Source: Cladocopium goreaui (Eukaryota; Sar; Dinophyceae; Suessiales; Symbiodiniaceae). From it: DNA of 64,000 bases. The DNA lies in assembly GCA_947184155.2 (NCBI GenBank), contig CAMXCT020002046.1, positions 62,001 to 126,000 of the forward strand. Direction: 5' to 3'. Below the pieces are notes generated by a model, which did no database searches, was not told the DNA's origin, and worked only from the letters and a program-made list of their open reading frames with translations. Positions within the stretch are counted from its first letter, which is position 1. Each line of letters starts with the position of its first letter. Below, piece by piece: positions 1-64,000 of the stretch. A program made the translations under genes and the position numbers.

Positions 1-684
1 ACACTGAAACCTCGTGACAAAACGATTGCATTGATTTTTGTTGAGTTTTGCTGTGATGAACAGAGTGCACTGTCACAACACAACACAGCGTTTGCGTACA
101 TTGGAGTAACCGCTGAGGGGGAAGAAGCATCGACTTTGCGAAGCGTGCTGGAACGAGTTGAACGCTTGTGTGCTAATGCGTCGGCTCTTGGAATGCGTCC
201 GCACGTACATTTTCATGCGAGCTGTCCGTGTGCGTCTGGATCTCCAATACGGTACTTGCGCCAGGATGCAGGGTCTGAGGATATTCGGTTCGCTGAACTT
301 GAACCCCTTCTTAAAAGGTTGCCGTCGTACCGCAAGAAAGCTGATACATTCAGCTTGGAATGGCCAGTGAACAATGTGTTATGGTCATATGCAGGTGTCA
401 AGGACTTGTTGAATGAACTAGGTCTCAAACAGGAAGCAGTTGTGAGGTTGTGCAAACTTGGGTACGTATCGCGCTCAGGTAAACCTGTAGGAAAGAGGCT
501 GAGGTTTGTGTGCGACTCGGAGGAGTTTGTCAAACCGTTGAGGCGTTTCCAGGCATGCAGGTGCAAGGAACATGCGCAGCTGAATGACGTGAACTGGAAC
601 GAGACTGGCAAGTATAACAAGTCGCTGGCGCTAGCGTTGGGTAACGCGGCGTACGCGTGTGCGCGAGCGAGGGGCGTGCACTGA
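1..684 (+). CDS. Retroelement ORF fragment with degenerate methyltransferase-like domain (5' end outside window)
   Basis: The frame is open from base 1 and stops at TGA 682-684, so this is the C-terminal part of a longer protein; no start is visible. The N-terminal stretch ALIFVEFCC looks like the first strand of a Rossmann fold. It is followed by SCPCASGSP, which resembles the Pro-Cys motif IV of cytosine C5 methyltransferases, and by LEWP near the position of their ENV motif. The tail has scattered Cys and His (ACRCKEH). From memory, ORFs with this arrangement (EFxC, then PCxxGSP, then EWP) are common in dinoflagellate retroelements. The canonical catalytic surroundings are incomplete, so enzymatic activity is doubtful. 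No RT or integrase is visible because the upstream sequence is missing. Confidence 0.45.
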   Translation, partial: TLKPRDKTIALIFVEFCCDEQSALSQHNTAFAYIGVTAEGEEASTLRSVLERVERLCANASALGMRPHVHFHASCPCASGSPIRYLRQDAGSEDIRFAELEPLLKRLPSYRKKADTFSLEWPVNNVLWSYAGVKDLLNELGLKQEAVVRLCKLGYVSRSGKPVGKRLRFVCDSEEFVKPLRRFQACRCKEHAQLNDVNWNETGKYNKSLALALGNAAYACARARGVH

Positions 685-2655
685 AACACACACATAGGTG
701 CGTGTACAGCAGTTGATGCTCTGTTGCAGTCATGTCACAGAGAGTCAGAGAGGATGAGACAGATCGTACAATTCAAACAAACGGATGTATGGACAGACAA
801 TGGACGCGTTGTTTGTTGCGAGTAATCTAAGAGGGTAGCAATGAAAACCTTTTAGGATCTAGCTAGATGAAGTGTTGCGTTTCCATTTTTTTGGAAGTCT
901 TCCGAATGGAAGAGCTCCTGACCTTTTGCGTGTGACCTTGCTGTGTTTCACACGGGAGCTAAGTATCATCTCCCGGGATGTATACATGTACAGAGGAGGC
1001 CTAAGAATGCCACGCTTTTAGGACCTTGTTTGGACTGTTTTTTTGAATTTCAGCTGAAGTCACGCGACGCGTAACCATGCTAACTTGAGGGTAAGGAAGT
1101 GTTTGATCCTGGCGGATCTTCTTAGGGGTGCTGGTAAGGGGTTGAAACAGTTTTAGCTCTGTATGGGTATCCGTTCGAACGACGCCGTGGATGGACGAAG
1201 CTTCCCTCGAAAGGGGGTGTGGAAATATCCGGTATTTTTGGCTGGTGAGCGAGGAAAGCTTCTGGCTTTGTGCATATTTGGATGAACGAGATGAAGTGGT
1301 ACAGTGTGCGAGTTCTGCTTTGGTGGGGCGTGTATATTCTGCTTTGGAGAATTCAATGCTGGCATTCTTTGAGGAAGCAATTTGGAATTCGTGACTCCGG
1401 TCACCGGAAGAATGCTCGGGTGAGACTACATCAATTGGCCCGACCAATTGAGGTAGTGTCATCTTAGTGTTCAGAATTGTGTTTGGATATTGCATTGATA
1501 TAACATTCGTGGATGCGGTGAGACTGGTATCTATTGGGATCTGTTTTATGGTAACCATGAATATTTGTAAATAGATGCGAAGCCTGGAGCACTTTTCGGA
1601 CATGTCTTGATGACATTGAGGAGTTCAGGATTGAGCTGAGAACGTTTGCATGCATTTGGAATCAATCTGGATTGAGGACGTTTGAATGCATGAGTGCATT
1701 TGAAGTAATTCAAGAATGTGAACATTTGAATGCAAGTGGAATCGTATGCATAGAAAGTGTTTATGAATTCAAAGAACCTGGAATGGAGTTTCCAGAAACC
1801 CACAGAATTTTTCAGCGAAAGTTGCGTTCTGTGAACTTTACTTTTATGGGAAACTTTCATAGAAAGTTTCCGCACTGTGACGAACCGATTTGAACTTTGA
1901 ACTTTGGACTAAACTGAGTTTAGAGTGGCTGCTTGTTAGTAGTTGTGTGTGTAACTGTGAATAGTCGACACGTCGTTTTGAGTTTGTTGGTTGACAGGTT
2001 AACATCGAGACGGTGGTTGCCGATGTCCCTCAATGATGACAACAGACCGAGCACCCGTCATCATAGTGAGATGACAAAAATGGGTTGCCGGTCGTCTGAG
2101 GGGGCATCAGCGACCGCAGTGTCGATGTTGACTATCTCTGGTTAGTTGAAGAGAGTTTTTTGAGAAAGATCTTCGGATCTTGAACGTTTAAACAATTGTT
2201 GCAGTCAAGCTGTATGGTTGCTTTTGGCTCAAAGCCAAGGAAACTGCAAAGAAGTAGTCTGAGACAGTCACGTGGTTTAGTCCATCTTGCTTGTCTTGCT
2301 TGTTGCTTTGGTTCGTGTGTTTTTTTGTTGCTACAGCACCTCTGAGAGAGCGTCCAAAAGGGGTGAGCTGCTCCGAACCTGAGAGCTTGTGTGTGGGAAC
2401 CGCTTTTGCGTAAACTTCGCTGTGCGTAGGTTGTAGGAACTGCATCTAGGTGTAGGTCCTGGGATTTACGTAGAAAGGATTTTTGAACCAACTTGGGTTT
2501 GAATTTTCCGCACTTGTCGCCAAATTTCGTAAAGCCCATGATGCCACGCCACAGCATGACACTTTCAAGACACCAGGACAAGCTTCTCCAAACCCCAGCA
2601 ACTTTGGAGACACTTGGAAGTACCTCTGCAGTACAGTGCAACCAAGTGAAGAGGC
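685..2655. other. Intergenic stretch, no convincing gene
   Basis: No ORF here has recognisable motifs. The longest are a 200-codon minus ORF at 1001-1603 and a 186-codon minus ORF at 2132-2692; neither shows family features. Short words such as TTGAATGCA recur at 1640-1740. A small perfect hairpin lies at 2166-2181. The stretch may include the 3' part of the element ending at 684 and the 5' part of the repeat unit starting near 2.6 kb, but I could not place boundaries. Confidence 0.5.
2166..2181 (+). other. 6-bp hairpin with TTCG tetraloop
   Basis: AAGATC, TTCG, GATCTT: a perfect 6-bp inverted repeat closed by C(TTCG)G, which as RNA would be an unusually stable tetraloop. No T-run follows and no gene ends just upstream, so I do not call it a terminator. 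Confidence 0.4.
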
Positions 2656-3063
2656 ATGCCTGCCTCAGAACCCCAGAGTCACAACGAAGCACAGGATCTC
2701 CTTTTGCAGGACTATGTGCACAGACTGACGAGCACCCTTAGAACTCTGGAAGACACTCATGCCGCATTGCAACAAACAGACCTCCTGGCAGGTGTTATCA
2801 ACGAACAGGACTGCAGAGACATTCGCACAGCCTGCGGTTGCATAAGAAGTCTGCGCATTCGAGTGGAAGCCCGTGCCAATGTGACAGAACGTGAAGTGAT
2901 AAGTCGACAGCTACAGCTCATGCATGCGTGCGTACAACATTACCCAACAGAGGACCTTAACACAGCTGACACAAGTTGCCTATCCAGAACCTCGTTTGAA
3001 CACTTTGAGGATAGACCTGGTCCATGGGTAGAGAAAAACGCTCGCATTCCAACACCAAGGTAA
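2656..3063 (+). CDS. Short helical protein upstream of poly(A) repeat, copy 1
   Basis: 135 codons from ATG 2656 to TAA 3061-3063. I do not recognise the family. The protein is polar and apparently all-helical (leucines spaced 3-4 apart, no membrane segment), with a central part reading DCRDIRTACGCIRSL. It lies just upstream of the shared repeat 3261-3976. The ORF at 4631-5026 lies in the same place relative to the second copy of that repeat and has a loosely similar helical pattern. This suggests both are cargo ORFs of related non-autonomous elements. That is inference from position and pattern, not from clear sequence identity. Confidence 0.35.
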   Translation: MPASEPQSHNEAQDLLLQDYVHRLTSTLRTLEDTHAALQQTDLLAGVINEQDCRDIRTACGCIRSLRIRVEARANVTEREVISRQLQLMHACVQHYPTEDLNTADTSCLSRTSFEHFEDRPGPWVEKNARIPTPR

Positions 3064-3260
3064 TTGAGATAGCTACCGTGGTCACCTGACCGCATCCAAT
3101 GCAATTGGTTGCAACACCTGATAAGTTGACCGCTCGAGCTGATCAACGTTTGCAAGCCTGCATCCATGCGGTCGCACTAGCCATCTTCGCGAAAATCGAT
3201 CGCACTGGACTCAGTTTTGACTGCGGTATACACCACATGAGTGCACTTCAACTCCCAACG

Positions 3261-3976
3261 ATGATGATGCTTGGAAAAGAACAACTGAGCGGACTCTGAG
3301 TGTGCCCTGAGTGCCTTAGCCCGTATGTCTCTTTTCACCTTAGATCACGTTTCACTCTCCTGTTTCACTGCGGTAGTTTTCTCACCACTTTGTTGTGACC
3401 CGGCGTTGTCGGTGTTTGCTTCAAAGTGTCAGGGTGAATGTCATGCCATGACGGCTGCTCTGTGTGATCTCGGGGATCCTGGCTGGGGGGATCCCTGGTT
3501 TCCGCATTGAGCTTTGTTGCTTCTGCACCCTCTGAAGTGGCCCATTGTGATTTTGAGGTTGGTTGTTTTTTGTTGTTTTTTATGGGCCTGCGTCAACATG
3601 GCACATAAGTTGTCATTTGCATGCGCCGAGATGATACTAAGCTATCACCTCTTGCCTCTACAGATCTTTTTCACCCATAAACTGGAACCCGTCACGTCAC
3701 TGTTTTGCGGTTGTGTGGTTGTTTGTGTTTTGGTGGGTTGTTTTTGGTTTTGTTTGTTTTTGGTGTTGCTTTTGCTTCTGTTTTGGTGTTTCGGTTTCTG
3801 TTCTCTGATAACGTGACAAGGGAATAGGACTATGTACCGGTCCTCTACCAGTTTACTTTTGCGGCCACTACAGCTTCGGCCCCTGCGTGAATTAATTAAT
3901 TAGTCTCATATGCAACATGCTTGGAAACATGTTGAACGACCTGGCGGAAGCCATACGGCGTTGGACGGAAAAAAAA
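3261..3976 (+). repeat. Poly(A)-ended repeat, intact copy C1 (empty-site reference)
   Basis: About 716 bp that recurs at 5063-5321 plus 14822-15271. It ends in GGACGG followed by eight A, and unrelated sequence follows the A-run in each copy, as at the 3' end of a non-LTR or SINE-like insertion. A conserved inverted repeat CAACATG...CATGTTG (near 3911-3932) and an ATTAATTAATTA tract sit near the 3' end. This copy is uninterrupted at GCTT-CTGC-ACCC (3519-3530), exactly where the other copy contains element A. It therefore serves as an internal empty-site control. No target-site duplication could be assigned because the 5' end of the unit is unclear. Confidence 0.75.
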
Positions 3977-4630
3977 CAAGGCAGTGGCAATCCTCACCGA
4001 GATACAAGCTGGCCGACCAACTATCATCCATAAAGATGGTGGCGAAATGCTCATTGCCATTGTCCTTGACAGGCCACTGGCGGAAGCAAAGGCACTGGTT
4101 GATGACCCTGCGGCATTCACTCGCGAGATGACGCAGATCCTGCGTGACAAGCAAACCCACCCGCCCAAATGATGAAACCAGCGGCGAGCAGTGATCCACC
4201 CCCCGCCACTGCTGCAGCCAGTGGTGCTAGTAGCAGTGGTGAACCTCGCACCACCTCACACGAGCAGTTCCAGTGAGCCACATGAAGTAATGTAGTCAAC
4301 ACTTTTACTGTCAACAGGTCGAAGCCAGTGTGGAATGGGAGGCGGTGGGGGGCGGTTATAATAATCCTTTCCTGGGTCTTTAAGTTGTTTTGTTGTTTTG
4401 TTCGTGTTGTTCTACCTTAATTGTTGCATGGTAGTGTAGTGCGATGTCAAAGTACATCTTGCCATGGTGTCCGCCGCCGTTTGACTTTCGCTCCACCAAT
4501 TTTGCGACCGGCCAATGACTTTCACCACACCTCCACATGCCCTTTCTTGACCAAGGTTGCAACACGGTGAGTGTAAGTGGAACGCCTTGAGGCTTTCTGT
4601 TTACCTGCAAACCTGTAGACAACTTAGTCC
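3977..4630. other. Spacer between the two poly(A)-repeat units; possible coding remnant 3984-4172
   Basis: A 62-codon open frame (3984-4172, no ATG) directly after the A-run of copy C1 reads like a genuine soluble protein end (ILTEIQAGRPTIIHKDGGEM and onward). It may be a truncated gene into which the repeat inserted. I recognise no family. The remainder has no supported feature. Confidence 0.3.
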
Positions 4631-5026
4631 TTGGGATGCAACGACCGACTCCTATCAAAGACGCCGCGGTTCATCGTCTTGCACAGTCCATCACTCAACT
4701 GGGTCACTACCAGTGAAGTGGACGAAGTCACGAAACTCCTAGAGAAAGCATGCCAGAAACTCCAAGGCATTCAAAGTATCCCATCTCAGCGAGTCACTGA
4801 CCTTGAGGCGTCCAGACGCCAGCTCCGCCAGATCGGCTGTATATTGGATAGTTGTACGATATCTGCCAGTTACGAAGTAACCCAGGCGCAAAAAGCCATA
4901 CTACAACTTGATCATACAGCCAAGGGAGCAAGCACGTCATCGGAAGAGCTTAATGCACAGATATCACCACGCACTGATGACGAGTACAATCTCCCATACC
5001 ATGAAGACGAGTTGCAAGAGCACTAG
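4631..5026 (+). CDS. Short helical protein upstream of poly(A) repeat, copy 2
   Basis: About 131 codons ending at TAG 5024-5026. The frame opens without an in-frame ATG, so the true start may be spliced on from upstream, or the gene may be a remnant. The product is charged and apparently helical (SEVDEVTKLLEKACQKLQGI and an LRQIGCILD segment), of unknown family. Position, 40 bp upstream of the shared repeat, matches the ORF at 2656-3063 relative to its own repeat copy. Sequence similarity between the two is weak and only suggestive. Confidence 0.3.
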   Translation: MGCNDRLLSKTPRFIVLHSPSLNWVTTSEVDEVTKLLEKACQKLQGIQSIPSQRVTDLEASRRQLRQIGCILDSCTISASYEVTQAQKAILQLDHTAKGASTSSEELNAQISPRTDDEYNLPYHEDELQEH

Positions 5027-5062
5027 CACAATGATGCCTACCGGAACCAATTGTGATGCAAC

Positions 5063-5321
5063 ATGATGATTGGAAAAGCAGTTCTGAGCGGACTCTGAGT
5101 GTGCCCTGAGTGCCGTAGCCTCGATGTCTTTTTCACCTTAGATCACGTTTCACTCTCCTGTTTCACTGCGGTAGTTTTTCTCACCACTTTGTTGTGACCC
5201 GGCGTTGTCGGTGTTTGCTTCAAAGTGTCTGGGTGAATGTCATGCCATGATGGCTGCTCTTTGTGATCTCGGGGATCCTGGCTGGGGGGATCCCTGGTTT
5301 CCGCATTGAGCTTTGTTGCTT
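5063..5321 (+). repeat. Poly(A)-ended repeat copy C2, left part (interrupted by element A)
   Basis: Matches 3261-3522 of copy C1 closely, with a few substitutions and small indels. The match ends at GCTT (5318-5321), and element A begins there. The rest of the repeat resumes at 14822. Confidence 0.8.
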
Positions 5322-5323
5322 AC

Positions 5324-5681
5324 GCAAACTGTCAACGCGTTGATAGTGCTTTAAACCACAAAGTGAAAGCAGAAAATTTTATGCCCAAAAATTTTCTAAG
5401 CCTCGCGAACACCTATCCTGCCAAACCGCGCAGCGATGGAACTCAGGAAAATTTATAACCTGCTTGAAACCAAACCTTTCTGGCTTGTTGTTCAAAATAA
5501 GTTACAACCTGCCCGGCCTTGAAACTAACCAATTTCAAACCGTGTAAACATTGCTCTCAAATAAATTCAGAAATGAAATCTGCACAATGCTGCACTTGTC
5601 GATGTTTTGAATGTTCTGTCATGTTGGATCGGTGTGGACTTTTTGGTTTCAAGTTGTTTTCCCCTCTCAAGATGGTTTTGT
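5324..5681 (+). repeat. Terminal repeat A1 of element A
   Basis: 358 bp, repeated at 13373-13730 with about three mismatches. Near its outer end (5328-5347) is a 20-nt near-palindrome centred on CAACGCGTTG with one mismatched pair. That is a plausible recombinase-binding or crossover site. The A repeat also forms the leader of the YR gene that follows. Confidence 0.85.
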
Positions 5682-5871
5682 GCCATCTAGCTGCAGTTTA
5701 ATGAAAGGGCCCGCGTACCGGGGCGCATCGCAGTCAGTTCTCAGATTTGCCTGGGACATTCGCTGACTTTCAGATTTGCTGCTTTTCATTTTCGCTTGTG
5801 TGGCCTGCTTTGTTTTACTTCGAGTTGGTTACTCTGTTTTTCCTGGCTTATTTTCGGACAAGAAGGGGGAG

Positions 5872-8053
5872 ATGGACCTTGCAGTGGATTGTCTACAGAA
5901 TGCGCCCCTGGAGCCCTGTGATGAACCTCATGGACCCAGTTTTGCAGATGATGTTTTTCGACTGGAAACTTCAAACCTTTATGGTGAGTTTATGAACGAA
6001 TCCCTATTTCTCGATGATTGGAGCCCCCTGTCCGTGCATTGTTCAGGTGATGATGAGCCGGTCAACGACTCTGCGAAAGCTGCGCATGGTGAGTCAACGA
6101 TTTCCAACAGTGCCGCACTTGATGTTCCTTCACTTCAGCCTGTTATTCCGCAAGATGTTCATGACTCACTTTTTGCAAGAAACCTTTTGACAAACTGTGA
6201 TGTTACTGGTATTGTTTCGCCATGGGAAACTGGTATTTTCCGTAATTTGCTTAGTGACGACCCGGTCCCGCTGGTTCCCAAGATGCCAATCAGCAACATG
6301 TGTCAGCTTTCAATTGGAGATAACCCACAGCAAGTGGCATCTGTTATTGCAAGTGTTGCTTCAAAGGATGTCTCTGACCCAATTCTTCCAAGTGCATTTC
6401 CAGTGGGGATGACGCCCACTACCATGACATGCGTCGCCAACTCAGAGATGCTGCAATCCGGAAACTGTTGATTGTCCTTCGTCACTGCCTTCTTGCAAGT
6501 AAGACTGGTAGACACATCATCAACCTTTGGACTGACGCGCAACAGCAAGCTGGTGCCTTTGACATTGTGGACTCAGTGATTGGAGTTAGGTCACCAAACA
6601 CTGTGGTGAAACGTGCAAATGCATTGCTCTCATTTTTACGTTGGGTTGCAAAAGCTGGCATCTATGAAGTCAACCCTTTTGTTGAACCTGTTGTCTGGAG
6701 TTACTTTCAGCATTTGAGAAGCACCGATGCGGCTGCCTCGAAAGCAGATTCTTGCATGTCAGCATTCAGGTTTGCATTTTTCATTTTTTTTGGATTTGAG
6801 AGTCTTGAAAGTGTCACTCGCAGTAGACGCCTTGTAGGACTGGCCGAGATTATGCTCTCAGGAAAACGACTCCTAAAACAGGCACTTGTGCTCACCGTGC
6901 ACCAGGTGAAATGTCTCCACATGGCGTTGCGTGACAGACACAGACATGCCACTGACCGTGCACTCATTGGATATGTTCTGTTTTGCTTGTATGGACGATG
7001 CCGGAACAGTGACTTGCAAGCCATCCATGAGATTGAGCTTGACTTCAGTGATGCTGGCGGTTTTGTGGTAATTACGACATGCAATCACAAATCTGGCAGG
7101 ATGGCTGCCCTCAAGACGAAGCTACTGCCGATCGTCATCCCCGCCAGAGGGGTCGACGGTTCAATATGGCCCCAGGAGGCCCTGGATGCAATGCAAGAGG
7201 CTGGACACGTCTTTCAGAATCCTATTGATGGACCATTTTTTCATGCTCCTCAAATGGTTTTGGTGACTTCATGAAGCGTAGCTTGCGCTCATCTGAAGTG
7301 TCAGCATTTTTGAGGAAGACTTTGAATCTTGAGGAACCTGTCAAAGGATCCGATGTTGAGGTGGTGTCCAGTCACAGCCTCAAGGCAACCTTGCTTGCGT
7401 GGTGCGCAAGGTATGGGTTGTCGCCCCAGACACGCTCCATGCTTGGCAGACACAGCTCATGCCTAGCAGAGACTTTTGCGATCTATTCCAGGGATCTTGT
7501 TGTGCACCAGTGGCTGAACTTCAAGGTGTGGTTGACGCCATTCACAACGGGTCCTTTTTTCCAGATGATCAAAGGTCTGGCTTTTTCAGGCCGCATGATT
7601 CCAATGCAATGCCACCCAGTGATGTCAAAAATGAACCATCGGTTTGTGATGGAGTTGTTTCAGTTTGCAGCTCTCAGTACGAGCCAAGTGTTGCGGATGT
7701 TGATGCCCGAGCCGAGTCGAATGACCCTGGCCCTCATGCTCGTGGTGAATGTGGCCCTGACAACATCAGCTCCAAAGGACTCAGACTCGTCCTCAAGTGG
7801 AAGCGATGCGCTGTCGTCAGATCACTCAGATGTTGCGGAGCCACCAGCAAGAGTGATGAGGTTCCGTGCCAAGATTCCGAAAGAAGAAAGCTGGTATGTG
7901 CACTCAAAGTCACACCTCATCCATCGGTTCGATGGGACACGGCACAACACCATGAGGTTCCTTGTTTGTGGCAAGGTTTTGACTGATGCGTATGCACTCT
8001 GTACGGAAGCGACTGCATGGAACACACTGTGCAGATCATGCAATAGGCGGTAA
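5872..8053 (+). pseudogene. Tyrosine recombinase of element A (two apparent frameshifts)
   Basis: A recombinase that would integrate circular retroelement DNA by strand exchange. Reading frames: 5872-6471, 6429-7274 and 7271-8053. Catalytic residues are visible in order: Arg in YGRCRNSD (6989-7012), HxxK in SHSLKATLLAW (from about 7370), His in LGRH (7445-7453) and nucleophile Tyr in AIYSRD (Tyr 7484-7486). The N-terminal SAM-like helical region begins in the second frame (HDMRRQLRDAAIRKLL). The frame breaks lie at GTGGGGATG (about 6405) and CTCAAATGG (about 7250). In each, adding or removing one base in a short homopolymer would restore continuity. The C-terminal 50 residues are rich in Cys and His (KSHLIHRF...LVCGKV...LCRSC) and match the tail of the YR at 59093-61102. 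Start chosen at the first ATG (5872); upstream sequence is T-rich leader. Confidence 0.8.
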
Positions 8054-8401
8054 AACACCCGCTGCCAATTTGTGGACCGATGGCTTTTTGAAAAAGAAAG
8101 AGTGTCATGTTGACAAGCCGTCACCATGATTATCAACAGTTTGTTTATGCCAGCGGAGGGTGAATTCCAAGAGCGATCAGTGCTTGGCAAACCGCCCCAA
8201 TACGCTTTTACGGTTCAAGATCAGGTGATATGATGTCCTGGTTGCATGCATGGTCTTGTGAAAGAGAAATCTATTAGGTCTTTGTCCATATGATTTTTCT
8301 TCAAATACTTAAATCACGTTAATGTCATGATGTGTCATTTTTCAATTTCCATTTCCTGCCTTGAAATTACCCGCCGGTGATCCAACACTCCTTTGTTCGC
8401 A
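8054..8401. other. Spacer between YR and gag-like genes of element A
   Basis: 348 bp without an ORF, repeat or motif I can support. It includes an AT-rich stretch before the gag-like ATG at 8402. Confidence 0.5.
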
Positions 8402-9637
8402 ATGGCTTCCATAGTTGATTCCGAAGCACAGTTTGAACTACGAATGGAGCAAGTCAGGCTTCCAACCGCACTCCGACTTGCACTGAAGAACTCAGGGGTT
8501 TGCACAATCTCAGCTTTAGCATATGCTTATGGGCAGCCTGGACAACAGATTGCAATCGACGATTTTCAAGCTTGGGTGAGACAGCTGGACCCAGGTGCCA
8601 CCATAGGTGGGGTAGCGGCCCTTAAGCGCTTGCTTTTTGAAAGCCAGACCCAGTTGTTAGCAATTCTGAAGGAGCAGATTACCAATCCTGAGCCGACAGC
8701 TGCACGTAAGGTGCCCCAAGCAGAGAGGGACGCTCGCCTCACAAATCTCAAAGCCCGATTGTCAGGTGTGCTCATCGAGGGGCATAGCGAACCGAGCCAC
8801 TCGTTGCTTGATTTGGCAACGCAGCTATTTGATCAGAATGTCCTTCGCTTCATTCCCCTCGAAAAGTGCTTTAGCAGGTTGACAGAGCTCTCCTTTGCAA
8901 ACAAGAACCAAACGAAGTTGCTGGAGGTGGAAGCTTCTAAAGTGGTTTTGAAAGACAAAGATGCCGAATTTGAATCGACAGTGCAATCATCCTATCAAGC
9001 CCTTGAGGCTTTCAAACGTCGCGGCCTTGCACTTGAGTTTGCCGGTGTTATGTCATATACAGCACATGACCGCTATGTCCAGATGTTATTCTCCCACCTC
9101 AACAGAGAGCCACCGGTGGGATACAATCGAGTCAGTGTGTCGCAGCTTCTTTCAGCTGACAAAGCGGCTTGGTGCTTCCTCATTGAGAAGAACTTGAAGC
9201 CACGACCCGATGCCGCAGGTGTGATGCCCCTAAATACTGGTTTGGAAGATGCTTTGAAGTCCTATGAAGTCAGCTTCACACTCCTCCCCATGATTTCGAA
9301 GTCACAGCCCAAAGCTGCGCAGCCATCACAAGGAAGCAAGATTGCGGCGACTCCTGTGTACCAAAATACAAAGGGCCAAAGAAAGGGAGGTCTCCGCTCC
9401 AAACCATATGGGACAAAGGGCAAAGGGAAAAATAAAAGCAAGTTTGAACCAAGGATCCCACAACAGATCAGAGAAGCCGGTGGCACGGCATCTACACCTG
9501 ACGGTGACCCAATTTGCTTTGACTATTCCTTGAAACGCTGCAAGGAGTAAGTGACAGATGGACGCTGTCGCAAAGGATTTCACGTTTGCTGTTTGTGCTA
9601 TGGTCCCCACTGCATGATGGACCACAAGAAATCGTGA
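8402..9637 (+). CDS. Gag-like protein of element A with CCCH-type zinc finger
   Basis: Likely structural nucleic-acid-binding protein of the element. The first ATG in the frame is 8402. The protein is mostly helical, followed by a basic, Gly/Lys-rich segment (KGQRKGG...TKGKGKNKSK) and a Cys/His cluster: ICFDYSLKRCKE, then GRCRKGFHVCCLCYGPHC and MDHK. A TAA at 9548-9550 interrupts the finger. The same frame continues beyond it to TGA 9635-9637, which aligns with the terminal TGA of the homologous gene at 61639-62847. The TAA is therefore probably a later mutation or sequencing error. The two proteins align by eye through the helical part (a shared LLFES segment) and the zinc finger. The TGA is followed by CTAG, and the pol frame continues without a shift. 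Confidence 0.65.
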
Positions 9638-12600
9638 CTAGCTGGCCTGACCAGCAGCCATGGAAAACGGAAATTTGCGGAATGTACAGAAGAAGCAGAA
9701 CAAACTGCTCCAGCTATGCACGTTTTGCAGAGTCCTTCCTCTTCAAAAGACCAGGGACAACCTTTACCAGACGGTGGGGCTAGTCGCCATGAATTTGTTC
9801 ATGATGATTCCAGCTCTCGACCTATTAGTGGTCCACCTGAAACCAAAGATGGCTCACCTGCCAAGCAGCAAAAGCCAATGCCGGAAGACCCCTTCTTCCT
9901 TGAAATTTGTGCTGGTTCGGCCCGTGTTACAACTTGCCTACAAAGCCTTGGTTTGCGCTCCTCCTTTGGCGTTGACCATAAACGCCAAAAGCATGCAGGA
10001 AAAATTTTGGTAGCAGACCTGACTACAAAAACAGGTCAAGACCTTTGTTGGTCTTGGATCAATTCACCAAGCTGCATGGGCGTATTCTGTGCGCCCCCAT
10101 GCGGTACATGTAGCCGCGCACGAGGTATACCAATTCAGCTGCACAATGGTTTGAAGATTGCTGGACCGCAACCCTTGCGCACTGATCAGCATCCGGATGG
10201 TGTCAGGCACATGAGCTATGTCAATAAACTAAGAGTGTCACAAGCAAACTTGTTGTACAAGTTTGTCACTGCCGTGGCGCTCTTTTGCATCCAGATGGGT
10301 ATGATTGTTGTCATTGAAAACCCTAGGTCCTCACTCTACTGGAAAACTTCCTTTTTCAGACCGTTGAAGAGACTGCTTAAGTTTACGGCCCACCAAGCAT
10401 GCGCTTACGGGTCGGAGAAACCAAAATGGACAGCCTTGGCTCATAACACCAAAGCCCTGCTCCACCTGAGTAAGTGCTGTCCAGGAGTTTCCAAAACTCA
10501 CAAGCACAAACCTTGGGGCATGGTTTACGGCGCCGATTCTAAGAGGAAATTTTCGACAGCAGAAGAGACGGCCTACCCAATGCCGTTGGCGTACACCATC
10601 GCATTTTTCATTGCACAAGAACTTATTTCTATGGGCTGGCAGTCCCCTGCTCTTGAGTTTGCTACGCCGGAAACCATGACATACCAATATCTCCGTTCCA
10701 TTGTGGGACAGCAGCCCAAAGCTAGCAAAATTCCTCCTTTGCTTTCCGAATTTGCATATGTTCTCCCCGTGTGTTCGAGCCAATGCCCGCCTGTATTGCC
10801 AGGCCAGCAGTTGCAATCTGCCTGGAATGGAGCACCTGTTGGCTCCCGCTTGCTGGCCAGACCTCCTTTACGGTTAAAGAGGGGTGATAACTGGGGTGAT
10901 AACTGGGGTAATAGCTCTGGGGATAATAATGATTCAGATAAGCTGCCTGTCCTTAATAGTCCTGGTGATAATAGTCCTGGTGACAATAATGCCGATCAAA
11001 GTAAACCCACTACCTTCTACTTTGGCGTATACCGCTCTTGTGATGAGTTTGTGAAAGATGCGGTAAGAGCTGGACACCCCATTGGAAAACAAAACCGACT
11101 GCCTTCCGCCTTGCAAGAAGCCCTTGACTTTGTAACTTCAAAGTCAATCTATGAGGTTGCAAAACATAGGCATGACACCCTTGCTTTCTGGCTTGAAAGG
11201 GCGAAGTCGTTGGCAGCACAAGAAACCGAGCTGCATGCGAACCTTCATGAATCACTCAAGGATATCCTAAAACCGAAGCGCTTGTTGCTGTGGAAAGAGA
11301 TGCTCCAGTTTTATGGTTACCCAGACCTGGAGGTTTTTGAAGAAGTTTGCCATGGCACTCGATTAGCTGTTGCAGCCCCAATTGTCCCATCGTTTGACCC
11401 CTGCTTCAAGCCTGCAAAGCTTACCCTTAAGGAACTCGGAGCTTCAGCTGAGACTTCCCGTGCTGCGCTCCTTGCAACAGTTCGTTCCTCTGGCGATGTT
11501 GAAATTGATGAAACTGTTTTTCAGAAGACCCTAGAGGAACTTGATTGTGGGTGGCTGGAAGGACCAATCCCTGTTGAAGACCTTCCTGGTGATGCCATAG
11601 TCAGCCGACGCTTCGGGATACGCCAGACTTCAGGGGACACCATCAAAGTTAGGCTTATTGATGATTTCTCAGCATCTGGGGTGAATGATACAGTTCAAGT
11701 TGAAAGTGCGGCAAAATTACACACCCTTGACATTGCGGCGGCACTTTGCATGGAGCTGCTAAAGACCTCTGCAGACCAGCAGTGGTTGGGAAAGACCATC
11801 GACCTATCAGCCGCCTATAGGCAACTCGGTATCTCTCCAGACTCCAAGTGGGTGTCATATGTTGCAGTATTTGATCCAAAGGCCCGGAGACCCGCTGTGT
11901 TTGCCATGAAGGCGCTGCCATTTGGAGCTAGCAACTCAGTTTACAGCTTTTTAAGGGTGGCACACTCCCTGTGGTGGCTAGGTTGCAAAGCCCTGCGTTT
12001 AATTTGGAGCAATTTCTTTGATGACTTTATCACGCTCGCCAGGTTGCAAGAGACAGAGCTCGTGTCCATAGCAGCCCAGCAGTTTTTCAAACTTCTGGGG
12101 TGGGCGGTGTCCTTGGGAGATAAGGATCAGCCCTTTGCTCAGACTTTCAAGGCACTTGGGGTTGAGATTGATTGCACCAAATGGGCAAGTGGAATTGTCT
12201 CCTTTGCAAACACCAGCAAACGAGTTGCTGAACTGGTGGCTGCGATTGAAGAAATATTGAGTGCTGGGTCTATGAGTACCCAGGAAGCGCTGGTTCTACG
12301 TGGCAGGATGCAATTTGCGAAAGCACAGATTTGGGGAAGAGCCTCCAAATTGTGTCTCAACGCTGTTACCTCGCATGCTTACCATGGGTCAGGCATTGCA
12401 TTGAGTGAGCACACAGTTGATTGCCTGGTGGCCTTCCGCGATTGCCTGAAGAGCGCAAGGCCCAGAGAAATCACCCCCCTGTGGGATGTTCCTTTCTATG
12501 TATTCACAGATGCTTCCTTCAACCCGGAGGATAAAGAATGGCCATGTGGCCTTGGTGGTGTTTTGGTTGACAGTTGTGGCCGGCAGCTTTCTGCATTTTC

Positions 12601-13003
12601 CTTGACGCTCCTGCACTCTGACCTCTTGTTACTGGGATTTCCTGAAAAAAGCACCGTTATCTTTGAAGCCGAACTGCTGGCGCTGATTGTAGCGCTCATT
12701 GTCTGGCGGAAGTTCCTGCGCCACCGTCCTTGTGTTGCCTACATAGATAACAACTCCACCCGTGATGTTAGCATCAGTGGCACTGCGAGAACCCAACCCG
12801 GTAAATCCTTAGTTGCACAATTGCTTGAAGCTGAGGACGTGGGTAGTATACTTGCGTGGTACACCAGGGTCCCCTCCAGCAATAACATCGCCGATGCTCC
12901 ATCGCGGGGCAAGGAAGATGGAATCACCACCAAATTCTTGCCTGCAGAATTTGTGCGTTTAATTGTTAACAAATGTCTTTCAAAAGCAAACCAAACCGGT
13001 TAA
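9638..13003 (+). CDS. Methyltransferase-like, reverse transcriptase and RNase H polyprotein of element A
   Basis: Same frame as the gag-like gene, directly after its TGA; the first in-frame ATG is 9716 (numbering below from there). Residues about 59-300 form a C5-methyltransferase-like domain: FLEICAGSAR (motif I), GVDHKR (motif II), CAPPCGTCSRAR (motif IV, 10091-10126) and VIENPRSSLYW (motif VI). A Gly/Asp/Asn-rich linker with short tandem repeats follows (10880-11000). The RT has GKTIDLSAAYRQL (motif A, about residue 695), LPFGASNSVYSF (motif B) and NFFDDF (catalytic FDD, about residue 766). The RNase H has FTDASF, FEAELLAL, AYIDNNS and NIADAPSRG. Domain content is DIRS-like in RT and RNase H, but the methyltransferase is N-terminal and C5-like, whereas the one described in DIRS elements is DAM-like and C-terminal. 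The stop TAA 13001-13003 abuts repeat B1. Confidence 0.85.
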   Translation, partial: LAGLTSSHGKRKFAECTEEAEQTAPAMHVLQSPSSSKDQGQPLPDGGASRHEFVHDDSSSRPISGPPETKDGSPAKQQKPMPEDPFFLEICAGSARVTTCLQSLGLRSSFGVDHKRQKHAGKILVADLTTKTGQDLCWSWINSPSCMGVFCAPPCGTCSRARGIPIQLHNGLKIAGPQPLRTDQHPDGVRHMSYVNKLRVSQANLLYKFVTAVALFCIQMGMIVVIENPRSSLYWKTSFFRPLKRLLKFTAHQACAYGSEKPKWTALAHNTKALLHLSKCCPGVSKTHKHKPWGMVYGADSKRKFSTAEETAYPMPLAYTIAFFIAQELISMGWQSPALEFATPETMTYQYLRSIVGQQPKASKIPPLLSEFAYVLPVCSSQCPPVLPGQQLQSAWNGAPVGSRLLARPPLRLKRGDNWGDNWGNSSGDNNDSDKLPVLNSPGDNSPGDNNADQSKPTTFYFGVYRSCDEFVKDAVRAGHPIGKQNRLPSALQEALDFVTSKSIYEVAKHRHDTLAFWLERAKSLAAQETELHANLHESLKDILKPKRLLLWKEMLQFYGYPDLEVFEEVCHGTRLAVAAPIVPSFDPCFKPAKLTLKELGASAETSRAALLATVRSSGDVEIDETVFQKTLEELDCGWLEGPIPVEDLPGDAIVSRRFGIRQTSGDTIKVRLIDDFSASGVNDTVQVESAAKLHTLDIAAALCMELLKTSADQQWLGKTIDLSAAYRQLGISPDSKWVSYVAVFDPKARRPAVFAMKALPFGASNSVYSFLRVAHSLWWLGCKALRLIWSNFFDDFITLARLQETELVSIAAQQFFKLLGWAVSLGDKDQPFAQTFKALGVEIDCTKWASGIVSFANTSKRVAELVAAIEEILSAGSMSTQEALVLRGRMQFAKAQIWGRASKLCLNAVTSHAYHGSGIALSEHTVDCLVAFRDCLKSARPREITPLWDVPFYVFTDASFNPEDKEWPCGLGGVLVDSCGRQLSAFSLTLLHSDLLLLGFPEKSTVIFEAELLALIVALIVWRKFLRHRPCVAYIDNNSTRDVSISGTARTQPGKSLVAQLLEAEDVGSILAWYTRVPSSNNIADAPSRGKEDGITTKFLPAEFVRLIVNKCLSKANQTG

Positions 13004-13372
13004 AATGGGGAATCACGTGGCTGACCTGGCACAGTTTCGATGTGAAGCTTTTTGGTTTTTCAGCAGATACAGTTGGATGGCAGTTGCAAAGAGTTGTATG
13101 GGATGGTCCTCAAACCGAGGAGCCTTGTGACTATGTGATTCAGCTCTTGGCAACATGTGCCACTCATGGAGCGACCTGACATCGCCCATTGTTGTCCCGC
13201 TGGAAAAAAGTGTGTGACCGCGAAGCCAGTGTCATGTCACTTTCCGCATGTCAGTTTTTGGTGCTTGTTGTTTTTACTTGTTTTTAGTTTGAACGCGTGT
13301 TTTTGCGTTCTCCGTTTCTTGGAAGTATTGAACACACTCCCGTTCGCGAGGCGACTGGAACGTTTGGTTTAA
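13004..13372 (+). repeat. Repeat B1 of element A
   Basis: 369 bp, apparently identical to 14453-14821. It starts at the base after the pol stop codon, so it forms the 3' UTR of pol. It joins A2 directly at TTTGGTTTAA-GCAAACTG, the junction expected of a circular intermediate. Confidence 0.88.
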
Positions 13373-13730
13373 GCAAACTGTCAACGCGTTGATAGTGCTT
13401 TAAACCACAAAGTGAAAGCAGAAAATTGTATGCCCAAAAATTTTCTAAGCCTCGCGAACACCTATCCTGCCAAACCGCGCAGCGATGGAACTCAGGAAAA
13501 TTTATAACCTGCTTGAAACCAAACCTTTCTGGCTTGTTGTTCAAAATAAGTTACAACCTGCCCGGCCTTGAAACTAACCAGTTTCAAACCGTGTAAACAT
13601 TGCTCTCAAATAAATTCAGAAATGAAATCTGCACAATGCTGCGCTTGTCGATGTTTTGAATGTTCTGTCATGTTGGATCGGTGTGGACTTTTTGGTTTCA
13701 AGTTGTTTTCCCCTCTCAAGATGGTTTTGT
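13373..13730 (+). repeat. Repeat A2 of element A
   Basis: 358 bp, about 99% identical to A1 (5324-5681), including the 20-nt near-palindrome at 13377-13396. Near-identity of A1 with A2 and of B1 with B2 indicates recent insertion or template-switching repair. Confidence 0.88.
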
Positions 13731-13861
13731 CCCACCCCGTGTTACTCCCACCCTTTTGCCCGGCTCTTGGAAAACATCCGTTTTTCCAATCCGTGTATAC
13801 ATAGTTGCCTTTTACACTTCAAGCAACTTGGAACCTTTCATATTTGCCACCGGGCTTCCGT

Positions 13862-14453
13862 GATGCAAGCCCCAAATATAGTCAACTTCGCCGTTGCCAC
13901 GTCCATCTGCGTGATGTTTTTCCAGGGCACAGAGACCGACATCAGGGTCCGCCATTTCGAGGAAATAGCAGAAGCATGCTTACGCTTACTGGAATTTTTG
14001 GGACGCCCACCATTTTTGAAGAGCATATTCGACCTATGGGTCACTACAACGGCCGCCCTCGCACAATTGGAAAGAATGCTCTTTCCCAACGACCAGGTGC
14101 AGACACCGACACACCTAGCAGCACCACCCGCTTGGAGACCACTCTCAGCGGTTTGTGAGCCCGCCTTTGTTGGCCATCATGCTCTCATCCAACGTGCACT
14201 TCGACACCTGGAACAGTTCCGCGAGTGGTTCAGCACTGCGTACGATATTTATTTACACCATGAAACGCTCCACATGCTGGATGATTCCATTCTCTTGCTT
14301 CAATCAATTGAACATTTCATTCAACTTCAACCAGCTCCCGCCGGACCAGCCCGTGCCGAAGTACCCGATTCCACTGGTGGAGCTGCTGTGTCACCAACAG
14401 CCACTCCTGAACAAGCTCCCGCCGTTTCTGACCCATGGCATGATGACACTTGA
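13862..14453 (+). CDS. Small ORF between repeats A2 and B2
   Basis: 197 codons from ATG 13862 to TGA 14451-14453; the frame is open upstream into repeat A2. The product appears helical with a Pro/Ala-rich tail (APAGPARAEVP, TATPEQAPAV) and no recognised domain. Its stop abuts repeat B2 just as the pol stop abuts B1, so A and B act as leader and trailer for both ORFs. It could be an accessory gene of element A, or the cargo of a small non-autonomous A-ORF-B unit in tandem with the large one. It loosely resembles the short helical ORFs at 2656 and 4631. Confidence 0.4.
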
Positions 14454-14821
14454 ATGGGGAATCACGTGGCTGACCTGGCACAGTTTCGATGTGAAGCTTT
14501 TTGGTTTTTCAGCAGATACAGTTGGATGGCAGTTGCAAAGAGTTGTATGGGATGGTCCTCAAACCGAGGAGCCTTGTGACTATGTGATTCAGCTCTTGGC
14601 AACATGTGCCACTCATGGAGCGACCTGACATCGCCCATTGTTGTCCCGCTGGAAAAAAGTGTGTGACCGCGAAGCCAGTGTCATGTCACTTTCCGCATGT
14701 CAGTTTTTGGTGCTTGTTGTTTTTACTTGTTTTTAGTTTGAACGCGTGTTTTTGCGTTCTCCGTTTCTTGGAAGTATTGAACACACTCCCGTTCGCGAGG
14801 CGACTGGAACGTTTGGTTTAA
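14453..14821 (+). repeat. Repeat B2 of element A (right terminus)
   Basis: 369 bp, matches B1 without visible differences. The right end TTTGGTTTA is followed by ACCCTC, the continuation of the interrupted poly(A) repeat. Confidence 0.88.
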
Positions 14822-15271
14822 ACCCTCCAAGTGGCCCTTGGTGATTTTGTCGGTGGTCTGGTTGTTGTTTATTTTTATGGGCCGGCGAACATGACACATA
14901 AGCTGTCATCTGCATGTGCCGAGACGATACTAAGCTATCACACCTCGCTTCAACAGATCTGTTTCACCCATAAACTGGAACCCGTCACGTCACTGTTTTG
15001 CGGTTGTGTGGTTGTTCGTGTTTTGTGTGGGTTGTTTTTTGTTTGTGTTTGTTTTTGGTGTGGTTTTTGCTTTCTGTTCTTTGTGTTTCGGTTTTTGCTC
15101 TCGGAACGTGACAAGGGATTTGGACTATGTATCGGTCCTCTACCAGTTTACTTTTGCGGCCACTACAGCTTCGGCCCCTGCGTGAATTAATTAATTAATC
15201 TCATTTGCAACATGCTTGGAAACATGTTGAACGACCTGGCGGAAGCCATACGGCGTTGGACGGAAAAAAAA
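14822..15271 (+). repeat. Poly(A)-ended repeat copy C2, right part
   Basis: Matches 3527-3976 of copy C1, including the TG-rich stretch, the ATTAATTAATTA tract, the CAACATG/CATGTTG inverted repeat and the terminal GGACGG plus eight A. Together with 5063-5321 it reconstitutes one copy split by element A. Confidence 0.8.
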
Positions 15272-15347
15272 GCGTAGCAACTGGCCGCACAAATGCAAAA
15301 AATGTGATCTTTTGTTGCCATCCATTCCTTCAACTGCCGTTTGGACA

Positions 15348-17444
15348 TTATAGATACCTAATCCCAGGTGGTATCTGCACGGGGGGGGTTGTGCAACAGC
15401 GGTAACCTCTCTGGTAGGCTTGGTACATCCGAACATCCACATTGTGTGTAGGGAAAGTCCCTGGGACCGGGCCTTTCTGCCCCTGAACGGTCGCATCGAT
15501 GGGATCCAGGCGCTGGCCGGAGGCAGCATACCAGTCTTGAAGGGCTACGAACTGTTCTTGCGCAAAAAATTCAATGGCTGGCCCTGAGAGAAAAGCTACT
15601 TTGATGAATCTGGGGTTGCACTGTCTGTGTATGCGGGAGGCAGGCAGCTCATCCTTGCTTTTGGATGTGCGTGGCGTGATGGCTAGGACCAACCCAAAAA
15701 GGATTCGAAGGTCTCTTCCGTCATCGGCTGGAGCATCTGCGGTGCCTACCATTGCGACAAGCCTTCCCGTGCCGATAGGGCTAACTTTGTGATGGTGTGC
15801 ATCACTTGCTAGGAGGCTGAAGACTTCAGTTTTGCCAAGGCTCGGATGTCGGAACGCAAATGCATCTTGCCCGCCTTTGACTTTCCAGTGACCAAATTCG
15901 CTGCCCTTGAAGAGGAATTCGAATGCAATTGGTTGCCATGGTTGACGGATAGGTCCTGCACTTTGCATTGTTAGCCCTGTTTCATTATAGCCTTCGTTGG
16001 GGCTGAGCATGGGCAAATAGTAGTCTAACATGTAGACAGCCATGGGCAGTTGCAGGGTGCCAAGGAAATGTTGAACCATGGTGGTATAGTTGAGCAATTT
16101 GGTCCTTGACGCGATGGTAACAGTTGCTAACGAGGCTAAATATTGGGTTGCCTCTTGCTCCGTTTGTACCGCTGAGTTGTGAACAGCAATGTGGGTGACG
16201 AGTGCCTGTGTCGTGGTCTCAGGTAGCTCGCACATAATGGCTAGTTCGCGCAGGAGTCTTTTGGCTGTTTTTGGGAGCTCGAAGCTACACCATGAGATCA
16301 GGCGGAGGGGAGCCTGTGAGTAGACCTCAAAGGGAAGCACTCCTGGGGTACCCTCTAACTGAGCCATGTCTGGTCGTCCCTCTGGGAGGGCAACTCGTGT
16401 CCAGTGCGAGTAGCTGTGTTGTGCAGTGCCTAGGTATGCTCTCCATCCTGTGATGTGCGTGATTGCAAAGCCCCGTTGCTTGAGCAGTTTAATGTCTTGG
16501 TTAGACGGGTTCCATACGCAAAGCCGGTCATCTGCATGGTGAATGAGGTGTACCTGTCGAAGCTGAGACAGGCTATGTGCCGTCAGTAGCGATGGTGGCA
16601 GGGCAATGGCTGCTAGCACGGTTTTGCCTTCAACGTCTGGGAATTCCGAGAGGATGGTCTCCCATACCATTCCTGCATACGAGCCAGCGCTGTGTCCTCG
16701 AATGAAAAGAGAACCTACCATGTATCCTGTTAATCTGAGATAGTCTACTGGACGGATTTCAGGAGGCAGGCATACTCCGACCAACGGATGTGCAACTAAT
16801 AACTTAGTAAAGAGTCGCAGGCCATGCGTGTACCCTGGCCATGGTGGTTTCCTATGCGCTGGGGTAATGGGACAGAAGCGCAGCAGTTTCATGGCTCGAC
16901 TGATGATCTGTGCTTGCAATTGGTCAGCACTGGGCACTCCTAAGACACGGCACCAGGTGTGCGCACCAATGGGAAACATGGCTATGTGCAGCAGCAAGTA
17001 TTCTTGTGTGTGGGCAGTTCCTGCAATTGTGCCAGCCCTTGCATTCCAATCGTCCTGTTTGCTGAGGGATGGCCCATACACATGCGCTTCTTTTTTGCAA
17101 GCTAGCAGTACATCCCATTCTTCATCGAGTTCTCCTCCACCCAACCCAGTGCACTGAACGTCCAGGGACCCTGGGTCAGCGTCATTGAGTTGCCAGGTGG
17201 TGTTATCCATGACAATGATTTTCCAGTCAGTATATTTAGGGTCTGCATGGCTAGCGAGAACTTCGTTGATAGCTAATTCTGCGTTGCTAGGGTCAATTCC
17301 CAGTCGTCGTTGCAGTGCTTCTAGGAGAGGGAGGATTTGGGCAGTAGGGAGCTGGAGTCCGTAGCCATTTGGCTCAAGTTTTCGGTTCAAGTTACCAGTA
17401 GCCGAGCACACCTGTTGCAGAGGAGAGTACTGGTAACTGCGTAG
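15348..17444 (-). CDS. Alpha/beta-hydrolase-like protein, large ORF
   Basis: At least 687 codons on the minus strand, stop at 15348-15350. No ATG lies in the first 60 codons; the frame opens after a stop at 17445-17447, and CAACAG precedes a G there, so the 5' end may follow a splice acceptor. RGHSAGSYAGMVWE is a clear nucleophile elbow (GxSxG). VHLIHHADDRLC could supply the catalytic Asp, and QHSYSH downstream could supply the His. Other parts are unassigned. An alpha/beta hydrolase suggests an esterase or lipase, but the substrate cannot be read from sequence. The gene points away from the retroelement starting near 17.7 kb. It may belong to another element or to the host. Its 3' end begins 76 bp beyond the A-run of the poly(A) repeat. 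Confidence 0.55.
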   Translation of the reverse strand, partial: LRSYQYSPLQQVCSATGNLNRKLEPNGYGLQLPTAQILPLLEALQRRLGIDPSNAELAINEVLASHADPKYTDWKIIVMDNTTWQLNDADPGSLDVQCTGLGGGELDEEWDVLLACKKEAHVYGPSLSKQDDWNARAGTIAGTAHTQEYLLLHIAMFPIGAHTWCRVLGVPSADQLQAQIISRAMKLLRFCPITPAHRKPPWPGYTHGLRLFTKLLVAHPLVGVCLPPEIRPVDYLRLTGYMVGSLFIRGHSAGSYAGMVWETILSEFPDVEGKTVLAAIALPPSLLTAHSLSQLRQVHLIHHADDRLCVWNPSNQDIKLLKQRGFAITHITGWRAYLGTAQHSYSHWTRVALPEGRPDMAQLEGTPGVLPFEVYSQAPLRLISWCSFELPKTAKRLLRELAIMCELPETTTQALVTHIAVHNSAVQTEQEATQYLASLATVTIASRTKLLNYTTMVQHFLGTLQLPMAVYMLDYYLPMLSPNEGYNETGLTMQSAGPIRQPWQPIAFEFLFKGSEFGHWKVKGGQDAFAFRHPSLGKTEVFSLLASDAHHHKVSPIGTGRLVAMVGTADAPADDGRDLRILFGLVLAITPRTSKSKDELPASRIHRQCNPRFIKVAFLSGPAIEFFAQEQFVALQDWYAASGQRLDPIDATVQGQKGPVPGTFPTHNVDVRMYQAYQRGYRCCTTPPVQIPPGIRYL

Positions 17445-17706
17445 TTAGCCCAGGGGTAAGGGACTTGTTGTGTAGTTTGTTTCTGGGGCGACTTACTGTG
17501 CTCGATTCCTCCTGTGCTGCCGGAACCCCCCCTTTTTTGAGATTGTGTTTAAGTCTTGTTGCTCTCTTTTGGTTTTCGTCTGGCCCTTAGATAGAACACC
17601 TGGTTGAGAGATTGCGCAAACCTTAGTCTCAGTTTTTTGCTTGCTTAATTGTCTGTGATTGGCATCGAGCTTCAGATCTTAAGGTTTGGTTTTCTTTGTT
17701 GCCTGG

Positions 17707-18379
17707 GTGTCTGTCCAAAGACGTGACAGGCACCTTGCGCAACCTTCACTCACCCCTTTTTGGTTGTTTGCTTCTACACAGGGTGTCTGTCCAAAGACGT
17801 GACAGGCGCACTGTTATCATTTTTCCTTGTGAATTTTTGCGCTCACACAGTGTGTCTGTCCAAAGACGTGACAGGTCACTGTTCTTTTTACTGCATTGCT
17901 CTACCAAGGTCCCTTTTTACCTGATTACTTTGATATTTCTTGTCATTTTTGCCTCCTTTCAGGACTTCTTCTCACAACCTTTTCACAGTGTGTCTGTCCA
18001 AAGACGTGGCAGGTACTCTGTTATTTATTCTGATCTTGCAAGACCCCTCTGACTACCGCTGCTTTCTTCTGTTTGCACAGTGTGTCTGTCCAAAGACGTG
18101 ACAGGTGCTCTGTTTCTTATTTTGATCTTTCGCAAGACCCCTTCTGTTCTCCGCTGCTCTCTTCTGGTTACACAGTGTATCTGTCCAAAGACGTGACAGG
18201 TGCTCTGTTACCTACCCCACTCACCCCTTTTCTTGGACACCTTTTCCTCCCCCCCCTATTTTATTTAGTTACTTCTTTTGCGAACCGATTGGAGAGACTG
18301 CTTTCTCTTTTCTCCCCCTTTTCTTTGTTGGGTTCTCTCTCCCAGCGTTACGGGTTTATCTGTCCAAAGACGTGGCAGG
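17707..18379 (+). repeat. Seven-copy 24-nt motif upstream of non-LTR ORF1
   Basis: Seven copies contain the core CTGTCCAAAGACGTG followed by ACAGG or GCAGG. They lie at about 17707, 17783, 17852, 17990, 18082, 18177 and 18356, with unrelated T/C-rich spacers of about 45-155 nt. Five are preceded by CACAG after a pyrimidine-rich stretch and most end in CAGG(T), so each looks like a 24-nt exon between splice signals. Each can also fold: TGTC/GACA outside GTC/GAC with a CAAA loop, and the A-to-G change in copies 4 and 7 keeps pairing as a U-G wobble. Possible roles are reiterated leader micro-exons, 5' UTR promoter monomers, or protein-binding hairpins. Between 17445 and 17706 and from 18380 to 18466 I see nothing else. 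Confidence 0.7.
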
Positions 18380-18466
18380 TACTCCCCCCCTTCCCAATCT
18401 TATCTCGAGTAACCTGTCATACCTCTCACACACCAACCTTTCTCCTTGTGAGAAGACAAAGCCAGA

Positions 18467-21235
18467 ATGTCTGAGCACATCGAGGCTCAACAGGCTGCTG
18501 CAGAAGGTCTCGGTGCACTTGGATTGAATGCCACTCTCATGGTGCATTTTCCGAGCAAAATCAAAGCACCTGAAGGCATACTTCTGACCACCTATGATCA
18601 GCTGCATTCACAGATAGCGAAGCAGGAGACGACTGCTTACGCGTTTCCCTCTTTTGGAGCTGCTCAAAGTGCTATGAGAACACTGGCGACGATGCAACAG
18701 ACTGTCATATTTATCTATGAGTGTCATGCCAACACTGGCCCAGTTGAAATAGCAGCAAAAGTTTTTGACACCTGCCATAGGCATATTGCAGCCATCCGAG
18801 AAATTAAACAGCTCACTGGAACCCTCAGATATCAAAAATATCCTACTGTACTATATCTAGTCAAAATGGATAGCCTGTCAAGCAGTCCGTCGGTAATTGA
18901 ATGGCAAATCTCTGACACGATAACTGATGAGCTGATAATGCCTGCTCGTATTGCCTTTGAAAATTTTGTTGGCAAAGAACTGCGACAAGGGCAATATCCA
19001 GGGGTCAGTGAGACCAGTACATCACCAAATGGCTGCTATAATTCTGACAAGTCAAAAGGAAGCGTGCCGCTTACTATCAAATATGAAAAGAACTCGTGCT
19101 TACAAAGAACCAAAATCCGTGAAGCAATTGAATCATTACAGAAAGAAATCAACACAGCACAAGATACCCAGTTCCAGATCAAAGAAGGCATTGACTGGAC
19201 TCGTTTACATAAACTGCGGGAGGCTGCTGCTTTCACTGTCATGTCCACTCGGCACTTAAGTGATCAAGAACGAAATGCTCTTGCGCTGGAGCTCATGTCC
19301 TTTAGAATAAAGTACTTCTTCCTATCTAAAGCTCAAGTAATGCTGAAACTAGAAAGCATGGAAATCGAAGTGCTCCGCAATTTATTGCATTGTTCAACAA
19401 CGTACTTGCCCTTTGGGCAACGACAGCAATCGACACAATTTGTTCTTAGTCAAGTGACTGCCATTGGTAGCAACTGGTACCGAATTGAAGTAAGATATGC
19501 ACCAATAGGCAGTATGCCCTTTATACCACTTCAAATTGCAAAAAGTAGCATCATCCCACTCCTGGAAAATGAAGTAGCAGTCATTGACTCAGATCTCGGC
19601 TTTGCACTCATTAATGCGTTTTCAGCCTCGAAATTTGAATTTCAAACAATCGTTAATGAAGACAATGTCAACATCACGATGCTCACTTTTTGGATCCCTC
19701 ATGAAGTTAAGCAGAACTTCCCATGTTCTTTCTCAGTCAAGGACAGAAGAGGAAACAATATTGTTTTCACGATAGAACATTGTGGAAACATACTGCCACA
19801 AACTGGTGCACCGGGTGAACCACCCAGGCACGAAACCAAAGGAGAGCATTGGCGTAGAATTGGTGAAAAGTGTAATCCAAGCTTCAAAAACAGACTCACG
19901 GTCATCGCCCCTGTCAGCACCCAGAATGCTTCACAGAAGCGACGGTTCGGACTTCTTAAGGACTCAGCAGTTGACTTGCAGACTCAACAGGTATCATACA
20001 CGTATTCTAAAGAGACCTACCCGTGGATTCTCTTCCTTGAATCTATACCTGTAAGAGATACACTAGATATCTTTTTGACACATTTCAGTCATTTTGAATC
20101 AGTGAATAGTGCGAAAGGAGAATTCTGCAAGCAAAACTTCCTCAGGTTTGAGCAAGTGTCCAAATTTACCAGAATCATGATGTTTGAAATACCGTCAGGG
20201 AAGCAATGTCAAATCAATCGAGTTGATGGCCTTGAAAGCTCATTATACCTCACTAAGGTCGATGCTCTACAAATATATCCTTTCAAAGCTTGTTATCTTG
20301 TCATGCTTGTGCCTCCCCACTTTGACTTCAGTGCCATGCTAACTGCTGATACTAAAGTTGAAGCTATTGCTGCATGGAAATTTAGTACATTCAACAACAG
20401 TGGTACCAATGGGAAAACTACCACGGTGCCCTCTACAAGCTCCACACAGCACCAGCTGCTCACGAAGGACAAACGAACTGACCATTGTGCTAAACCGCCT
20501 AGGACCCCGTCTGTCCCCCCCAGCAGCAAGAAAGAAATTGACCAGCTTCCGGCTTACGCAGCGTTAGGCACCACCCCCCCGCCAACTCCGCCCTCCCAAC
20601 ATGTCAACCCCTATCAAAACAGTCCCCCCCTCACTGATGCTGTCGCTGGAGCAAGCGTCCATGACACTGCGAAGTCAAATGCAGAGCGGTCAAGCAGTCA
20701 AGGTGAACTCAAAGGTGCTCAGCGCGCTTGTAAAGTTCCAGAAGGGCAATTAACACCTGGTGATGCACGCACTGACCCCCCTACTGTCAGCCCAACCATC
20801 CCATGGACTAACCTACCTGCTAGTCACCCAGCCGGCACCTGTGAACAACCAATTACTGATATGGTTGTTGATCAAGACCATCACGGAGATAATATACGCA
20901 AAATAGAGGAGGAAGATAAAGAAATGCTACCTCCCCAACCTGCACATCTCTCCACCCCCCTCAAGAAACCCCCTACATGTGAAGGAGAAGCTCTTAGCAG
21001 TCAGAAAACTAGCTTACAAGAGCACAAATCTACTTGTGGAGAAGGGAAAGGTGGGTTTGCAAGCAAAGGCAGACTGTCTAATGAACCTTCTGACCCTATT
21101 ATGACTCCGTCCTCCCTACCCGGTGTCTCCTCTCCCTCACCAAATGACAATGCGAAACCTGATAACAGTGACCTATTGGAAATGATCACTTACCAGAAAA
21201 ACAGCCATTGCTACCTGATGACTCTTTTGTCGTAG
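18467..21235 (+). CDS. ORF1 of the non-LTR element
   Basis: 922 codons from ATG 18467. The N-terminal two thirds are mixed alpha/beta without a motif I recognise. From about residue 650 the chain is low-complexity, rich in Pro, Ser, Thr and Lys (PPRTPSVPPSSKK, TPPPTPPSQ), as in disordered linkers. By position it should be the RNA-binding ORF1-type protein, but no RRM, CCHC knuckle or coiled coil is obvious. It overlaps the next ORF by 28 bp. Adding one A at TTGGAAATGATC (about 21183) would join the two frames (NDHLPEKQPLLPDDSF), so the original product was probably longer. Confidence 0.6.
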   Translation: MSEHIEAQQAAAEGLGALGLNATLMVHFPSKIKAPEGILLTTYDQLHSQIAKQETTAYAFPSFGAAQSAMRTLATMQQTVIFIYECHANTGPVEIAAKVFDTCHRHIAAIREIKQLTGTLRYQKYPTVLYLVKMDSLSSSPSVIEWQISDTITDELIMPARIAFENFVGKELRQGQYPGVSETSTSPNGCYNSDKSKGSVPLTIKYEKNSCLQRTKIREAIESLQKEINTAQDTQFQIKEGIDWTRLHKLREAAAFTVMSTRHLSDQERNALALELMSFRIKYFFLSKAQVMLKLESMEIEVLRNLLHCSTTYLPFGQRQQSTQFVLSQVTAIGSNWYRIEVRYAPIGSMPFIPLQIAKSSIIPLLENEVAVIDSDLGFALINAFSASKFEFQTIVNEDNVNITMLTFWIPHEVKQNFPCSFSVKDRRGNNIVFTIEHCGNILPQTGAPGEPPRHETKGEHWRRIGEKCNPSFKNRLTVIAPVSTQNASQKRRFGLLKDSAVDLQTQQVSYTYSKETYPWILFLESIPVRDTLDIFLTHFSHFESVNSAKGEFCKQNFLRFEQVSKFTRIMMFEIPSGKQCQINRVDGLESSLYLTKVDALQIYPFKACYLVMLVPPHFDFSAMLTADTKVEAIAAWKFSTFNNSGTNGKTTTVPSTSSTQHQLLTKDKRTDHCAKPPRTPSVPPSSKKEIDQLPAYAALGTTPPPTPPSQHVNPYQNSPPLTDAVAGASVHDTAKSNAERSSSQGELKGAQRACKVPEGQLTPGDARTDPPTVSPTIPWTNLPASHPAGTCEQPITDMVVDQDHHGDNIRKIEEEDKEMLPPQPAHLSTPLKKPPTCEGEALSSQKTSLQEHKSTCGEGKGGFASKGRLSNEPSDPIMTPSSLPGVSSPSPNDNAKPDNSDLLEMITYQKNSHCYLMTLLS

Positions 21236-22824
21236 AAATCGTTAAAGATCCCCCTGGCATCGCAACCCCTGTGAAGACCAAGTCGTCCCAGGCTCCCTCC
21301 TTACATCAAGGAGAAGCATTGCCCCCTATCCAGGCTGCCCTTAAAAGAAGTTCTGTCCTCCCGGCTAATGACAAAACGCGTGTGTGCATTGATATCACTG
21401 GGGAAGATGATAACACCGAGCAAATTGACCTCACCCAGCCATCCTTTGAACGTGAGACTCAAAGTCAATCCCTACAACTTCGATTTGCCTCCCTCTCTCC
21501 GTTTGCTGAATCTAGCCGAAAATGGTTCCCTACCCTTGATGCTACCGTTATTGCCGCCCTAGCTAACAAAGCCCAAGACATTGCGATCCACTGTGGTCAC
21601 ATGTCTAGCATGAATATTGCATTGTATCTCCTATCAAGAGGGCCTTGGATCCCAACACATGTTAGCATACATGTTCGACAGGCAGCCCTTGCAGCAGTAG
21701 GTGTAGGGTGGAGCTGGGTCCATCAAGTACCCACGGTTTTTCCGTTTACATGTTTTGACGCCTGCCTGTCCTTAGCAACACTTAGTACCATTCCCCCCAA
21801 TGGCACTACACAAAATGATGCAGTGTATGACCTGTATTCAATTGTATGCGCAAACCTTAGTCAGAGTACTCGTAGTTTTCTTTTCTCAAGATTTGTGTTA
21901 CAATGTCAGGCGTGCTTACGGTCTAGCGCAATACCAATTGACACCTTCACAGCGACAATCAAGCCTAATACAAGTATAGATGAACTTTGTGACTTGTTAG
22001 TTCCAATCTGGAATACTGATGAATTGACAGAATGTCAAGCTTGTTCATGTCTAGACGCTGCCAAAGCCAAGTGGAAATGCGGCAAATTAGGCCCTTCGAT
22101 CATCGTTCGAATCAAAGTACCTCCAGGATGTTCCTTTCCGAAGCTCGAGGAAGAACGACTCCCACTCGGGCACAAATTTATGTTCCAAGAAAGAGAGTAC
22201 GAAATCCAGTGTCTCATAGCCACCACTAGGCTTGACTTTGACAGCCAGCTCATAGTCCTTCATACTAGTCAGCCTGGAATGATAAGTATGTACGACCACA
22301 ACAATGGTATACGAGTTGTGGACAGCAAGCTTGTCAGCGGGAAGCTCCTCATCAGTGGGCTTGTCATACTGCCAGTCAAATCACCCAAAGCAATCCTAAT
22401 GACAAAGCAACTTTCTGAAGCAGCAGGAGGTGGTGAAGTTGCGCAATATCGCAGAAGACAACTAAAGGTTGTCAAAGGCTTTCTCAAATCGCCTCGGAAG
22501 CAGAAAAGAACACGAACCTCGCAGCTCTCTCACCCTTCATGCAAGCACAATGCTAAAACCAAGTCGAGCAAGAAGAAGGCGAAGGCGACAAGACATGGAC
22601 CCCCTAAAGATGGCAAGAATGAGGGTATGGTTGAAGAGATTGACCCTGAAGGATTACCTAGGATCATCGCACATGGAACGCTGGCCAACATTGGTGTTAT
22701 CTCGATGTTTGATGGAGTCGGATCTGTCTATCATATCATTAAGAAAAAACTAGGTAAACCCCTACTATTTTCATCGCTGCAGAAATTGATCCTGTCCTAC
22801 GTCGGCTTGTTGCTGCTGAAATAG
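21208..22824 (+). CDS. Non-LTR element ORF2: possible USP-like region and start of methyltransferase domain
   Basis: 538 codons; the assigned start is inside the overlap with ORF1 and probably not a real initiation site. Residues about 150-400 contain PFTCFDACLSLATL, two Cys pairs (QCQAC; ECQACSC) and an end reading ISMYDHNNGIRVVDS. This faintly recalls ubiquitin-specific-protease folds (Cys box, zinc-binding pairs, YDN end); I give it low weight. A basic segment follows (RKQKRTRTS...KSSKKKAKATRHG). The C-terminus IGVISMFDGVGSVYHIIKK is motif I of a cytosine C5 methyltransferase. The frame then breaks near ACCCCTAC (about 22759), and motif II onward is found in the next frame. Confidence 0.6.
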   Translation: MLPDDSFVVEIVKDPPGIATPVKTKSSQAPSLHQGEALPPIQAALKRSSVLPANDKTRVCIDITGEDDNTEQIDLTQPSFERETQSQSLQLRFASLSPFAESSRKWFPTLDATVIAALANKAQDIAIHCGHMSSMNIALYLLSRGPWIPTHVSIHVRQAALAAVGVGWSWVHQVPTVFPFTCFDACLSLATLSTIPPNGTTQNDAVYDLYSIVCANLSQSTRSFLFSRFVLQCQACLRSSAIPIDTFTATIKPNTSIDELCDLLVPIWNTDELTECQACSCLDAAKAKWKCGKLGPSIIVRIKVPPGCSFPKLEEERLPLGHKFMFQEREYEIQCLIATTRLDFDSQLIVLHTSQPGMISMYDHNNGIRVVDSKLVSGKLLISGLVILPVKSPKAILMTKQLSEAAGGGEVAQYRRRQLKVVKGFLKSPRKQKRTRTSQLSHPSCKHNAKTKSSKKKAKATRHGPPKDGKNEGMVEEIDPEGLPRIIAHGTLANIGVISMFDGVGSVYHIIKKKLGKPLLFSSLQKLILSYVGLLLLK

Positions 22825-23537
22825 GACTGCGCGAAGACCAACAGTGGGGATATACGATTGAAGGGGTTGCTACCATCTACGTTAAAGATGTCTGGGATTT
22901 AGTTGCCCGTGACTCTCTGATCCTTCGTCAAGCCAAGGCAATGCACCCTACAATCAAGTGGATTGTTGTTGCAGGATCTCCCTGTCAAGATCTCACTTAT
23001 GCAGGCTATCTAAATGGATTGCTTGGGCTGACAGGTCAGCGAAGTATGCTCTTCTTTATAGTTTACCTTGTTATTCTGCATCTTCAGAAGCTGTTTGGAA
23101 CTGAATCGATTCGATACTTGACAGAGAATGCTGGAAGCATGCAAATTGTACAAACTGACCGCAAACCTAAAGGTATGCAGCGCCTCGAGCAGTCTGATCA
23201 CTTCCAAATGTTTCTATACTGTCTTGGACTCCCTAGTAAGCAACCAACCAACCGGTGGGTTTGGGACACTAGTCCCTACTATGGCATCCAGCGAAAAAGG
23301 GTATTTCTACGGAGTCACATGGACACAGAGGAACTTGCTATTGTTCCACTCACATTTCTCGATGAATGGGGCCCATTAGTGACTCTGAATGGTGAAAACT
23401 TACCATTGGCTCCATTACTCCGAACAAGAGGGCTGTCAAACAGTGGAATCTTGAAGCTCTCCTGGACAGGCTACCAACCCAGTGCACTTCTATGGGATTA
23501 TTCCTTTTTTGGAGGAGGAAATCTTTCATGTTATTAA
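22758..23537 (+). CDS. DNMT3-like cytosine C5-methyltransferase core (motifs II-VIII)
   Basis: The frame is open from 22758; it has no initiator of its own and continues the methyltransferase begun at about 22690. Motifs: FIAAEIDPVLRRLVAAE (motif II), VVAGSPCQDLTYAG with the catalytic Cys (22974-22994), GLTGQRSMLFF, TENAGS (motif VI, 23123-23137) and YYGIQRKRVFLRS (motif VIII, about 23280-23313). The SPCxDL and GLxGxxGxLFF spacing is typical of DNMT3 and related de novo enzymes, not of DNMT1. The frame ends at 23537. Motif X appears in the next frame, with a change near the T-run at 23500-23510. The likely role is methylation of CG sites, either in new copies or in chromatin; that part is inference from the family. 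Confidence 0.8.
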   Translation, partial: TPTIFIAAEIDPVLRRLVAAEIGLREDQQWGYTIEGVATIYVKDVWDLVARDSLILRQAKAMHPTIKWIVVAGSPCQDLTYAGYLNGLLGLTGQRSMLFFIVYLVILHLQKLFGTESIRYLTENAGSMQIVQTDRKPKGMQRLEQSDHFQMFLYCLGLPSKQPTNRWVWDTSPYYGIQRKRVFLRSHMDTEELAIVPLTFLDEWGPLVTLNGENLPLAPLLRTRGLSNSGILKLSWTGYQPSALLWDYSFFGGGNLSCY

Positions 23538-25210
23538 CCCAAATGGCTGAGGGAGTTAGAGTCCCAAACCTGCCATGGGCAAGCTTCATCCCTGCTCACT
23601 TTCTCCCTATTTGGAAAAGTTTCCTTATCACTCTTCAAACAGACAGAGCGACTACATCCAAAAAAGACGAACTCATCGAACAACTAGTGCCTATCTTTCA
23701 TAACCCAAATATTGTACTGCCAATGAGAATTCTGACGGTCCAAGAAGTACGCAAATTAGCAGGACTTGAGAATATCTTAACGACAGAAAGACATGGGCCT
23801 TCCCTTCTCACGGATAAAGTGATTCGAGACTTTTGTGGAAATAGTTTTCATCCATCTCTCATCAGTGCGGCCCTCGGTACCGATGATCAATTACAACAGT
23901 GGGTTGAGGGAAACAATGATGCGCAGCCGTACCATAAAGACCTACCGAGTATCCAAGAAGTTTATTCTAAATACCAAGACCTGCTGAAGCTGGTATTGGA
24001 ACAAGCAGCCGCTCGAGGAGTTCAACTCAGAGCTGACAAAGTGGATTTTGAAGCGAAATGGCGGCACTACTCTCTTAATGACAGCGTCGAATCAGCTCGC
24101 CCCCCAGTAGTGCACCAGCCGACGGTTTTCGCGTTTTTACAAGGATCCAAACCTCCAAAGTATCACGGAACCCACAGTGAGAATGACCCCCCCTTTGGTG
24201 ATAAAGAGTTGAGCAACATTATGACCCAAACTCGGATTGATTGGGTGCTAGAGTCCTCAAACACATATGAAAATATTACCCTATCAGCGCACATGTTGAA
24301 CTTGGCTGTTGAAAATGGTCTTGGATTTCATTCTGAAGCTCAAGAGATCAAAGCAAAGCATATTGGACTGTTGAAAGAATATACTGGTGCTGAACAACTT
24401 ACTGCTATCAAACAACTTTTTGTTGTTTTCCAGATTGCAACGCTCAGTGTAAAGCACCAATTTCCCTACGGTTTTATCATTTGGGCACCGAAAATTATGC
24501 AACCTCCCCTTATCTATGTTGGGGTGCAGCGACCTTGCCTGTTATTCCTGTTGCTTTCTCATGAGCCTGATCAACCGTTTCGCTTTGGAACGGTCGCCTT
24601 TGACTATCGACAAAGTAAAGACCTTCTCATTCATGCCAACATGCCAAAGATATTTGCTGATGTGGTGCAAGTTTCTTATCATACATTTGCGACTTACCCG
24701 ATACTTGCTCGAATTGATAATGGACAACACTATATACATCTTAGTGAATTTGCGGCTTTACAGTGCCCTTTCTGTGCTTTGTGTTATTTGCACACGCTTG
24801 GTGCCCCGCAGTGCTTTATGCACAACGCCTCGCCCGCTAGCACTGTCATCCATTTACTCGGTGGTCTGGATGGCACAGGCGGCTTAAGTATTATAGGTGT
24901 ATTAGCACGAGATGTTAGTGGTGCCATTCCACAATGGATCGCCATACATGTGGTTGACAATCACCAAGTTCAAGATATTGCAGACTCTAAGTCCTTTGTT
25001 GCGTACAAAGTTGCCACCCCTGTCGTATGGTCACCAATGTGGTATACGCAGTCATCGTCCATGCGACGAATGCCCAGGCAACTTGGAACTCGACTCATAC
25101 AATCGCATATACTGGACCCATCAGGAGAATATCTTATCTCTGCAAGTACGGAGGAGTGGAGCAGGCTGCTCTTCGCACTTGGAGAAGCCCCAACGGAGGG
25201 AGTAAATTGA
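23492..25210 (+). CDS. Methyltransferase C-terminus (motifs IX/X) and linker region of the non-LTR element
   Basis: 572 codons. RILTVQEVRKLAGL followed by FCGNSFHPSLISAAL (about 23835-23880) matches the target-recognition end and motif X of C5 methyltransferases, completing the domain of the two preceding frames. The remaining 400 residues are unassigned; they include a Cys-rich stretch (AALQCPFCALCYLHTLGAPQC). The stop TGA 25208-25210 is in the same frame as the following pol ORF. The region 25190-25360 also reads well in another frame, so two small frame changes are an alternative to readthrough. Confidence 0.6.
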   Translation: MGLFLFWRRKSFMLLTQMAEGVRVPNLPWASFIPAHFLPIWKSFLITLQTDRATTSKKDELIEQLVPIFHNPNIVLPMRILTVQEVRKLAGLENILTTERHGPSLLTDKVIRDFCGNSFHPSLISAALGTDDQLQQWVEGNNDAQPYHKDLPSIQEVYSKYQDLLKLVLEQAAARGVQLRADKVDFEAKWRHYSLNDSVESARPPVVHQPTVFAFLQGSKPPKYHGTHSENDPPFGDKELSNIMTQTRIDWVLESSNTYENITLSAHMLNLAVENGLGFHSEAQEIKAKHIGLLKEYTGAEQLTAIKQLFVVFQIATLSVKHQFPYGFIIWAPKIMQPPLIYVGVQRPCLLFLLLSHEPDQPFRFGTVAFDYRQSKDLLIHANMPKIFADVVQVSYHTFATYPILARIDNGQHYIHLSEFAALQCPFCALCYLHTLGAPQCFMHNASPASTVIHLLGGLDGTGGLSIIGVLARDVSGAIPQWIAIHVVDNHQVQDIADSKSFVAYKVATPVVWSPMWYTQSSSMRRMPRQLGTRLIQSHILDPSGEYLISASTEEWSRLLFALGEAPTEGVN

Positions 25211-25225
25211 TCTCTATCACTCGAA

Positions 25226-28200
25226 ATGATGATGATTCTGCGGAACCTGCCTGCTCCACTGCTCCGTACTATGCTCAAGATGCTTACGCGATGTGTCAAA
25301 ACGACTTACCTATTCGAAACAGGGACTCAATGCCCGCCATATCTATCAAAGATACGTGACCTATCAATATTGCCCAATATACTCCATGTCCGAACACCAT
25401 GGTGGAAGCTAACCTTGCAACATGTTGCCGCACTTTTCCATCAGGGTGTTGATGATTTTTATCAGCAACTTATGTGTGACTCCCGAACATTACCTTCTCT
25501 TGCAGTAGAAGAAATAGGAAGAGGCATTCTCGAATACCGAAAAGCTATCAGACAAGATCTTCCATTTAGGCTCAAACGATTACATGTGTGGAATGTATCA
25601 GGGTGGACACTTGCAACTAGAGCAGGGGATGCCAAAATGCGACTCGTTAAGCGACTTCTACGGACAGGCCCGGTCCTACTACAAGAAACCAGATGGCATG
25701 CCGAAACCCATCAGGTCTTGCACCATAACATACCAGGTATTCAAGTTGCACACACCCAAGGATTGTTAACAGAAAGAGGTGGAGTGTCGGGTGGTGCGGC
25801 AGCCCTAATTCCACCTGGGTGGAAACTTGACCGAACAGAAGTTGTCATCCCAGGTCGCATTGTCCTTGCAGTAATCCAAGACAGATACTCTACTATCGGA
25901 CTCTTGTCAGTGTATCTACATCCACAAACCAAGGTCGTTGAGCTGAAAGAATTAATCGCCTGGGTCAAGACCAGTAAAGTAGACTTTCCCCTCTATATGG
26001 GGGGAGACTTTAACCAGGTGGATGCCAGCTGCCCGGACCTTTGGAATGAATTATTAGTCCACGCGCAAGTTCTCGACACACATCCACAACTTCACACCTT
26101 TGAAAGCCCTACTGGAAGTTCAGCACTCGATAGAGTACTATGTCCCACTGATTATATAGCTGCGGCCCAAATAGATGTGATGGTAGCAGCCAATAGGCGA
26201 CATCACCTAAGTGGGCATTACCAACTCACCGCGACCTTTGTAGTTCGACCAAGAGTCAAAAGTGACATGAAAGACCCAGTCCATCAAACCATCCCAACTA
26301 ACGTGTTTTGCCCTGGAAAGAACGAGGCCAACCCCTATATGGTTCCTAACGATCTACAAGAGCTGATAAGAAGGATTCAAAGACTACCCCAAACAGATGA
26401 AGTTGAGTTTGTGTCCACCCTTTGGTCTTGGTGGAGACAACAACCTATTCCATCTGATCATCCTCGCATTCCCGAGCATGAACTTCTGCGGAAATTCCTT
26501 AAAATTCGAGCTGAGGTGTTACACGTACCTGCAAAACAATTCCATGCACTTCAGACTGCCACTTACCATATATTTACTTCTAACGTGGTTAGTGAGCTAT
26601 ATCCAGGAAAAATAACTATTCGAAGTGATCTGTTGAAACAGATTTTTGATTTTCTAGACCAGATCACGATAACTCGGCAATATCCCGCTCTTGAGCAGGT
26701 AAATCAACAAGCCAGAGGTATCGGCAATAACATTACGTTTTGGAATCGGTTACGATCTATTTGCCCCAAGGGCGTCATCTATAATGGGCCGATCCTCAAT
26801 CAGCAGGGAGAACAGTGCACCACTTCCCAGATGCTGGACGAAGCCATGCTGGACACGCGGAACTTTTGGTTTGTTAAGCCTCAAGACTCTCTTCAAGAAT
26901 GGGAACCCATTTTACGGGAATACCAGACTGCCTCGCCGTGGCCAAGTATTGAACTCCCCCAGAAACAGGACTTTCTCCATACACTCCTTGGCACTAAAGA
27001 TTCAGCCCCTGGCCCTGATGGAATCCCCTACTCTGCATGGAGGCTCTCCCCTGAAGATAGCTACCCAGTCTTAGATCAGCTAATGATGAAAATGCTAGCA
27101 GGCCTGCGAGCTGCACCTGTACAAGTAGGGGTTTGGATACCCAAGGCAAAAGTAGGTCCGACTGCTGACTACTTCAGACCTTTAGGAATGCCCAATACTT
27201 GTGATAGGCTTGTTGATGGCACCATTGCTGCTGTAGTCATGAAAGCAACTTGTGCATATATGCATCCCTCGCAAGTAGTCATGAATTGCTTTAAAGAACC
27301 GCAGCACGCAGTCCATGCCATACAAGCCTTACTGGACAGTAATACTCCCATGGCTGCGCTACTAGTTGATCTATCAAAGGCCTTTGAGCGGGTTAATCCC
27401 TATTGGATCTTACATATCCTGCGAATGCGCAACGCCCCGACATGGGTATGTAATTATGCCAAATACATCTTATTTGGAAGGCTCATCCGCCATAAAGTTC
27501 AAGGCAGACTTCTGCCGCCTAGGGCGGTGCATGTGGGAGTTGACATGGGAAGGTCTTTCTCAGTGTTCCTATTGTGTTTGGCAATGGACCCGATATATCA
27601 CTATATGAATCGTATCCCCCGGGTCATTAGCGTTCAGGGATACATTGACGGCAACACGATTGCAGGACCAGGACATGACATTACCTGGGTAAGTAGAGTC
27701 CACAAGTGCTATCAATGTTGCTGGTCGGCAGGTTTTCAAATTGACCAGCATGCTTGTTGGCAAGCTATTAGCTCTGACTGTCCCCCCTTTTCAGTCCAAT
27801 CCCTGCCTGGGCGGATCGAAAGTGAAGTTATCCTCCGGCAGAAGACATACCCAACCGCACGAGCAGCGATCTTATCGGCTATCCTTTCGCAAAAGACACT
27901 CATACTTGCACGAGCCGACAAGTGTATTGGGTTGACCCCTCGAGAAGCTTGCCGTATCCTCAACGGAACTGACTATACACCCATATGCTCGTTGCTGGCA
28001 TTGGAGTGTAACTGTAGGTGCAAAACAGCTTTAGTAATCAACAGTCCGCTTCCAAGCTGGGTGCTCCGTCAGTTAGATCAGTCAGGTTTCGGGGCACACT
28101 GCATCCAAGGTGTTGCGACCTCACTCGGGCTATTACTGCTGGGGCGTGCCCAATTGTCTGATCGTGACTTATGGACAGTAACTACACATCCTACTACCCT

Positions 28201-30652
28201 TAAACAAATCAATCCTAAAGCTGCCGAAAAGTTTATACATCGGCTCAGGCTGTTTCGGCAGCCAATCCTCTCGGTTGTCTCTAAGAGTATTGCTTTCAAT
28301 ACGTTTGCACAAAGTGTGGTACTATATACTACATCCTATTTTGGTGCTGCCACGGAAGATCTTCAAATGCTACGGGCGGCAGCAACTGAACTCCTACTAG
28401 GACGTAGCTGGATTAGACAGGACCTCCTTGCCTTTGTATTTCGATTGTGTAAAATTGCACCACTACTTGACCCTGGTGTAAGTATCCTTGTTTCTGCATT
28501 AGGGCTATTTCTGCGAAAAGGAGGAAAGGTTCATGAACTTTATGTTGAAAGTCCACCGGCAGTGAACAGACAAACACACGAAGTTAGGATACTATGGCAA
28601 GCGTGGGCACGTGTCGTTGGGGAAGGTGTCCTAACAAGAGCTGTGTCAGGAAGTGGTACAATCAAACAACGAATAAACGCAGTCAAAAAATGTGTGCTTC
28701 ATCACATGATGCAACTTGCATCTCACTATATTCGTAACAAAGTGCTAACAGCAGGATGGACGGGAGGAATCAGCTGGGCATGGCTCAGTCATGCTTGCGA
28801 GGCCAACAAGCGATGGATTCCTAGTATTACTAGGTTCACCTTGCTACGCTGGGCAGTCAATGAGGATGATGATGAGTGGTTAGCACGACGTGGCCAAAGC
28901 CGGCAAAAAAAATGTGCTCTCTGCGCAAACTTTGGCCGTGCATACCCACTCGGCGGCTATCAAACCGCAATTTGTGAAACATGTATAGTAACCAAACAGT
29001 TAACGGCCTTTACGACAGACTCCCTTGTCAGACTGCTTGAGGCATCACACAGAGAACTCCCTATGCAAGAAGAATTGCCAGCAAGTGAAGACTGGGAAAA
29101 ATGCATTGCATGTGCAAAGGGAGACAATACTGTAGGGCATTGGGTTCGGTGGTGTGTAGTACCTATCAGTGCACTACGAAGCCTAACAGGAGATGATTCA
29201 ATACTGTCGCTGGCCGAAGGGTCAAGGAAAAGCGTTAAGCACTTAGCAATAGCCTCACGAGTAGTCCATCAATTCAGGTTGCTACTACGGGAATCTGGTG
29301 CAATGAGACATCAAATCTCTGCTCCCCTTATCCCCATGGATACCTGGATACATAACCTCGTGCAAAGAGTACAAACAGAGCTACCCCTGGACCTTCGTAT
29401 GCAGCATGTAAGGACACAATTAGTTTCCGCCCACTGTTCTGTTGATGACTCGCTACTCTGGTGCTGTGACAAACCCCCACTCCACATCTCGTGCGCCCTT
29501 GCACCAGCTCGGGTATGCATTACGCGTGAAGCAGTAAAAGCCAATCAAGCGGTTGCGGTCGTCCCCTTAGGCTCTGAACCTCTACAATTAATTCAGCAAA
29601 CTATCCAGTTCGGAACAGGAATTTCCCCCAATGTCTCGCTCTCCACTTTCCAGTGTGAGTGTGGTGACTATCATTGCCGTATTACGGCATTGCAGCCTAT
29701 AGGCACCGATGAAGTGCTCAGCAGCTATCTTAAGTCTGACAAAACTACACTACTAGTACAATTTGACGGGTCCTGTCATGCTGATAGGGGAACAGGTGGA
29801 GCGGGTGCTGCTCTCTTAGAACTCCAACGAGAAGGACTAACGTTGCTCAAATGGAGGGCTGTTGCATTACCTAGCTGCCCAGACAATATCTTTGCTGAGG
29901 CGGTGTCAGCTAATCTCGCAACAGACCTTTTGTGTGAGGAAATGGTACACAGAAGCTACGCAGTTGACCAGGCCTATCTACAAGGGGATATCCTCCCCAT
30001 CGTTAAGCACTTAGCCTTTGCAGGACGCTTTCGTAGGATCGACCTACAGCCTATTATACAGCAAATTCGCCGGAAACAATCGAGGTTTTTTGACCATGGA
30101 AAATGGGTATACCGCCCAAGAGAAGCCAATATACTCGCAGACTATCTTGCTGGAGTAGCTAGCAGAGCGGCCCAGGCCTTCCCAGCTCATGTAAGCGAGC
30201 CTACTGAAATCGTGGTTGAAGCACCCTATCAGTTGGCTATGCGATCTGGGGCCATTGTACTGGAAGAGAGGCCTCTAGGTGTTACGATCCTACTACTTAC
30301 CGAGGTCCCGAATATAAGTATAGAATTGGTAAATAGATTTATGGTGCAAGCTGCAAACCAGCAATATCTCAAAGAGGTGGAGGCCTATCTAGCGGGCACT
30401 GCCAATCTCACGAAACCCCGAGTAGTAGAGTATACGGCGTCTGCAACAGACTGTCTGGGCCGACTGTACGGTAGAGGTCCCTGTGCTCAAAGACTACCAC
30501 GAAAGGTGAGATTACTCCTATTTGGAAATACGCACCAGGAAGTTGACATGATCGGCGCATTCTATGAAATCATGAGACGACTCCTTCGCAGCAGCCACCT
30601 CCCACATATAGTAGATCTTAGAGTCTTAGAGCAATACTTACTGATCTGCTAG
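25226..30652 (+). CDS. APE endonuclease, reverse transcriptase and RNase H polyprotein (non-LTR pol)
   Basis: 1808 codons. The APE-type endonuclease at about residues 119-335 shows HVWNVSG, LLQETRW, GGDFNQV, SALDRVL and SGHYQL. It would nick target DNA for target-primed reverse transcription. The RT spans about 590-830: APGPDGIPYSAW, FRPLGMPN, LVDLSKAFERVN (motif A), then DMGRSFSVFLLCL where motif B is expected, and GYIDGNTI where the catalytic YxDD box should be. The second Asp is Gly (GGC for GAC), which would impair catalysis if ancestral YIDD is correct. Cys pairs follow (CALCANFG...CETC; CIACAKG). Residues about 1440-1500 (PNVSLSTFQCECGDYHC...ITALQPIGTDEVLSSYL) faintly resemble a SET-domain end. 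RNase H follows at about 1510-1650: FDGSC, AEAVSA, LQGDI, REANILADYLAG. Confidence 0.85.
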   Translation: MMMILRNLPAPLLRTMLKMLTRCVKTTYLFETGTQCPPYLSKIRDLSILPNILHVRTPWWKLTLQHVAALFHQGVDDFYQQLMCDSRTLPSLAVEEIGRGILEYRKAIRQDLPFRLKRLHVWNVSGWTLATRAGDAKMRLVKRLLRTGPVLLQETRWHAETHQVLHHNIPGIQVAHTQGLLTERGGVSGGAAALIPPGWKLDRTEVVIPGRIVLAVIQDRYSTIGLLSVYLHPQTKVVELKELIAWVKTSKVDFPLYMGGDFNQVDASCPDLWNELLVHAQVLDTHPQLHTFESPTGSSALDRVLCPTDYIAAAQIDVMVAANRRHHLSGHYQLTATFVVRPRVKSDMKDPVHQTIPTNVFCPGKNEANPYMVPNDLQELIRRIQRLPQTDEVEFVSTLWSWWRQQPIPSDHPRIPEHELLRKFLKIRAEVLHVPAKQFHALQTATYHIFTSNVVSELYPGKITIRSDLLKQIFDFLDQITITRQYPALEQVNQQARGIGNNITFWNRLRSICPKGVIYNGPILNQQGEQCTTSQMLDEAMLDTRNFWFVKPQDSLQEWEPILREYQTASPWPSIELPQKQDFLHTLLGTKDSAPGPDGIPYSAWRLSPEDSYPVLDQLMMKMLAGLRAAPVQVGVWIPKAKVGPTADYFRPLGMPNTCDRLVDGTIAAVVMKATCAYMHPSQVVMNCFKEPQHAVHAIQALLDSNTPMAALLVDLSKAFERVNPYWILHILRMRNAPTWVCNYAKYILFGRLIRHKVQGRLLPPRAVHVGVDMGRSFSVFLLCLAMDPIYHYMNRIPRVISVQGYIDGNTIAGPGHDITWVSRVHKCYQCCWSAGFQIDQHACWQAISSDCPPFSVQSLPGRIESEVILRQKTYPTARAAILSAILSQKTLILARADKCIGLTPREACRILNGTDYTPICSLLALECNCRCKTALVINSPLPSWVLRQLDQSGFGAHCIQGVATSLGLLLLGRAQLSDRDLWTVTTHPTTLKQINPKAAEKFIHRLRLFRQPILSVVSKSIAFNTFAQSVVLYTTSYFGAATEDLQMLRAAATELLLGRSWIRQDLLAFVFRLCKIAPLLDPGVSILVSALGLFLRKGGKVHELYVESPPAVNRQTHEVRILWQAWARVVGEGVLTRAVSGSGTIKQRINAVKKCVLHHMMQLASHYIRNKVLTAGWTGGISWAWLSHACEANKRWIPSITRFTLLRWAVNEDDDEWLARRGQSRQKKCALCANFGRAYPLGGYQTAICETCIVTKQLTAFTTDSLVRLLEASHRELPMQEELPASEDWEKCIACAKGDNTVGHWVRWCVVPISALRSLTGDDSILSLAEGSRKSVKHLAIASRVVHQFRLLLRESGAMRHQISAPLIPMDTWIHNLVQRVQTELPLDLRMQHVRTQLVSAHCSVDDSLLWCCDKPPLHISCALAPARVCITREAVKANQAVAVVPLGSEPLQLIQQTIQFGTGISPNVSLSTFQCECGDYHCRITALQPIGTDEVLSSYLKSDKTTLLVQFDGSCHADRGTGGAGAALLELQREGLTLLKWRAVALPSCPDNIFAEAVSANLATDLLCEEMVHRSYAVDQAYLQGDILPIVKHLAFAGRFRRIDLQPIIQQIRRKQSRFFDHGKWVYRPREANILADYLAGVASRAAQAFPAHVSEPTEIVVEAPYQLAMRSGAIVLEERPLGVTILLLTEVPNISIELVNRFMVQAANQQYLKEVEAYLAGTANLTKPRVVEYTASATDCLGRLYGRGPCAQRLPRKVRLLLFGNTHQEVDMIGAFYEIMRRLLRSSHLPHIVDLRVLEQYLLIC

Positions 30653-30654
30653 GG

Positions 30655-31302
30655 TTGGTATCGCTGAATCAGCGGTCTGCTGTCGTTAAGCGACATCCGC
30701 TAATTGTAATGAATGCAGGGGCAAGAGAAGCGTGTGCCAAAATAGAAAGGGAACACCATATTACATGTCCTCCAGCTTTATATCATCTCAGCTTTCAAAT
30801 TGAATCAGCAACACAAGCGCTTGTTAATGACCACCTGCCCTTGAGGAGGCCACAATATGTTGCTCATATCAGAGGTGCTGCTTTTCGAACTCTTGAATGG
30901 TATGAAGAACACATTATGATCTCTTACTACAAGGAGCTAACGAGAAGGTGTCACGTAACATCAGCAATTTGGCTTCATGACGGACTCTGGCTCCCAAAAG
31001 AAATCTCTCCACATTTAATTTATGAAGCAGAACGGGCAATGCTCCATCAATTACAGCTGGATTCATGCGATCCCCCCCTTTTCAGTTTACGTGAACTCGC
31101 CACAGATGCTCAGGCTCTTATACAGACTCTCGATGATGTCAACGTGACCAGAAATCCCTCCCCCCTCCCACGTACCGAAAGGAAAAGAAGCATCGAAAGT
31201 GAGCTATTCGGGACGCGACCCATCCGATGGAACACACAAGCACCAACATCGGGCTACGATACCTTTACGGAACGCATGGCCAAACGGCGTAGAGCAACCT
31301 AA
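30655..31302 (+). CDS. Trailing ORF of the non-LTR element
   Basis: 215 codons in a different frame, starting 2 bp after the pol stop; the frame is open somewhat upstream, so it may be the displaced C-terminus of pol. It contains AIWLHDGLWLP, a motif I associate with C-terminal regions of dinoflagellate LINE-type proteins, though I cannot name a function. The end is basic (KRRRAT). No catalytic motif is clear. Confidence 0.45.
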   Translation: MVSLNQRSAVVKRHPLIVMNAGAREACAKIEREHHITCPPALYHLSFQIESATQALVNDHLPLRRPQYVAHIRGAAFRTLEWYEEHIMISYYKELTRRCHVTSAIWLHDGLWLPKEISPHLIYEAERAMLHQLQLDSCDPPLFSLRELATDAQALIQTLDDVNVTRNPSPLPRTERKRSIESELFGTRPIRWNTQAPTSGYDTFTERMAKRRRAT

Positions 31303-31552
31303 ATACCCATCCTATGTACTGTAGCCCAATGGAACACACACTTGGGTGGTCATTTTTTTGGTTTTGTCAGGCGTATAGAGACCCTCCATCCAAATAAGTT
31401 GATAAGTGCTGTAGAGTCTGAACTTGTTCTCATCTTCCTTCTCTTGGAGCACCTTTCTCTGCTTTACTGCTATTAGGTAAGGCATAATTTTGCAACTCAT
31501 GAACCGTTTTACTGCTCACAGGTAGCTAATCCTATACTCCCTATCTCTGCCA

Positions 31553-31933
31553 ATGAGCACGGAGACCGAGAGACCTAGACAGAAACCATTGCCATGCTCA
31601 GCGAACCCGTTATCCCATCAAGTCACTCAGCTGCGAAATGGCCTGGTTAAGGCAACTGACAATGTAAGCCTAGCCGGCCCGGGCACGGAGGATGCGGTCA
31701 CTCAATTGAAATTGGCATTAGGGGCGCTAGATGAAGCTCTAGTACTCCTGGCAAACGAGGAAGGGAATCACGGAGTCCCAAAACGAGAATCGTGTGAAGA
31801 ACAGACTGACCGGAAATCTTTAACTGCCATAGATCGAGCAAGAATCTTTCAGAGATGGGAGGCAAGTCGTAGGCAAGAGAAGCACGGCAGGCAACAGAGT
31901 CAGAGTTCTGTGAAGCGAAAGTTCGATGAATGA
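31553..31933 (+). CDS. Small helical protein downstream of the non-LTR element
   Basis: 126 codons from ATG 31553. Predicted helical and charged, with two leucine-rich helices (VTQLRNGLVKATDN; AVTQLKLALGALDEAL) and a basic tail (SSVKRKFDE). Family unknown. It resembles in style the short ORFs at 2656, 4631 and 13862. It may be a 3' accessory ORF of the element or an independent small gene. Confidence 0.35.
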   Translation: MSTETERPRQKPLPCSANPLSHQVTQLRNGLVKATDNVSLAGPGTEDAVTQLKLALGALDEALVLLANEEGNHGVPKRESCEEQTDRKSLTAIDRARIFQRWEASRRQEKHGRQQSQSSVKRKFDE

Positions 31934-32339
31934 GCGGACCTATCTATGCACATTGTGTTTGTGCCACGAGACAGTCATCAGCGCAGAGGGCAAAATGACT
32001 TGTCAACTGATGTAGTTGTCTTGTCAATTGTGTAGTTACTCTTCTCTCTCTCTTCGATTTCGATACTAGGTAGCGAGGTTCTAATGGTACTCTACTTACT
32101 GACTTCCCTCCTGTCGCTTCTCTCTGTCTGGTTTCTTGTTTGTGCCTGTTTTGTTCTGATCTTGTCTGCTCTCCCTTGTTCCATGAGCTGCAATCCAACT
32201 ACGTACTTGATTGGCAGTACATATTGTCGAGGATTCTATGCATACTCCATTTTTGGCTCCTCAGTAGCGGCATTATGAGGTAAATGACCCAACTTGTGAA
32301 TTTTTCCCGAGAGCGTCTGAGCGCAGGGTTCTTCCAATA
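31934..32339. other. Gene-free stretch after the small ORF
   Basis: C/T-rich, with short CTCTCTCT runs near 32040. No ORF or structure worth naming. A CCATTTTTGGCTC string near 32248 resembles part of the dinoflagellate spliced leader but is too short to claim. Confidence 0.5.
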
Positions 32340-32349
32340 GTGGGGGTCT

Positions 32350-32640
32350 GTAAAACTTCTCATCTTCACATCTCATCTTCACATCCTCTCATCTTCACAT
32401 CTGCTCATCTTCACATCCTCTCATCTTCACACCTTCTTTCACATCTTCTCATCTTCACATCTGCTCATCTTCTCATCTTCTCATCTTCACATCTTCTCAT
32501 CTTCACATCTGTTCATCTTCACATCTGCTCATCTTCACACCTTCTTTCACATCTTCTCTCACATCTGCTCATCTTCACATCTGCTCATCTTCACATCTTC
32601 TCTCACATCTCTCTCCTATTTCTCTCTCTCGCCTTCTTTT
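32350..32640 (+). repeat. CATCTTCACAT-type microsatellite
   Basis: Irregular tandem array of CTCATCTTCACATCTG-like units, pyrimidine-rich on the plus strand. ORFs across it are repeat artefacts. Confidence 0.9.
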
Positions 32641-32692
32641 TATCTTTCTCTCTTAAGGCCGAGGGTGGTGCCGGCGGCGAGTCACGAAACGC

Positions 32693-33190
32693 CAACCCTT
32701 TCGCACGAAATGAGGGTCGATCGGCAAAAACTGAAGTAAAATTGCGATTTGACTTGCCCCGGAGCAACCCTTTCGCACGAAATGAGGGTCGATCGGCAAA
32801 AACTGAGGTAAAATTGCGATTTTACGTGTGCTAAAGCAACCCTTTCGCACGAAATGAGGGTCGATCGGCAAAAACTGAGGTAAATTGCGATTTTACGTGT
32901 GCTAAAGCAACCCTTTCGCACGAAATGAGGGTCGATCGGCAAAAACTGAGGTAAAATTGCGATTTGACTTGTCCTGGAGCAACCCTTTCGCACGAAATGA
33001 GGGTCGATCGGCAAAAACTGAGGTAAAATTGCGATTTTACGTGTGCTAAAGCAACCCTTTCGCACGAAATGAGGGTCGATCGGCAAAAACTGAGGTAAAA
33101 CTGCGATTTTACGTGTGCTAAAGCAACCCTTTCGCACGAAATGAGGGTCGATCGGCAAAAACTGAGGTAAAACTGCGATTTACTGTTGCC
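32693..33190 (+). repeat. 72-bp minisatellite, seven copies
   Basis: Units start at 32693, 32765, 32837, 32908, 32980, 33052 and 33124, so the period is 72 (once 71). Each opens with CAACCCTTTCGCACG and contains GGGTCGATCGGC. Two unit variants differ in the last third (TTTGACTTG versus TTTTACGTG). The period is divisible by three, so long minus-strand ORFs appear but show no protein features. Confidence 0.92.
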
Positions 33191-33194
33191 GTTC

Positions 33195-34100
33195 TTGTCT
33201 GTGTGTAAAAGCGCCTGTGTGTAACCAAAAAGTCTCGTCAAAGTCCTCTGTGTGTCTCTGTGTGTAAAAGCGCCTGTGTGTAAAAAGCGTCTGTGCGTAA
33301 AAGTCTCTGTGTGTGAAAGCGTCTGTGTGTAAAAGCGTCTGTGTGTCAAAGTGTCTGTGTGTAAAAGCGTCTGTGTGTAAAAGTGTTTGTGTGTAAAAGT
33401 GTTTGTGTTCAAGTGTTTCTGTGTAAAAGCCTCTGTGTGTAAATGTGTTTGTGTGAAAGCGTTTGCGTGTAAAAAGCGTCTGTGTGTAGAGGTTGTCTGT
33501 GTGTAAAAGCGTCTGTGTGTCAAAGCGTTTGCGTGTAAAAGCGTCTGTGTGTAAAAGTGTTTGTATGTAAAAGCTTCTGTGTGTAAAAGTGTTTGTGTCA
33601 AAGTGTTTGTGTCAAAGTGTTTGTGTAAAAGCCTCTGTGTGTACATGTGTTTGTGTGTGACAGCGTCTGTGTGTAAAAAGCGTCTGTGTGTAAAAAGCGT
33701 CTGTGTGTAAAAGCGTCTGTGTGTCAAAGGGTTTGTGTGTAAAAGCGTCTGTGCGTAAAAGTGTTTGTATGTAAAAGCTTCTGTGTGTAAAAGTGTTTGT
33801 GTTACAGTGTTTGTGTCAAAGTGTTTGTGTAAAAGCCTCTGTGTGTACATGTGTTTGTGTGTGACAGCGTCTGTGTGTAAAAAGCGTCTGTGTGTAAAAA
33901 GCATCTGTGTGTAAAAGCGTCTGTGTGTCAAAGGGTTTGTGTGTAAAAGCGTCTGTGCGTAAAAGTGTTTGTATGTAAAAGCTTCTGTGTGTAAAAGTGT
34001 TTGTGTTACAGTGTTTGTGTACAAAGCCTCTGTGTGTAAAAGCTTTTTGTTTAAAAGCGTCTGTGTGTAAAAAGCGTCTGTTTGTAAAAGTGTTTGCGAT
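33195..34100 (+). repeat. TGTGTGTAAAAGCGTC minisatellite with higher-order structure
   Basis: Degenerate 14-18-bp units (CTGTGTGTAAAAGCGT and variants with CAAAG, TTTG or TATG). Blocks of about 230-250 bp recur within it (for example 33510-33750 and 33740-33990). The 397-codon minus ORF spanning it is a by-product. Confidence 0.88.
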
Positions 34101-34510
34101 GCAAACTACTGTCTTGCACTTCTCACTGTCCTGTCTTGATACTCCTCTTCTCGACTGCCTATAACAGAGCTTTCATATATCGTTTCTAATATTGCGTCTC
34201 CATACTAACAAGAGAAGACCCTGCTCCCCCCTGAACTGGCCGAGCAAACATGACTGTAAGCATTCCCAGAGCTTCTTTTGGTGGCCGTGGTGCTCGTCTT
34301 TGGAGATTTTGGAGGCCTGCTGCATGTTGCCGTGTGGCAGTCATTCGATGTTTTGCAGCTAGCTTTTGGTAAAACCGCATGATTTTGCGAGTTTCAACTG
34401 CAAGCTTGTGTTCCGTTTGTTTGGTGAAAGCATGAAGCTGGTCGGCGCAGCTATTGGTTCGAGATTTGTATCGCGCTTGGCGTCTATAAGTTGTCACTCT
34501 GGGTTCGCTG

Positions 34511-35560
34511 CAACCGGATATGTCCGAGAAGGTCCGAGAGTTGCAACAAGGCTTGACAGAGGGAGGAGTTGATCCCTTCCGGCGCCAGGTGCGCAAACTT
34601 GGGATCAATGCATTGACGGCTTTAGCTTCTGAGATGGGTATGTCACTGTGTGGCATTCATTCGATGTTTTGCACCGCATGATTTTGCGCCAGGTGCGCAA
34701 ACTTGGGATCAATGCATTGAAGGCTTTAGTTTCTGAGCTGGGGATGTCAGTGTGTGGCAGTCATTCGATGTTTTGCAGCTAGCTTTTGGTAACACTGCAT
34801 GATTTTGCGCCAGGTGCGTAAACTTGGGATCAATGCATTGAAGGCTTTAGTTTCTGAGCTGGGGATGTCCGTGTGTGGCAGTCATTCGATGTTTTGCAGC
34901 TAGCTTTTGGTAACACCGCATGATTTTGCGCCAGGTGCGCAAACTTGGGATCAATGCATTGAAGCCTTTAGCTTCTGAGCTGGGGATGTCAGTGTGTGGC
35001 AGTCATTCGATGTTTTGCACCTAGCTTTTCGTAAAACTGCATGATGTTGCGCCAGGTGCGCAAACTTGGGATCAATGCATTGAAGGCTTTGGCCTCTGAG
35101 CTGGGGATGTCAGTGTGTGGCAGTCATTCGATGTTTTGCACCTAGCTTTTCATAAAACTGCATGATTTTTGCGAGTTTCAACTGCAAGCTTGTGTTCCGT
35201 TTGTTTGTCAAAGCATGAAGTAGGTCGGCGCAGCTTTTGGTCCGAGCTTCGTATCGTGCTTGGCCTCTATGAGTTGTTACTCTGGGTTCGCTTCAACCGG
35301 AAATGTCCGAGAAGCTCCGAGAGTTGCAACAAGCTACGACAGAGGGAGGAGTTGATCTCTTCCGGCGCCAGGTGCGCAAACTTGGGATCAATGCATTGAA
35401 GGCTTTAGCTTCTGAGCTCGGGATGTCAGTGTGTGGCAGTCATTCAATGTTTTGCAGCTAGCTTTTGGTAAAACCGCTTGATTTTGCGAGTTTGAACTGC
35501 AAGCTTGTGTTCTGTTTGTTTGTCAAAGCATGAAGCTGGTTGGCGCAGCTTTTGGTTCGA
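34511..35560 (+). repeat. Tandemly amplified exon fragments of the SAP-like gene
   Basis: The segment GCCAGGTGCGCAAACTTGGG, plus the following bases coding for INALKAL, recurs at 34583, 34688, 34809, 34930, 35051, 35366 and 35680. Steps are 105, 121, 121, 121, 315 and 314 bp. Every copy is followed by the same non-coding piece (GGCAGTCATTCGATGTTTTGC), except the last, which runs on into the full exon at 35618-36080. The first unit and the copies at 35294 and 35608 also contain the ATG-bearing start. This is a local array of partial exon duplications, probably non-functional apart from the last. Confidence 0.75.
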
Positions 35561-35617
35561 GATTCGTATCGCGCTTTGCCTGTATACGTTGTTACTTTGG
35601 GTTCGCGTCAACCGGAA

Positions 35618-36080
35618 ATGTCCGAGAAGCTCCGAGAGTTGCAACAAGGCTTGACAGAGGGAGGAGTTGATCTCTTCCGGCGCCAGGTGCGCAAACTAGG
35701 CATCAATGCATTGAAGGCTTTAGCTTCTGAGCTGGAGCTGTCCGTGGAGGGGAGTCGCTTGAAGGAAGAGTTCGCAAGCCGGGTTTGTGCAAAGATCGAA
35801 GTGCAAGAATCTGTTACACGGTTGCGCTGTGTCGTGCAAAGTGGTGGCACAAAGGGACTTTGGACGCAGCTCAAGGCGCTGAAGGTTGAAGATCTTCGTG
35901 TCATTGCACAAGAGATTGGCTTGCCGTCAAGTGGAGTCAGGGACGCAGTGATGAAAAGGCTGTTCGACGACATATCTGCACAGGAAGCTGGCACCACTGG
36001 TAGACCATTGCCGTCCAGTTCGTCTCGCCGCCCGGAATTGCCCGAGGCGGGGAATGATGAGCAGCCGCCGCGGCGGGGTT
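35618..36080 (+). CDS. SAP-like domain protein, first complete exon
   Basis: Starts at ATG 35618 (MSEKLRELQQGLTEGG); the frame is open into the first 525-bp unit. Two helix-extended-loop-helix segments resemble SAP DNA-binding motifs: INALKALASELELSVEGSRLKEEF and LKVEDLRVIAQEIGLPSSGVRDAVMKRL. A disordered Ser/Pro/Arg-rich stretch follows. The exon probably ends near 36080, where the tandem units begin; the donor is not certain. A role in DNA binding is inferred from the SAP pattern only. Downstream exons are in 36081-39053. Confidence 0.5.
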
Positions 36081-38715
36081 GCATCACAGAAGGTGTTAGT
36101 GTGGATTTAGTGGGAGCAGTCGTGTGGATAGGTGTTTTACTTTCGTGTGGTCTTGGCACGGACTGGTATAGGGATATAAGTATAGATTGTTGTGCAGATA
36201 CTTGGTTATTGAACTTCTCTGTGTCTGTTGGCAAAGTTCGTTTCATGAGTTATGTTATGTTACTTCAAGAGCCCGCGTGCATCACAATTTCAGAGCCTAT
36301 GCGGTGGCAGGAGCGTGGAGATGCGGGCGGCAATATTTCGGCACAGGTGGAAGAGCTTCGTATGGACGCCAGCAGCAAAGGACGCACGTGGCTGCAAGAG
36401 AAGATTGCGAGCATGACACAGGGTGTCTTGCAGAAGGTTGCAGCAGCTGTTGTTGTGTCGACACGTCGACAAGATGGTTCGAAGGTGGCACTGGCTGAGT
36501 TGCGTAATGCCCTCGTGGAGCATTTTGCACCGCAGGCGAGTCTGTTGGGGGGAGATGTTTGGTTTCGTGAAGAGTTCGTTTCAGTTCTTAACAGTTTCTT
36601 TGGGTAGCATCACAGAATCTGTTTGGGGGGTGGTTGGACAGTTCTTTGCAGAGGAATCTGTCACCTAACATTTCTTGTGGTCTTGGCACGAAGTGTTATT
36701 GAGATATAAGTATAGATTGTTGTGCAGATACTTGGTTATTGATGAGTTTTGTGTCTGTTGGCAGAGTTCGTTTCATGAGTTATGTTACTTCAAGAGTCCG
36801 CGTGCACCACAATTCACAGCCTATGTGGTGGCAGGAGCGTGGAGATGCGGGCGGCAGTATTTCGGCACAGGTGGCAGAGCTTCGTATGGACGCCAGCAGC
36901 AAAGGACGCATGTGGCTGCAAGAGAAGATGGCGAGCATGACGCGGGATGACCTGCGGAAGGTTGCAGCAGCTGTTGTTGTGTCGACACGTCGACGAGATG
37001 GTTCCAAGGTGGCACTGGCTGAGCTGCGTAATGCCCTCGTGGAGCATTTTGCACCGCAGGCGAGTCTGTTGGGGGGAGATGTTTGGTTTTGTGAGGAGTG
37101 CGTTTCAGTTGTTAACAGTTTCTTTGGGTAGCATCACAGAATCTGTTTGGGGGGTGGTTTGACAGTTCTTTGCAGAGGAATCTGGCACCTAACATTTCTT
37201 GTGGTCTTGGCACGGAGTGTTATAGGGATATAAGTATAGATTGTTGTGCAGAGACTTGGTTATTGATGTGTTTTGTGTCTGTTGGCAAAGTTCGTTTCAT
37301 GAGTTATGTTACTTCAAGAGCTCGCGTGCATCACAATTTCAGAGCCTATGCGGTGGCAGGAACGTGGAGATGTGGGCGGCGGTATTTCGGCACAGGTTGA
37401 AGAGCTTCGTATGGACGCCAGCAGCAAAGGACGCACGTGGCTGCAAGAGAAGATGACGAGCATGACGCAGGATGACCTGCAGAAGGTTGCAGCAGCTTCT
37501 GATGTGTCGACACGTCGACAAGATGGTTCAAAGGTGCCACTGGCTGAGCTGCGTAATGCCCTCGTGGAGCATGTTGCACCGCAGGCGAGTCTGTTGGGGG
37601 GAGATGTTTGGTTTTGTGAGGAGTTCGTTTCAGTTGTTAACAGTTTCTTTGGGTAGCATCACATAATGTGTTTTTTGGGGATGCTCTGACAGTTTTCTGG
37701 ACAGGAATCTGGCACCTAACGTTTCTTGTGGTCTTGGCACGGAGTGTTATAGGGATATAAGTATAGATTGTTGTGCAGATACTTGGTTATTGATGAGTTT
37801 TGTCTCTGTTGGCAAAGTTAGTTTCATGAGTTATGTGATGTTACTTCAAGAGCCCGCGTGCATCACAATTTCAGAGCCTATGCTGCGCCAGGAGCGTGGA
37901 GATGTGGGCGGCAGTATTTCGGCACAGGTGGAAGAGCTTCGTATGGACGCCAGCAGCAAAGGACGCACGTGGCTGCAAGAGAAGATGGCGAGCATGACGC
38001 GGGATGACCTGCAGAAGGTTGCAGCAGCTTCTGATGTGTCGACACGTCGACAAGATGGTTCAAAGGTGGCACTGGCTGAGCTGCGCAACGCCCTCGTGGA
38101 GCATTTTGCACCGCAGGCGAGTCTGTTGGGGGAAGATGTTTGGTTGGGTGAGGAGTTCGTTTCAGTTGTTAACAGTTTCTTTGGGTAGCATCACAGAATG
38201 TGTTTTTTGGGGATGCACTGACAGTTCTCTGGACAGGAATCTGGCACCTAACGTTTCTTGTGGTCTTGGCACGGACTGTTATAGGGATATAAGTATAGAT
38301 TGTTGTGCAGATACTTGGTTATTGATGAGTTTGGTGTCTGTTGGCAAAGTTCGTTTCATGAGTTATGTTACTTCAAGAGCCCGCGTGCACCACAATTTCA
38401 CAGCCTATGCGGTGGCAGGAGCGTGGAGATGTGGGCGGCAGTATTTCGGCACAGGTGGAAGAGCTTCGTATGGACGCCAGCAGCAAAGGACGCACGTGGC
38501 TGCAAGAGAAGATGGCGAGCATGACGCGGGATGACTTGCAGAAGGTTGCAGCAGCTTCTGATGTGTCGACACGTAGACAAGATGGTTCAAAGGTGGCACC
38601 GGCTGAGCTGCGCAATGCCCTCGTGGAGCATTTTGCCCCGCAGGCGAGTTTGTTGGGGGGAAGGTGTTTGGTTTTGTGAGGAGTTCGTTTCAGTTGTTAA
38701 CAGTTTCTTTGGGTA
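36081..38715 (+). repeat. Five tandem 525-bp units, each with one SAP-like exon
   Basis: GCATCACAGAA marks unit starts at 36081, 36607, 37131, 37656 and 38188, with the flanking copy at 38716 (lengths 526, 524, 525, 532, 528). Each unit carries one open segment with VEELRMDASSKGRTWLQEK and RQDGSKVALAELRNALVEHFAPQ (for example 36340-36540), flanked by non-coding sequence. Possible GC donor: CCGCAG-GCGAGT after each APQ. The sequence at the outer edges (GGTGTTAGTGTGGAT) is shared by 36081 and 38716 but not by the internal junctions. This fits serial duplication of one exon with its introns. If all exons are spliced in, the protein has five to six tandem domains. Confidence 0.8.
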
Positions 38716-38822
38716 GCATCACAGAAGGTGTTAGTGTGGATGCAGTGGGAGCAGTTGTGTGGATAGTCGTGTTTGGGGAATGCTCTGATAGTTCTCTGCA
38801 CAGAGGATTTTGCTCGCGGCAG

Positions 38823-39053
38823 GATGATGATGTGCATGCATTGAAAGCTAGACTAGAGCAGCTTCGTATGGATGGCCGTCGGGAAGGCGTGACGTGGCTT
38901 CGAAAGGTTTTTGGTGAGATGGAAGAGCATGCGCTGCGGTCCCTGAGCGCAGCTGCTGGCTTGGGGCTTGTCGATGGCAGCGGAAAGTTGCTTCCTAGCG
39001 CCAAAGTTCGGGCATCGTTGGTGAAGTATCTGGCTCCTGAGGCGGGGGATTGA
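38823..39053 (+). CDS. Terminal exon of the SAP-like gene
   Basis: Follows a CGGCAG acceptor (ending 38822) and ends at TGA 39051-39053. It encodes LEQLRMDGRREGVTWLRKV...VRASLVKYLAPEAGD, a diverged version of the domain repeated five times upstream. It is probably the parental last exon of the gene. No other domain is visible. Confidence 0.55.
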   Translation, partial: DDDVHALKARLEQLRMDGRREGVTWLRKVFGEMEEHALRSLSAAAGLGLVDGSGKLLPSAKVRASLVKYLAPEAGD

Positions 39054-39159
39054 GGATGAGAGATGGAATGTTTTTGTTGTTTTGGTGGAATGCTGAGAGA
39101 CTGAGTGTTGTCAAAAAGGATGTCAGCAATGCATTTCAACATCCTGACATTTTCAGAGC

Positions 39160-39681
39160 TTGAGAAAATTTGCAACTTCACCTACTAGTTATGTCAAAAC
39201 AAGCACAGCTTTCGTTCTGATTGTCGGTCAGGAGAGAAAGGATGATCGGAACGATATCGGTGCAAGACTTTGGTGTTGGGTGTCGCAATGCTGCGAGAGC
39301 GACGCAGCACTTGGCACGGAATTGTTGAGGCAAACAGTGGCGTCGAAGGAGCACAGGACAAGGCTACTGTCGATTTTGCCCGGCAAATCATTGTCCACTG
39401 TTGAAGGATTGCATTTGAGTGACGAGCACTTATGCTCGCGTGTTGTGGATGCCACGTTGCCTGTGCTGGCTGCCATCGAAGATGCCAGGTCACGCATGCC
39501 GGTTGCACCGCCCAAGGACTTGCTGGATGTGCCTGGAATTTTTACTTGCCTCGGAACAGAGAACCTTTCACGGCACCAGAGCATTGCATTGTTAACGTGT
39601 TTGCTAAGCTGCCGGGACATCGTGTCGATGCAGAAATTAGGTTGGAGCGTTGAGATGCGATGGGTGGGATCCGAAGTTTGA
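39160..39681 (+). CDS. Helitron gene, 5' exon region
   Basis: An open stretch of 173 codons. The coding part probably begins after the acceptor GGTCAG at about 39230 (ERKDDRNDIGARLWCWVSQCC). No domain is recognised. It is placed with the Helitron by strand, proximity and exon-like flanks. Confidence 0.4.
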   Translation: MRKFATSPTSYVKTSTAFVLIVGQERKDDRNDIGARLWCWVSQCCESDAALGTELLRQTVASKEHRTRLLSILPGKSLSTVEGLHLSDEHLCSRVVDATLPVLAAIEDARSRMPVAPPKDLLDVPGIFTCLGTENLSRHQSIALLTCLLSCRDIVSMQKLGWSVEMRWVGSEV

Positions 39682-39745
39682 AAATCATCTGACAGAGTAA
39701 GAGAATTGTATTTTGCTTCCAGCAGATAGATATACCCTGTTGCAG

Positions 39746-39924
39746 GTGCTTGGAGTCGCCTTGTGGATTTTCCACGTGAACACGATGTTTATGATGTCGC
39801 TGCACGCCTTTGGGATGTACACATGTTGAGATCGGACTGTGAATGGCAACCTGGCAGTGGCTACGAAGATCGCGCCGATGTTGTGGAGGCTTTGGGGTTA
39901 GGGGAGATGATTGGTGAGATGTAG
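39746..39924 (+). CDS. Helitron gene, short exon
   Basis: After the acceptor TTGCAG (39740-39745) the frame from 39748 reads AWSRLVDFPREHDVYDVAARLWDVHMLRSDCEWQ in part, and closes at TAG 39922-39924. The donor is somewhere before that. No ATG is needed because it is internal. Function unknown. Confidence 0.4.
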
Positions 39925-39995
39925 AAAGAATGGTTGGATGGAGCTGTTCGTAGTTGAGTGATTTGCATCTGTAGGTGTGATCTTTAGGTATAAGC

Positions 39996-40427
39996 ATGTG
40001 CCAATCAGATTTTGAATGGAGTTGCCGCATTGCTGTGGAGGCTGTCCTTGATATTTTATGGGGACGCACAGCTCTGGTCGTGGAAGAGGATGGCGAACTA
40101 CAGCAGCGACGAGGCAAGTTGGATGAGGCGGACGCTATGGTTCTGCGCTGCTTGATGCGCAAGTATGGCTGGGAGAGGCGGGACCCAGAAGTGCCAACCT
40201 GCTCGTGGATGGAATGTTTCAAGGCTTCCATCTACAACAAGAGCAAATGCGTAGAGTTCGCCTGGTTTTTGGTTCTGGAATTACTGCACACGAGGAGTTC
40301 TCCGGCTTTGGAAGGACTGCGCAGCCATCACAATCCAACGGTGGTGCGAGACTTGCGTGAGTCCAGGACCGTCGTGGAACTCAGAATCCACACCCATATG
40401 AGAATATTCAAGACATTTTGGTGTTGA
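39996..40427 (+). CDS. Helitron gene, exon
   Basis: 143-codon open stretch. It begins like the previous exon (SDFEW versus SDCEW followed by Ala/Val helices), so the two may be related by duplication. No domain recognised. The donor lies near the 3' end, before the stop. Confidence 0.4.
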   Translation: MCQSDFEWSCRIAVEAVLDILWGRTALVVEEDGELQQRRGKLDEADAMVLRCLMRKYGWERRDPEVPTCSWMECFKASIYNKSKCVEFAWFLVLELLHTRSSPALEGLRSHHNPTVVRDLRESRTVVELRIHTHMRIFKTFWC

Positions 40428-40497
40428 ATTGATTTGCTTGTCAGTGGTGATGTTTGTGGAAAATGTGAAACAAAGTGTCGCATAACTGCATAACTGA

Positions 40498-41250
40498 ATG
40501 TATTGGACATTGAGTCTTGCACGTAGGAACGGCGTGTCTCCAGTGGTATTGCAGCTTCATGATGACATCGTGGAATGGCAACGCGATAGCGATTGCATGC
40601 GGCTGCCGAGCATGGAGGAGCAGCGAACGCTTTCCCAGAGGATTCAAAACTACTTGGAGAAAGACAAGAAAGTTAGAGTCGATTCCATGAGGCAAGCTTT
40701 TCCTTCTGATGTGGTTTCAGTGCAAGCATTGCAGTTGGACTGCTTGGAGTTGTCGGATGACATGGAAGGTGGAGTGAAATGGCGATCGGAGATTGAACGC
40801 AGCTTGATGTACTCCATCCCCGGTTGGCACGAAGGCTATGTGCCACAGCCGTCATTTGTGCCATTGACGGAGTTGCTTTGTTTTGAGGAAGAATCGTCGT
40901 CTCCTTCATTGCTGGAGGATGTTTTCTTGGTTCTGGAAAATGTGAACATGCCTTTTGCCATCAAGTTGCAACGCGTGGCTGCCACGTTGGATTGCACGCC
41001 AACTATCAGCGGCATTGGGGAAGCTTTGGCTCGCCGTCTCCTCCATCATAACAGTGATGATGTTGAAAAACCTCTGGATCGGTATCTTTGCCGCCTGTGC
41101 CACTTCAGCGCCGACAACCAGAAGGCCTTTCATGAGCATCTTGTGGAGAAGCATCGTGGAGCAGGGGATGAGAGTCGAGTGTTGATCGAATACCGCAAGA
41201 AAGTCATTGGCTTGCTTGAGCACATGGGTCCTGATGTTTCTTGGTTGAAA
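40498..41250 (+). CDS. Helitron gene, exon with C2H2 zinc finger
   Basis: Open frame with YLCRLCHFSADNQKAFHEHLVEKH (about 41085-41155), a textbook C2H2 finger; N-terminal zinc fingers are common in Helitron Rep/helicase proteins and may bind element ends. The exon ends at AAA-GTACGT (41251), a canonical GT donor; beyond it the frame runs into low-quality coding and a stop. Confidence 0.65.
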
Positions 41251-41383
41251 GTACGTATTTGTTTAAGTTGCTGTGATTGGGTGCCACGCGTTTTGAAGAA
41301 TGTCTATTGGAAACAGAACTGTCTGAGTAATGCATCGTAAATTGTTGTGATCTTGTAGATGTTGTTGCGGTTGTTATGGGCTG

Positions 41384-42401
41384 ATGTGGGATGAGTTTAC
41401 TGAGGTGCCGTCCTTCAGCACGCAGCGCCGAATCATTGAAAATGCTGATGAGAGATTGCGGCAGCCCCAGCCGGGTGGCCGTGAAGAGTCCGCTTGCGTG
41501 GTGTGTGCTCGGCGGTTTTGGAAGGATGAGTTGAAGCTGCTGTTTCTCTTTGAAGACCCGACTGGACGGGAGGAGAGAAGTTCGACTGTGATTGATGCTA
41601 TTCCTGGGAATCAGCAGGAACGTCTTTGTCGCTTGTTGGGAGTCGAGCGGTACAAGAGACGTTGGCCGCACATCGATGAGGATGAGCTTCGGAGGTCAGC
41701 AGTGGAACGCCCATACCTTGCAGGGCAATTTTTGCTCTTGCATAAGCGGCGCATGCCGGCCGATGTGAAGGAAGCTTCTCTTGTTTGCAAGGAATGCAAA
41801 GGCCCTCTCACTGCATCGACAATCACGCTGCCGAGGCTCAGTTTAGCAAATGATCTATGGATGGGGGCGCAGCCACCAGCCCTGCGCAACTTGGCTTCGG
41901 CGACAAAGCGGCTTCTTCCAATGACTCGGGCATGCATGCAAGTGGTGGTTCTTCAGCCTGCCCACTTACAACGTGAGGAACGTCAGCATGGCTTCATTGG
42001 CAACACAATCTTTTTGCCGCAAGCACGGCCGTCAGCAGTGCTGTCAATCCTGCCACCAAAGGAGGTCGACATGCAGGACACATTGTTGTTCGTGCTGGTA
42101 GGCGGACAAAAGAGTCAGGTGCGTGGCTCTACATTGCTCAAAGCTCCAAGAGACGAGTACACGGCGGCAGTGGAGTGCTTGCGAAGGACGAGCCCTTTTT
42201 ACGCAGCCGTCGAAGTGCGCCCCGATGGAGAAGATGTTTTGGATGGATGCGTGCTCGAGACCGCTGAAGATTCAGCTCTGGCACAAGAGCTGTTGCAGAA
42301 AGGGCCTGCTGATGCCCAGGGGCAAGAGTCTGAAGTGGAGGGGGAGGACGCACAGAAGGAGGCCACTGGAGAAGAAGCAGTAGATCGAGATGATGCTTCA
42401 G
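41384..42401 (+). CDS. Helitron gene, exon with DUF6570-like region
   Basis: Contains CVVCARRFW and LVCKECKGPL, then LPRLSLANDLWMGAQPPALRNL. This is the Cys-pair plus slanxLWxGxxPxxL signature that precedes the Rep domain in many Helitrons (DUF6570 family). The acidic C-terminus (EGEDAQKEATGEEAVDRDD) leads to a probable GC donor at TTCAG-GCAGG (42402). The 5' acceptor is not clear; a CTTGTAG at 41352-41358 is out of phase by one base. Confidence 0.65.
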
Positions 42402-42510
42402 GCAGGGGAAGTGGATGGTGAAAGTTTTACTCCTGAAAGTATTTTGCAGATGTGTGATGATGTTTGTATTTTTTCTGGTTGCTTGTCTGGTTGATTATGT
42501 GCTTGCAGCG

Positions 42511-42850
42511 GAGGCCATTTGGTGTCTTGCATCGTCGGTTTGAATGATGCGGCTGATGAGAAAAACAAATGGGTTCGCGTCTTGAAAGATGTGGAGGAAG
42601 TGTGTGTGCGGCAAAGGGGTCAACGGCAGAGTTCAGCAGCCGCTGTTATGCGAAATCGAGCGAACAATGAGCTTGGGGCGGCAGAGGCATCTGAGACTCA
42701 ATTGCTTGGCCGTGAAGGTGTGCAAGAGCATCAAACCTTGCACAAGATCCGGCGTATTCAGAAGGTCGCCCGTGGAACTGCTGAGAGTGATCGACAAGCT
42801 GAAGCTGCCATGTTCCAGGTCAAACCGTCCAAGCTTGTGGTGCCGACCCA
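42511..42850 (+). CDS. Helitron gene, exon before microsatellite intron
   Basis: Follows GCTTGCAG (acceptor). It reads GGHLVSCIVGLNDAADEKNKWVRVLKDVEE and continues as a charged helical stretch. It ends near CAGGATG-GTGTGG, just before a GA/GACA-rich intron. No domain recognised. Confidence 0.5.
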
Positions 42851-42904
42851 GGATGGTGTGGCAGGGGAGGGAAGAAGAGAAGGAAATTAGATATGGAAGC
42901 AAGA

Positions 42905-43050
42905 ACAAAGAGAGAGAGAGAGAGGTAGATAGACAGACAGACAGACAGACAGAGAGAGAGAGAGAGAGGGAGAGAGCGAGAAAGAGAGAGGGACAGACAG
43001 ACAGAGAGAGAGGGACAGACAGACAGAGAGAGAGAGAGGGAAAGCAAAGG
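42905..43050 (+). repeat. GA/GACA microsatellite in a Helitron intron
   Basis: GAGAGA tracts alternating with GACAGACAGACA, inside the intron between 42850 and 43083. Minus-strand CTCTCT frames across it (leucine/serine strings) are artefacts. Confidence 0.92.
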
Positions 43051-43083
43051 TTTATATTGCAATTTCTTTCGTTTTGCCACCAG

Positions 43084-43275
43084 GATGACCCTTTGTCAAT
43101 GTTCGAAGCAGCAACATGGGCAATGTCGTTTCCTGATCTGTTTCCTTGGGGAGATGGTCTACCTTTCTTGAAACGAGAAACAAGTTTGGATGCTTCGGAA
43201 CTCTTTCGATATCTGCTTCTTCGGGAAGAACTGGAGTATGATGAGCCGGCGCCATTACCTCGTTGGTCTCTATCA
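43084..43275 (+). CDS. Helitron gene, exon at start of Helitron_like_N region
   Basis: After the acceptor TTTGCCACCAG (ends 43083) it reads DDPLSMFEAATWAMSFPDLFPWGDGLP, the region that opens the Helitron_like_N domain (the FPDLFPxGxG signature), then LFRYLLLREELE. The exon ends before 43335. Confidence 0.75.
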
Positions 43276-43491
43276 GCTCCTTGGAGTTTCTTTGTGTTTT
43301 GGAGACAGGCATCCTTTTCAACATTACCAGTTTGAGCATACTTATGGAATTCCCAGTTTCAACTATAGTTAGTGCACGCGTGCCGGAACGGCCCGTCTTA
43401 ACCGGAACTGTCCGAAAGGCGGGTACTGTTCAGGAATGTGTGTAGAACATGGTAGTTGTGTCTTTGACCGTATCTAACCAAGGACACTTTG

Positions 43492-44690
43492 CTGCCAGTC
43501 ATGTATGATGTTCATCGACGTCTTCACTTGATGCGAGCAACAAAAGCGCATGTGATGCGCCGAGGTTTTGGCAAGCATTGTCGAGTCATTTCAGAAGTGA
43601 GCACGGAGCAGCTCTTGCAGGCAATGGCCCTGCACGGCGACAACTCCGACCTGCGAGAGCTCCTCCGAGACCCACAGATCGATGTGTCCTTGAAGCGTGC
43701 TCTAGGTGGTGTTCTGCAAGCGACCTCGAGCATTATCGGCATGGAAGGGCACCGAAGTCAGATCAGGTTGAGAGGTCACGCCGCAGGGTGGCACTATGGG
43801 TCTGCCCATTTGTTCGTCACCCCGAACCTCGCAGACATCCGCTCCCCGCTTCTCCTACAGCTACATCTGCAGAGCACAGTTGGCACTGTGGACGAGTGCG
43901 AGGTGGCCTTAGACTGGGATGTCGACGTGCCTTCAATGCCTACTGCAGCAGCAATGCGACGGATTGTTGCCATGGACCCTGTCTCCCAAGCGCGCTGCTT
44001 TGCGCTCATGATGGACATCTTCTTTGAGGAGATTTTGGGCATTTTGCCACCGTTGAAGCGTGAGAGCTATCGAGCAGGGATGCATGCAACGTTTGAAGAT
44101 GGTGTTGCTAGCTCGTTGCAGGGTGGTGTTTTTGGAGATGTTGCATCTTTGAGTGGGCCGTTGGAGACGCAAGGGCGTGGTTCTCTGCACCCACACATTT
44201 TGGTCGTTTTGCTGGGGCATGATTTGGGCAATCGTTTGCGAAGTATCATGCATCGCATCCGCCACGGTGAGCTTGTCGTTGAATTGAGACGCTGGAGCCA
44301 ACGAGTCCTGGAGGCCGTTCAACGCTTCAAGTATGATTCTCAATTGGTTCTTGCAGAGCAATTGGGAACTTCACAGCCGCCACTTCCTTTCAACGAGCGT
44401 CAGCGTGCAGAATGTGGTCGGCAGTATGAGACGTGTGCGTTGATGCCCACAGAGCCAGACGGTCACGAACTGGCCGCAGGCTCGCGCCTGACTTTGACAG
44501 GCTGCTACGCATCTTTGAGGCCAAGCTATCAAAGACGACAGCAGCATGCAATTGGTGACGGTGAGATCTGGAAACGCAAATTTTGCGAAGATTACCGTCG
44601 TTTGGTGATCCAAAATCACTTTCACAAGTGCACAAAGTCCTGTTTCAAGAAGAGTCTCAAAGCAATAGTACTTTTGTTCTTTCATTTGTT
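43492..44690 (+). CDS. Helitron Rep (HUH endonuclease) exon
   Basis: Rep catalytic region that nicks and joins single strands during rolling-circle transposition. It starts after CTGCCAG and shows AHLFVTPNLADIRSPLLLQL (typical FxTxNPADxxSPL block). The HUH motif is QGRGSLHPHILVVL, with His codons at 44188-44190 and 44194-44196. HKCTKSCFKK near the end matches the CH-rich block that follows Rep in Helitrons. The exon likely ends shortly before 44690. The tyrosines lie in the next exon. Confidence 0.82.
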
Positions 44691-44767
44691 TTGATGTGTT
44701 GTGTTGTTGTGATGTGGTAGCTGGTTGGTGATGACTTTGCTTCTTTTTTTGCTTGCATGTCTGAGCT

Positions 44768-45570
44768 TTGTCATGGCTAAGGAAAGCTGTCAAAGGCAAG
44801 CGTGGCTGTCGCTTTGGATGTTTTCACATTGAGTTAATCCAGGACGATGAAGGGAAGCAGAAAAACTTGTGCCGCAAAGGTTGGCCGCGAGTGGAGAAGG
44901 CTTGCTTTTCCAGGTTGCAATATGAAACGCAAGATTTGGCAAAGCTGGAGGAGTTCAAGAATGAGAATCCGCATGTTTTTCAGGCACAGCGAGATCATCC
45001 TTTTGAAGGCATGTCAAATCCCGTGGCACAGGTGGTTATGCGTTGCAATGTAGATGTGAAATACCTTGGCCGAGCTTTCGCTGAAGATGACCTGACGAAG
45101 TTCTCTGGTGGTGGCATGTGCTCAGACTCAAACACTCCATTGTCTGCTGCTGTTTCTTCGAGCATGGAAGTGCACAGTCCAGGTGCTATGCGTCCTGATG
45201 CGTCACAGCCTGTGGCCGGTGTCTTGCAACCGGAACTGTCCGAGCAGGAACCGTGCAACATGGATGTCACGCAACAGGACGATGCTTTGGATGACACTGT
45301 CCATGGGGATGAGAAGCGCAGAAAGATGTCCAAGTCAAAGTCTACATTGCTGGATGTTCAGAAGACGAACAACATGAGAATGGCACTTGAACGGGTGCTG
45401 ATCGATATGTCGCGTGACATGCAAGATGTTGGTTTCTACACTGGCGAATACGCTGCGAAGAAGTTTGAATTTTCCAGGAGCATGCTTCCAGAGCTCTATG
45501 CAGGCCGGGGCTGTTGTCGCGTTTCTGTGTTGGTTGAAATGTTTGAAATGTTTGGAAATGTGTTGTGTTT
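44768..45570 (+). CDS. Helitron Rep, exon with the two catalytic tyrosines
   Basis: It begins with the continuation of the CH-rich block (KRGCRFGCFHIEL) and NPVAQVVMRCNVDVKYLGR. A variable acidic insert (about 45100-45330) follows, then FYTGEYAAKKFE with Tyr codons at 45437-45439 and 45449-45451. The YxxxY spacing and following K fit the Helitron Y2 motif. The exon probably ends at CTATGCAG-GCC (GC donor, about 45503). The Copia element lies in the intron that follows, so splicing could in principle remove it. Confidence 0.75.
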
Positions 45571-45575
45571 GTTAG
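45571..45575 (+). other. Target-site duplication GTTAG, left
   Basis: GTTAG directly precedes the 5' LTR and recurs at 53652-53656 directly after the 3' LTR. A 5-bp duplication fits Copia integrases. Confidence 0.9.
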
Positions 45576-45753
45576 TATAGAGATGTGAACAGTGCACTCA
45601 ACCCCCTATACATAGCCATGTGTAACTGTTTGCTAGTTGAAAACTACTCCAAACTGAAACACTCAGTTTGTGCAAAGAACAGTTGCATGCAAGAAGCATG
45701 GACCAATACGTGCGCAATTTCCGCAGGCTTTGTGGTTACAAAAGATGTTTTTA
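45576..45753 (+). repeat. 5' LTR of Copia element
   Basis: 178 bp, begins TATAGAGATG, ends GATGTTTTTA; identical to 53474-53651. Confidence 0.93.
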
Positions 45754-45770
45754 TGGTAGAACGGAGCTTG
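45754..45770 (+). other. Primer-binding site of Copia element
   Basis: TGGTAGAACGG starts at the first base after the LTR. Its complement ends in CCA (CCGTTCTACCA), as expected for priming by the 3' end of a tRNA. The tRNA species cannot be identified from sequence alone. Confidence 0.65.
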
Positions 45771-45889
45771 ATGATCCAGCGTTTCTGGTGAGAGCTCTGA
45801 GTTTGCTAGGTTTCCTTTCGTCCTTTGCCGTGGGACGCGCAGCCATAGCTTGCAGTTTCTGGATCTAGGGTTCACCTCAGGGATTTGGA

Positions 45890-48800
45890 ATGAGTGCTCA
45901 AGGAAGCCCAACTGCATCAGCTGGAGATGGTGGTCTTTCAGGTGCTGATTTGGCACTTCGGATGATACAGGCGGCTGAGGCAGCAGCAACAGCTGCAAAT
46001 GCAGCATCGGCTGCACTCAATACAATGACCTCTACTTCTTCGAGCACAGGTCAAACTGGAAATACAGGTGGTGACATCAGAACAGAGTGGTACAAAGTGC
46101 TACCGAAGCCAGGTGTTTTCGAGCCCCGTGATAGGGAGGCCGAACTGGCCACATTTCGGGACTGGTGGTGGCAAGTTGAACAATACATAATGGCTGTAGA
46201 CGCTAATTATGGGCATGACTTGCAGACCATCAGAGCGAATTTGGACGATGAAGTCCCACTTGTGGAGCAGAACATCGAGAAGACACGTCGCAGTGCATTC
46301 TTGTTTGGCTTATTAGCCTCGCTTCTTCGAGGACGCCCACTTCTTCTCCTTAAAGGAATTGAGCAGGGCAATGGGTTGGAGGCTGTACGCCAACTGTTTC
46401 GCACTTGTCAACCAACTTCGAGAAACAGGAGTTTGGGTTTGCTTCACTTGATCATGCAGTGGCCGAGCTTTGACATGAAAAGTGCAATCCTTCCACAAAT
46501 TTTGAAGCTTGAAGACAGTTTTCGAGAGTATGAGAAGATTGCATCGACGCTTGCCGAGGAAATTCGTTTTGCTGTGCTTATGAAGTGCTTAGGGGGTCAG
46601 TTGAAGACCTACTTGCAGGTTTCCCTTCGAGACAGTACAACGTATGATGAATTACGTGAAGCAGCGATCAGATATGATCAAAGCACTATTCGATGGACAA
46701 ATGCGATGGCCCTTGGGAGTGCAGTGGCTTCACCAGCCGACACTGCCATACCAATGGATGTGGATCGCATTGAGAAAGGTGGAAAAGGTAAGAAAGGGAA
46801 AGCCAAGTCCGCTGGTAAGGGCAAGGACAAGAACAAAGGAAAGCAGAAATCGAAACAAGGTGACAAAGGTTACCATTCTGGCAAAGGGTATGGAAATCAA
46901 CAGCAGACTTCGTGGAGTTCAAAGGGATCGTCATGGCAAAATTCATCATGGTACAACAATTCAGATGGTTTTGGAAAAGGTGGAAAATCCCAAAAGGGAA
47001 ACAAAGGCAAGGATTCTGGAAAAAGCAAGGATGTGACCTGTCACAAATGTGGTGGACAAGGTCATTACGCCCGAGATTGTCGAGTTAGAGCCGTTGGACA
47101 GTCTGACAATGGTGCAAATACAACAGATGGAAAGGCAGACAGCACTGGCAAAGGTAACTCCAGTGGCAGTGCTCAGGTCAATCGTGTGAGTTTTGCACCA
47201 AATGTTTCAGCTGCAACCGTTTATCGTGAGTTCAATTTCGACATTTCTGGCAGTGACAATTTCAGTGATTTTTCCAGTTTTCATGTGAACATGATTTCAA
47301 AACACACCAAACCTGAAACCAAACCAACTGTTTTTGATGAGTTTGTGGATACATGTGAGGGTGATGAACAACAGTTTTTCAGTGGATGCGCAGATTTTTC
47401 AGTTTGTGGTGATTTTTGCAGTTGCCGTGGAGTGCATGAGTTTGCAAAGCGTTGGACAGATGGTACAAGTGATGTTGAGCAGTTCAATTTGCAACGATTG
47501 TTTCAGCTTGACGACATGGAGCACTACTCTCAGAGAGTTTGGGACAGATTTCAACTTGGTTTGTATGATGTTGCAGAACCTCATTCATGTCACAAACATT
47601 TCATGAGTCTTGGTGATGTCAACGTTTTTCAACCCTGTGAGAAGGTTCAGAAGACATGCAACGACCTTGAGACACATTTGAGTGTGCGTGCTGTTTCAAG
47701 TTGCAACCATGTCGACATCATTCTTGATTCAGGTTCAGATGTGACGCTTATCCCAACATGCATGTCAGGGATTGGAATCCAGGCACAACCTACTCCTGGT
47801 ACATTTCTGCGTGACGCTCAGGGCAAAGAGATCATTACAAGTGATGTGCGTGATGTCAAGTTTGAGTTTGAAACTGTGAATGGTGAAACAGTGACCATCA
47901 AAGATCGTGCATTCTTCAGTGACCGCATTGACAACCCACTGATTTCTTTTGGAAAACTGTTGAAGACTGGATGGAGTATTGAGGGTTCAGACATGTCAGG
48001 TCCACCCATGTTATCACACAAGAGCGGTGCAAAAGTTGAACTTGCATTTCGAAACAACTCCTTGGTTCTTGCAGGTGATGTGAGGATGATCCAAGATGTC
48101 AGAGCAATCAGCGTGGATGTGCCCCGGTCTTGGTTCAATTTGGCCAGAGGATGGTATTCATTTGACAACTTTCAGATTTGCAGTTCAAGTGCATCCCATT
48201 ACATTGATGCAACACGTGAGTATTTGGTTGTGGAATGGCCTTACCGTACAACAGTTGCATTGCATGACACGTTGGGATGGCAAGTGATTGAGCTGTGTGA
48301 GAAGCTTTTCACCATGGATGAGCGTGCGGCACCTATCACTGGCAACTATTCAAGACTGTTGACAATCTTGTCCAAAGAAGTTATCAGCATTGGTCAGTTT
48401 GGCATGGTGATTTCAGATGCAGTGCATACAGAAGGCGATGGGTTAGAAAGGTCATCAGGTTCAGGAGCAACTTCAACTAGTGCAAATCTTGGTGCAAGTG
48501 ATGTTGCAACTGGTCCTGCAAGAGTTGCAGAACAACCTCAACGTCGTGAACAACCTGATGAGCCCATGACACAAGTTGCATTGCCTCAGACTGTTGCCGT
48601 GGAACCACATAAAACTATGGTGAAAATTGCAGGTGTTGAAGTTTTGGACACGTCATCCATTTCAGTTCTCAAAGCAGCATGTTCATTTTTACAGGTGAGC
48701 CAGGCTGGAAGTAAGAAAAAGTTGTGGTCAAGGATTCTTGCAACACTGGACAAACAAGCAATTTTGGCAGAGACAGAGCTAGCTGCAGTGGCTTTGGATG

Positions 48801-51800
48801 AGACGCAACGCAGAGCAAATCCTGTGCACACTGCAAACCCTCCAGAGGATCCTGCTGAGATTGATGCGCATAACCTTACGCATCTTCCTTACCAACCATG
48901 GTGCCCAGCTTGTGTGATGGCCAAAGGAAAACCAGAACAACATCGATCAGACCCTTCGAAATTGGTGCGCAGAGAATTTCCTATCATTTCTTGGGACTTT
49001 TGTTATACTGGTAAAAGCTGTGAAAGCTTGACAGAGAAATCAGAGCAATCGAAGTTGACTGCATTGGTTGTACATGATTCTCACACTGGTGCAGTGCATT
49101 GTATTCCAGTACAACACAAAAGCCAGACGAAATACATGAGCCAAGAAATCATGCGCTTCATTATTTTTTTGGGTCACAGTGTGGTGATGCTGAGATGTGA
49201 TCAGGAGCCTTCAACGCTTCAAATCCAAAGACTTGTGCAAAGAGCTCGACAACGCCTCAACCTACGTACAGTTGTCGAGGATGCCAAGGTTGGAGATCAT
49301 GGAAGTAATGCTGCAGTTGAAAAGGCAATTGACAGAATCAGAAATCAGGCATCAGTTTTCCTTCATGCTTTAACGATGAACATTGGATTTCAGATTTTGC
49401 CACAACATCCTTTGTTTGCTTGGGCGTTTACACATGCTGGATGGACGTTGACGCGCTTCACAGTCAAGGCTGGCACAACACCTTTTGAGTTGATAGCTGG
49501 ACATGGATACAATTCAAAACTATGTGCGTATGGATGTCCTGTCATGGTTTTCATTGGTGACACAACGCAGCAGAAGGGTGATGCCAAGTGGCAACGTGGA
49601 ATCTTTCTCACAAAGACATTGTCCAATGACATGTACTTGACAGCGGTTGGTGGAACACTCAGACTTTCTCGATCAATCAAAATGCTGTATCCAAATTGGA
49701 GTGAACACTTGGAAGAGTACAGGCAGGTACTTACATATCCATGGCAGTTGGAAGGTGCAATTGGCAGTCGCACATTCCCAGTTGTGCGCAATGAACTTGT
49801 GACACCTTCTGCAATTCCAGGTGTTGATGATGAAGCAGCAGAAGAACCCGAGGACGAAGTGTTACCACCACCAGTCATTGCTGATTTGATTCCAGTTGCT
49901 GAAGACAGACGTAGAATGGCACCTCCTCCTACAGCTGTGGCCAGTGCACCAGCAACCACTCCTCCAACTCCAAACATTGTTCAACTTGAAGCTGCAGAAC
50001 AAATTGATTGGGAAGGTAACGGTGTCGAGCAGGCGGGGGTACCTGCACCAAGTTTGGGAGTTCCTGGTCCAACCACACCAGGATTGGAATCACCAATGGA
50101 TGTTGGAATGGAAGCTGAACCATCAACTTTGAGTGAACCTGAAGCAAAACGTGCAAGATTTTCAACTTTGCGTGTTGGAGCCGAGACCTTAATGCATGTG
50201 GACGAGGATTCCAGTGAACTTTTGCAACAGTGTGGTGAAGGTGATTTTTCATTTGCAATAAGTGATTCAGTTGAGTCTTTTGACATTTGGAATGATGATG
50301 ATTCAAGTGCTGGACGTGAGATGACTGAAGACGACTTGTGGCAACCGCAGAGTGCTTTGGAGCCACAATTGGATTCTGAACGTTTGCAACGCATTGATGA
50401 CTTTGCAGATTCAGTTGAGATAGACAGACTGCTTGGTATGAAGGTGATACAATGGAAGAACAACTACAATGGTGAGCTTGGTACAGAACTCAGTGCCAAA
50501 TTTGTACGGTCATGGAGAAAGAAAACAAGGAAAGTTTTTGCAGAAGATGGGAAACTCATTTCTGAAACTCCTGGCTGGCTACGCCGTTCCAGATTGGTGG
50601 CCAGAGAATTCAATTGGTTGGATGTGCGAGATGATGTTTACAGCCCATCTTCAAGCAGCTCAGTCGTGAAGATCCTCCCAGCTCTTGCATTGTCAGATGG
50701 CTTTGCACCCAACAGCGTTTTAGGCACATTGGATGTGGCAGATGCTTTTCTCCAAGTTCCCCAACCAATGCCGAGAGTGGTAAAACTTGGGTCCATGGAA
50801 CTGGTGATTTTGATGTGCCTTCCCGGGCAACGGGATGCTGCAAAACTTTGGTATCAATACTTTGTTGACACGTTGAAAACCTTGTTCAAAGCAGAAGTTT
50901 GCATTGAACAACCTTGCGTGCTGAAGGTTGACAACAAAGTTGCAATGGTTTTACACGTTGATGATGTGCTATTCATGGGTGATGAAGGTTGGATAAACTC
51001 TTGCTTTCTTCCTGAGCTGGAGAAAAGGTTCAAGCTGAGTTCAACAGTGGTAAGCCGTGCAACTGGTGGTACTTTCGAATTTCTCAAGCGTTACCATGTG
51101 GTTGATGCTGGGTATACTCAGATCACAGTGTATCCTGAAGCAAAGCATGTTTGTGCGATGTATGAAAAGTTTGCTGAAGCCAATGGACGACCAGCAAAGT
51201 TGGCAAAGACACCGTGCTCTCCTGGAAACCCTGCAAATGATCCAAAACTGGATGAGTTGCTTCCTCAGAAAATGGCTGAAGTTTTCAGAAGCCTTGTGGG
51301 CATAGCGATGTATGTGAGTCAAGAGCGCTTTGATTTGCAATACGCAACAAAGACATTGGCCTCATCTCTCAAGCAACCCACACGACGTGCTTGGTGTGAT
51401 CTAGCCCGTCTTGTTGGCTACATGAAATACAGTGAGAATTTTGCTTTGAGGATGAAAAAGACGCAGCGGGGGTCTACTTTTCAGCAAGTATTGCATGGTG
51501 GTGAAAGTGAAAGTGAAAATGATTTGAATTGCATTGAAACGTACACGGATTCAGATTGGTCAGGCAGATCTACATCGTCAGCTGTGCATTTGATCAATGG
51601 ACTGGTTGTTTGGTCAACTTCTAGGACACAGAAGTGCGTATCCCTTAGCTCAACAGAGGCTGAATGGTATGCAGCCACATCAGCGGCATGTGATTCACTA
51701 TTTCTTCATCACGTGGTTAGCTTTCTCACCAATCAAAAGATCAAACCAATCACATTGCATACAGATAATGCTGCTGTCAGAATGCTTTCAAAGAAATTGG

Positions 51801-53164
51801 GAGCTGGACGTCTCAGACATATTCATGGACGTTTGCTTTGGCTGCAGGAAAAGACTGGGTCTTCCGAGATGATCCTCAAACAGGTGAAGACCAATTACAA
51901 CTTGGCTGATTTGAACACCAAGAGCCTCAACAGGGATCGCTTCAACAGTTTACTTTTTCTTCTTGGTTTTGTTGTTGATGATGAACCAGTTGGTGAACAT
52001 GAATTTTCACGCATGGAATCCAAAGAACTTCTCAAACAGCAAGTCAAGATGATCCGTGAGACAATGGACACTGGAATAGACAATGTTTCATGTTCCAAAT
52101 CAAACAGATTTGCAAAGCAGTTTCTTAGGGTTCTCTCCATTTGCAGCCTTGTAGGGATGGCCGATGGATTTTCACTTCGTGGTATTGCATCACGAACATT
52201 CGAAGCCTTGGGTCAGTGGCACGATGCTTTGAGCCCAATCCATGCTTTGATATTTACAGTATTCTTCGTCATGGCCATGCTCTATGTGGTATTTATGTTT
52301 CCTGGATCAGGCATGAGCAGAAGCCGATCAAGGTCCAATGATGGAGATATTGAACCTGGAAGTGAACCGCCTCCGAGCAGATATCCTATGAATCCTCGAA
52401 GTCTTGGAGCCCGATACCCAGGACTATTTGAAAGCAGTTCATTCAGGCCAGAAGGGATTCTTTATTGGATGTTTGATCGATGCCACAAACGTGTGGTGAG
52501 AGGCAACAGAATGATGACAAACAATGAAAGGAAATCCGGTTTGCAGGATATGCTGAAACTTTGTGTGCGTGGTCTTTCAGCAGATGAGCAGCGCAATATG
52601 GCTGACAATCTTGCATCGTTGACAGACCTCACTGATGATGAATTTTCCCCACGTGCTCATTTGACTGAGTCAATGGTGATTCAACAATGTGCACAAGGAG
52701 CTGTTGCATTTGATATTGCAGCAAATCAGGTGAGACAAATGCGTGAGGCTGAACTTGACAGCGATGGAGAACAGATAGAATCTGCTGAGGGAAGATTTGC
52801 AAGGTACCAACAATCGACGGTATCTGAAGTTTCAGACCCTGCTTATTGGCATGATGTTCATGGAGAACAAAGTTCAGAACGAGATGTTGGAGATGAAAAT
52901 GAATCGAATGAAAGTGAGCCAGAAGGTGAAGCAGCTACAGACCCATCAGACTCAGATGGACCGGAAACCATTGAGGAGAAACGTCACAGGTACAGTTTCT
53001 TGGAGCGCCATGAGGTATCAGATGGTGAGCTGTGGCAACAATGGCACGACGAAGCCATGATGCGAGTCAATGGGGAGCAGCTACTCCAAGCTTCCCATCG
53101 ACTTGATTTCCGTGAATATCTCGAAGACATTGGAGATGCTGAGAGAAATGAACCACCGCAGTAG
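45890..53164 (+). CDS. Copia Gag-Pol polyprotein with C-terminal membrane-type extension
   Basis: 2424 codons from ATG 45890 to TAG 53162-53164. Gag with basic Lys/Gly-rich part and CCHC knuckle CHKCGGQGHYARDC (from residue 384). Protease DSGSD (Asp about 613). SAP-like helix pair SISVLKAACSFLQVSQAGSKKKLW (about 915-955). Integrase zinc-binding HNLTH...CPAC (from 994) and D-D-E core (Asp about 1035, Asp about 1104, Glu about 1144). RT with LDVADAFLQV (about 1614) and LHVDDVLF (about 1691). RNase H with YTDSDWSG, SSTEAEW and HTDNAA. About 390 residues follow RNase H, including a predicted membrane span (IHALIFTVFFVMAMLYVVFM, about 2115-2135) and a long acidic tail. That extension is not part of standard Copia proteins. 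The last codons and stop lie within the first of three 3' hairpins. Confidence 0.93.
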   Translation: MSAQGSPTASAGDGGLSGADLALRMIQAAEAAATAANAASAALNTMTSTSSSTGQTGNTGGDIRTEWYKVLPKPGVFEPRDREAELATFRDWWWQVEQYIMAVDANYGHDLQTIRANLDDEVPLVEQNIEKTRRSAFLFGLLASLLRGRPLLLLKGIEQGNGLEAVRQLFRTCQPTSRNRSLGLLHLIMQWPSFDMKSAILPQILKLEDSFREYEKIASTLAEEIRFAVLMKCLGGQLKTYLQVSLRDSTTYDELREAAIRYDQSTIRWTNAMALGSAVASPADTAIPMDVDRIEKGGKGKKGKAKSAGKGKDKNKGKQKSKQGDKGYHSGKGYGNQQQTSWSSKGSSWQNSSWYNNSDGFGKGGKSQKGNKGKDSGKSKDVTCHKCGGQGHYARDCRVRAVGQSDNGANTTDGKADSTGKGNSSGSAQVNRVSFAPNVSAATVYREFNFDISGSDNFSDFSSFHVNMISKHTKPETKPTVFDEFVDTCEGDEQQFFSGCADFSVCGDFCSCRGVHEFAKRWTDGTSDVEQFNLQRLFQLDDMEHYSQRVWDRFQLGLYDVAEPHSCHKHFMSLGDVNVFQPCEKVQKTCNDLETHLSVRAVSSCNHVDIILDSGSDVTLIPTCMSGIGIQAQPTPGTFLRDAQGKEIITSDVRDVKFEFETVNGETVTIKDRAFFSDRIDNPLISFGKLLKTGWSIEGSDMSGPPMLSHKSGAKVELAFRNNSLVLAGDVRMIQDVRAISVDVPRSWFNLARGWYSFDNFQICSSSASHYIDATREYLVVEWPYRTTVALHDTLGWQVIELCEKLFTMDERAAPITGNYSRLLTILSKEVISIGQFGMVISDAVHTEGDGLERSSGSGATSTSANLGASDVATGPARVAEQPQRREQPDEPMTQVALPQTVAVEPHKTMVKIAGVEVLDTSSISVLKAACSFLQVSQAGSKKKLWSRILATLDKQAILAETELAAVALDETQRRANPVHTANPPEDPAEIDAHNLTHLPYQPWCPACVMAKGKPEQHRSDPSKLVRREFPIISWDFCYTGKSCESLTEKSEQSKLTALVVHDSHTGAVHCIPVQHKSQTKYMSQEIMRFIIFLGHSVVMLRCDQEPSTLQIQRLVQRARQRLNLRTVVEDAKVGDHGSNAAVEKAIDRIRNQASVFLHALTMNIGFQILPQHPLFAWAFTHAGWTLTRFTVKAGTTPFELIAGHGYNSKLCAYGCPVMVFIGDTTQQKGDAKWQRGIFLTKTLSNDMYLTAVGGTLRLSRSIKMLYPNWSEHLEEYRQVLTYPWQLEGAIGSRTFPVVRNELVTPSAIPGVDDEAAEEPEDEVLPPPVIADLIPVAEDRRRMAPPPTAVASAPATTPPTPNIVQLEAAEQIDWEGNGVEQAGVPAPSLGVPGPTTPGLESPMDVGMEAEPSTLSEPEAKRARFSTLRVGAETLMHVDEDSSELLQQCGEGDFSFAISDSVESFDIWNDDDSSAGREMTEDDLWQPQSALEPQLDSERLQRIDDFADSVEIDRLLGMKVIQWKNNYNGELGTELSAKFVRSWRKKTRKVFAEDGKLISETPGWLRRSRLVAREFNWLDVRDDVYSPSSSSSVVKILPALALSDGFAPNSVLGTLDVADAFLQVPQPMPRVVKLGSMELVILMCLPGQRDAAKLWYQYFVDTLKTLFKAEVCIEQPCVLKVDNKVAMVLHVDDVLFMGDEGWINSCFLPELEKRFKLSSTVVSRATGGTFEFLKRYHVVDAGYTQITVYPEAKHVCAMYEKFAEANGRPAKLAKTPCSPGNPANDPKLDELLPQKMAEVFRSLVGIAMYVSQERFDLQYATKTLASSLKQPTRRAWCDLARLVGYMKYSENFALRMKKTQRGSTFQQVLHGGESESENDLNCIETYTDSDWSGRSTSSAVHLINGLVVWSTSRTQKCVSLSSTEAEWYAATSAACDSLFLHHVVSFLTNQKIKPITLHTDNAAVRMLSKKLGAGRLRHIHGRLLWLQEKTGSSEMILKQVKTNYNLADLNTKSLNRDRFNSLLFLLGFVVDDEPVGEHEFSRMESKELLKQQVKMIRETMDTGIDNVSCSKSNRFAKQFLRVLSICSLVGMADGFSLRGIASRTFEALGQWHDALSPIHALIFTVFFVMAMLYVVFMFPGSGMSRSRSRSNDGDIEPGSEPPPSRYPMNPRSLGARYPGLFESSSFRPEGILYWMFDRCHKRVVRGNRMMTNNERKSGLQDMLKLCVRGLSADEQRNMADNLASLTDLTDDEFSPRAHLTESMVIQQCAQGAVAFDIAANQVRQMREAELDSDGEQIESAEGRFARYQQSTVSEVSDPAYWHDVHGEQSSERDVGDENESNESEPEGEAATDPSDSDGPETIEEKRHRYSFLERHEVSDGELWQQWHDEAMMRVNGEQLLQASHRLDFREYLEDIGDAERNEPPQ

Positions 53165-53283
53165 GTTAACCTGATCCTACTGGGTGAGGCATAGCTGCAG
53201 CAAGTTAACTTGATCTTGCTGAGCTCGAAGATTTCCACTTTGCAGAAGGAGTCAGACATGAGCTAACCTGATCTCATGTTGAC
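53154..53283 (+). promoter_or_regulatory. Three bulged-G hairpins with conserved YTAACYTGAT loop
   Basis: Hairpins at 53154-53186, 53193-53225 and 53251-53283, each exactly 33 nt. Each has a 4-bp lower stem, an unpaired G on the 5' side, a 7-bp upper stem and a 10-nt loop. Lower stems: CACC/GGTG, AGCT/AGCT, GTCA/TGAC. Upper stems: CAGTAGG/CCTACTG, CAGCAAG/CTTGCTG, ACATGAG/CTCATGT. Loops: TTAACCTGAT, TTAACTTGAT, CTAACCTGAT. All 33 pairs are Watson-Crick while stem sequences differ, so pairing rather than sequence is conserved; loop and bulge are conserved in sequence. This is the pattern of a protein-recognised RNA element (compare the architecture of iron-responsive or phage coat-protein hairpins). 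Role in packaging, translation or RNA stability is inference. Confidence 0.8.
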
Positions 53284-53461
53284 CGTTTCACATACAAGCG
53301 TTTCAAAGTGATACAAGCTGTTGTTTTGCAATAACAAATCCAAGGCCCGTATGCATTGGGACATACACGATGTCCTCTTGGATTTTCGTTTGAACTAGTC
53401 TGTGTTTTACCGTAGGTAATTTCACTCTAGTTTGGGATATGAGTGAACAACCACTCAAAAC

Positions 53462-53473
53462 CCAAAGGCGGGG
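53462..53473 (+). other. Polypurine tract of Copia element
   Basis: AAAGGCGGGG directly precedes the 3' LTR, as required to prime plus-strand DNA; one C interrupts the purine run. Between the three hairpins and this tract (53284-53461) are further inverted repeats, e.g. AAATCCAAG/CTTGGATTT (about 53337-53385) and TTCACTC/GAGTGAA (about 53420-53446). Confidence 0.7.
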
Positions 53474-53651
53474 TATAGAGATGTGAACAGTGCACTCAAC
53501 CCCCTATACATAGCCATGTGTAACTGTTTGCTAGTTGAAAACTACTCCAAACTGAAACACTCAGTTTGTGCAAAGAACAGTTGCATGCAAGAAGCATGGA
53601 CCAATACGTGCGCAATTTCCGCAGGCTTTGTGGTTACAAAAGATGTTTTTA
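53474..53651 (+). repeat. 3' LTR of Copia element
   Basis: 178 bp, identical to 45576-45753; followed by the target duplication GTTAG (53652-53656). Confidence 0.93.
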
Positions 53652-53690
53652 GTTAGACAGCTTATTTCGCGACTGGAAGAGTTGAAGCTA

Positions 53691-54335
53691 GTGGGCAGGA
53701 GTGCAGAGATTGGAGGAGGAAGAAAAACAGCGGCAGGAAGCTGCTTTGGAAGATGGGAGCAGGGAGGCTGCAGATGCGAAGAAAAATCCGGGCATGAGTT
53801 CCCAGCAGAGCCGAGCGCTGAGCATTTTGCGTCGATTGGCTTTTGGCATGAACCGTTGTGTGGCCAAGTCCAACGGTGAGATGGCATATCAGTTGCTGTA
53901 TGAACAGGAGCAGTATGTAACTTATCGGGGCTACAACGTGTTCTTTCGATATGTTCCTTTTGCAATCATGCGGTGCAGAGAAGAAGCAATTGCAGGAGCG
54001 ATCGCTGATGCACCGCACCTCAGCGCGGCTCCAGTGGACTTTGTGACCGACACGGACGACGCGCCTGTTGCTTTGGATGAAATAGCTGAGGTTATGCAGG
54101 ATGAAGGTGAAGCACCTCGGGTGAAGCAAGTTGTTGTGCAGTTCAATCAGAAGGATGACTACCTTCATCGTGGTTCCTCAGTTTTGCTGCGGTGCATGTC
54201 GTTGGTGATGTACTCAAGATTTGTCCGCAGGGTGCCGCGAGCCAAAGCTGGTAAAGTTGATGGTGTGAAGTTTTTTGCTTTCGACGAACACTACCCGCAT
54301 CATGCATCATCTGTGCAGGATTCTTGGGTTGAAAG
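53691..54335 (+). CDS. Helitron gene, exon after the Copia insertion
   Basis: After GGGCAG (about 53690) the frame reads VQRLEEEEKQRQ, then RALSILRRLAFGMNRCVAKSNGEMAYQLLYEQE and YVTYRGYNVFFRYVP. This is the segment linking Rep and helicase in Helitrons. Joined to the pre-Copia exon it gives LPELYAG-VQRLEEEE. The exon likely ends near 54320. Confidence 0.65.
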
Positions 54336-54429
54336 AAGTGTTGCCGAATGTTTTAGTTTCACTTTTGGTTCTGTGTTTTGTTTCTGTGTTTTTTCGAAAA
54401 AGAAATGTTTCTCAGCTGCAGTTGCAGGA

Positions 54430-54560
54430 GGTGAGAGCTACTGATGACAACGTGGTTGTGCCTTCTGATTTGCATCTGCCACAGGACGCAGAGGTGCAGA
54501 AGTATGCCGCTCATATGCTTGGACTTTGTTTTCCTTTTCCAACTTGCAGTGGTGATTGAA
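54430..54560 (+). CDS. Helitron gene, short exon
   Basis: After the acceptor GTTGCAG (about 54428) it reads EVRATDDNVVVPSDLHLPQDAEVQKYAAHMLGLCFPF. Small internal exon; the stop at 54557 lies presumably in the intron. Confidence 0.5.
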
Positions 54561-54616
54561 GTGACTCGTACAAATGCTTTTCCTGTCATAGCATCGAGAA
54601 GAATGAGAAGGAATGC

Positions 54617-55435
54617 ATGATTTTTGGTCGTTTTGCGCCGCAGTGGAGACATTGGAAAGCTTGCATGGTGTTGCGTCGTGAAGCGGCACAAGAGCGCATG
54701 TTGGCAGGCTTGTCGATGCCGGTGATTCGAGATGTGATTACAGTCCGCAGGTACGTGCCTCGCATGGAAAGCAGTGGAGCAACGGTTCCTTTGGAGTTTC
54801 TGAAATTTGTCCTGGACAAGAAGTTGCGCCCTCGCGACTGCCGGATGCATGATGTTGTTCGCATTGTGGAACGTATTGCTTGGTGCTTGGGCGTTGCCTT
54901 GAACTATCATTACACTCAGCTGTCTCCTCTGGAATTCCTTTGCATTGTCCAGACTACTTGGTTGGAGCGTTTCGAGCAACACCATGCTGCGCGCCGGATC
55001 AGCAGCAGTCGTCGTCGAGCTGAACGCTTTGCTTTGATGACAAAGGTGGAAGATGACGACCTGGAGGATGATGCTGCGCCTCCGGACATTGAGGGGGACG
55101 AAGTGGAGGATGACTTGCGGCAGCAGGACGAGTTGGAACGCATGGAGCGAGCACAGTACACTTTGGACAAAGATGCTTTGCAGGAAGCATTGTTTCGAGA
55201 GCAGGATTGGATGCGGGTCTTGGGGAATCCTCGTGCTACGGTGCTGAAAGATACTCTCCGTCATTTGCGTGACTTTGTCAATGCTTTGGGAGGAGTACCA
55301 GATGCAAGGACTGGGATGGGCATTCGAAGTTCTGGTTCCTCTGGGGTTGAACGCACGTGGACGTCGGCGGATGCTGAAAGAGGCATGACTTTGCAGAAGC
55401 AGTACTTGGAATTCTGCGCCGGAGGCCAGGGAAAA
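54617..55435 (+). CDS. Helitron gene, exon upstream of the helicase
   Basis: About 270 codons. MHDVVRIVERIAWCLGVALNYHYTQLSPLEF and a long acidic helical part (KVEDDDLEDDAAPP, EGDEVEDDLRQQDELERM). No enzymatic motif; equivalent regions connect Rep and helicase in other Helitrons. It ends near CCGGAGGCCAGG, before the CA-rich intron. Confidence 0.6.
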
Positions 55436-55494
55436 AATATTTGTTAGCCCATGATGTTTTTTTTTGGAAAATGTGAATTACCCGTACAACACAC

Positions 55495-55860
55495 TGACAC
55501 GTATACACAGACACACGTGACGCGCACACACACACAAACATATACACACACACACTTACACACGCACATGTGATACACATACACATATATGTGACAGACA
55601 CGCACATACATAGAGACACATGTGACACACACACACATGTGATAGACACATGTGCACATGTGACAGACACACACGCACATGTGATACACATACACATACA
55701 TGTGACACACACGCACACACACATAGACAGAGATCCATATGACACACGCACATACATGTGATAGACACACGCGCGTATGTGACAGACACACATGCACATG
55801 TGACACACAAACACACGCACACACGCACACCCATGTGATCCAGATGTGACACTGCAAGTA
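55495..55860 (+). repeat. CA/CACATGTGA microsatellite in a Helitron intron
   Basis: CACACA tracts with recurring CACATGTGA palindromes, inside the intron before the helicase exon. Minus-strand Cys/Val frames across it are artefacts. Confidence 0.92.
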
Positions 55861-55918
55861 GACACGTCGTGTTTTAAAGTGTTGTTTTCGCGCGTTTGCA
55901 GTTGTGTTGTTCGTCAGG

Positions 55919-57863
55919 CATGGCAGAGGAAGAAGACGACATGCCAGTAGACACCTTCGAACCATTGGAAGAAGCCCTGGAGCCGTTTTTGGTTGCACTG
56001 AACAATCGCTGCATTGGACCTGGCGACTATGCAGCAGAGCTTGCCATCAACTACACACTCAATCGGCAACAGATTTTGGCAGTGGCGCCCATTGCTTGGG
56101 TCATGGAGCAAATGTGGCTGAATCGCTCCAACCTGGACTCCATGATGGCCGATGGAGCTGCCACCGAAAGCTGCAACTGTTTGTGGTTGGGCGCTGGCAG
56201 CTCTGGCAAGACGTACGCCTATGCCAAGGTGCTGCGGCCAATGTTCCGCCGATACTTCGGCGATGCTGGTTACATTGTGGGAGCCCCAACACACGCCGCG
56301 GTTCGCCTGCTTGGGCCAGAAGCCAAGACCTTGCACAAATGGGCGAATGTGAGCCCGAACAGTGGCCTCAATCGACGCTCACTGCGTTCAGCCAAGAGCA
56401 AGGGCGACCCGATTGAGAAGAAGATCATCGAGGTCATGGCTGTGCTCTTGGGCGAACTCTCAATGAACCCGCCCGATGTGTACCATGCGGCAGGATTTCG
56501 GTTTTCTTTGTTACGGCAGGAACGGATGATGTTGGACATGGGATGCTACTTGGATCAGTGGTTCGGCAAGGTGCCCATTGGCGTGCAGCTGGGCGATTTT
56601 TTGCAGCTGCGCCCAACCGCACAGCGCTCGCTGTGCGAGTGGCACGCCGCCCAACGTGCCACTGACAGCATGGCTGCAGCTGCCAGCGAGGACGAAGACC
56701 TTGGAGAGGACGAAGCAGCGCAGCAGACCAGCAATGCAGCTGAGCTTGGCCGGATGCTGTTCAAGAATTCCTTGCAGCGAGTGGTGCACTTCACAGGGTC
56801 GGGGAGGTTTTCCACTTGCTCATCTGGGCAACAGCTTGTGGAAATTTTGTTGGCAATGCGAGAAGGCAAGAAGATGTCGGATGCTTTGTGGGCAGCGTTG
56901 GAAGCAAGATCCTATAGCACAGCGCAGCTGCAGGCCGACGAACTGCGGGGACGTTTGTTGGATGCCCACTGGGGCGGTCTTGCTTGGGAGCAAGTGGCTC
57001 GTCTACAGCATGTTCGCGTTGGTTTGGAGGCAAAGGAAAGGAAGAAAACTCTTTACCTCGTGCAAGCCATCGATCGAGCTACAGGTCCCAATGATCTCAC
57101 AAGGGAACAAAGCATCAGCGCACTGCAGATTGTGAACATGACCAAAACGCACTATCTTATGGGGATTTGTCCGCTGTACGAAGGCATGGCTGCGCGCATC
57201 AGTTGCATTTTGGATGTTCCACTTTTGAACCGGGAGCTCCCAGTTATTGTCCGGTCTGTCAAGCTACATCCCAAAGAGCCAGCAATTGAGGATGACTGTG
57301 GCTGTGTTGTTTTGAAGTATCAGCCAGTGGCAGTTTTGGTTGAGATTGATGATCCCAATTACAAGAACATTCAGCTGCCTGGCGACTTGGCACCGCGGGG
57401 CCATGTGTTGCTTCGTGCAGTTGCTTCGGACAAAGCCTGGAATTTACAAGTGGGTCCGAAGCAACACGTTCCGGTGATTCGCAAGCAAATTCCCTTGGCT
57501 CCTCGATGTGTTTTGACGCACTATGGCTTGCAGGGCATCACTGCGAAGAACGGACTTGTTGCTTTCTTGTCGAAGCCATCTTGGATGAAGGATCCCGACT
57601 ATGCTCTGGCGATTTATGTCATGTTGTCGAGGCCAAGAAAGTTGGATGATCTGTGGATTATCGATTTGCCTCCGCGGCACATGTTCGAGCAGTTTCTCCA
57701 CGAGCACAATCCTGCACTGGTGCAAAGGATGAAAGAGTTCGAGCAGCAAGCGAAGGTGGACGAGATCAATGCATTGGCTTATTTGTCCAAATTGCAATGG
57801 CAACATAGGGAACAAATTCGCCAAATGCTTGCGCAGGATGACCTGCGAGAAATGACCTGCTGA
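55919..57863 (+). CDS. Helitron PIF1-type helicase exon
   Basis: Superfamily 1B helicase that unwinds DNA for rolling-circle transposition. The ATG at 55919 is probably internal; the exon likely starts after an acceptor near 55900. Walker A GAGSSGKT (56190-56213). Walker B position reads LLGELSMN (about 56446-56470), where PIF1 proteins have DExSM, so the metal-binding Asp is replaced by Gly (GGC for GAC). Motif III GDFLQLRPT (56591). The C-terminal motifs LTHYGLQGITAKNG and IYVMLSRPRKLDDLWI are present. The Gly substitution suggests the copy is inactive, or this lineage differs. Confidence 0.85.
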
Positions 57864-58500
57864 TCTCAGGACGACCTCGGAGCTCAGGACGTGAATTACG
57901 AGCACCGTCAGATGTCTGAGAACGCGCCATATGAGGAAACCAGAGTGCAGAAAGGAAGAAGATCACATCGAAACACCATATAGCAAATGCTTGTTTTTGC
58001 TACTTGTATTGCAGCCAAAGCTGACTTTGCAATACTTCTGTAGCCTGTGACATAGTGAACGCGTTTTTTTTTGCAATGCTATTTGATTTCAAACCTTGCT
58101 ACTTGTATTGCGATGGCAGTGGATTTCATCGTGGATCACCACAGAGAGGATAAAAATGTCTCCCGCAAGTTCAGCAGCGGCGTAAATTTGCAACGGGAAC
58201 GTACAGCTGGCATTGCAACCGGAACTGTCTGAGCAATACCGCTGTAGGCTTCCGTTGCGTCGCTAAGCTGTAGTGCTTCAATTTGCAACGGAGGACACAC
58301 AGTTGGCATTGCAACCAGAACTGTCTGAGCGATGCCACTGTAGCCTCCTGTTGTCGAAATGCCATTTAATCAAACGTGCAGCTTGTAATCTACTGATTGC
58401 AATCTTCTGCAAACAGAACTTTCTCAGAATGCAACAGCAGCGTATAAAAAAGATTGCAATTGGTAGTGTCTGTTGGTTTATTCCTGTCAGAAACGGTGCA
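57864..58500. other. Gene-free stretch with a short duplicated segment
   Basis: Two related units at about 58180-58260 and 58275-58355 share TTGCAACGG and GCATTGCAACC(G/A)GAACTGTCTGAGC. The same GCAACCGGAACTGTCCGAG string occurs in the Helitron and SAP gene, so this part is probably Helitron 3' sequence. No ORF. Confidence 0.5.
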
Positions 58501-58609
58501 ACTAGTTTACTCTGACATTATCAGACTTGAGTCTTTGAACTGTAGGTTGACGGAGAAGATTTGAAATCAATGTTTGCTTCCCTATGCATGATTCTATATC
58601 TTCATGGAC

Positions 58610-58840
58610 AATTTCACCGTAGGTGATGGTTCTTTATCGAAAGTAAAGTGGGTTTAAGAATTTTTGAGTGTGCTCAAAAATTTCTCGCGCTTACATGTTT
58701 TATTTTGTGCCTTGAAAGCAAGGACACAAAGGAAACAGTGAAACAAATCTCAAACGTTTGAACACCACTGTCGTTGTTGTTTCAGTTGCTGGTATCTAAT
58801 GCCTTTGTTTAGTCTCTAAGGCTTTTTAGGTACCAGGTTT
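58610..58840 (+). other. Cluster of inverted repeats in the left region of element B
   Basis: TCACC-GTA-GGTGA (about 58614-58626), AATTTTTGAG-TGTG-CTCAAAAATT (about 58657-58680), a TGTGCCTTG/CAAGGACACA pair (about 58708-58730) and an interrupted CTGGTA...AAGGC/GCCTT...TACCAG structure (about 58789-58838). They may be recombinase sites or RNA structures in the leader. No ORF. Confidence 0.5.
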
Positions 58841-59092
58841 TCTTCTGTGAAAACTTCCAACCAACTAAAACAACAACTTGGTTTTAACGTCCCTCGTTTT
58901 CATGTTTGGTTGTGTCCAAATCATGTTTGTGTTCAACCGCGCTCGCCTCAAACAGTTTGGGTGGGTGGTGGGAGCAACTGTTTTCCACTTGTAGGAACTC
59001 GCGAAATTGGGTTTTCATGGATGATTAAGTTCTGGACTCTGGTTTTGACCTTGGTGCTCATTGTGACATTTTCTGGATTCATTCCTGTTGAC

Positions 59093-61102
59093 ATGTCGAG
59101 CCTGTCCACGGAGTTCATTGATGCGTGTGCACGTCAACTGGGTGGCAAACGGTTGCAAGTCAAATTTTCATGGGAAGATTCTCAATTTGAGCAGTTTTTG
59201 TCAAAGAAGCCACGGCAGATTTTGATAGCACCTGATTGGATTGACCTCCCAGAAGATGACGCTGTTCGGAGAGACGTAGTTCCGAAACCAACGCGCTTGA
59301 ACAAGTTCAATGTCAAGCGTCACATGTCCGAAGTGTCATGGGTAGCTTCAGAGAACCATCGTTTGAATTTGGCATTACAATGTTGGAAGGTCATTGTGTT
59401 GGACAGCACTTCCAATACTGATCTGGGTAAGCTTTTGATGCAATGCATTGAACATGGCAAGAGCGATGACTACATCTGGCAGGTCATCAACGATGCCTTC
59501 AGTAGCAGAGCTGCGGCTACTTTGAAGTCTCGAGCAGCTTCTCTGCTTGCCTTTGGACGCTGGAAGAGGTCGATCAGTTGGGGAGCTTCTGAAAGCATTT
59601 TTCCCATTACAGAAGAGATGGCATATGAGTATCTTTGTGAGTTGCGGGCGTTGAAAGCGGCTCCAACGAAGGGCAGACGCTTCTTGGAAGCGGTGGGCTT
59701 TGCAAAAGGCTTGATTGGTGCCAAAGTCGATGAGGTCCTCTCGTCAGCACGAGTCAAAGGTGCTGCGGCAGGGGCTTCAACAAGTCCTCCAAAGAAGAAG
59801 TGGCCCTTTTCTGTTGAGCAGTTGATAATTTTGGAGAGGATTGCAATTTTTGGTCATGGACAAGATTCAATCTTTGCTGGTTACTTGTGCTTCCTGGTAC
59901 ACTGCAGGCTTAGGTGGTCAGACGGTCAGCATTGCATTCAGGAACCTGTGCTGGACATCCACAACAACAAAGGCTTCCTGGAAGCTGCTCTTTATCATCA
60001 TAAGACTGCTAACAAACGAAGGTCGAAAGTGGTGCGTTTGCTTCCAGTGGCCGCAGTGGTCCCAGGGATTTCAGGGTACAACTGGGCCGAACATTGGCTT
60101 CAGAAGAGGATTGACATGAAGTTGCGTGGATCACTGCAACAGCCGATGATGCCGGCACCTACAGCAGATGGAACTTGGTCACAGCAACCTCTGACCTCAT
60201 CAGAGGCCAGTGTCTGGCTGCGTGAGTTGCTTGGGCCCTGGACACCGTCGTCAATACAAAAGTTGGCGACCCACTCAGCCAAAGCTACAATTTTGTCATG
60301 GCTTGCAAAGGCCAATGTTGACATCTCACTCAGACGCCTGGCTGGGTATCACGTGACCCCTGGAGACAAGAGCGCCCTGGAGTATTCGAGAGATGCTGCT
60401 GCACCAGTGCCGCGTCAGATTGAAGCACTTTTCATCGCAGTACGGGCTGAGATTTTCCAGCCAGATCTGCCGAGATCTCAGCGTTGGTCAGGAGCTCATT
60501 CACTGGATGATGCAGTGAAACTTGCAGCAGTTCATTTGAATGCAAATCACTCCTTGAATGTCAGAAAGCCATACTTCAGTGCTTCTCTTTTTGACCTGGA
60601 AGCCAGTGAGATGGATGACGCTGAGTCGGGACCTCATGAGTCAGAATCATTTCAGATGTCTTGCAATTTCCATGATGAAACCACTTTAGATGAGTTGAAA
60701 CGTCACACCTTGGAGACTGGTTTTGAGCAGACCTTTTCTTTTGAGCATGGTGATGTGAGTGATGTCAGCGATGCAGCTGAATCGGCAGAATCATCGACAG
60801 ACTCAGACAGCCAGTCTGATGACATGGAACGTCAAGCAGTTTTGAACGGCGAGAAGAACGCCAAAGACTTAGTTCCACCCTCAGATTTGGCAGGCAAAAC
60901 TTGTTTCAAACATGTCAAGTCACACAAGCTTCATTTTGTTGAGCGCTGCAAAGATGGTGTGATGATTTTTAGATGTGGCCGTAGATGCAATGACAATTAT
61001 GTGAAGTTGGCAACAGTGCCAGCGTTTGCAGCACGTGGCTGCATGACTTGCTTTGGGTGGAGCGACAAGATTGATGACGAAGTTGGCAGCCCAGATGAAT
61101 GA
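59093..61102 (+). CDS. Tyrosine recombinase of element B
   Basis: About 669 codons from ATG 59093. An upstream in-frame ATG (59021) would add a very hydrophobic stretch that looks like T-rich leader rather than protein. N-terminal helical region (SRAAATLKSRAASLLAFGRW), then catalytic residues: Arg in VHCRLRWSD (59900-59923), HxxK in THSAKATILSW (from 60269), His in LAGYH (60338-60352) and Tyr in LEYSRD (about 60383). After the catalytic domain comes an acidic, Ser/Asp-rich segment (SSTDSDSQSDD) and a Cys/His cluster (TCFKHVKSHKLHFVERC...FRCGRRC...GCMTCF). That cluster matches the tail of the element A recombinase and may bind zinc. All catalytic positions are intact and the frame is unbroken. 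Confidence 0.88.
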   Translation: MSSLSTEFIDACARQLGGKRLQVKFSWEDSQFEQFLSKKPRQILIAPDWIDLPEDDAVRRDVVPKPTRLNKFNVKRHMSEVSWVASENHRLNLALQCWKVIVLDSTSNTDLGKLLMQCIEHGKSDDYIWQVINDAFSSRAAATLKSRAASLLAFGRWKRSISWGASESIFPITEEMAYEYLCELRALKAAPTKGRRFLEAVGFAKGLIGAKVDEVLSSARVKGAAAGASTSPPKKKWPFSVEQLIILERIAIFGHGQDSIFAGYLCFLVHCRLRWSDGQHCIQEPVLDIHNNKGFLEAALYHHKTANKRRSKVVRLLPVAAVVPGISGYNWAEHWLQKRIDMKLRGSLQQPMMPAPTADGTWSQQPLTSSEASVWLRELLGPWTPSSIQKLATHSAKATILSWLAKANVDISLRRLAGYHVTPGDKSALEYSRDAAAPVPRQIEALFIAVRAEIFQPDLPRSQRWSGAHSLDDAVKLAAVHLNANHSLNVRKPYFSASLFDLEASEMDDAESGPHESESFQMSCNFHDETTLDELKRHTLETGFEQTFSFEHGDVSDVSDAAESAESSTDSDSQSDDMERQAVLNGEKNAKDLVPPSDLAGKTCFKHVKSHKLHFVERCKDGVMIFRCGRRCNDNYVKLATVPAFAARGCMTCFGWSDKIDDEVGSPDE

Positions 61103-61638
61103 GATGTCATTCATTTGTGACCTGTTCATGTGGCAAGTTTTTTTTCTTTTGATGTGTTCAGTGAACGTTGCTGCCTTGTGACTCCTCAAATGTGCATGTC
61201 ATGCAGTGGCAATGACCATACAATGCGCTACTGCAATGTTTCCGAAGGGAAAATCCGTTGCCGTCAGTTGCATTCAGCTTCACTCAGTTAGTCATTCCTT
61301 TTGTTTTGAGTGTCGTTGCCATTCACATGTGTTTTCGAAGTTGAGGCATCAGGTCTGAGGTCAGTATCAATTTTGTGCATCAGTGTACCTTGTGTGAAGC
61401 CGACTCAAGTGTCAGCACTTAATGAAGATTGAGATCATGATGCGTGGTGTGCCTCAGCTGGACTCAAGTGTCCAATCAAGGTTGAGTCCTTGGTGAAGTT
61501 TCTTTGTCAGAATGTTCATGCCTCTCAATCAGTTTTCAATGAACGTGAGTTGCAAGAGCCTACATTTGATGTCATTTATGTTGTCCATTGTTTGAACATT
61601 TATTTTCTGTGCACCTCCGTTTTCTCTCAGCGCCAGCC
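61103..61638. other. Spacer between YR and gag-like genes of element B
   Basis: No ORF. GACTCAAGTGTC occurs twice (about 61403 and 61462), and the second copy is part of an inverted repeat GGACTCAA...TTGAGTCC (about 61460-61489). TTTCTCTCAG at 61621-61630 could be a splice acceptor just before the gag ATG. Confidence 0.5.
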
Positions 61639-62847
61639 ATGTCATATGTTGACAGTCAGAGCGTTTTCAAAGCAAGATGCGATGAGATAAAGATCTCAGC
61701 GTCGACGTACGAAGAGCTGCACAGAAAGGGTTGGTCAACCTTTGGAAGTTACGCCTTTTCAGTGACGACCAATCCTGGCCAGTTGACAGATGATGATTTC
61801 GATACAAAAGTTGCAGTGCCTATCCTGGGCAGTTCAAATGCTCCGGAGTCGGCGTTGTTACGCCGTTTGCTCTTCGAATCATACACCCTGACTGCAACTG
61901 AGCTGAAGCGCAAAGCAGACAATACAGAGAGTGATGCGCCGAAGAAGCTCCCCATACAGGAGATAGCGGCTAGGTTCACGGCAATTGAGAAGAAGCTTCA
62001 GCCCTTGAAAATCGAGAGTGTGCTTGAACCAAGCCATGCGTTAGTGAACGCTTTGGCGCAATGTGCAGAGGACGGTCGCTTGAGGTACATTGAGTGGTCT
62101 CGTTGCACTACGAGGTCGTCAGAGGTGAACAATGTGAAAGAACAACAGAGCCTTAAGGTTTGGAAGGCCGATGCATCTGGAACAATAAAACAGACGGAGG
62201 CCGACTCCAATCTCAAGTGCGAGGTCTCATCAGAACTTGAAGTGATGAACGCCATGAGGAGGCGTGGGATTGCATACGAGCTGGCAAACCTCATGAGTTT
62301 TGAAAAGCATGAGCTGATAGTTAACATGTTGTTCGCAGAGTTGCAGAGGGAGCCAATGGGTGGTTTCAGGAAGCTCTCCATGGGCCAACTTGCAGCAGCA
62401 GACCGTGAGATTCACCTGAAGTTGTCTGAGAAGACACGAGCGGGCCTACCACTTGGGCCGGCAGGTGAACTTCCCCTAGATGTCCATGTGGAAGCTGTCT
62501 TGGAGATGCCTGCCATCATGTGGCTCCTGATGCAGAAACCGAAGACGAATGCAGCGGTGGACAAAGCACCGGCTCCTGTCAACCCTCAGCCGAAGCCCAA
62601 GAACAAGCCATGGTCACCACCGAAAGGTGGCAAGTTTGACAAGAAGAACCGCCGCTTGTCGAAGACACCAATGCCAGCTCAGCTACGAGGAGGCACTCCG
62701 GTAGATTCAGATGGAAGGTCGATTTGCTATGGATACAACCTTGGGACTTGCCACGACAAGCAGTGCAAACGTGGCCGACATGTGTGCTGCCGTCCAGGCT
62801 GTTTCTCCTCCTCACACAACTTCCTCAACCACGACAAGGCAAATTGA
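61639..62847 (+). CDS. Gag-like protein of element B with CCCH-type zinc finger
   Basis: 402 codons from ATG 61639 to TGA 62845-62847. Helical body with ALLRRLLFES, shared with the element A protein (LKRLLFES). Basic Pro/Lys-rich stretch (NPQPKPKNKPWSPPKGGK), then ICYGYNLGTCHDKQCKRGRHVC (read as C-x7-C-x4-C-x4-H) and CRPGCFSSSHNFLNH. Probably the particle and RNA-binding protein of the element. The TGA is followed by CTA and the pol frame continues in phase. Confidence 0.72.
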   Translation: MSYVDSQSVFKARCDEIKISASTYEELHRKGWSTFGSYAFSVTTNPGQLTDDDFDTKVAVPILGSSNAPESALLRRLLFESYTLTATELKRKADNTESDAPKKLPIQEIAARFTAIEKKLQPLKIESVLEPSHALVNALAQCAEDGRLRYIEWSRCTTRSSEVNNVKEQQSLKVWKADASGTIKQTEADSNLKCEVSSELEVMNAMRRRGIAYELANLMSFEKHELIVNMLFAELQREPMGGFRKLSMGQLAAADREIHLKLSEKTRAGLPLGPAGELPLDVHVEAVLEMPAIMWLLMQKPKTNAAVDKAPAPVNPQPKPKNKPWSPPKGGKFDKKNRRLSKTPMPAQLRGGTPVDSDGRSICYGYNLGTCHDKQCKRGRHVCCRPGCFSSSHNFLNHDKAN

Positions 62848-64000
62848 CTAAGCAAGCAGCATGGCTTGCCAGGTCAGACAAGGACCGAAACAAGTGAGGT
62901 CGAAAAGCCGGCTTCTGTCCCCACTTCTGCAAAGGCAGCACCGGGGATTTTTCCTTCAGTGGATATCATCCAGGATGAACCTGTGTCCAACGTTGCAGTC
63001 GAAGGGCTGGCAACGCCTTTTACTAGTCAGCGAAGGTCAGCTGACACAAGTTTTGGGGGTGAGCCCCCTTTTGCATGCAAGGGCGAAGGCCCTAGTCCAG
63101 CACTGGAGGGCGCGAAGGCGCCACCTTTTCTTTTGGAGCTTTTCTGTGGAACTGCAGGAGTGTGTGCTCAGTTTCGTACGCAAGGTGGAAGGGCCTTGGG
63201 TGTGGACCATCACTTGAAGAGGGCCAAGCTGAAAGCTGCAGCCGTTCAACTGGATTTGACCCAGCAGTGGGTACAGGATCTCATTGTGAAGGAGATCACA
63301 CTTGGCCGCGTCTCAGGTATACACCTGGGCCCACCTTGCGGCACAGCGTCCAAGGCCAGGAACATCCCAATCAAAAGGAAACTTGTGAAAAGAGGAGCTC
63401 CAAACCCTCAGCCTTTGAGGAGCTCTGCATACCCATTGGGATTTCCATGGCTGAAAGGGCTGAACAAAGTGAAAGTGCAAGCAGCAAACTGCCTGTACGA
63501 ATTTTCAGCCAACCTTGTGATGCTGTGCGAGAAATATGATGTGCTGTTTACGGTGGAGAACCCTGAGAACTCCCTGATGTGGGAAACTCCATTTTTCAAA
63601 CCTCTTTTGCAGCGTTTTTATTTCCATGTCATTGATGCCTGTGAATACGGTTCCGAACATAAGAAGTCCACTGCATTCCTGGCCAACTTCGATGCCCCTA
63701 GGCTCAAACAACGTTGTTCTGGCGATCACAGTCATGCGGCCTGGAAGGTCAGGCAACTTGAATCAGGTGACTGGGCCTTTGATACGGCCAAAGAAGCCGA
63801 ATATCCCAGCAAATTAGCACATGAGTTGGCTGCCTCTTTTCTGGAAGAACTGGCAAAACGTGGAGACATCTATTTGCAGGATGAACTAGTTGACCATGCA
63901 GTGAAAATTTCGGCTGAATCACAGCCAAGACGTACGAAAGGGCCACTCCTCCTTTCTGAGTTCAAGTCGAAGGTGGCCATTGAATGTGTGGAAGATGACA
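62848..64000 (+). CDS. Methyltransferase-like N-terminus of element B pol (3' end outside window)
   Basis: Open in the gag frame from the codon after TGA 62845-62847 to the end of the window. There is no in-frame ATG before the methyltransferase domain, so the frame seems to depend on readthrough or splicing. Domain from about 63121: FLLELFCGTAGV (motif I), LGVDHHLKRAKL (motif II), LGPPCGTASKARNIP (motif IV, 63328-63366), VENPENSLMW (motif VI, 63556-63582) and DACEYGSEHKKST. These match element A in order and spacing. RT and RNase H are expected beyond the window edge. The domain resembles C5 methyltransferases but has CGT instead of CQ after Pro-Pro, so activity and target base are open. Confidence 0.8.

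Follow-up and report, generated by a model that had tools for sequence, protein, structure and literature searches.

Results

A Copia-type element with three hairpins at its stop codon

The window analysed here, a 64,000-nucleotide stretch of Cladocopium goreaui DNA from a 1.17-Gb assembly, carries a Copia-type LTR retrotransposon at positions 45576-53651 (Table 1). The LTRs are 178 bp long and 100% identical; the target-site duplication, the candidate primer binding site and the candidate polypurine tract were recognized by eye. A single Gag-Pol open frame lies between them. Its zinc knuckle (PF00098, 22.5 bits) scores above the Pfam cut-off, and the match to Copia-type reverse transcriptase (RVT_2, PF07727; E 2.2e-05) is weak, its 24.6 bits falling below the cut-off of 31.6. 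The PF07727 domain is also present in several protein homologues of the element. Named relatives come from Durusdinium trenchii and Symbiodinium natans, one D. trenchii protein being entered as "Retrovirus-related Pol polyprotein from transposon TNT 1-94". About 310 aa extend beyond RNase H and include a putative membrane segment, noted by eye. The LTRs with their target-site duplication, together with the Copia-type reverse transcriptase and the zinc knuckle, place the element by its sequence among the Ty1/Copia LTR retrotransposons.

At and after the stop codon of this frame lie three 33-nt units that follow a common plan: 4 bp, a bulged G, 7 bp and a 10-nt loop. All 33 of their 33 stem pairs are Watson-Crick and the loops fit YTAACYTGAT. 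The stop TAG (53162-53164) falls inside the 5' arm of the upper stem of unit 1, which also takes in the last codons. Coordinates, geometry, letters and fully Watson-Crick stems are thus as given by the first-pass annotation of this DNA. No extra copy of the hairpin was found in the 64-kb window at E up to 10.

Table 1. Features of the element and of its 3' region (positions in the window; R2, RNA model built from alignment A3)
Feature	Position	Strand	Description
Target-site duplication	45571..45575 and 53652-53656	+	GTTAG, 5 bp
5' LTR	45576..45753	+	100% identical to 3' LTR; BLAST match includes one shared G on the left
Primer binding site, candidate	45754..45767	+	TGGTAGAACGGAGC; adjoins 5' LTR
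Gag-Pol open frame	45890..53164	+	2424 aa; zinc knuckle, weak Copia-type reverse transcriptase match
Hairpin unit 1	53154..53186	+	CACC-G-CAGTAGG-TTAACCTGAT-CCTACTG-GGTG; bulged G 53158; loop 53166-53175; R2 44.3 bits
Hairpin unit 2	53193..53225	+	AGCT-G-CAGCAAG-TTAACTTGAT-CTTGCTG-AGCT; bulged G 53197; loop 53205-53214; R2 46.0 bits
Hairpin unit 3	53251..53283	+	GTCA-G-ACATGAG-CTAACCTGAT-CTCATGT-TGAC; bulged G 53255; loop 53263-53272; R2 43.7 bits
Motif	53314..53322	+	CAAGCTGTT; it or a near form follows the array in the representative of each of the eight families
Second structured element	53336..53385	+	6-bp hairpin inside a 9-bp outer stem; covariation in F1-F6 (six families)
Polypurine tract, candidate	53464..53473	+	AAAGGCGGGG; directly before 3' LTR
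3' LTR	53474..53651	+	BLAST match to 5' LTR

The window contains 136 perfect 7-pair hairpins with loops of 4-20 nt. Among these, only units 1-3 lie 20-500 nt from one another and have loops that match in length, measure at least 8 nt and differ at no more than 3 positions, and 12 dinucleotide shuffles of the window yielded no such loop-sharing pair; the array is therefore not a product of chance. Both sides have changed in 9 of the 11 pairs when the three units are compared, a value reached by none of 500 column shuffles, and every cell pairs in the true register versus 30-40% in slid registers.

Folded alone, each unit adopts the form drawn here, which is the minimum-energy structure of units 1 and 2 and the centroid of unit 3; for unit 3, a variant whose bulge sits one base away is just as stable. 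Only one of 100 shuffles folds at least as well as the region 53120-53475 (z -3.0), whose minimum-energy structure holds all three hairpins, again with the unit 3 bulge displaced by one base. A different inner hairpin can be drawn in units 1 and 2 (AGG-UUAA-CCU and AAG-UUAA-CUU, respectively) but was discarded, as inspection by eye shows that it fails in unit 3. Pairing between the loop and the 5' leader was likewise rejected: no complement of the loop was found in 45576-45890 on either strand with one mismatch allowed.

The hairpin accompanies related elements in the same genome

A 231-aa query from the RNase H region gave 150 scored places of 3580 candidates in this one genome. We analysed the best 50 of the 150 by E-value, which are 59-100% identical over the query; the lower-ranked matches outside this set include shorter ones, some of them 70-95% identical. 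The loci were scanned on both strands for YTAACNNGAT, with no stem required. The scan returned 108 sites, every one in the sense orientation and in the 3' part. At least six of the seven upper-stem pairs can form at 107 of these sites and all seven at 106; the one loop without a stem lies in L160, at +2285. The bulged base is a G at each of the 107 stem-bearing sites, whose 1177 pair cells comprise 1127 Watson-Crick pairs, 28 G-U pairs and 22 unpaired cells. With one to three copies per element, the hairpin is present in 47 of the 50 loci. In two of the remaining three (L132 and L135) the element alignment stops before the 3' UTR and the third (L161) is mostly N, so that all 47 loci with a readable 3' end carry it. 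Related Copia copies with unpaired stems or an unkept loop had been named beforehand as the observation that would count against the structure; across the 50 loci the structure held.

A looser filter (loop 9/10, stem 5/7) gave 112 matches, four of which, lying at polypurine tracts in copies of F7, were judged unrelated and removed. The remaining 108 units comprise 40 distinct sequences. Pairing is strict in the upper stem (753 of 756 cells Watson-Crick, 2 G-U) and looser in the lower stem (384 of 432 Watson-Crick, 26 G-U). The loop sequence YTAACYTGAT, as first proposed, stood in its core only: positions 6 and 7 are free and differ even among the units of a single element (in F5 and F7), the consensus becoming YTAACNNGAT.

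Further copies of the window's own family, F1, were recovered with a two-loop pattern. One of them, on C32, is 97% identical over 1220 bases at the 3' end and keeps all three units, with one stem U-A changed to U-G and one T to C change at loop position 1. The F1 alignment comprises eleven loci and the window, one of the loci (L106) being the window's own place. In 12 loci of this family, loop position 1 varies in each of the three units. Two older copies show broken pairs, two lower ones on C1210 (L119) and one upper one on C1913 (L122).

Stems covary across eight families

Alignment A3 brings together 17 representatives of eight families, F1-F8, whose RNase H regions are 56-90% identical among eight representatives. 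Of its 187 cells 96.8% pair, and both-sided changes occur in 10 of the 11 pairs. Doubly changed cells number 65 versus 18.6 (sd 3.6) in shuffles, and the covariation score is 0.939, as compared with 0.271 for shuffles and no more than 0.175 for slid registers. Since related copies do not count as independent, shuffles overstate significance here; better evidence comes from the slid controls and from the occurrence in eight lineages. Two of five covariation measures stay near the shuffles, the number of pairs with double changes being reached by 71 of 500 and the number of pair types by 25 of 500. RNAalifold recovers the identical structure without being given it. The columns that never change are the bulged G, the closing G-C and loop positions T2, A3, A4, C5, G8, A9 and T10.

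Within families, the units are less variable overall than their flanks (Table 2). In the six groups taken together, variation affects 36 of 462 unit columns versus 222 of 1712 flank columns, a flank sum that leaves L159 out of F6, where its flank does not align, and that becomes 345 variable columns with L159. No clear reduction is seen in the units of F6 and F7. Loop positions 1, 6 and 7, which vary between families too, account for 19 of the 20 variable loop columns and for 19 of the 36 variable unit columns, setting them aside being a split made after the fact. The gap-free state of the units is partly by construction, as they were found without gaps.

Table 2. Variable columns within families, and distance from the first stop base to the first unit (loci whose frame reaches the expected end)
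Group	Variable unit columns	Variable flank columns	Stop distance (nt)	Loci	Remark
F1	10/99	58/293	-8	7	stop inside unit 1
F2+F3	14/66	85/296
F2			+12	3
F3			+12	4
F5	2/66	27/282	+13	2
F6	5/99	17/285	+13	4
F7	4/66	12/284	+15	3
F8	1/66	23/272	+134	3
L138, L140			+18		one unit; different end of frame

Loci with earlier stops were left out of the stop distances, which cover F1-F3 and F5-F8. That the first hairpin overlaps the stop and so constrains coding sequence, as had been suggested, is true of the window's family F1 but does not generalize, the units of the other families in Table 2 lying after the stop. Past the stop, the frame of nine representatives runs on for 9, 9, 2, 14, 14, 0, 49, 29 and 48 codons, the values of 49 and 48 belonging to F6 and F8. 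These lengths would permit a readthrough product in F6, F7 and F8 only.

The array is followed by further conserved features (Table 1). The motif after the last hairpin was searched with a pattern that allowed T or C at position 6 and G or T at position 7. In the second structured element, 94.4% of 90 cells pair, both-sided changes occur in 7 of 15 pairs and the covariation score is reached by none of 500 shuffles; in this alignment the aligner shifted the F6 inner helix by one base.

The loop is not a marker outside its stem

Genome-wide, the loop alone is not rare (2553+2573 sites versus 3546+3448 for the reversed pattern) and, showing no enrichment, was rejected as a marker. What is distinctive is the loop within the stem, not the loop alone. 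Two-loop patterns fared alike against their reversed controls (27+15 versus 32+50 and 72+76 versus 104+104, satellites being among the matches), and since they are not enriched no copy counts were drawn from them. Eight loci selected solely for containing the loop (L070-L077) gave no match to model R2 at E up to 1. At 50%-identity relatives on C1038, C1475 and C1725 the two-loop pattern is absent among the matches listed; this argues against a strict array of two units at these places but is compatible with single or altered ones. Protein scans of IMG/VR and GTDB contigs found no relatives of the element. The two-loop DNA pattern matched 69 IMG/VR loci with 289 loop sites, only one of which has 7/7 and eight 6/7 upper-stem pairs; these were read as chance and local repeats, and R2, applied to 20 of the 69 loci, detected nothing at E up to 1.

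Discussion

A stem and bulge at 107 of 108 loop sites, covariation over eight families and units that are less variable overall than their surroundings lead us to conclude, from sequence comparison, that the hairpin array is under selection as a structure. The first-pass annotation had proposed a selected RNA structure from the three window units, and the covarying stems, with loop core and bulge kept across eight families, bear this out. The defining set of features (4 bp, bulged G, 7 bp, YTAACNNGAT, covarying stem, location in the 3' part of the element) is found at 107 of the 108 loop sites. No Rfam covariance model matches the window between 50000 and 55000 at E up to 1, and no description of such an element turned up in full-text searches of open-licence PubMed Central, in agreement with the earlier remark that no described Copia element has this feature. 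The hairpin is a new RNA family, belonging to the known class of cis-acting structured retroelement RNAs.

A single bulged base at a fixed distance from a sequence-specific loop, on a stem largely free in sequence, is the hallmark of the MS2 and PP7 coat-protein operators and of iron-responsive elements. The present hairpin resembles them in its fixed bulge-loop spacing and its largely free stem letters; it differs in its 7-bp spacing and 10-nt YTAACNNGAT loop, and there is no homology. The array probably serves a clade of Copia LTR retrotransposons as a cis-acting element by which their RNA is recognized. Most likely it would be a protein-binding array that marks the genomic RNA, a partner and a role that we infer; protein binding is suggested by the fixed distance between bulge and loop, the invariant loop core and the freedom of the stem letters. 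One could envision bulge and loop being read, on a helix defined by shape, by a protein or complex whose avidity the multiple copies of the hairpin would raise. The bound protein might then, in what is the less secure step, mark full-length RNA as genome that is to be packaged into particles, or to be exported or trafficked ahead of packaging. Such a mark is our first choice because the array is in genomic RNA, near its 3' end. Gag and a host protein are both candidate binders, as in the first-pass annotation, which named translation control and RNA stability as possible roles beside packaging. Since the upper stem is strict and the lower one loose, the part that is recognized would seem to consist of bulge, upper stem and loop, held by the lower stem; and as loop positions 6 and 7 differ within one element, the reader probably ignores them.

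A variant of this explanation, possible but clearly less probable than the general proposal, is that a host factor binds the array as a nuclear export or cytoplasmic trafficking element, in the manner of a CTE, rather than Gag as a packaging site. In M-PMV the CTE, which has repeated loops, is located downstream of the last gene and ahead of the polypurine tract. Retroviral CTEs recruit NXF1, as stated in extracts of PMC4829213, and the M-PMV CTE and related 3' export elements are thus, like the array with its putative partner, cis-acting structured LTR-retroelement RNAs that recruit a protein; unlike them, the array consists of separate small hairpins, each having a single bulged G and a loop of 10 nt. 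No resemblance of sequence or fold to a known CTE emerged, and Rfam models are silent in this region. Families that have diverged to 56-60% identity in the RNase H region still have an identical loop core, as would suit a slowly evolving host partner. It is tempting to speculate, no more firmly than for the export element, that the hairpin is a portable tag: one conserved RNA-binding protein, possibly the host's and used also on its own messages, might read the bulged G and YTAACNNGAT and decide the fate of genomic RNA, the hairpin family occurring in at least eight Copia lineages of one genome.

The vicinity of the stop codon invites another interpretation, namely a role in termination, recycling, readthrough or protection of the mRNA from decay. 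In F2, F3, F5, F6 and F7 (16 loci) the first unit begins 12-15 nt from the first stop base and in F1 the stop is inside unit 1 at the seven loci whose frame is open to there; however, the F8 units lie 134 nt beyond it (3 loci), and L138 and L140, with their different frame end, have theirs at 18. The frame runs on for only 0-29 codons in 7 of 9 representatives, though for 48 and 49 in F8 and F6, and a termination block needs neither an invariant bulge nor a loop core. We consider this role unlikely. Less likely still is an element acting as DNA, whether as a protein site, a cruciform or a hairpin in single-stranded cDNA during reverse transcription. RNA helices seldom have as few G-U pairs as the upper stem (2 of 756 cells), a scarcity that would also fit selection on DNA, and both strands of the units fold about equally well; but the lower stem has G-U in 26 of 432 cells, and a duplex site would be expected to keep its stem letters, not pairing alone. 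Finally, near-copy units within single elements of F4, F6, F7 and F8 might suggest a recently duplicated palindrome devoid of function. This is hardly credible, being contradicted by both-sided changes in 10 of 11 pairs and by the presence of the hairpin in all eight families examined.

Among other retroelements, the 3' stem-loops of L1 and Alu differ in shape from the hairpin described here. To our knowledge, the structured cis signals of Copia elements seem to have been worked out in detail mainly for yeast Ty1. Mini-Ty1 RNA requires 3' sequence. The packaging site of Ty1 genomic RNA, also from an element of the Ty1/Copia class, is a 5' long-range pseudoknot, a structured RNA recognized by Gag, in contrast to the 3' hairpin array found here (extracts of PMC8396678). 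L1 and Alu have conserved stem-loops in their 3' UTRs, for which recognition by reverse transcriptase has been proposed (extracts of PMC5135761); the likeness is that of a conserved 3' stem-loop in a retroelement RNA, these being non-LTR elements.

Heat-activated Ty1-copia retrotransposons occur in Symbiodinium microadriaticum, as stated in an extract of PMC11453091. Defined purely by comparison across eight lineages, the hairpin offers an exact 33-nt module with a built-in mutational test in its loop, bulge and stem, and a structural marker for the 3' ends of such elements. It would provide a handle on the recognition of element RNA in dinoflagellates and may serve as bait to capture an RNA-binding protein from organisms in which transformation is difficult.

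Further features of the carrier and the window

The hairpin array is not the only structured stretch at the 3' end of the Copia carrier. Another covarying structure lies downstream of it, and six Copia families have it. Ahead of its position, all eight representatives carry CAAGCTGTT or a close variant. The coding region is also extended: RNase H is the usual end of Copia elements, and the carrier protein continues well past it. Residues 1500-2424 of the carrier query are 100% covered by P0002, a homologue. P0002 and a further protein hit, P0004, both from ENA contigs, share the terminal residues QEGENERNEPHY with family F5 of this genome (loci L139 and L136). Since these C-terminal residues are identical, the two proteins probably belong to this species or a close relative.

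Features in the window and loop-pair clusters elsewhere in the genome
Feature	Location	Remarks
Second covarying structure	window 53336-53385	outer 9-bp stem and inner hairpin; between array and polypurine tract
C-terminal extension	window 52220-53164	~310 residues past RNase H region; putative membrane segment and acidic tail
Long direct repeat	window 5320-5685 and 13369-13734	98.6% identical
Long direct repeat	window 13004-13372 and 14453-14821	100% identical
Open frame, 1808 aa	window 25226-30652	weak RVT_1 match
Dense tandem arrays	window 32356-35733	periods 16, 72, 121, 204, 215 and 315
Loop-pair cluster	G000:C2101:385021-385380	two-loop pattern matches
Loop-pair cluster	C867:178447-178771	two-loop pattern matches
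Loop-pair cluster	C1954:71810-72085	two-loop pattern matches

Open frames lie between 5776 and 13003, with the long direct repeats around them. One more LTR element, together with a duplication of recent date, is the probable source of these repeats; the four of the frames that were tried had no Pfam match. The 1808-aa frame is likely a non-LTR retroelement, with an RVT_1 match of 28.7 bits, slightly under Pfam's 29.6.

Among the genome-wide matches listed for the two-loop pattern, three sites carry three or four loop pairs per few hundred bases, many about 45 nt apart. These clusters are possibly longer arrays or tandem F8-like 3' ends.

Among the units of L143-L148 and L152-L158, stems are shared within single elements: units 1 and 2 of family F6 have stems in common, and family F8 units are identical or nearly so inside one element. 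This sharing suggests that units have been duplicated or converted inside elements.
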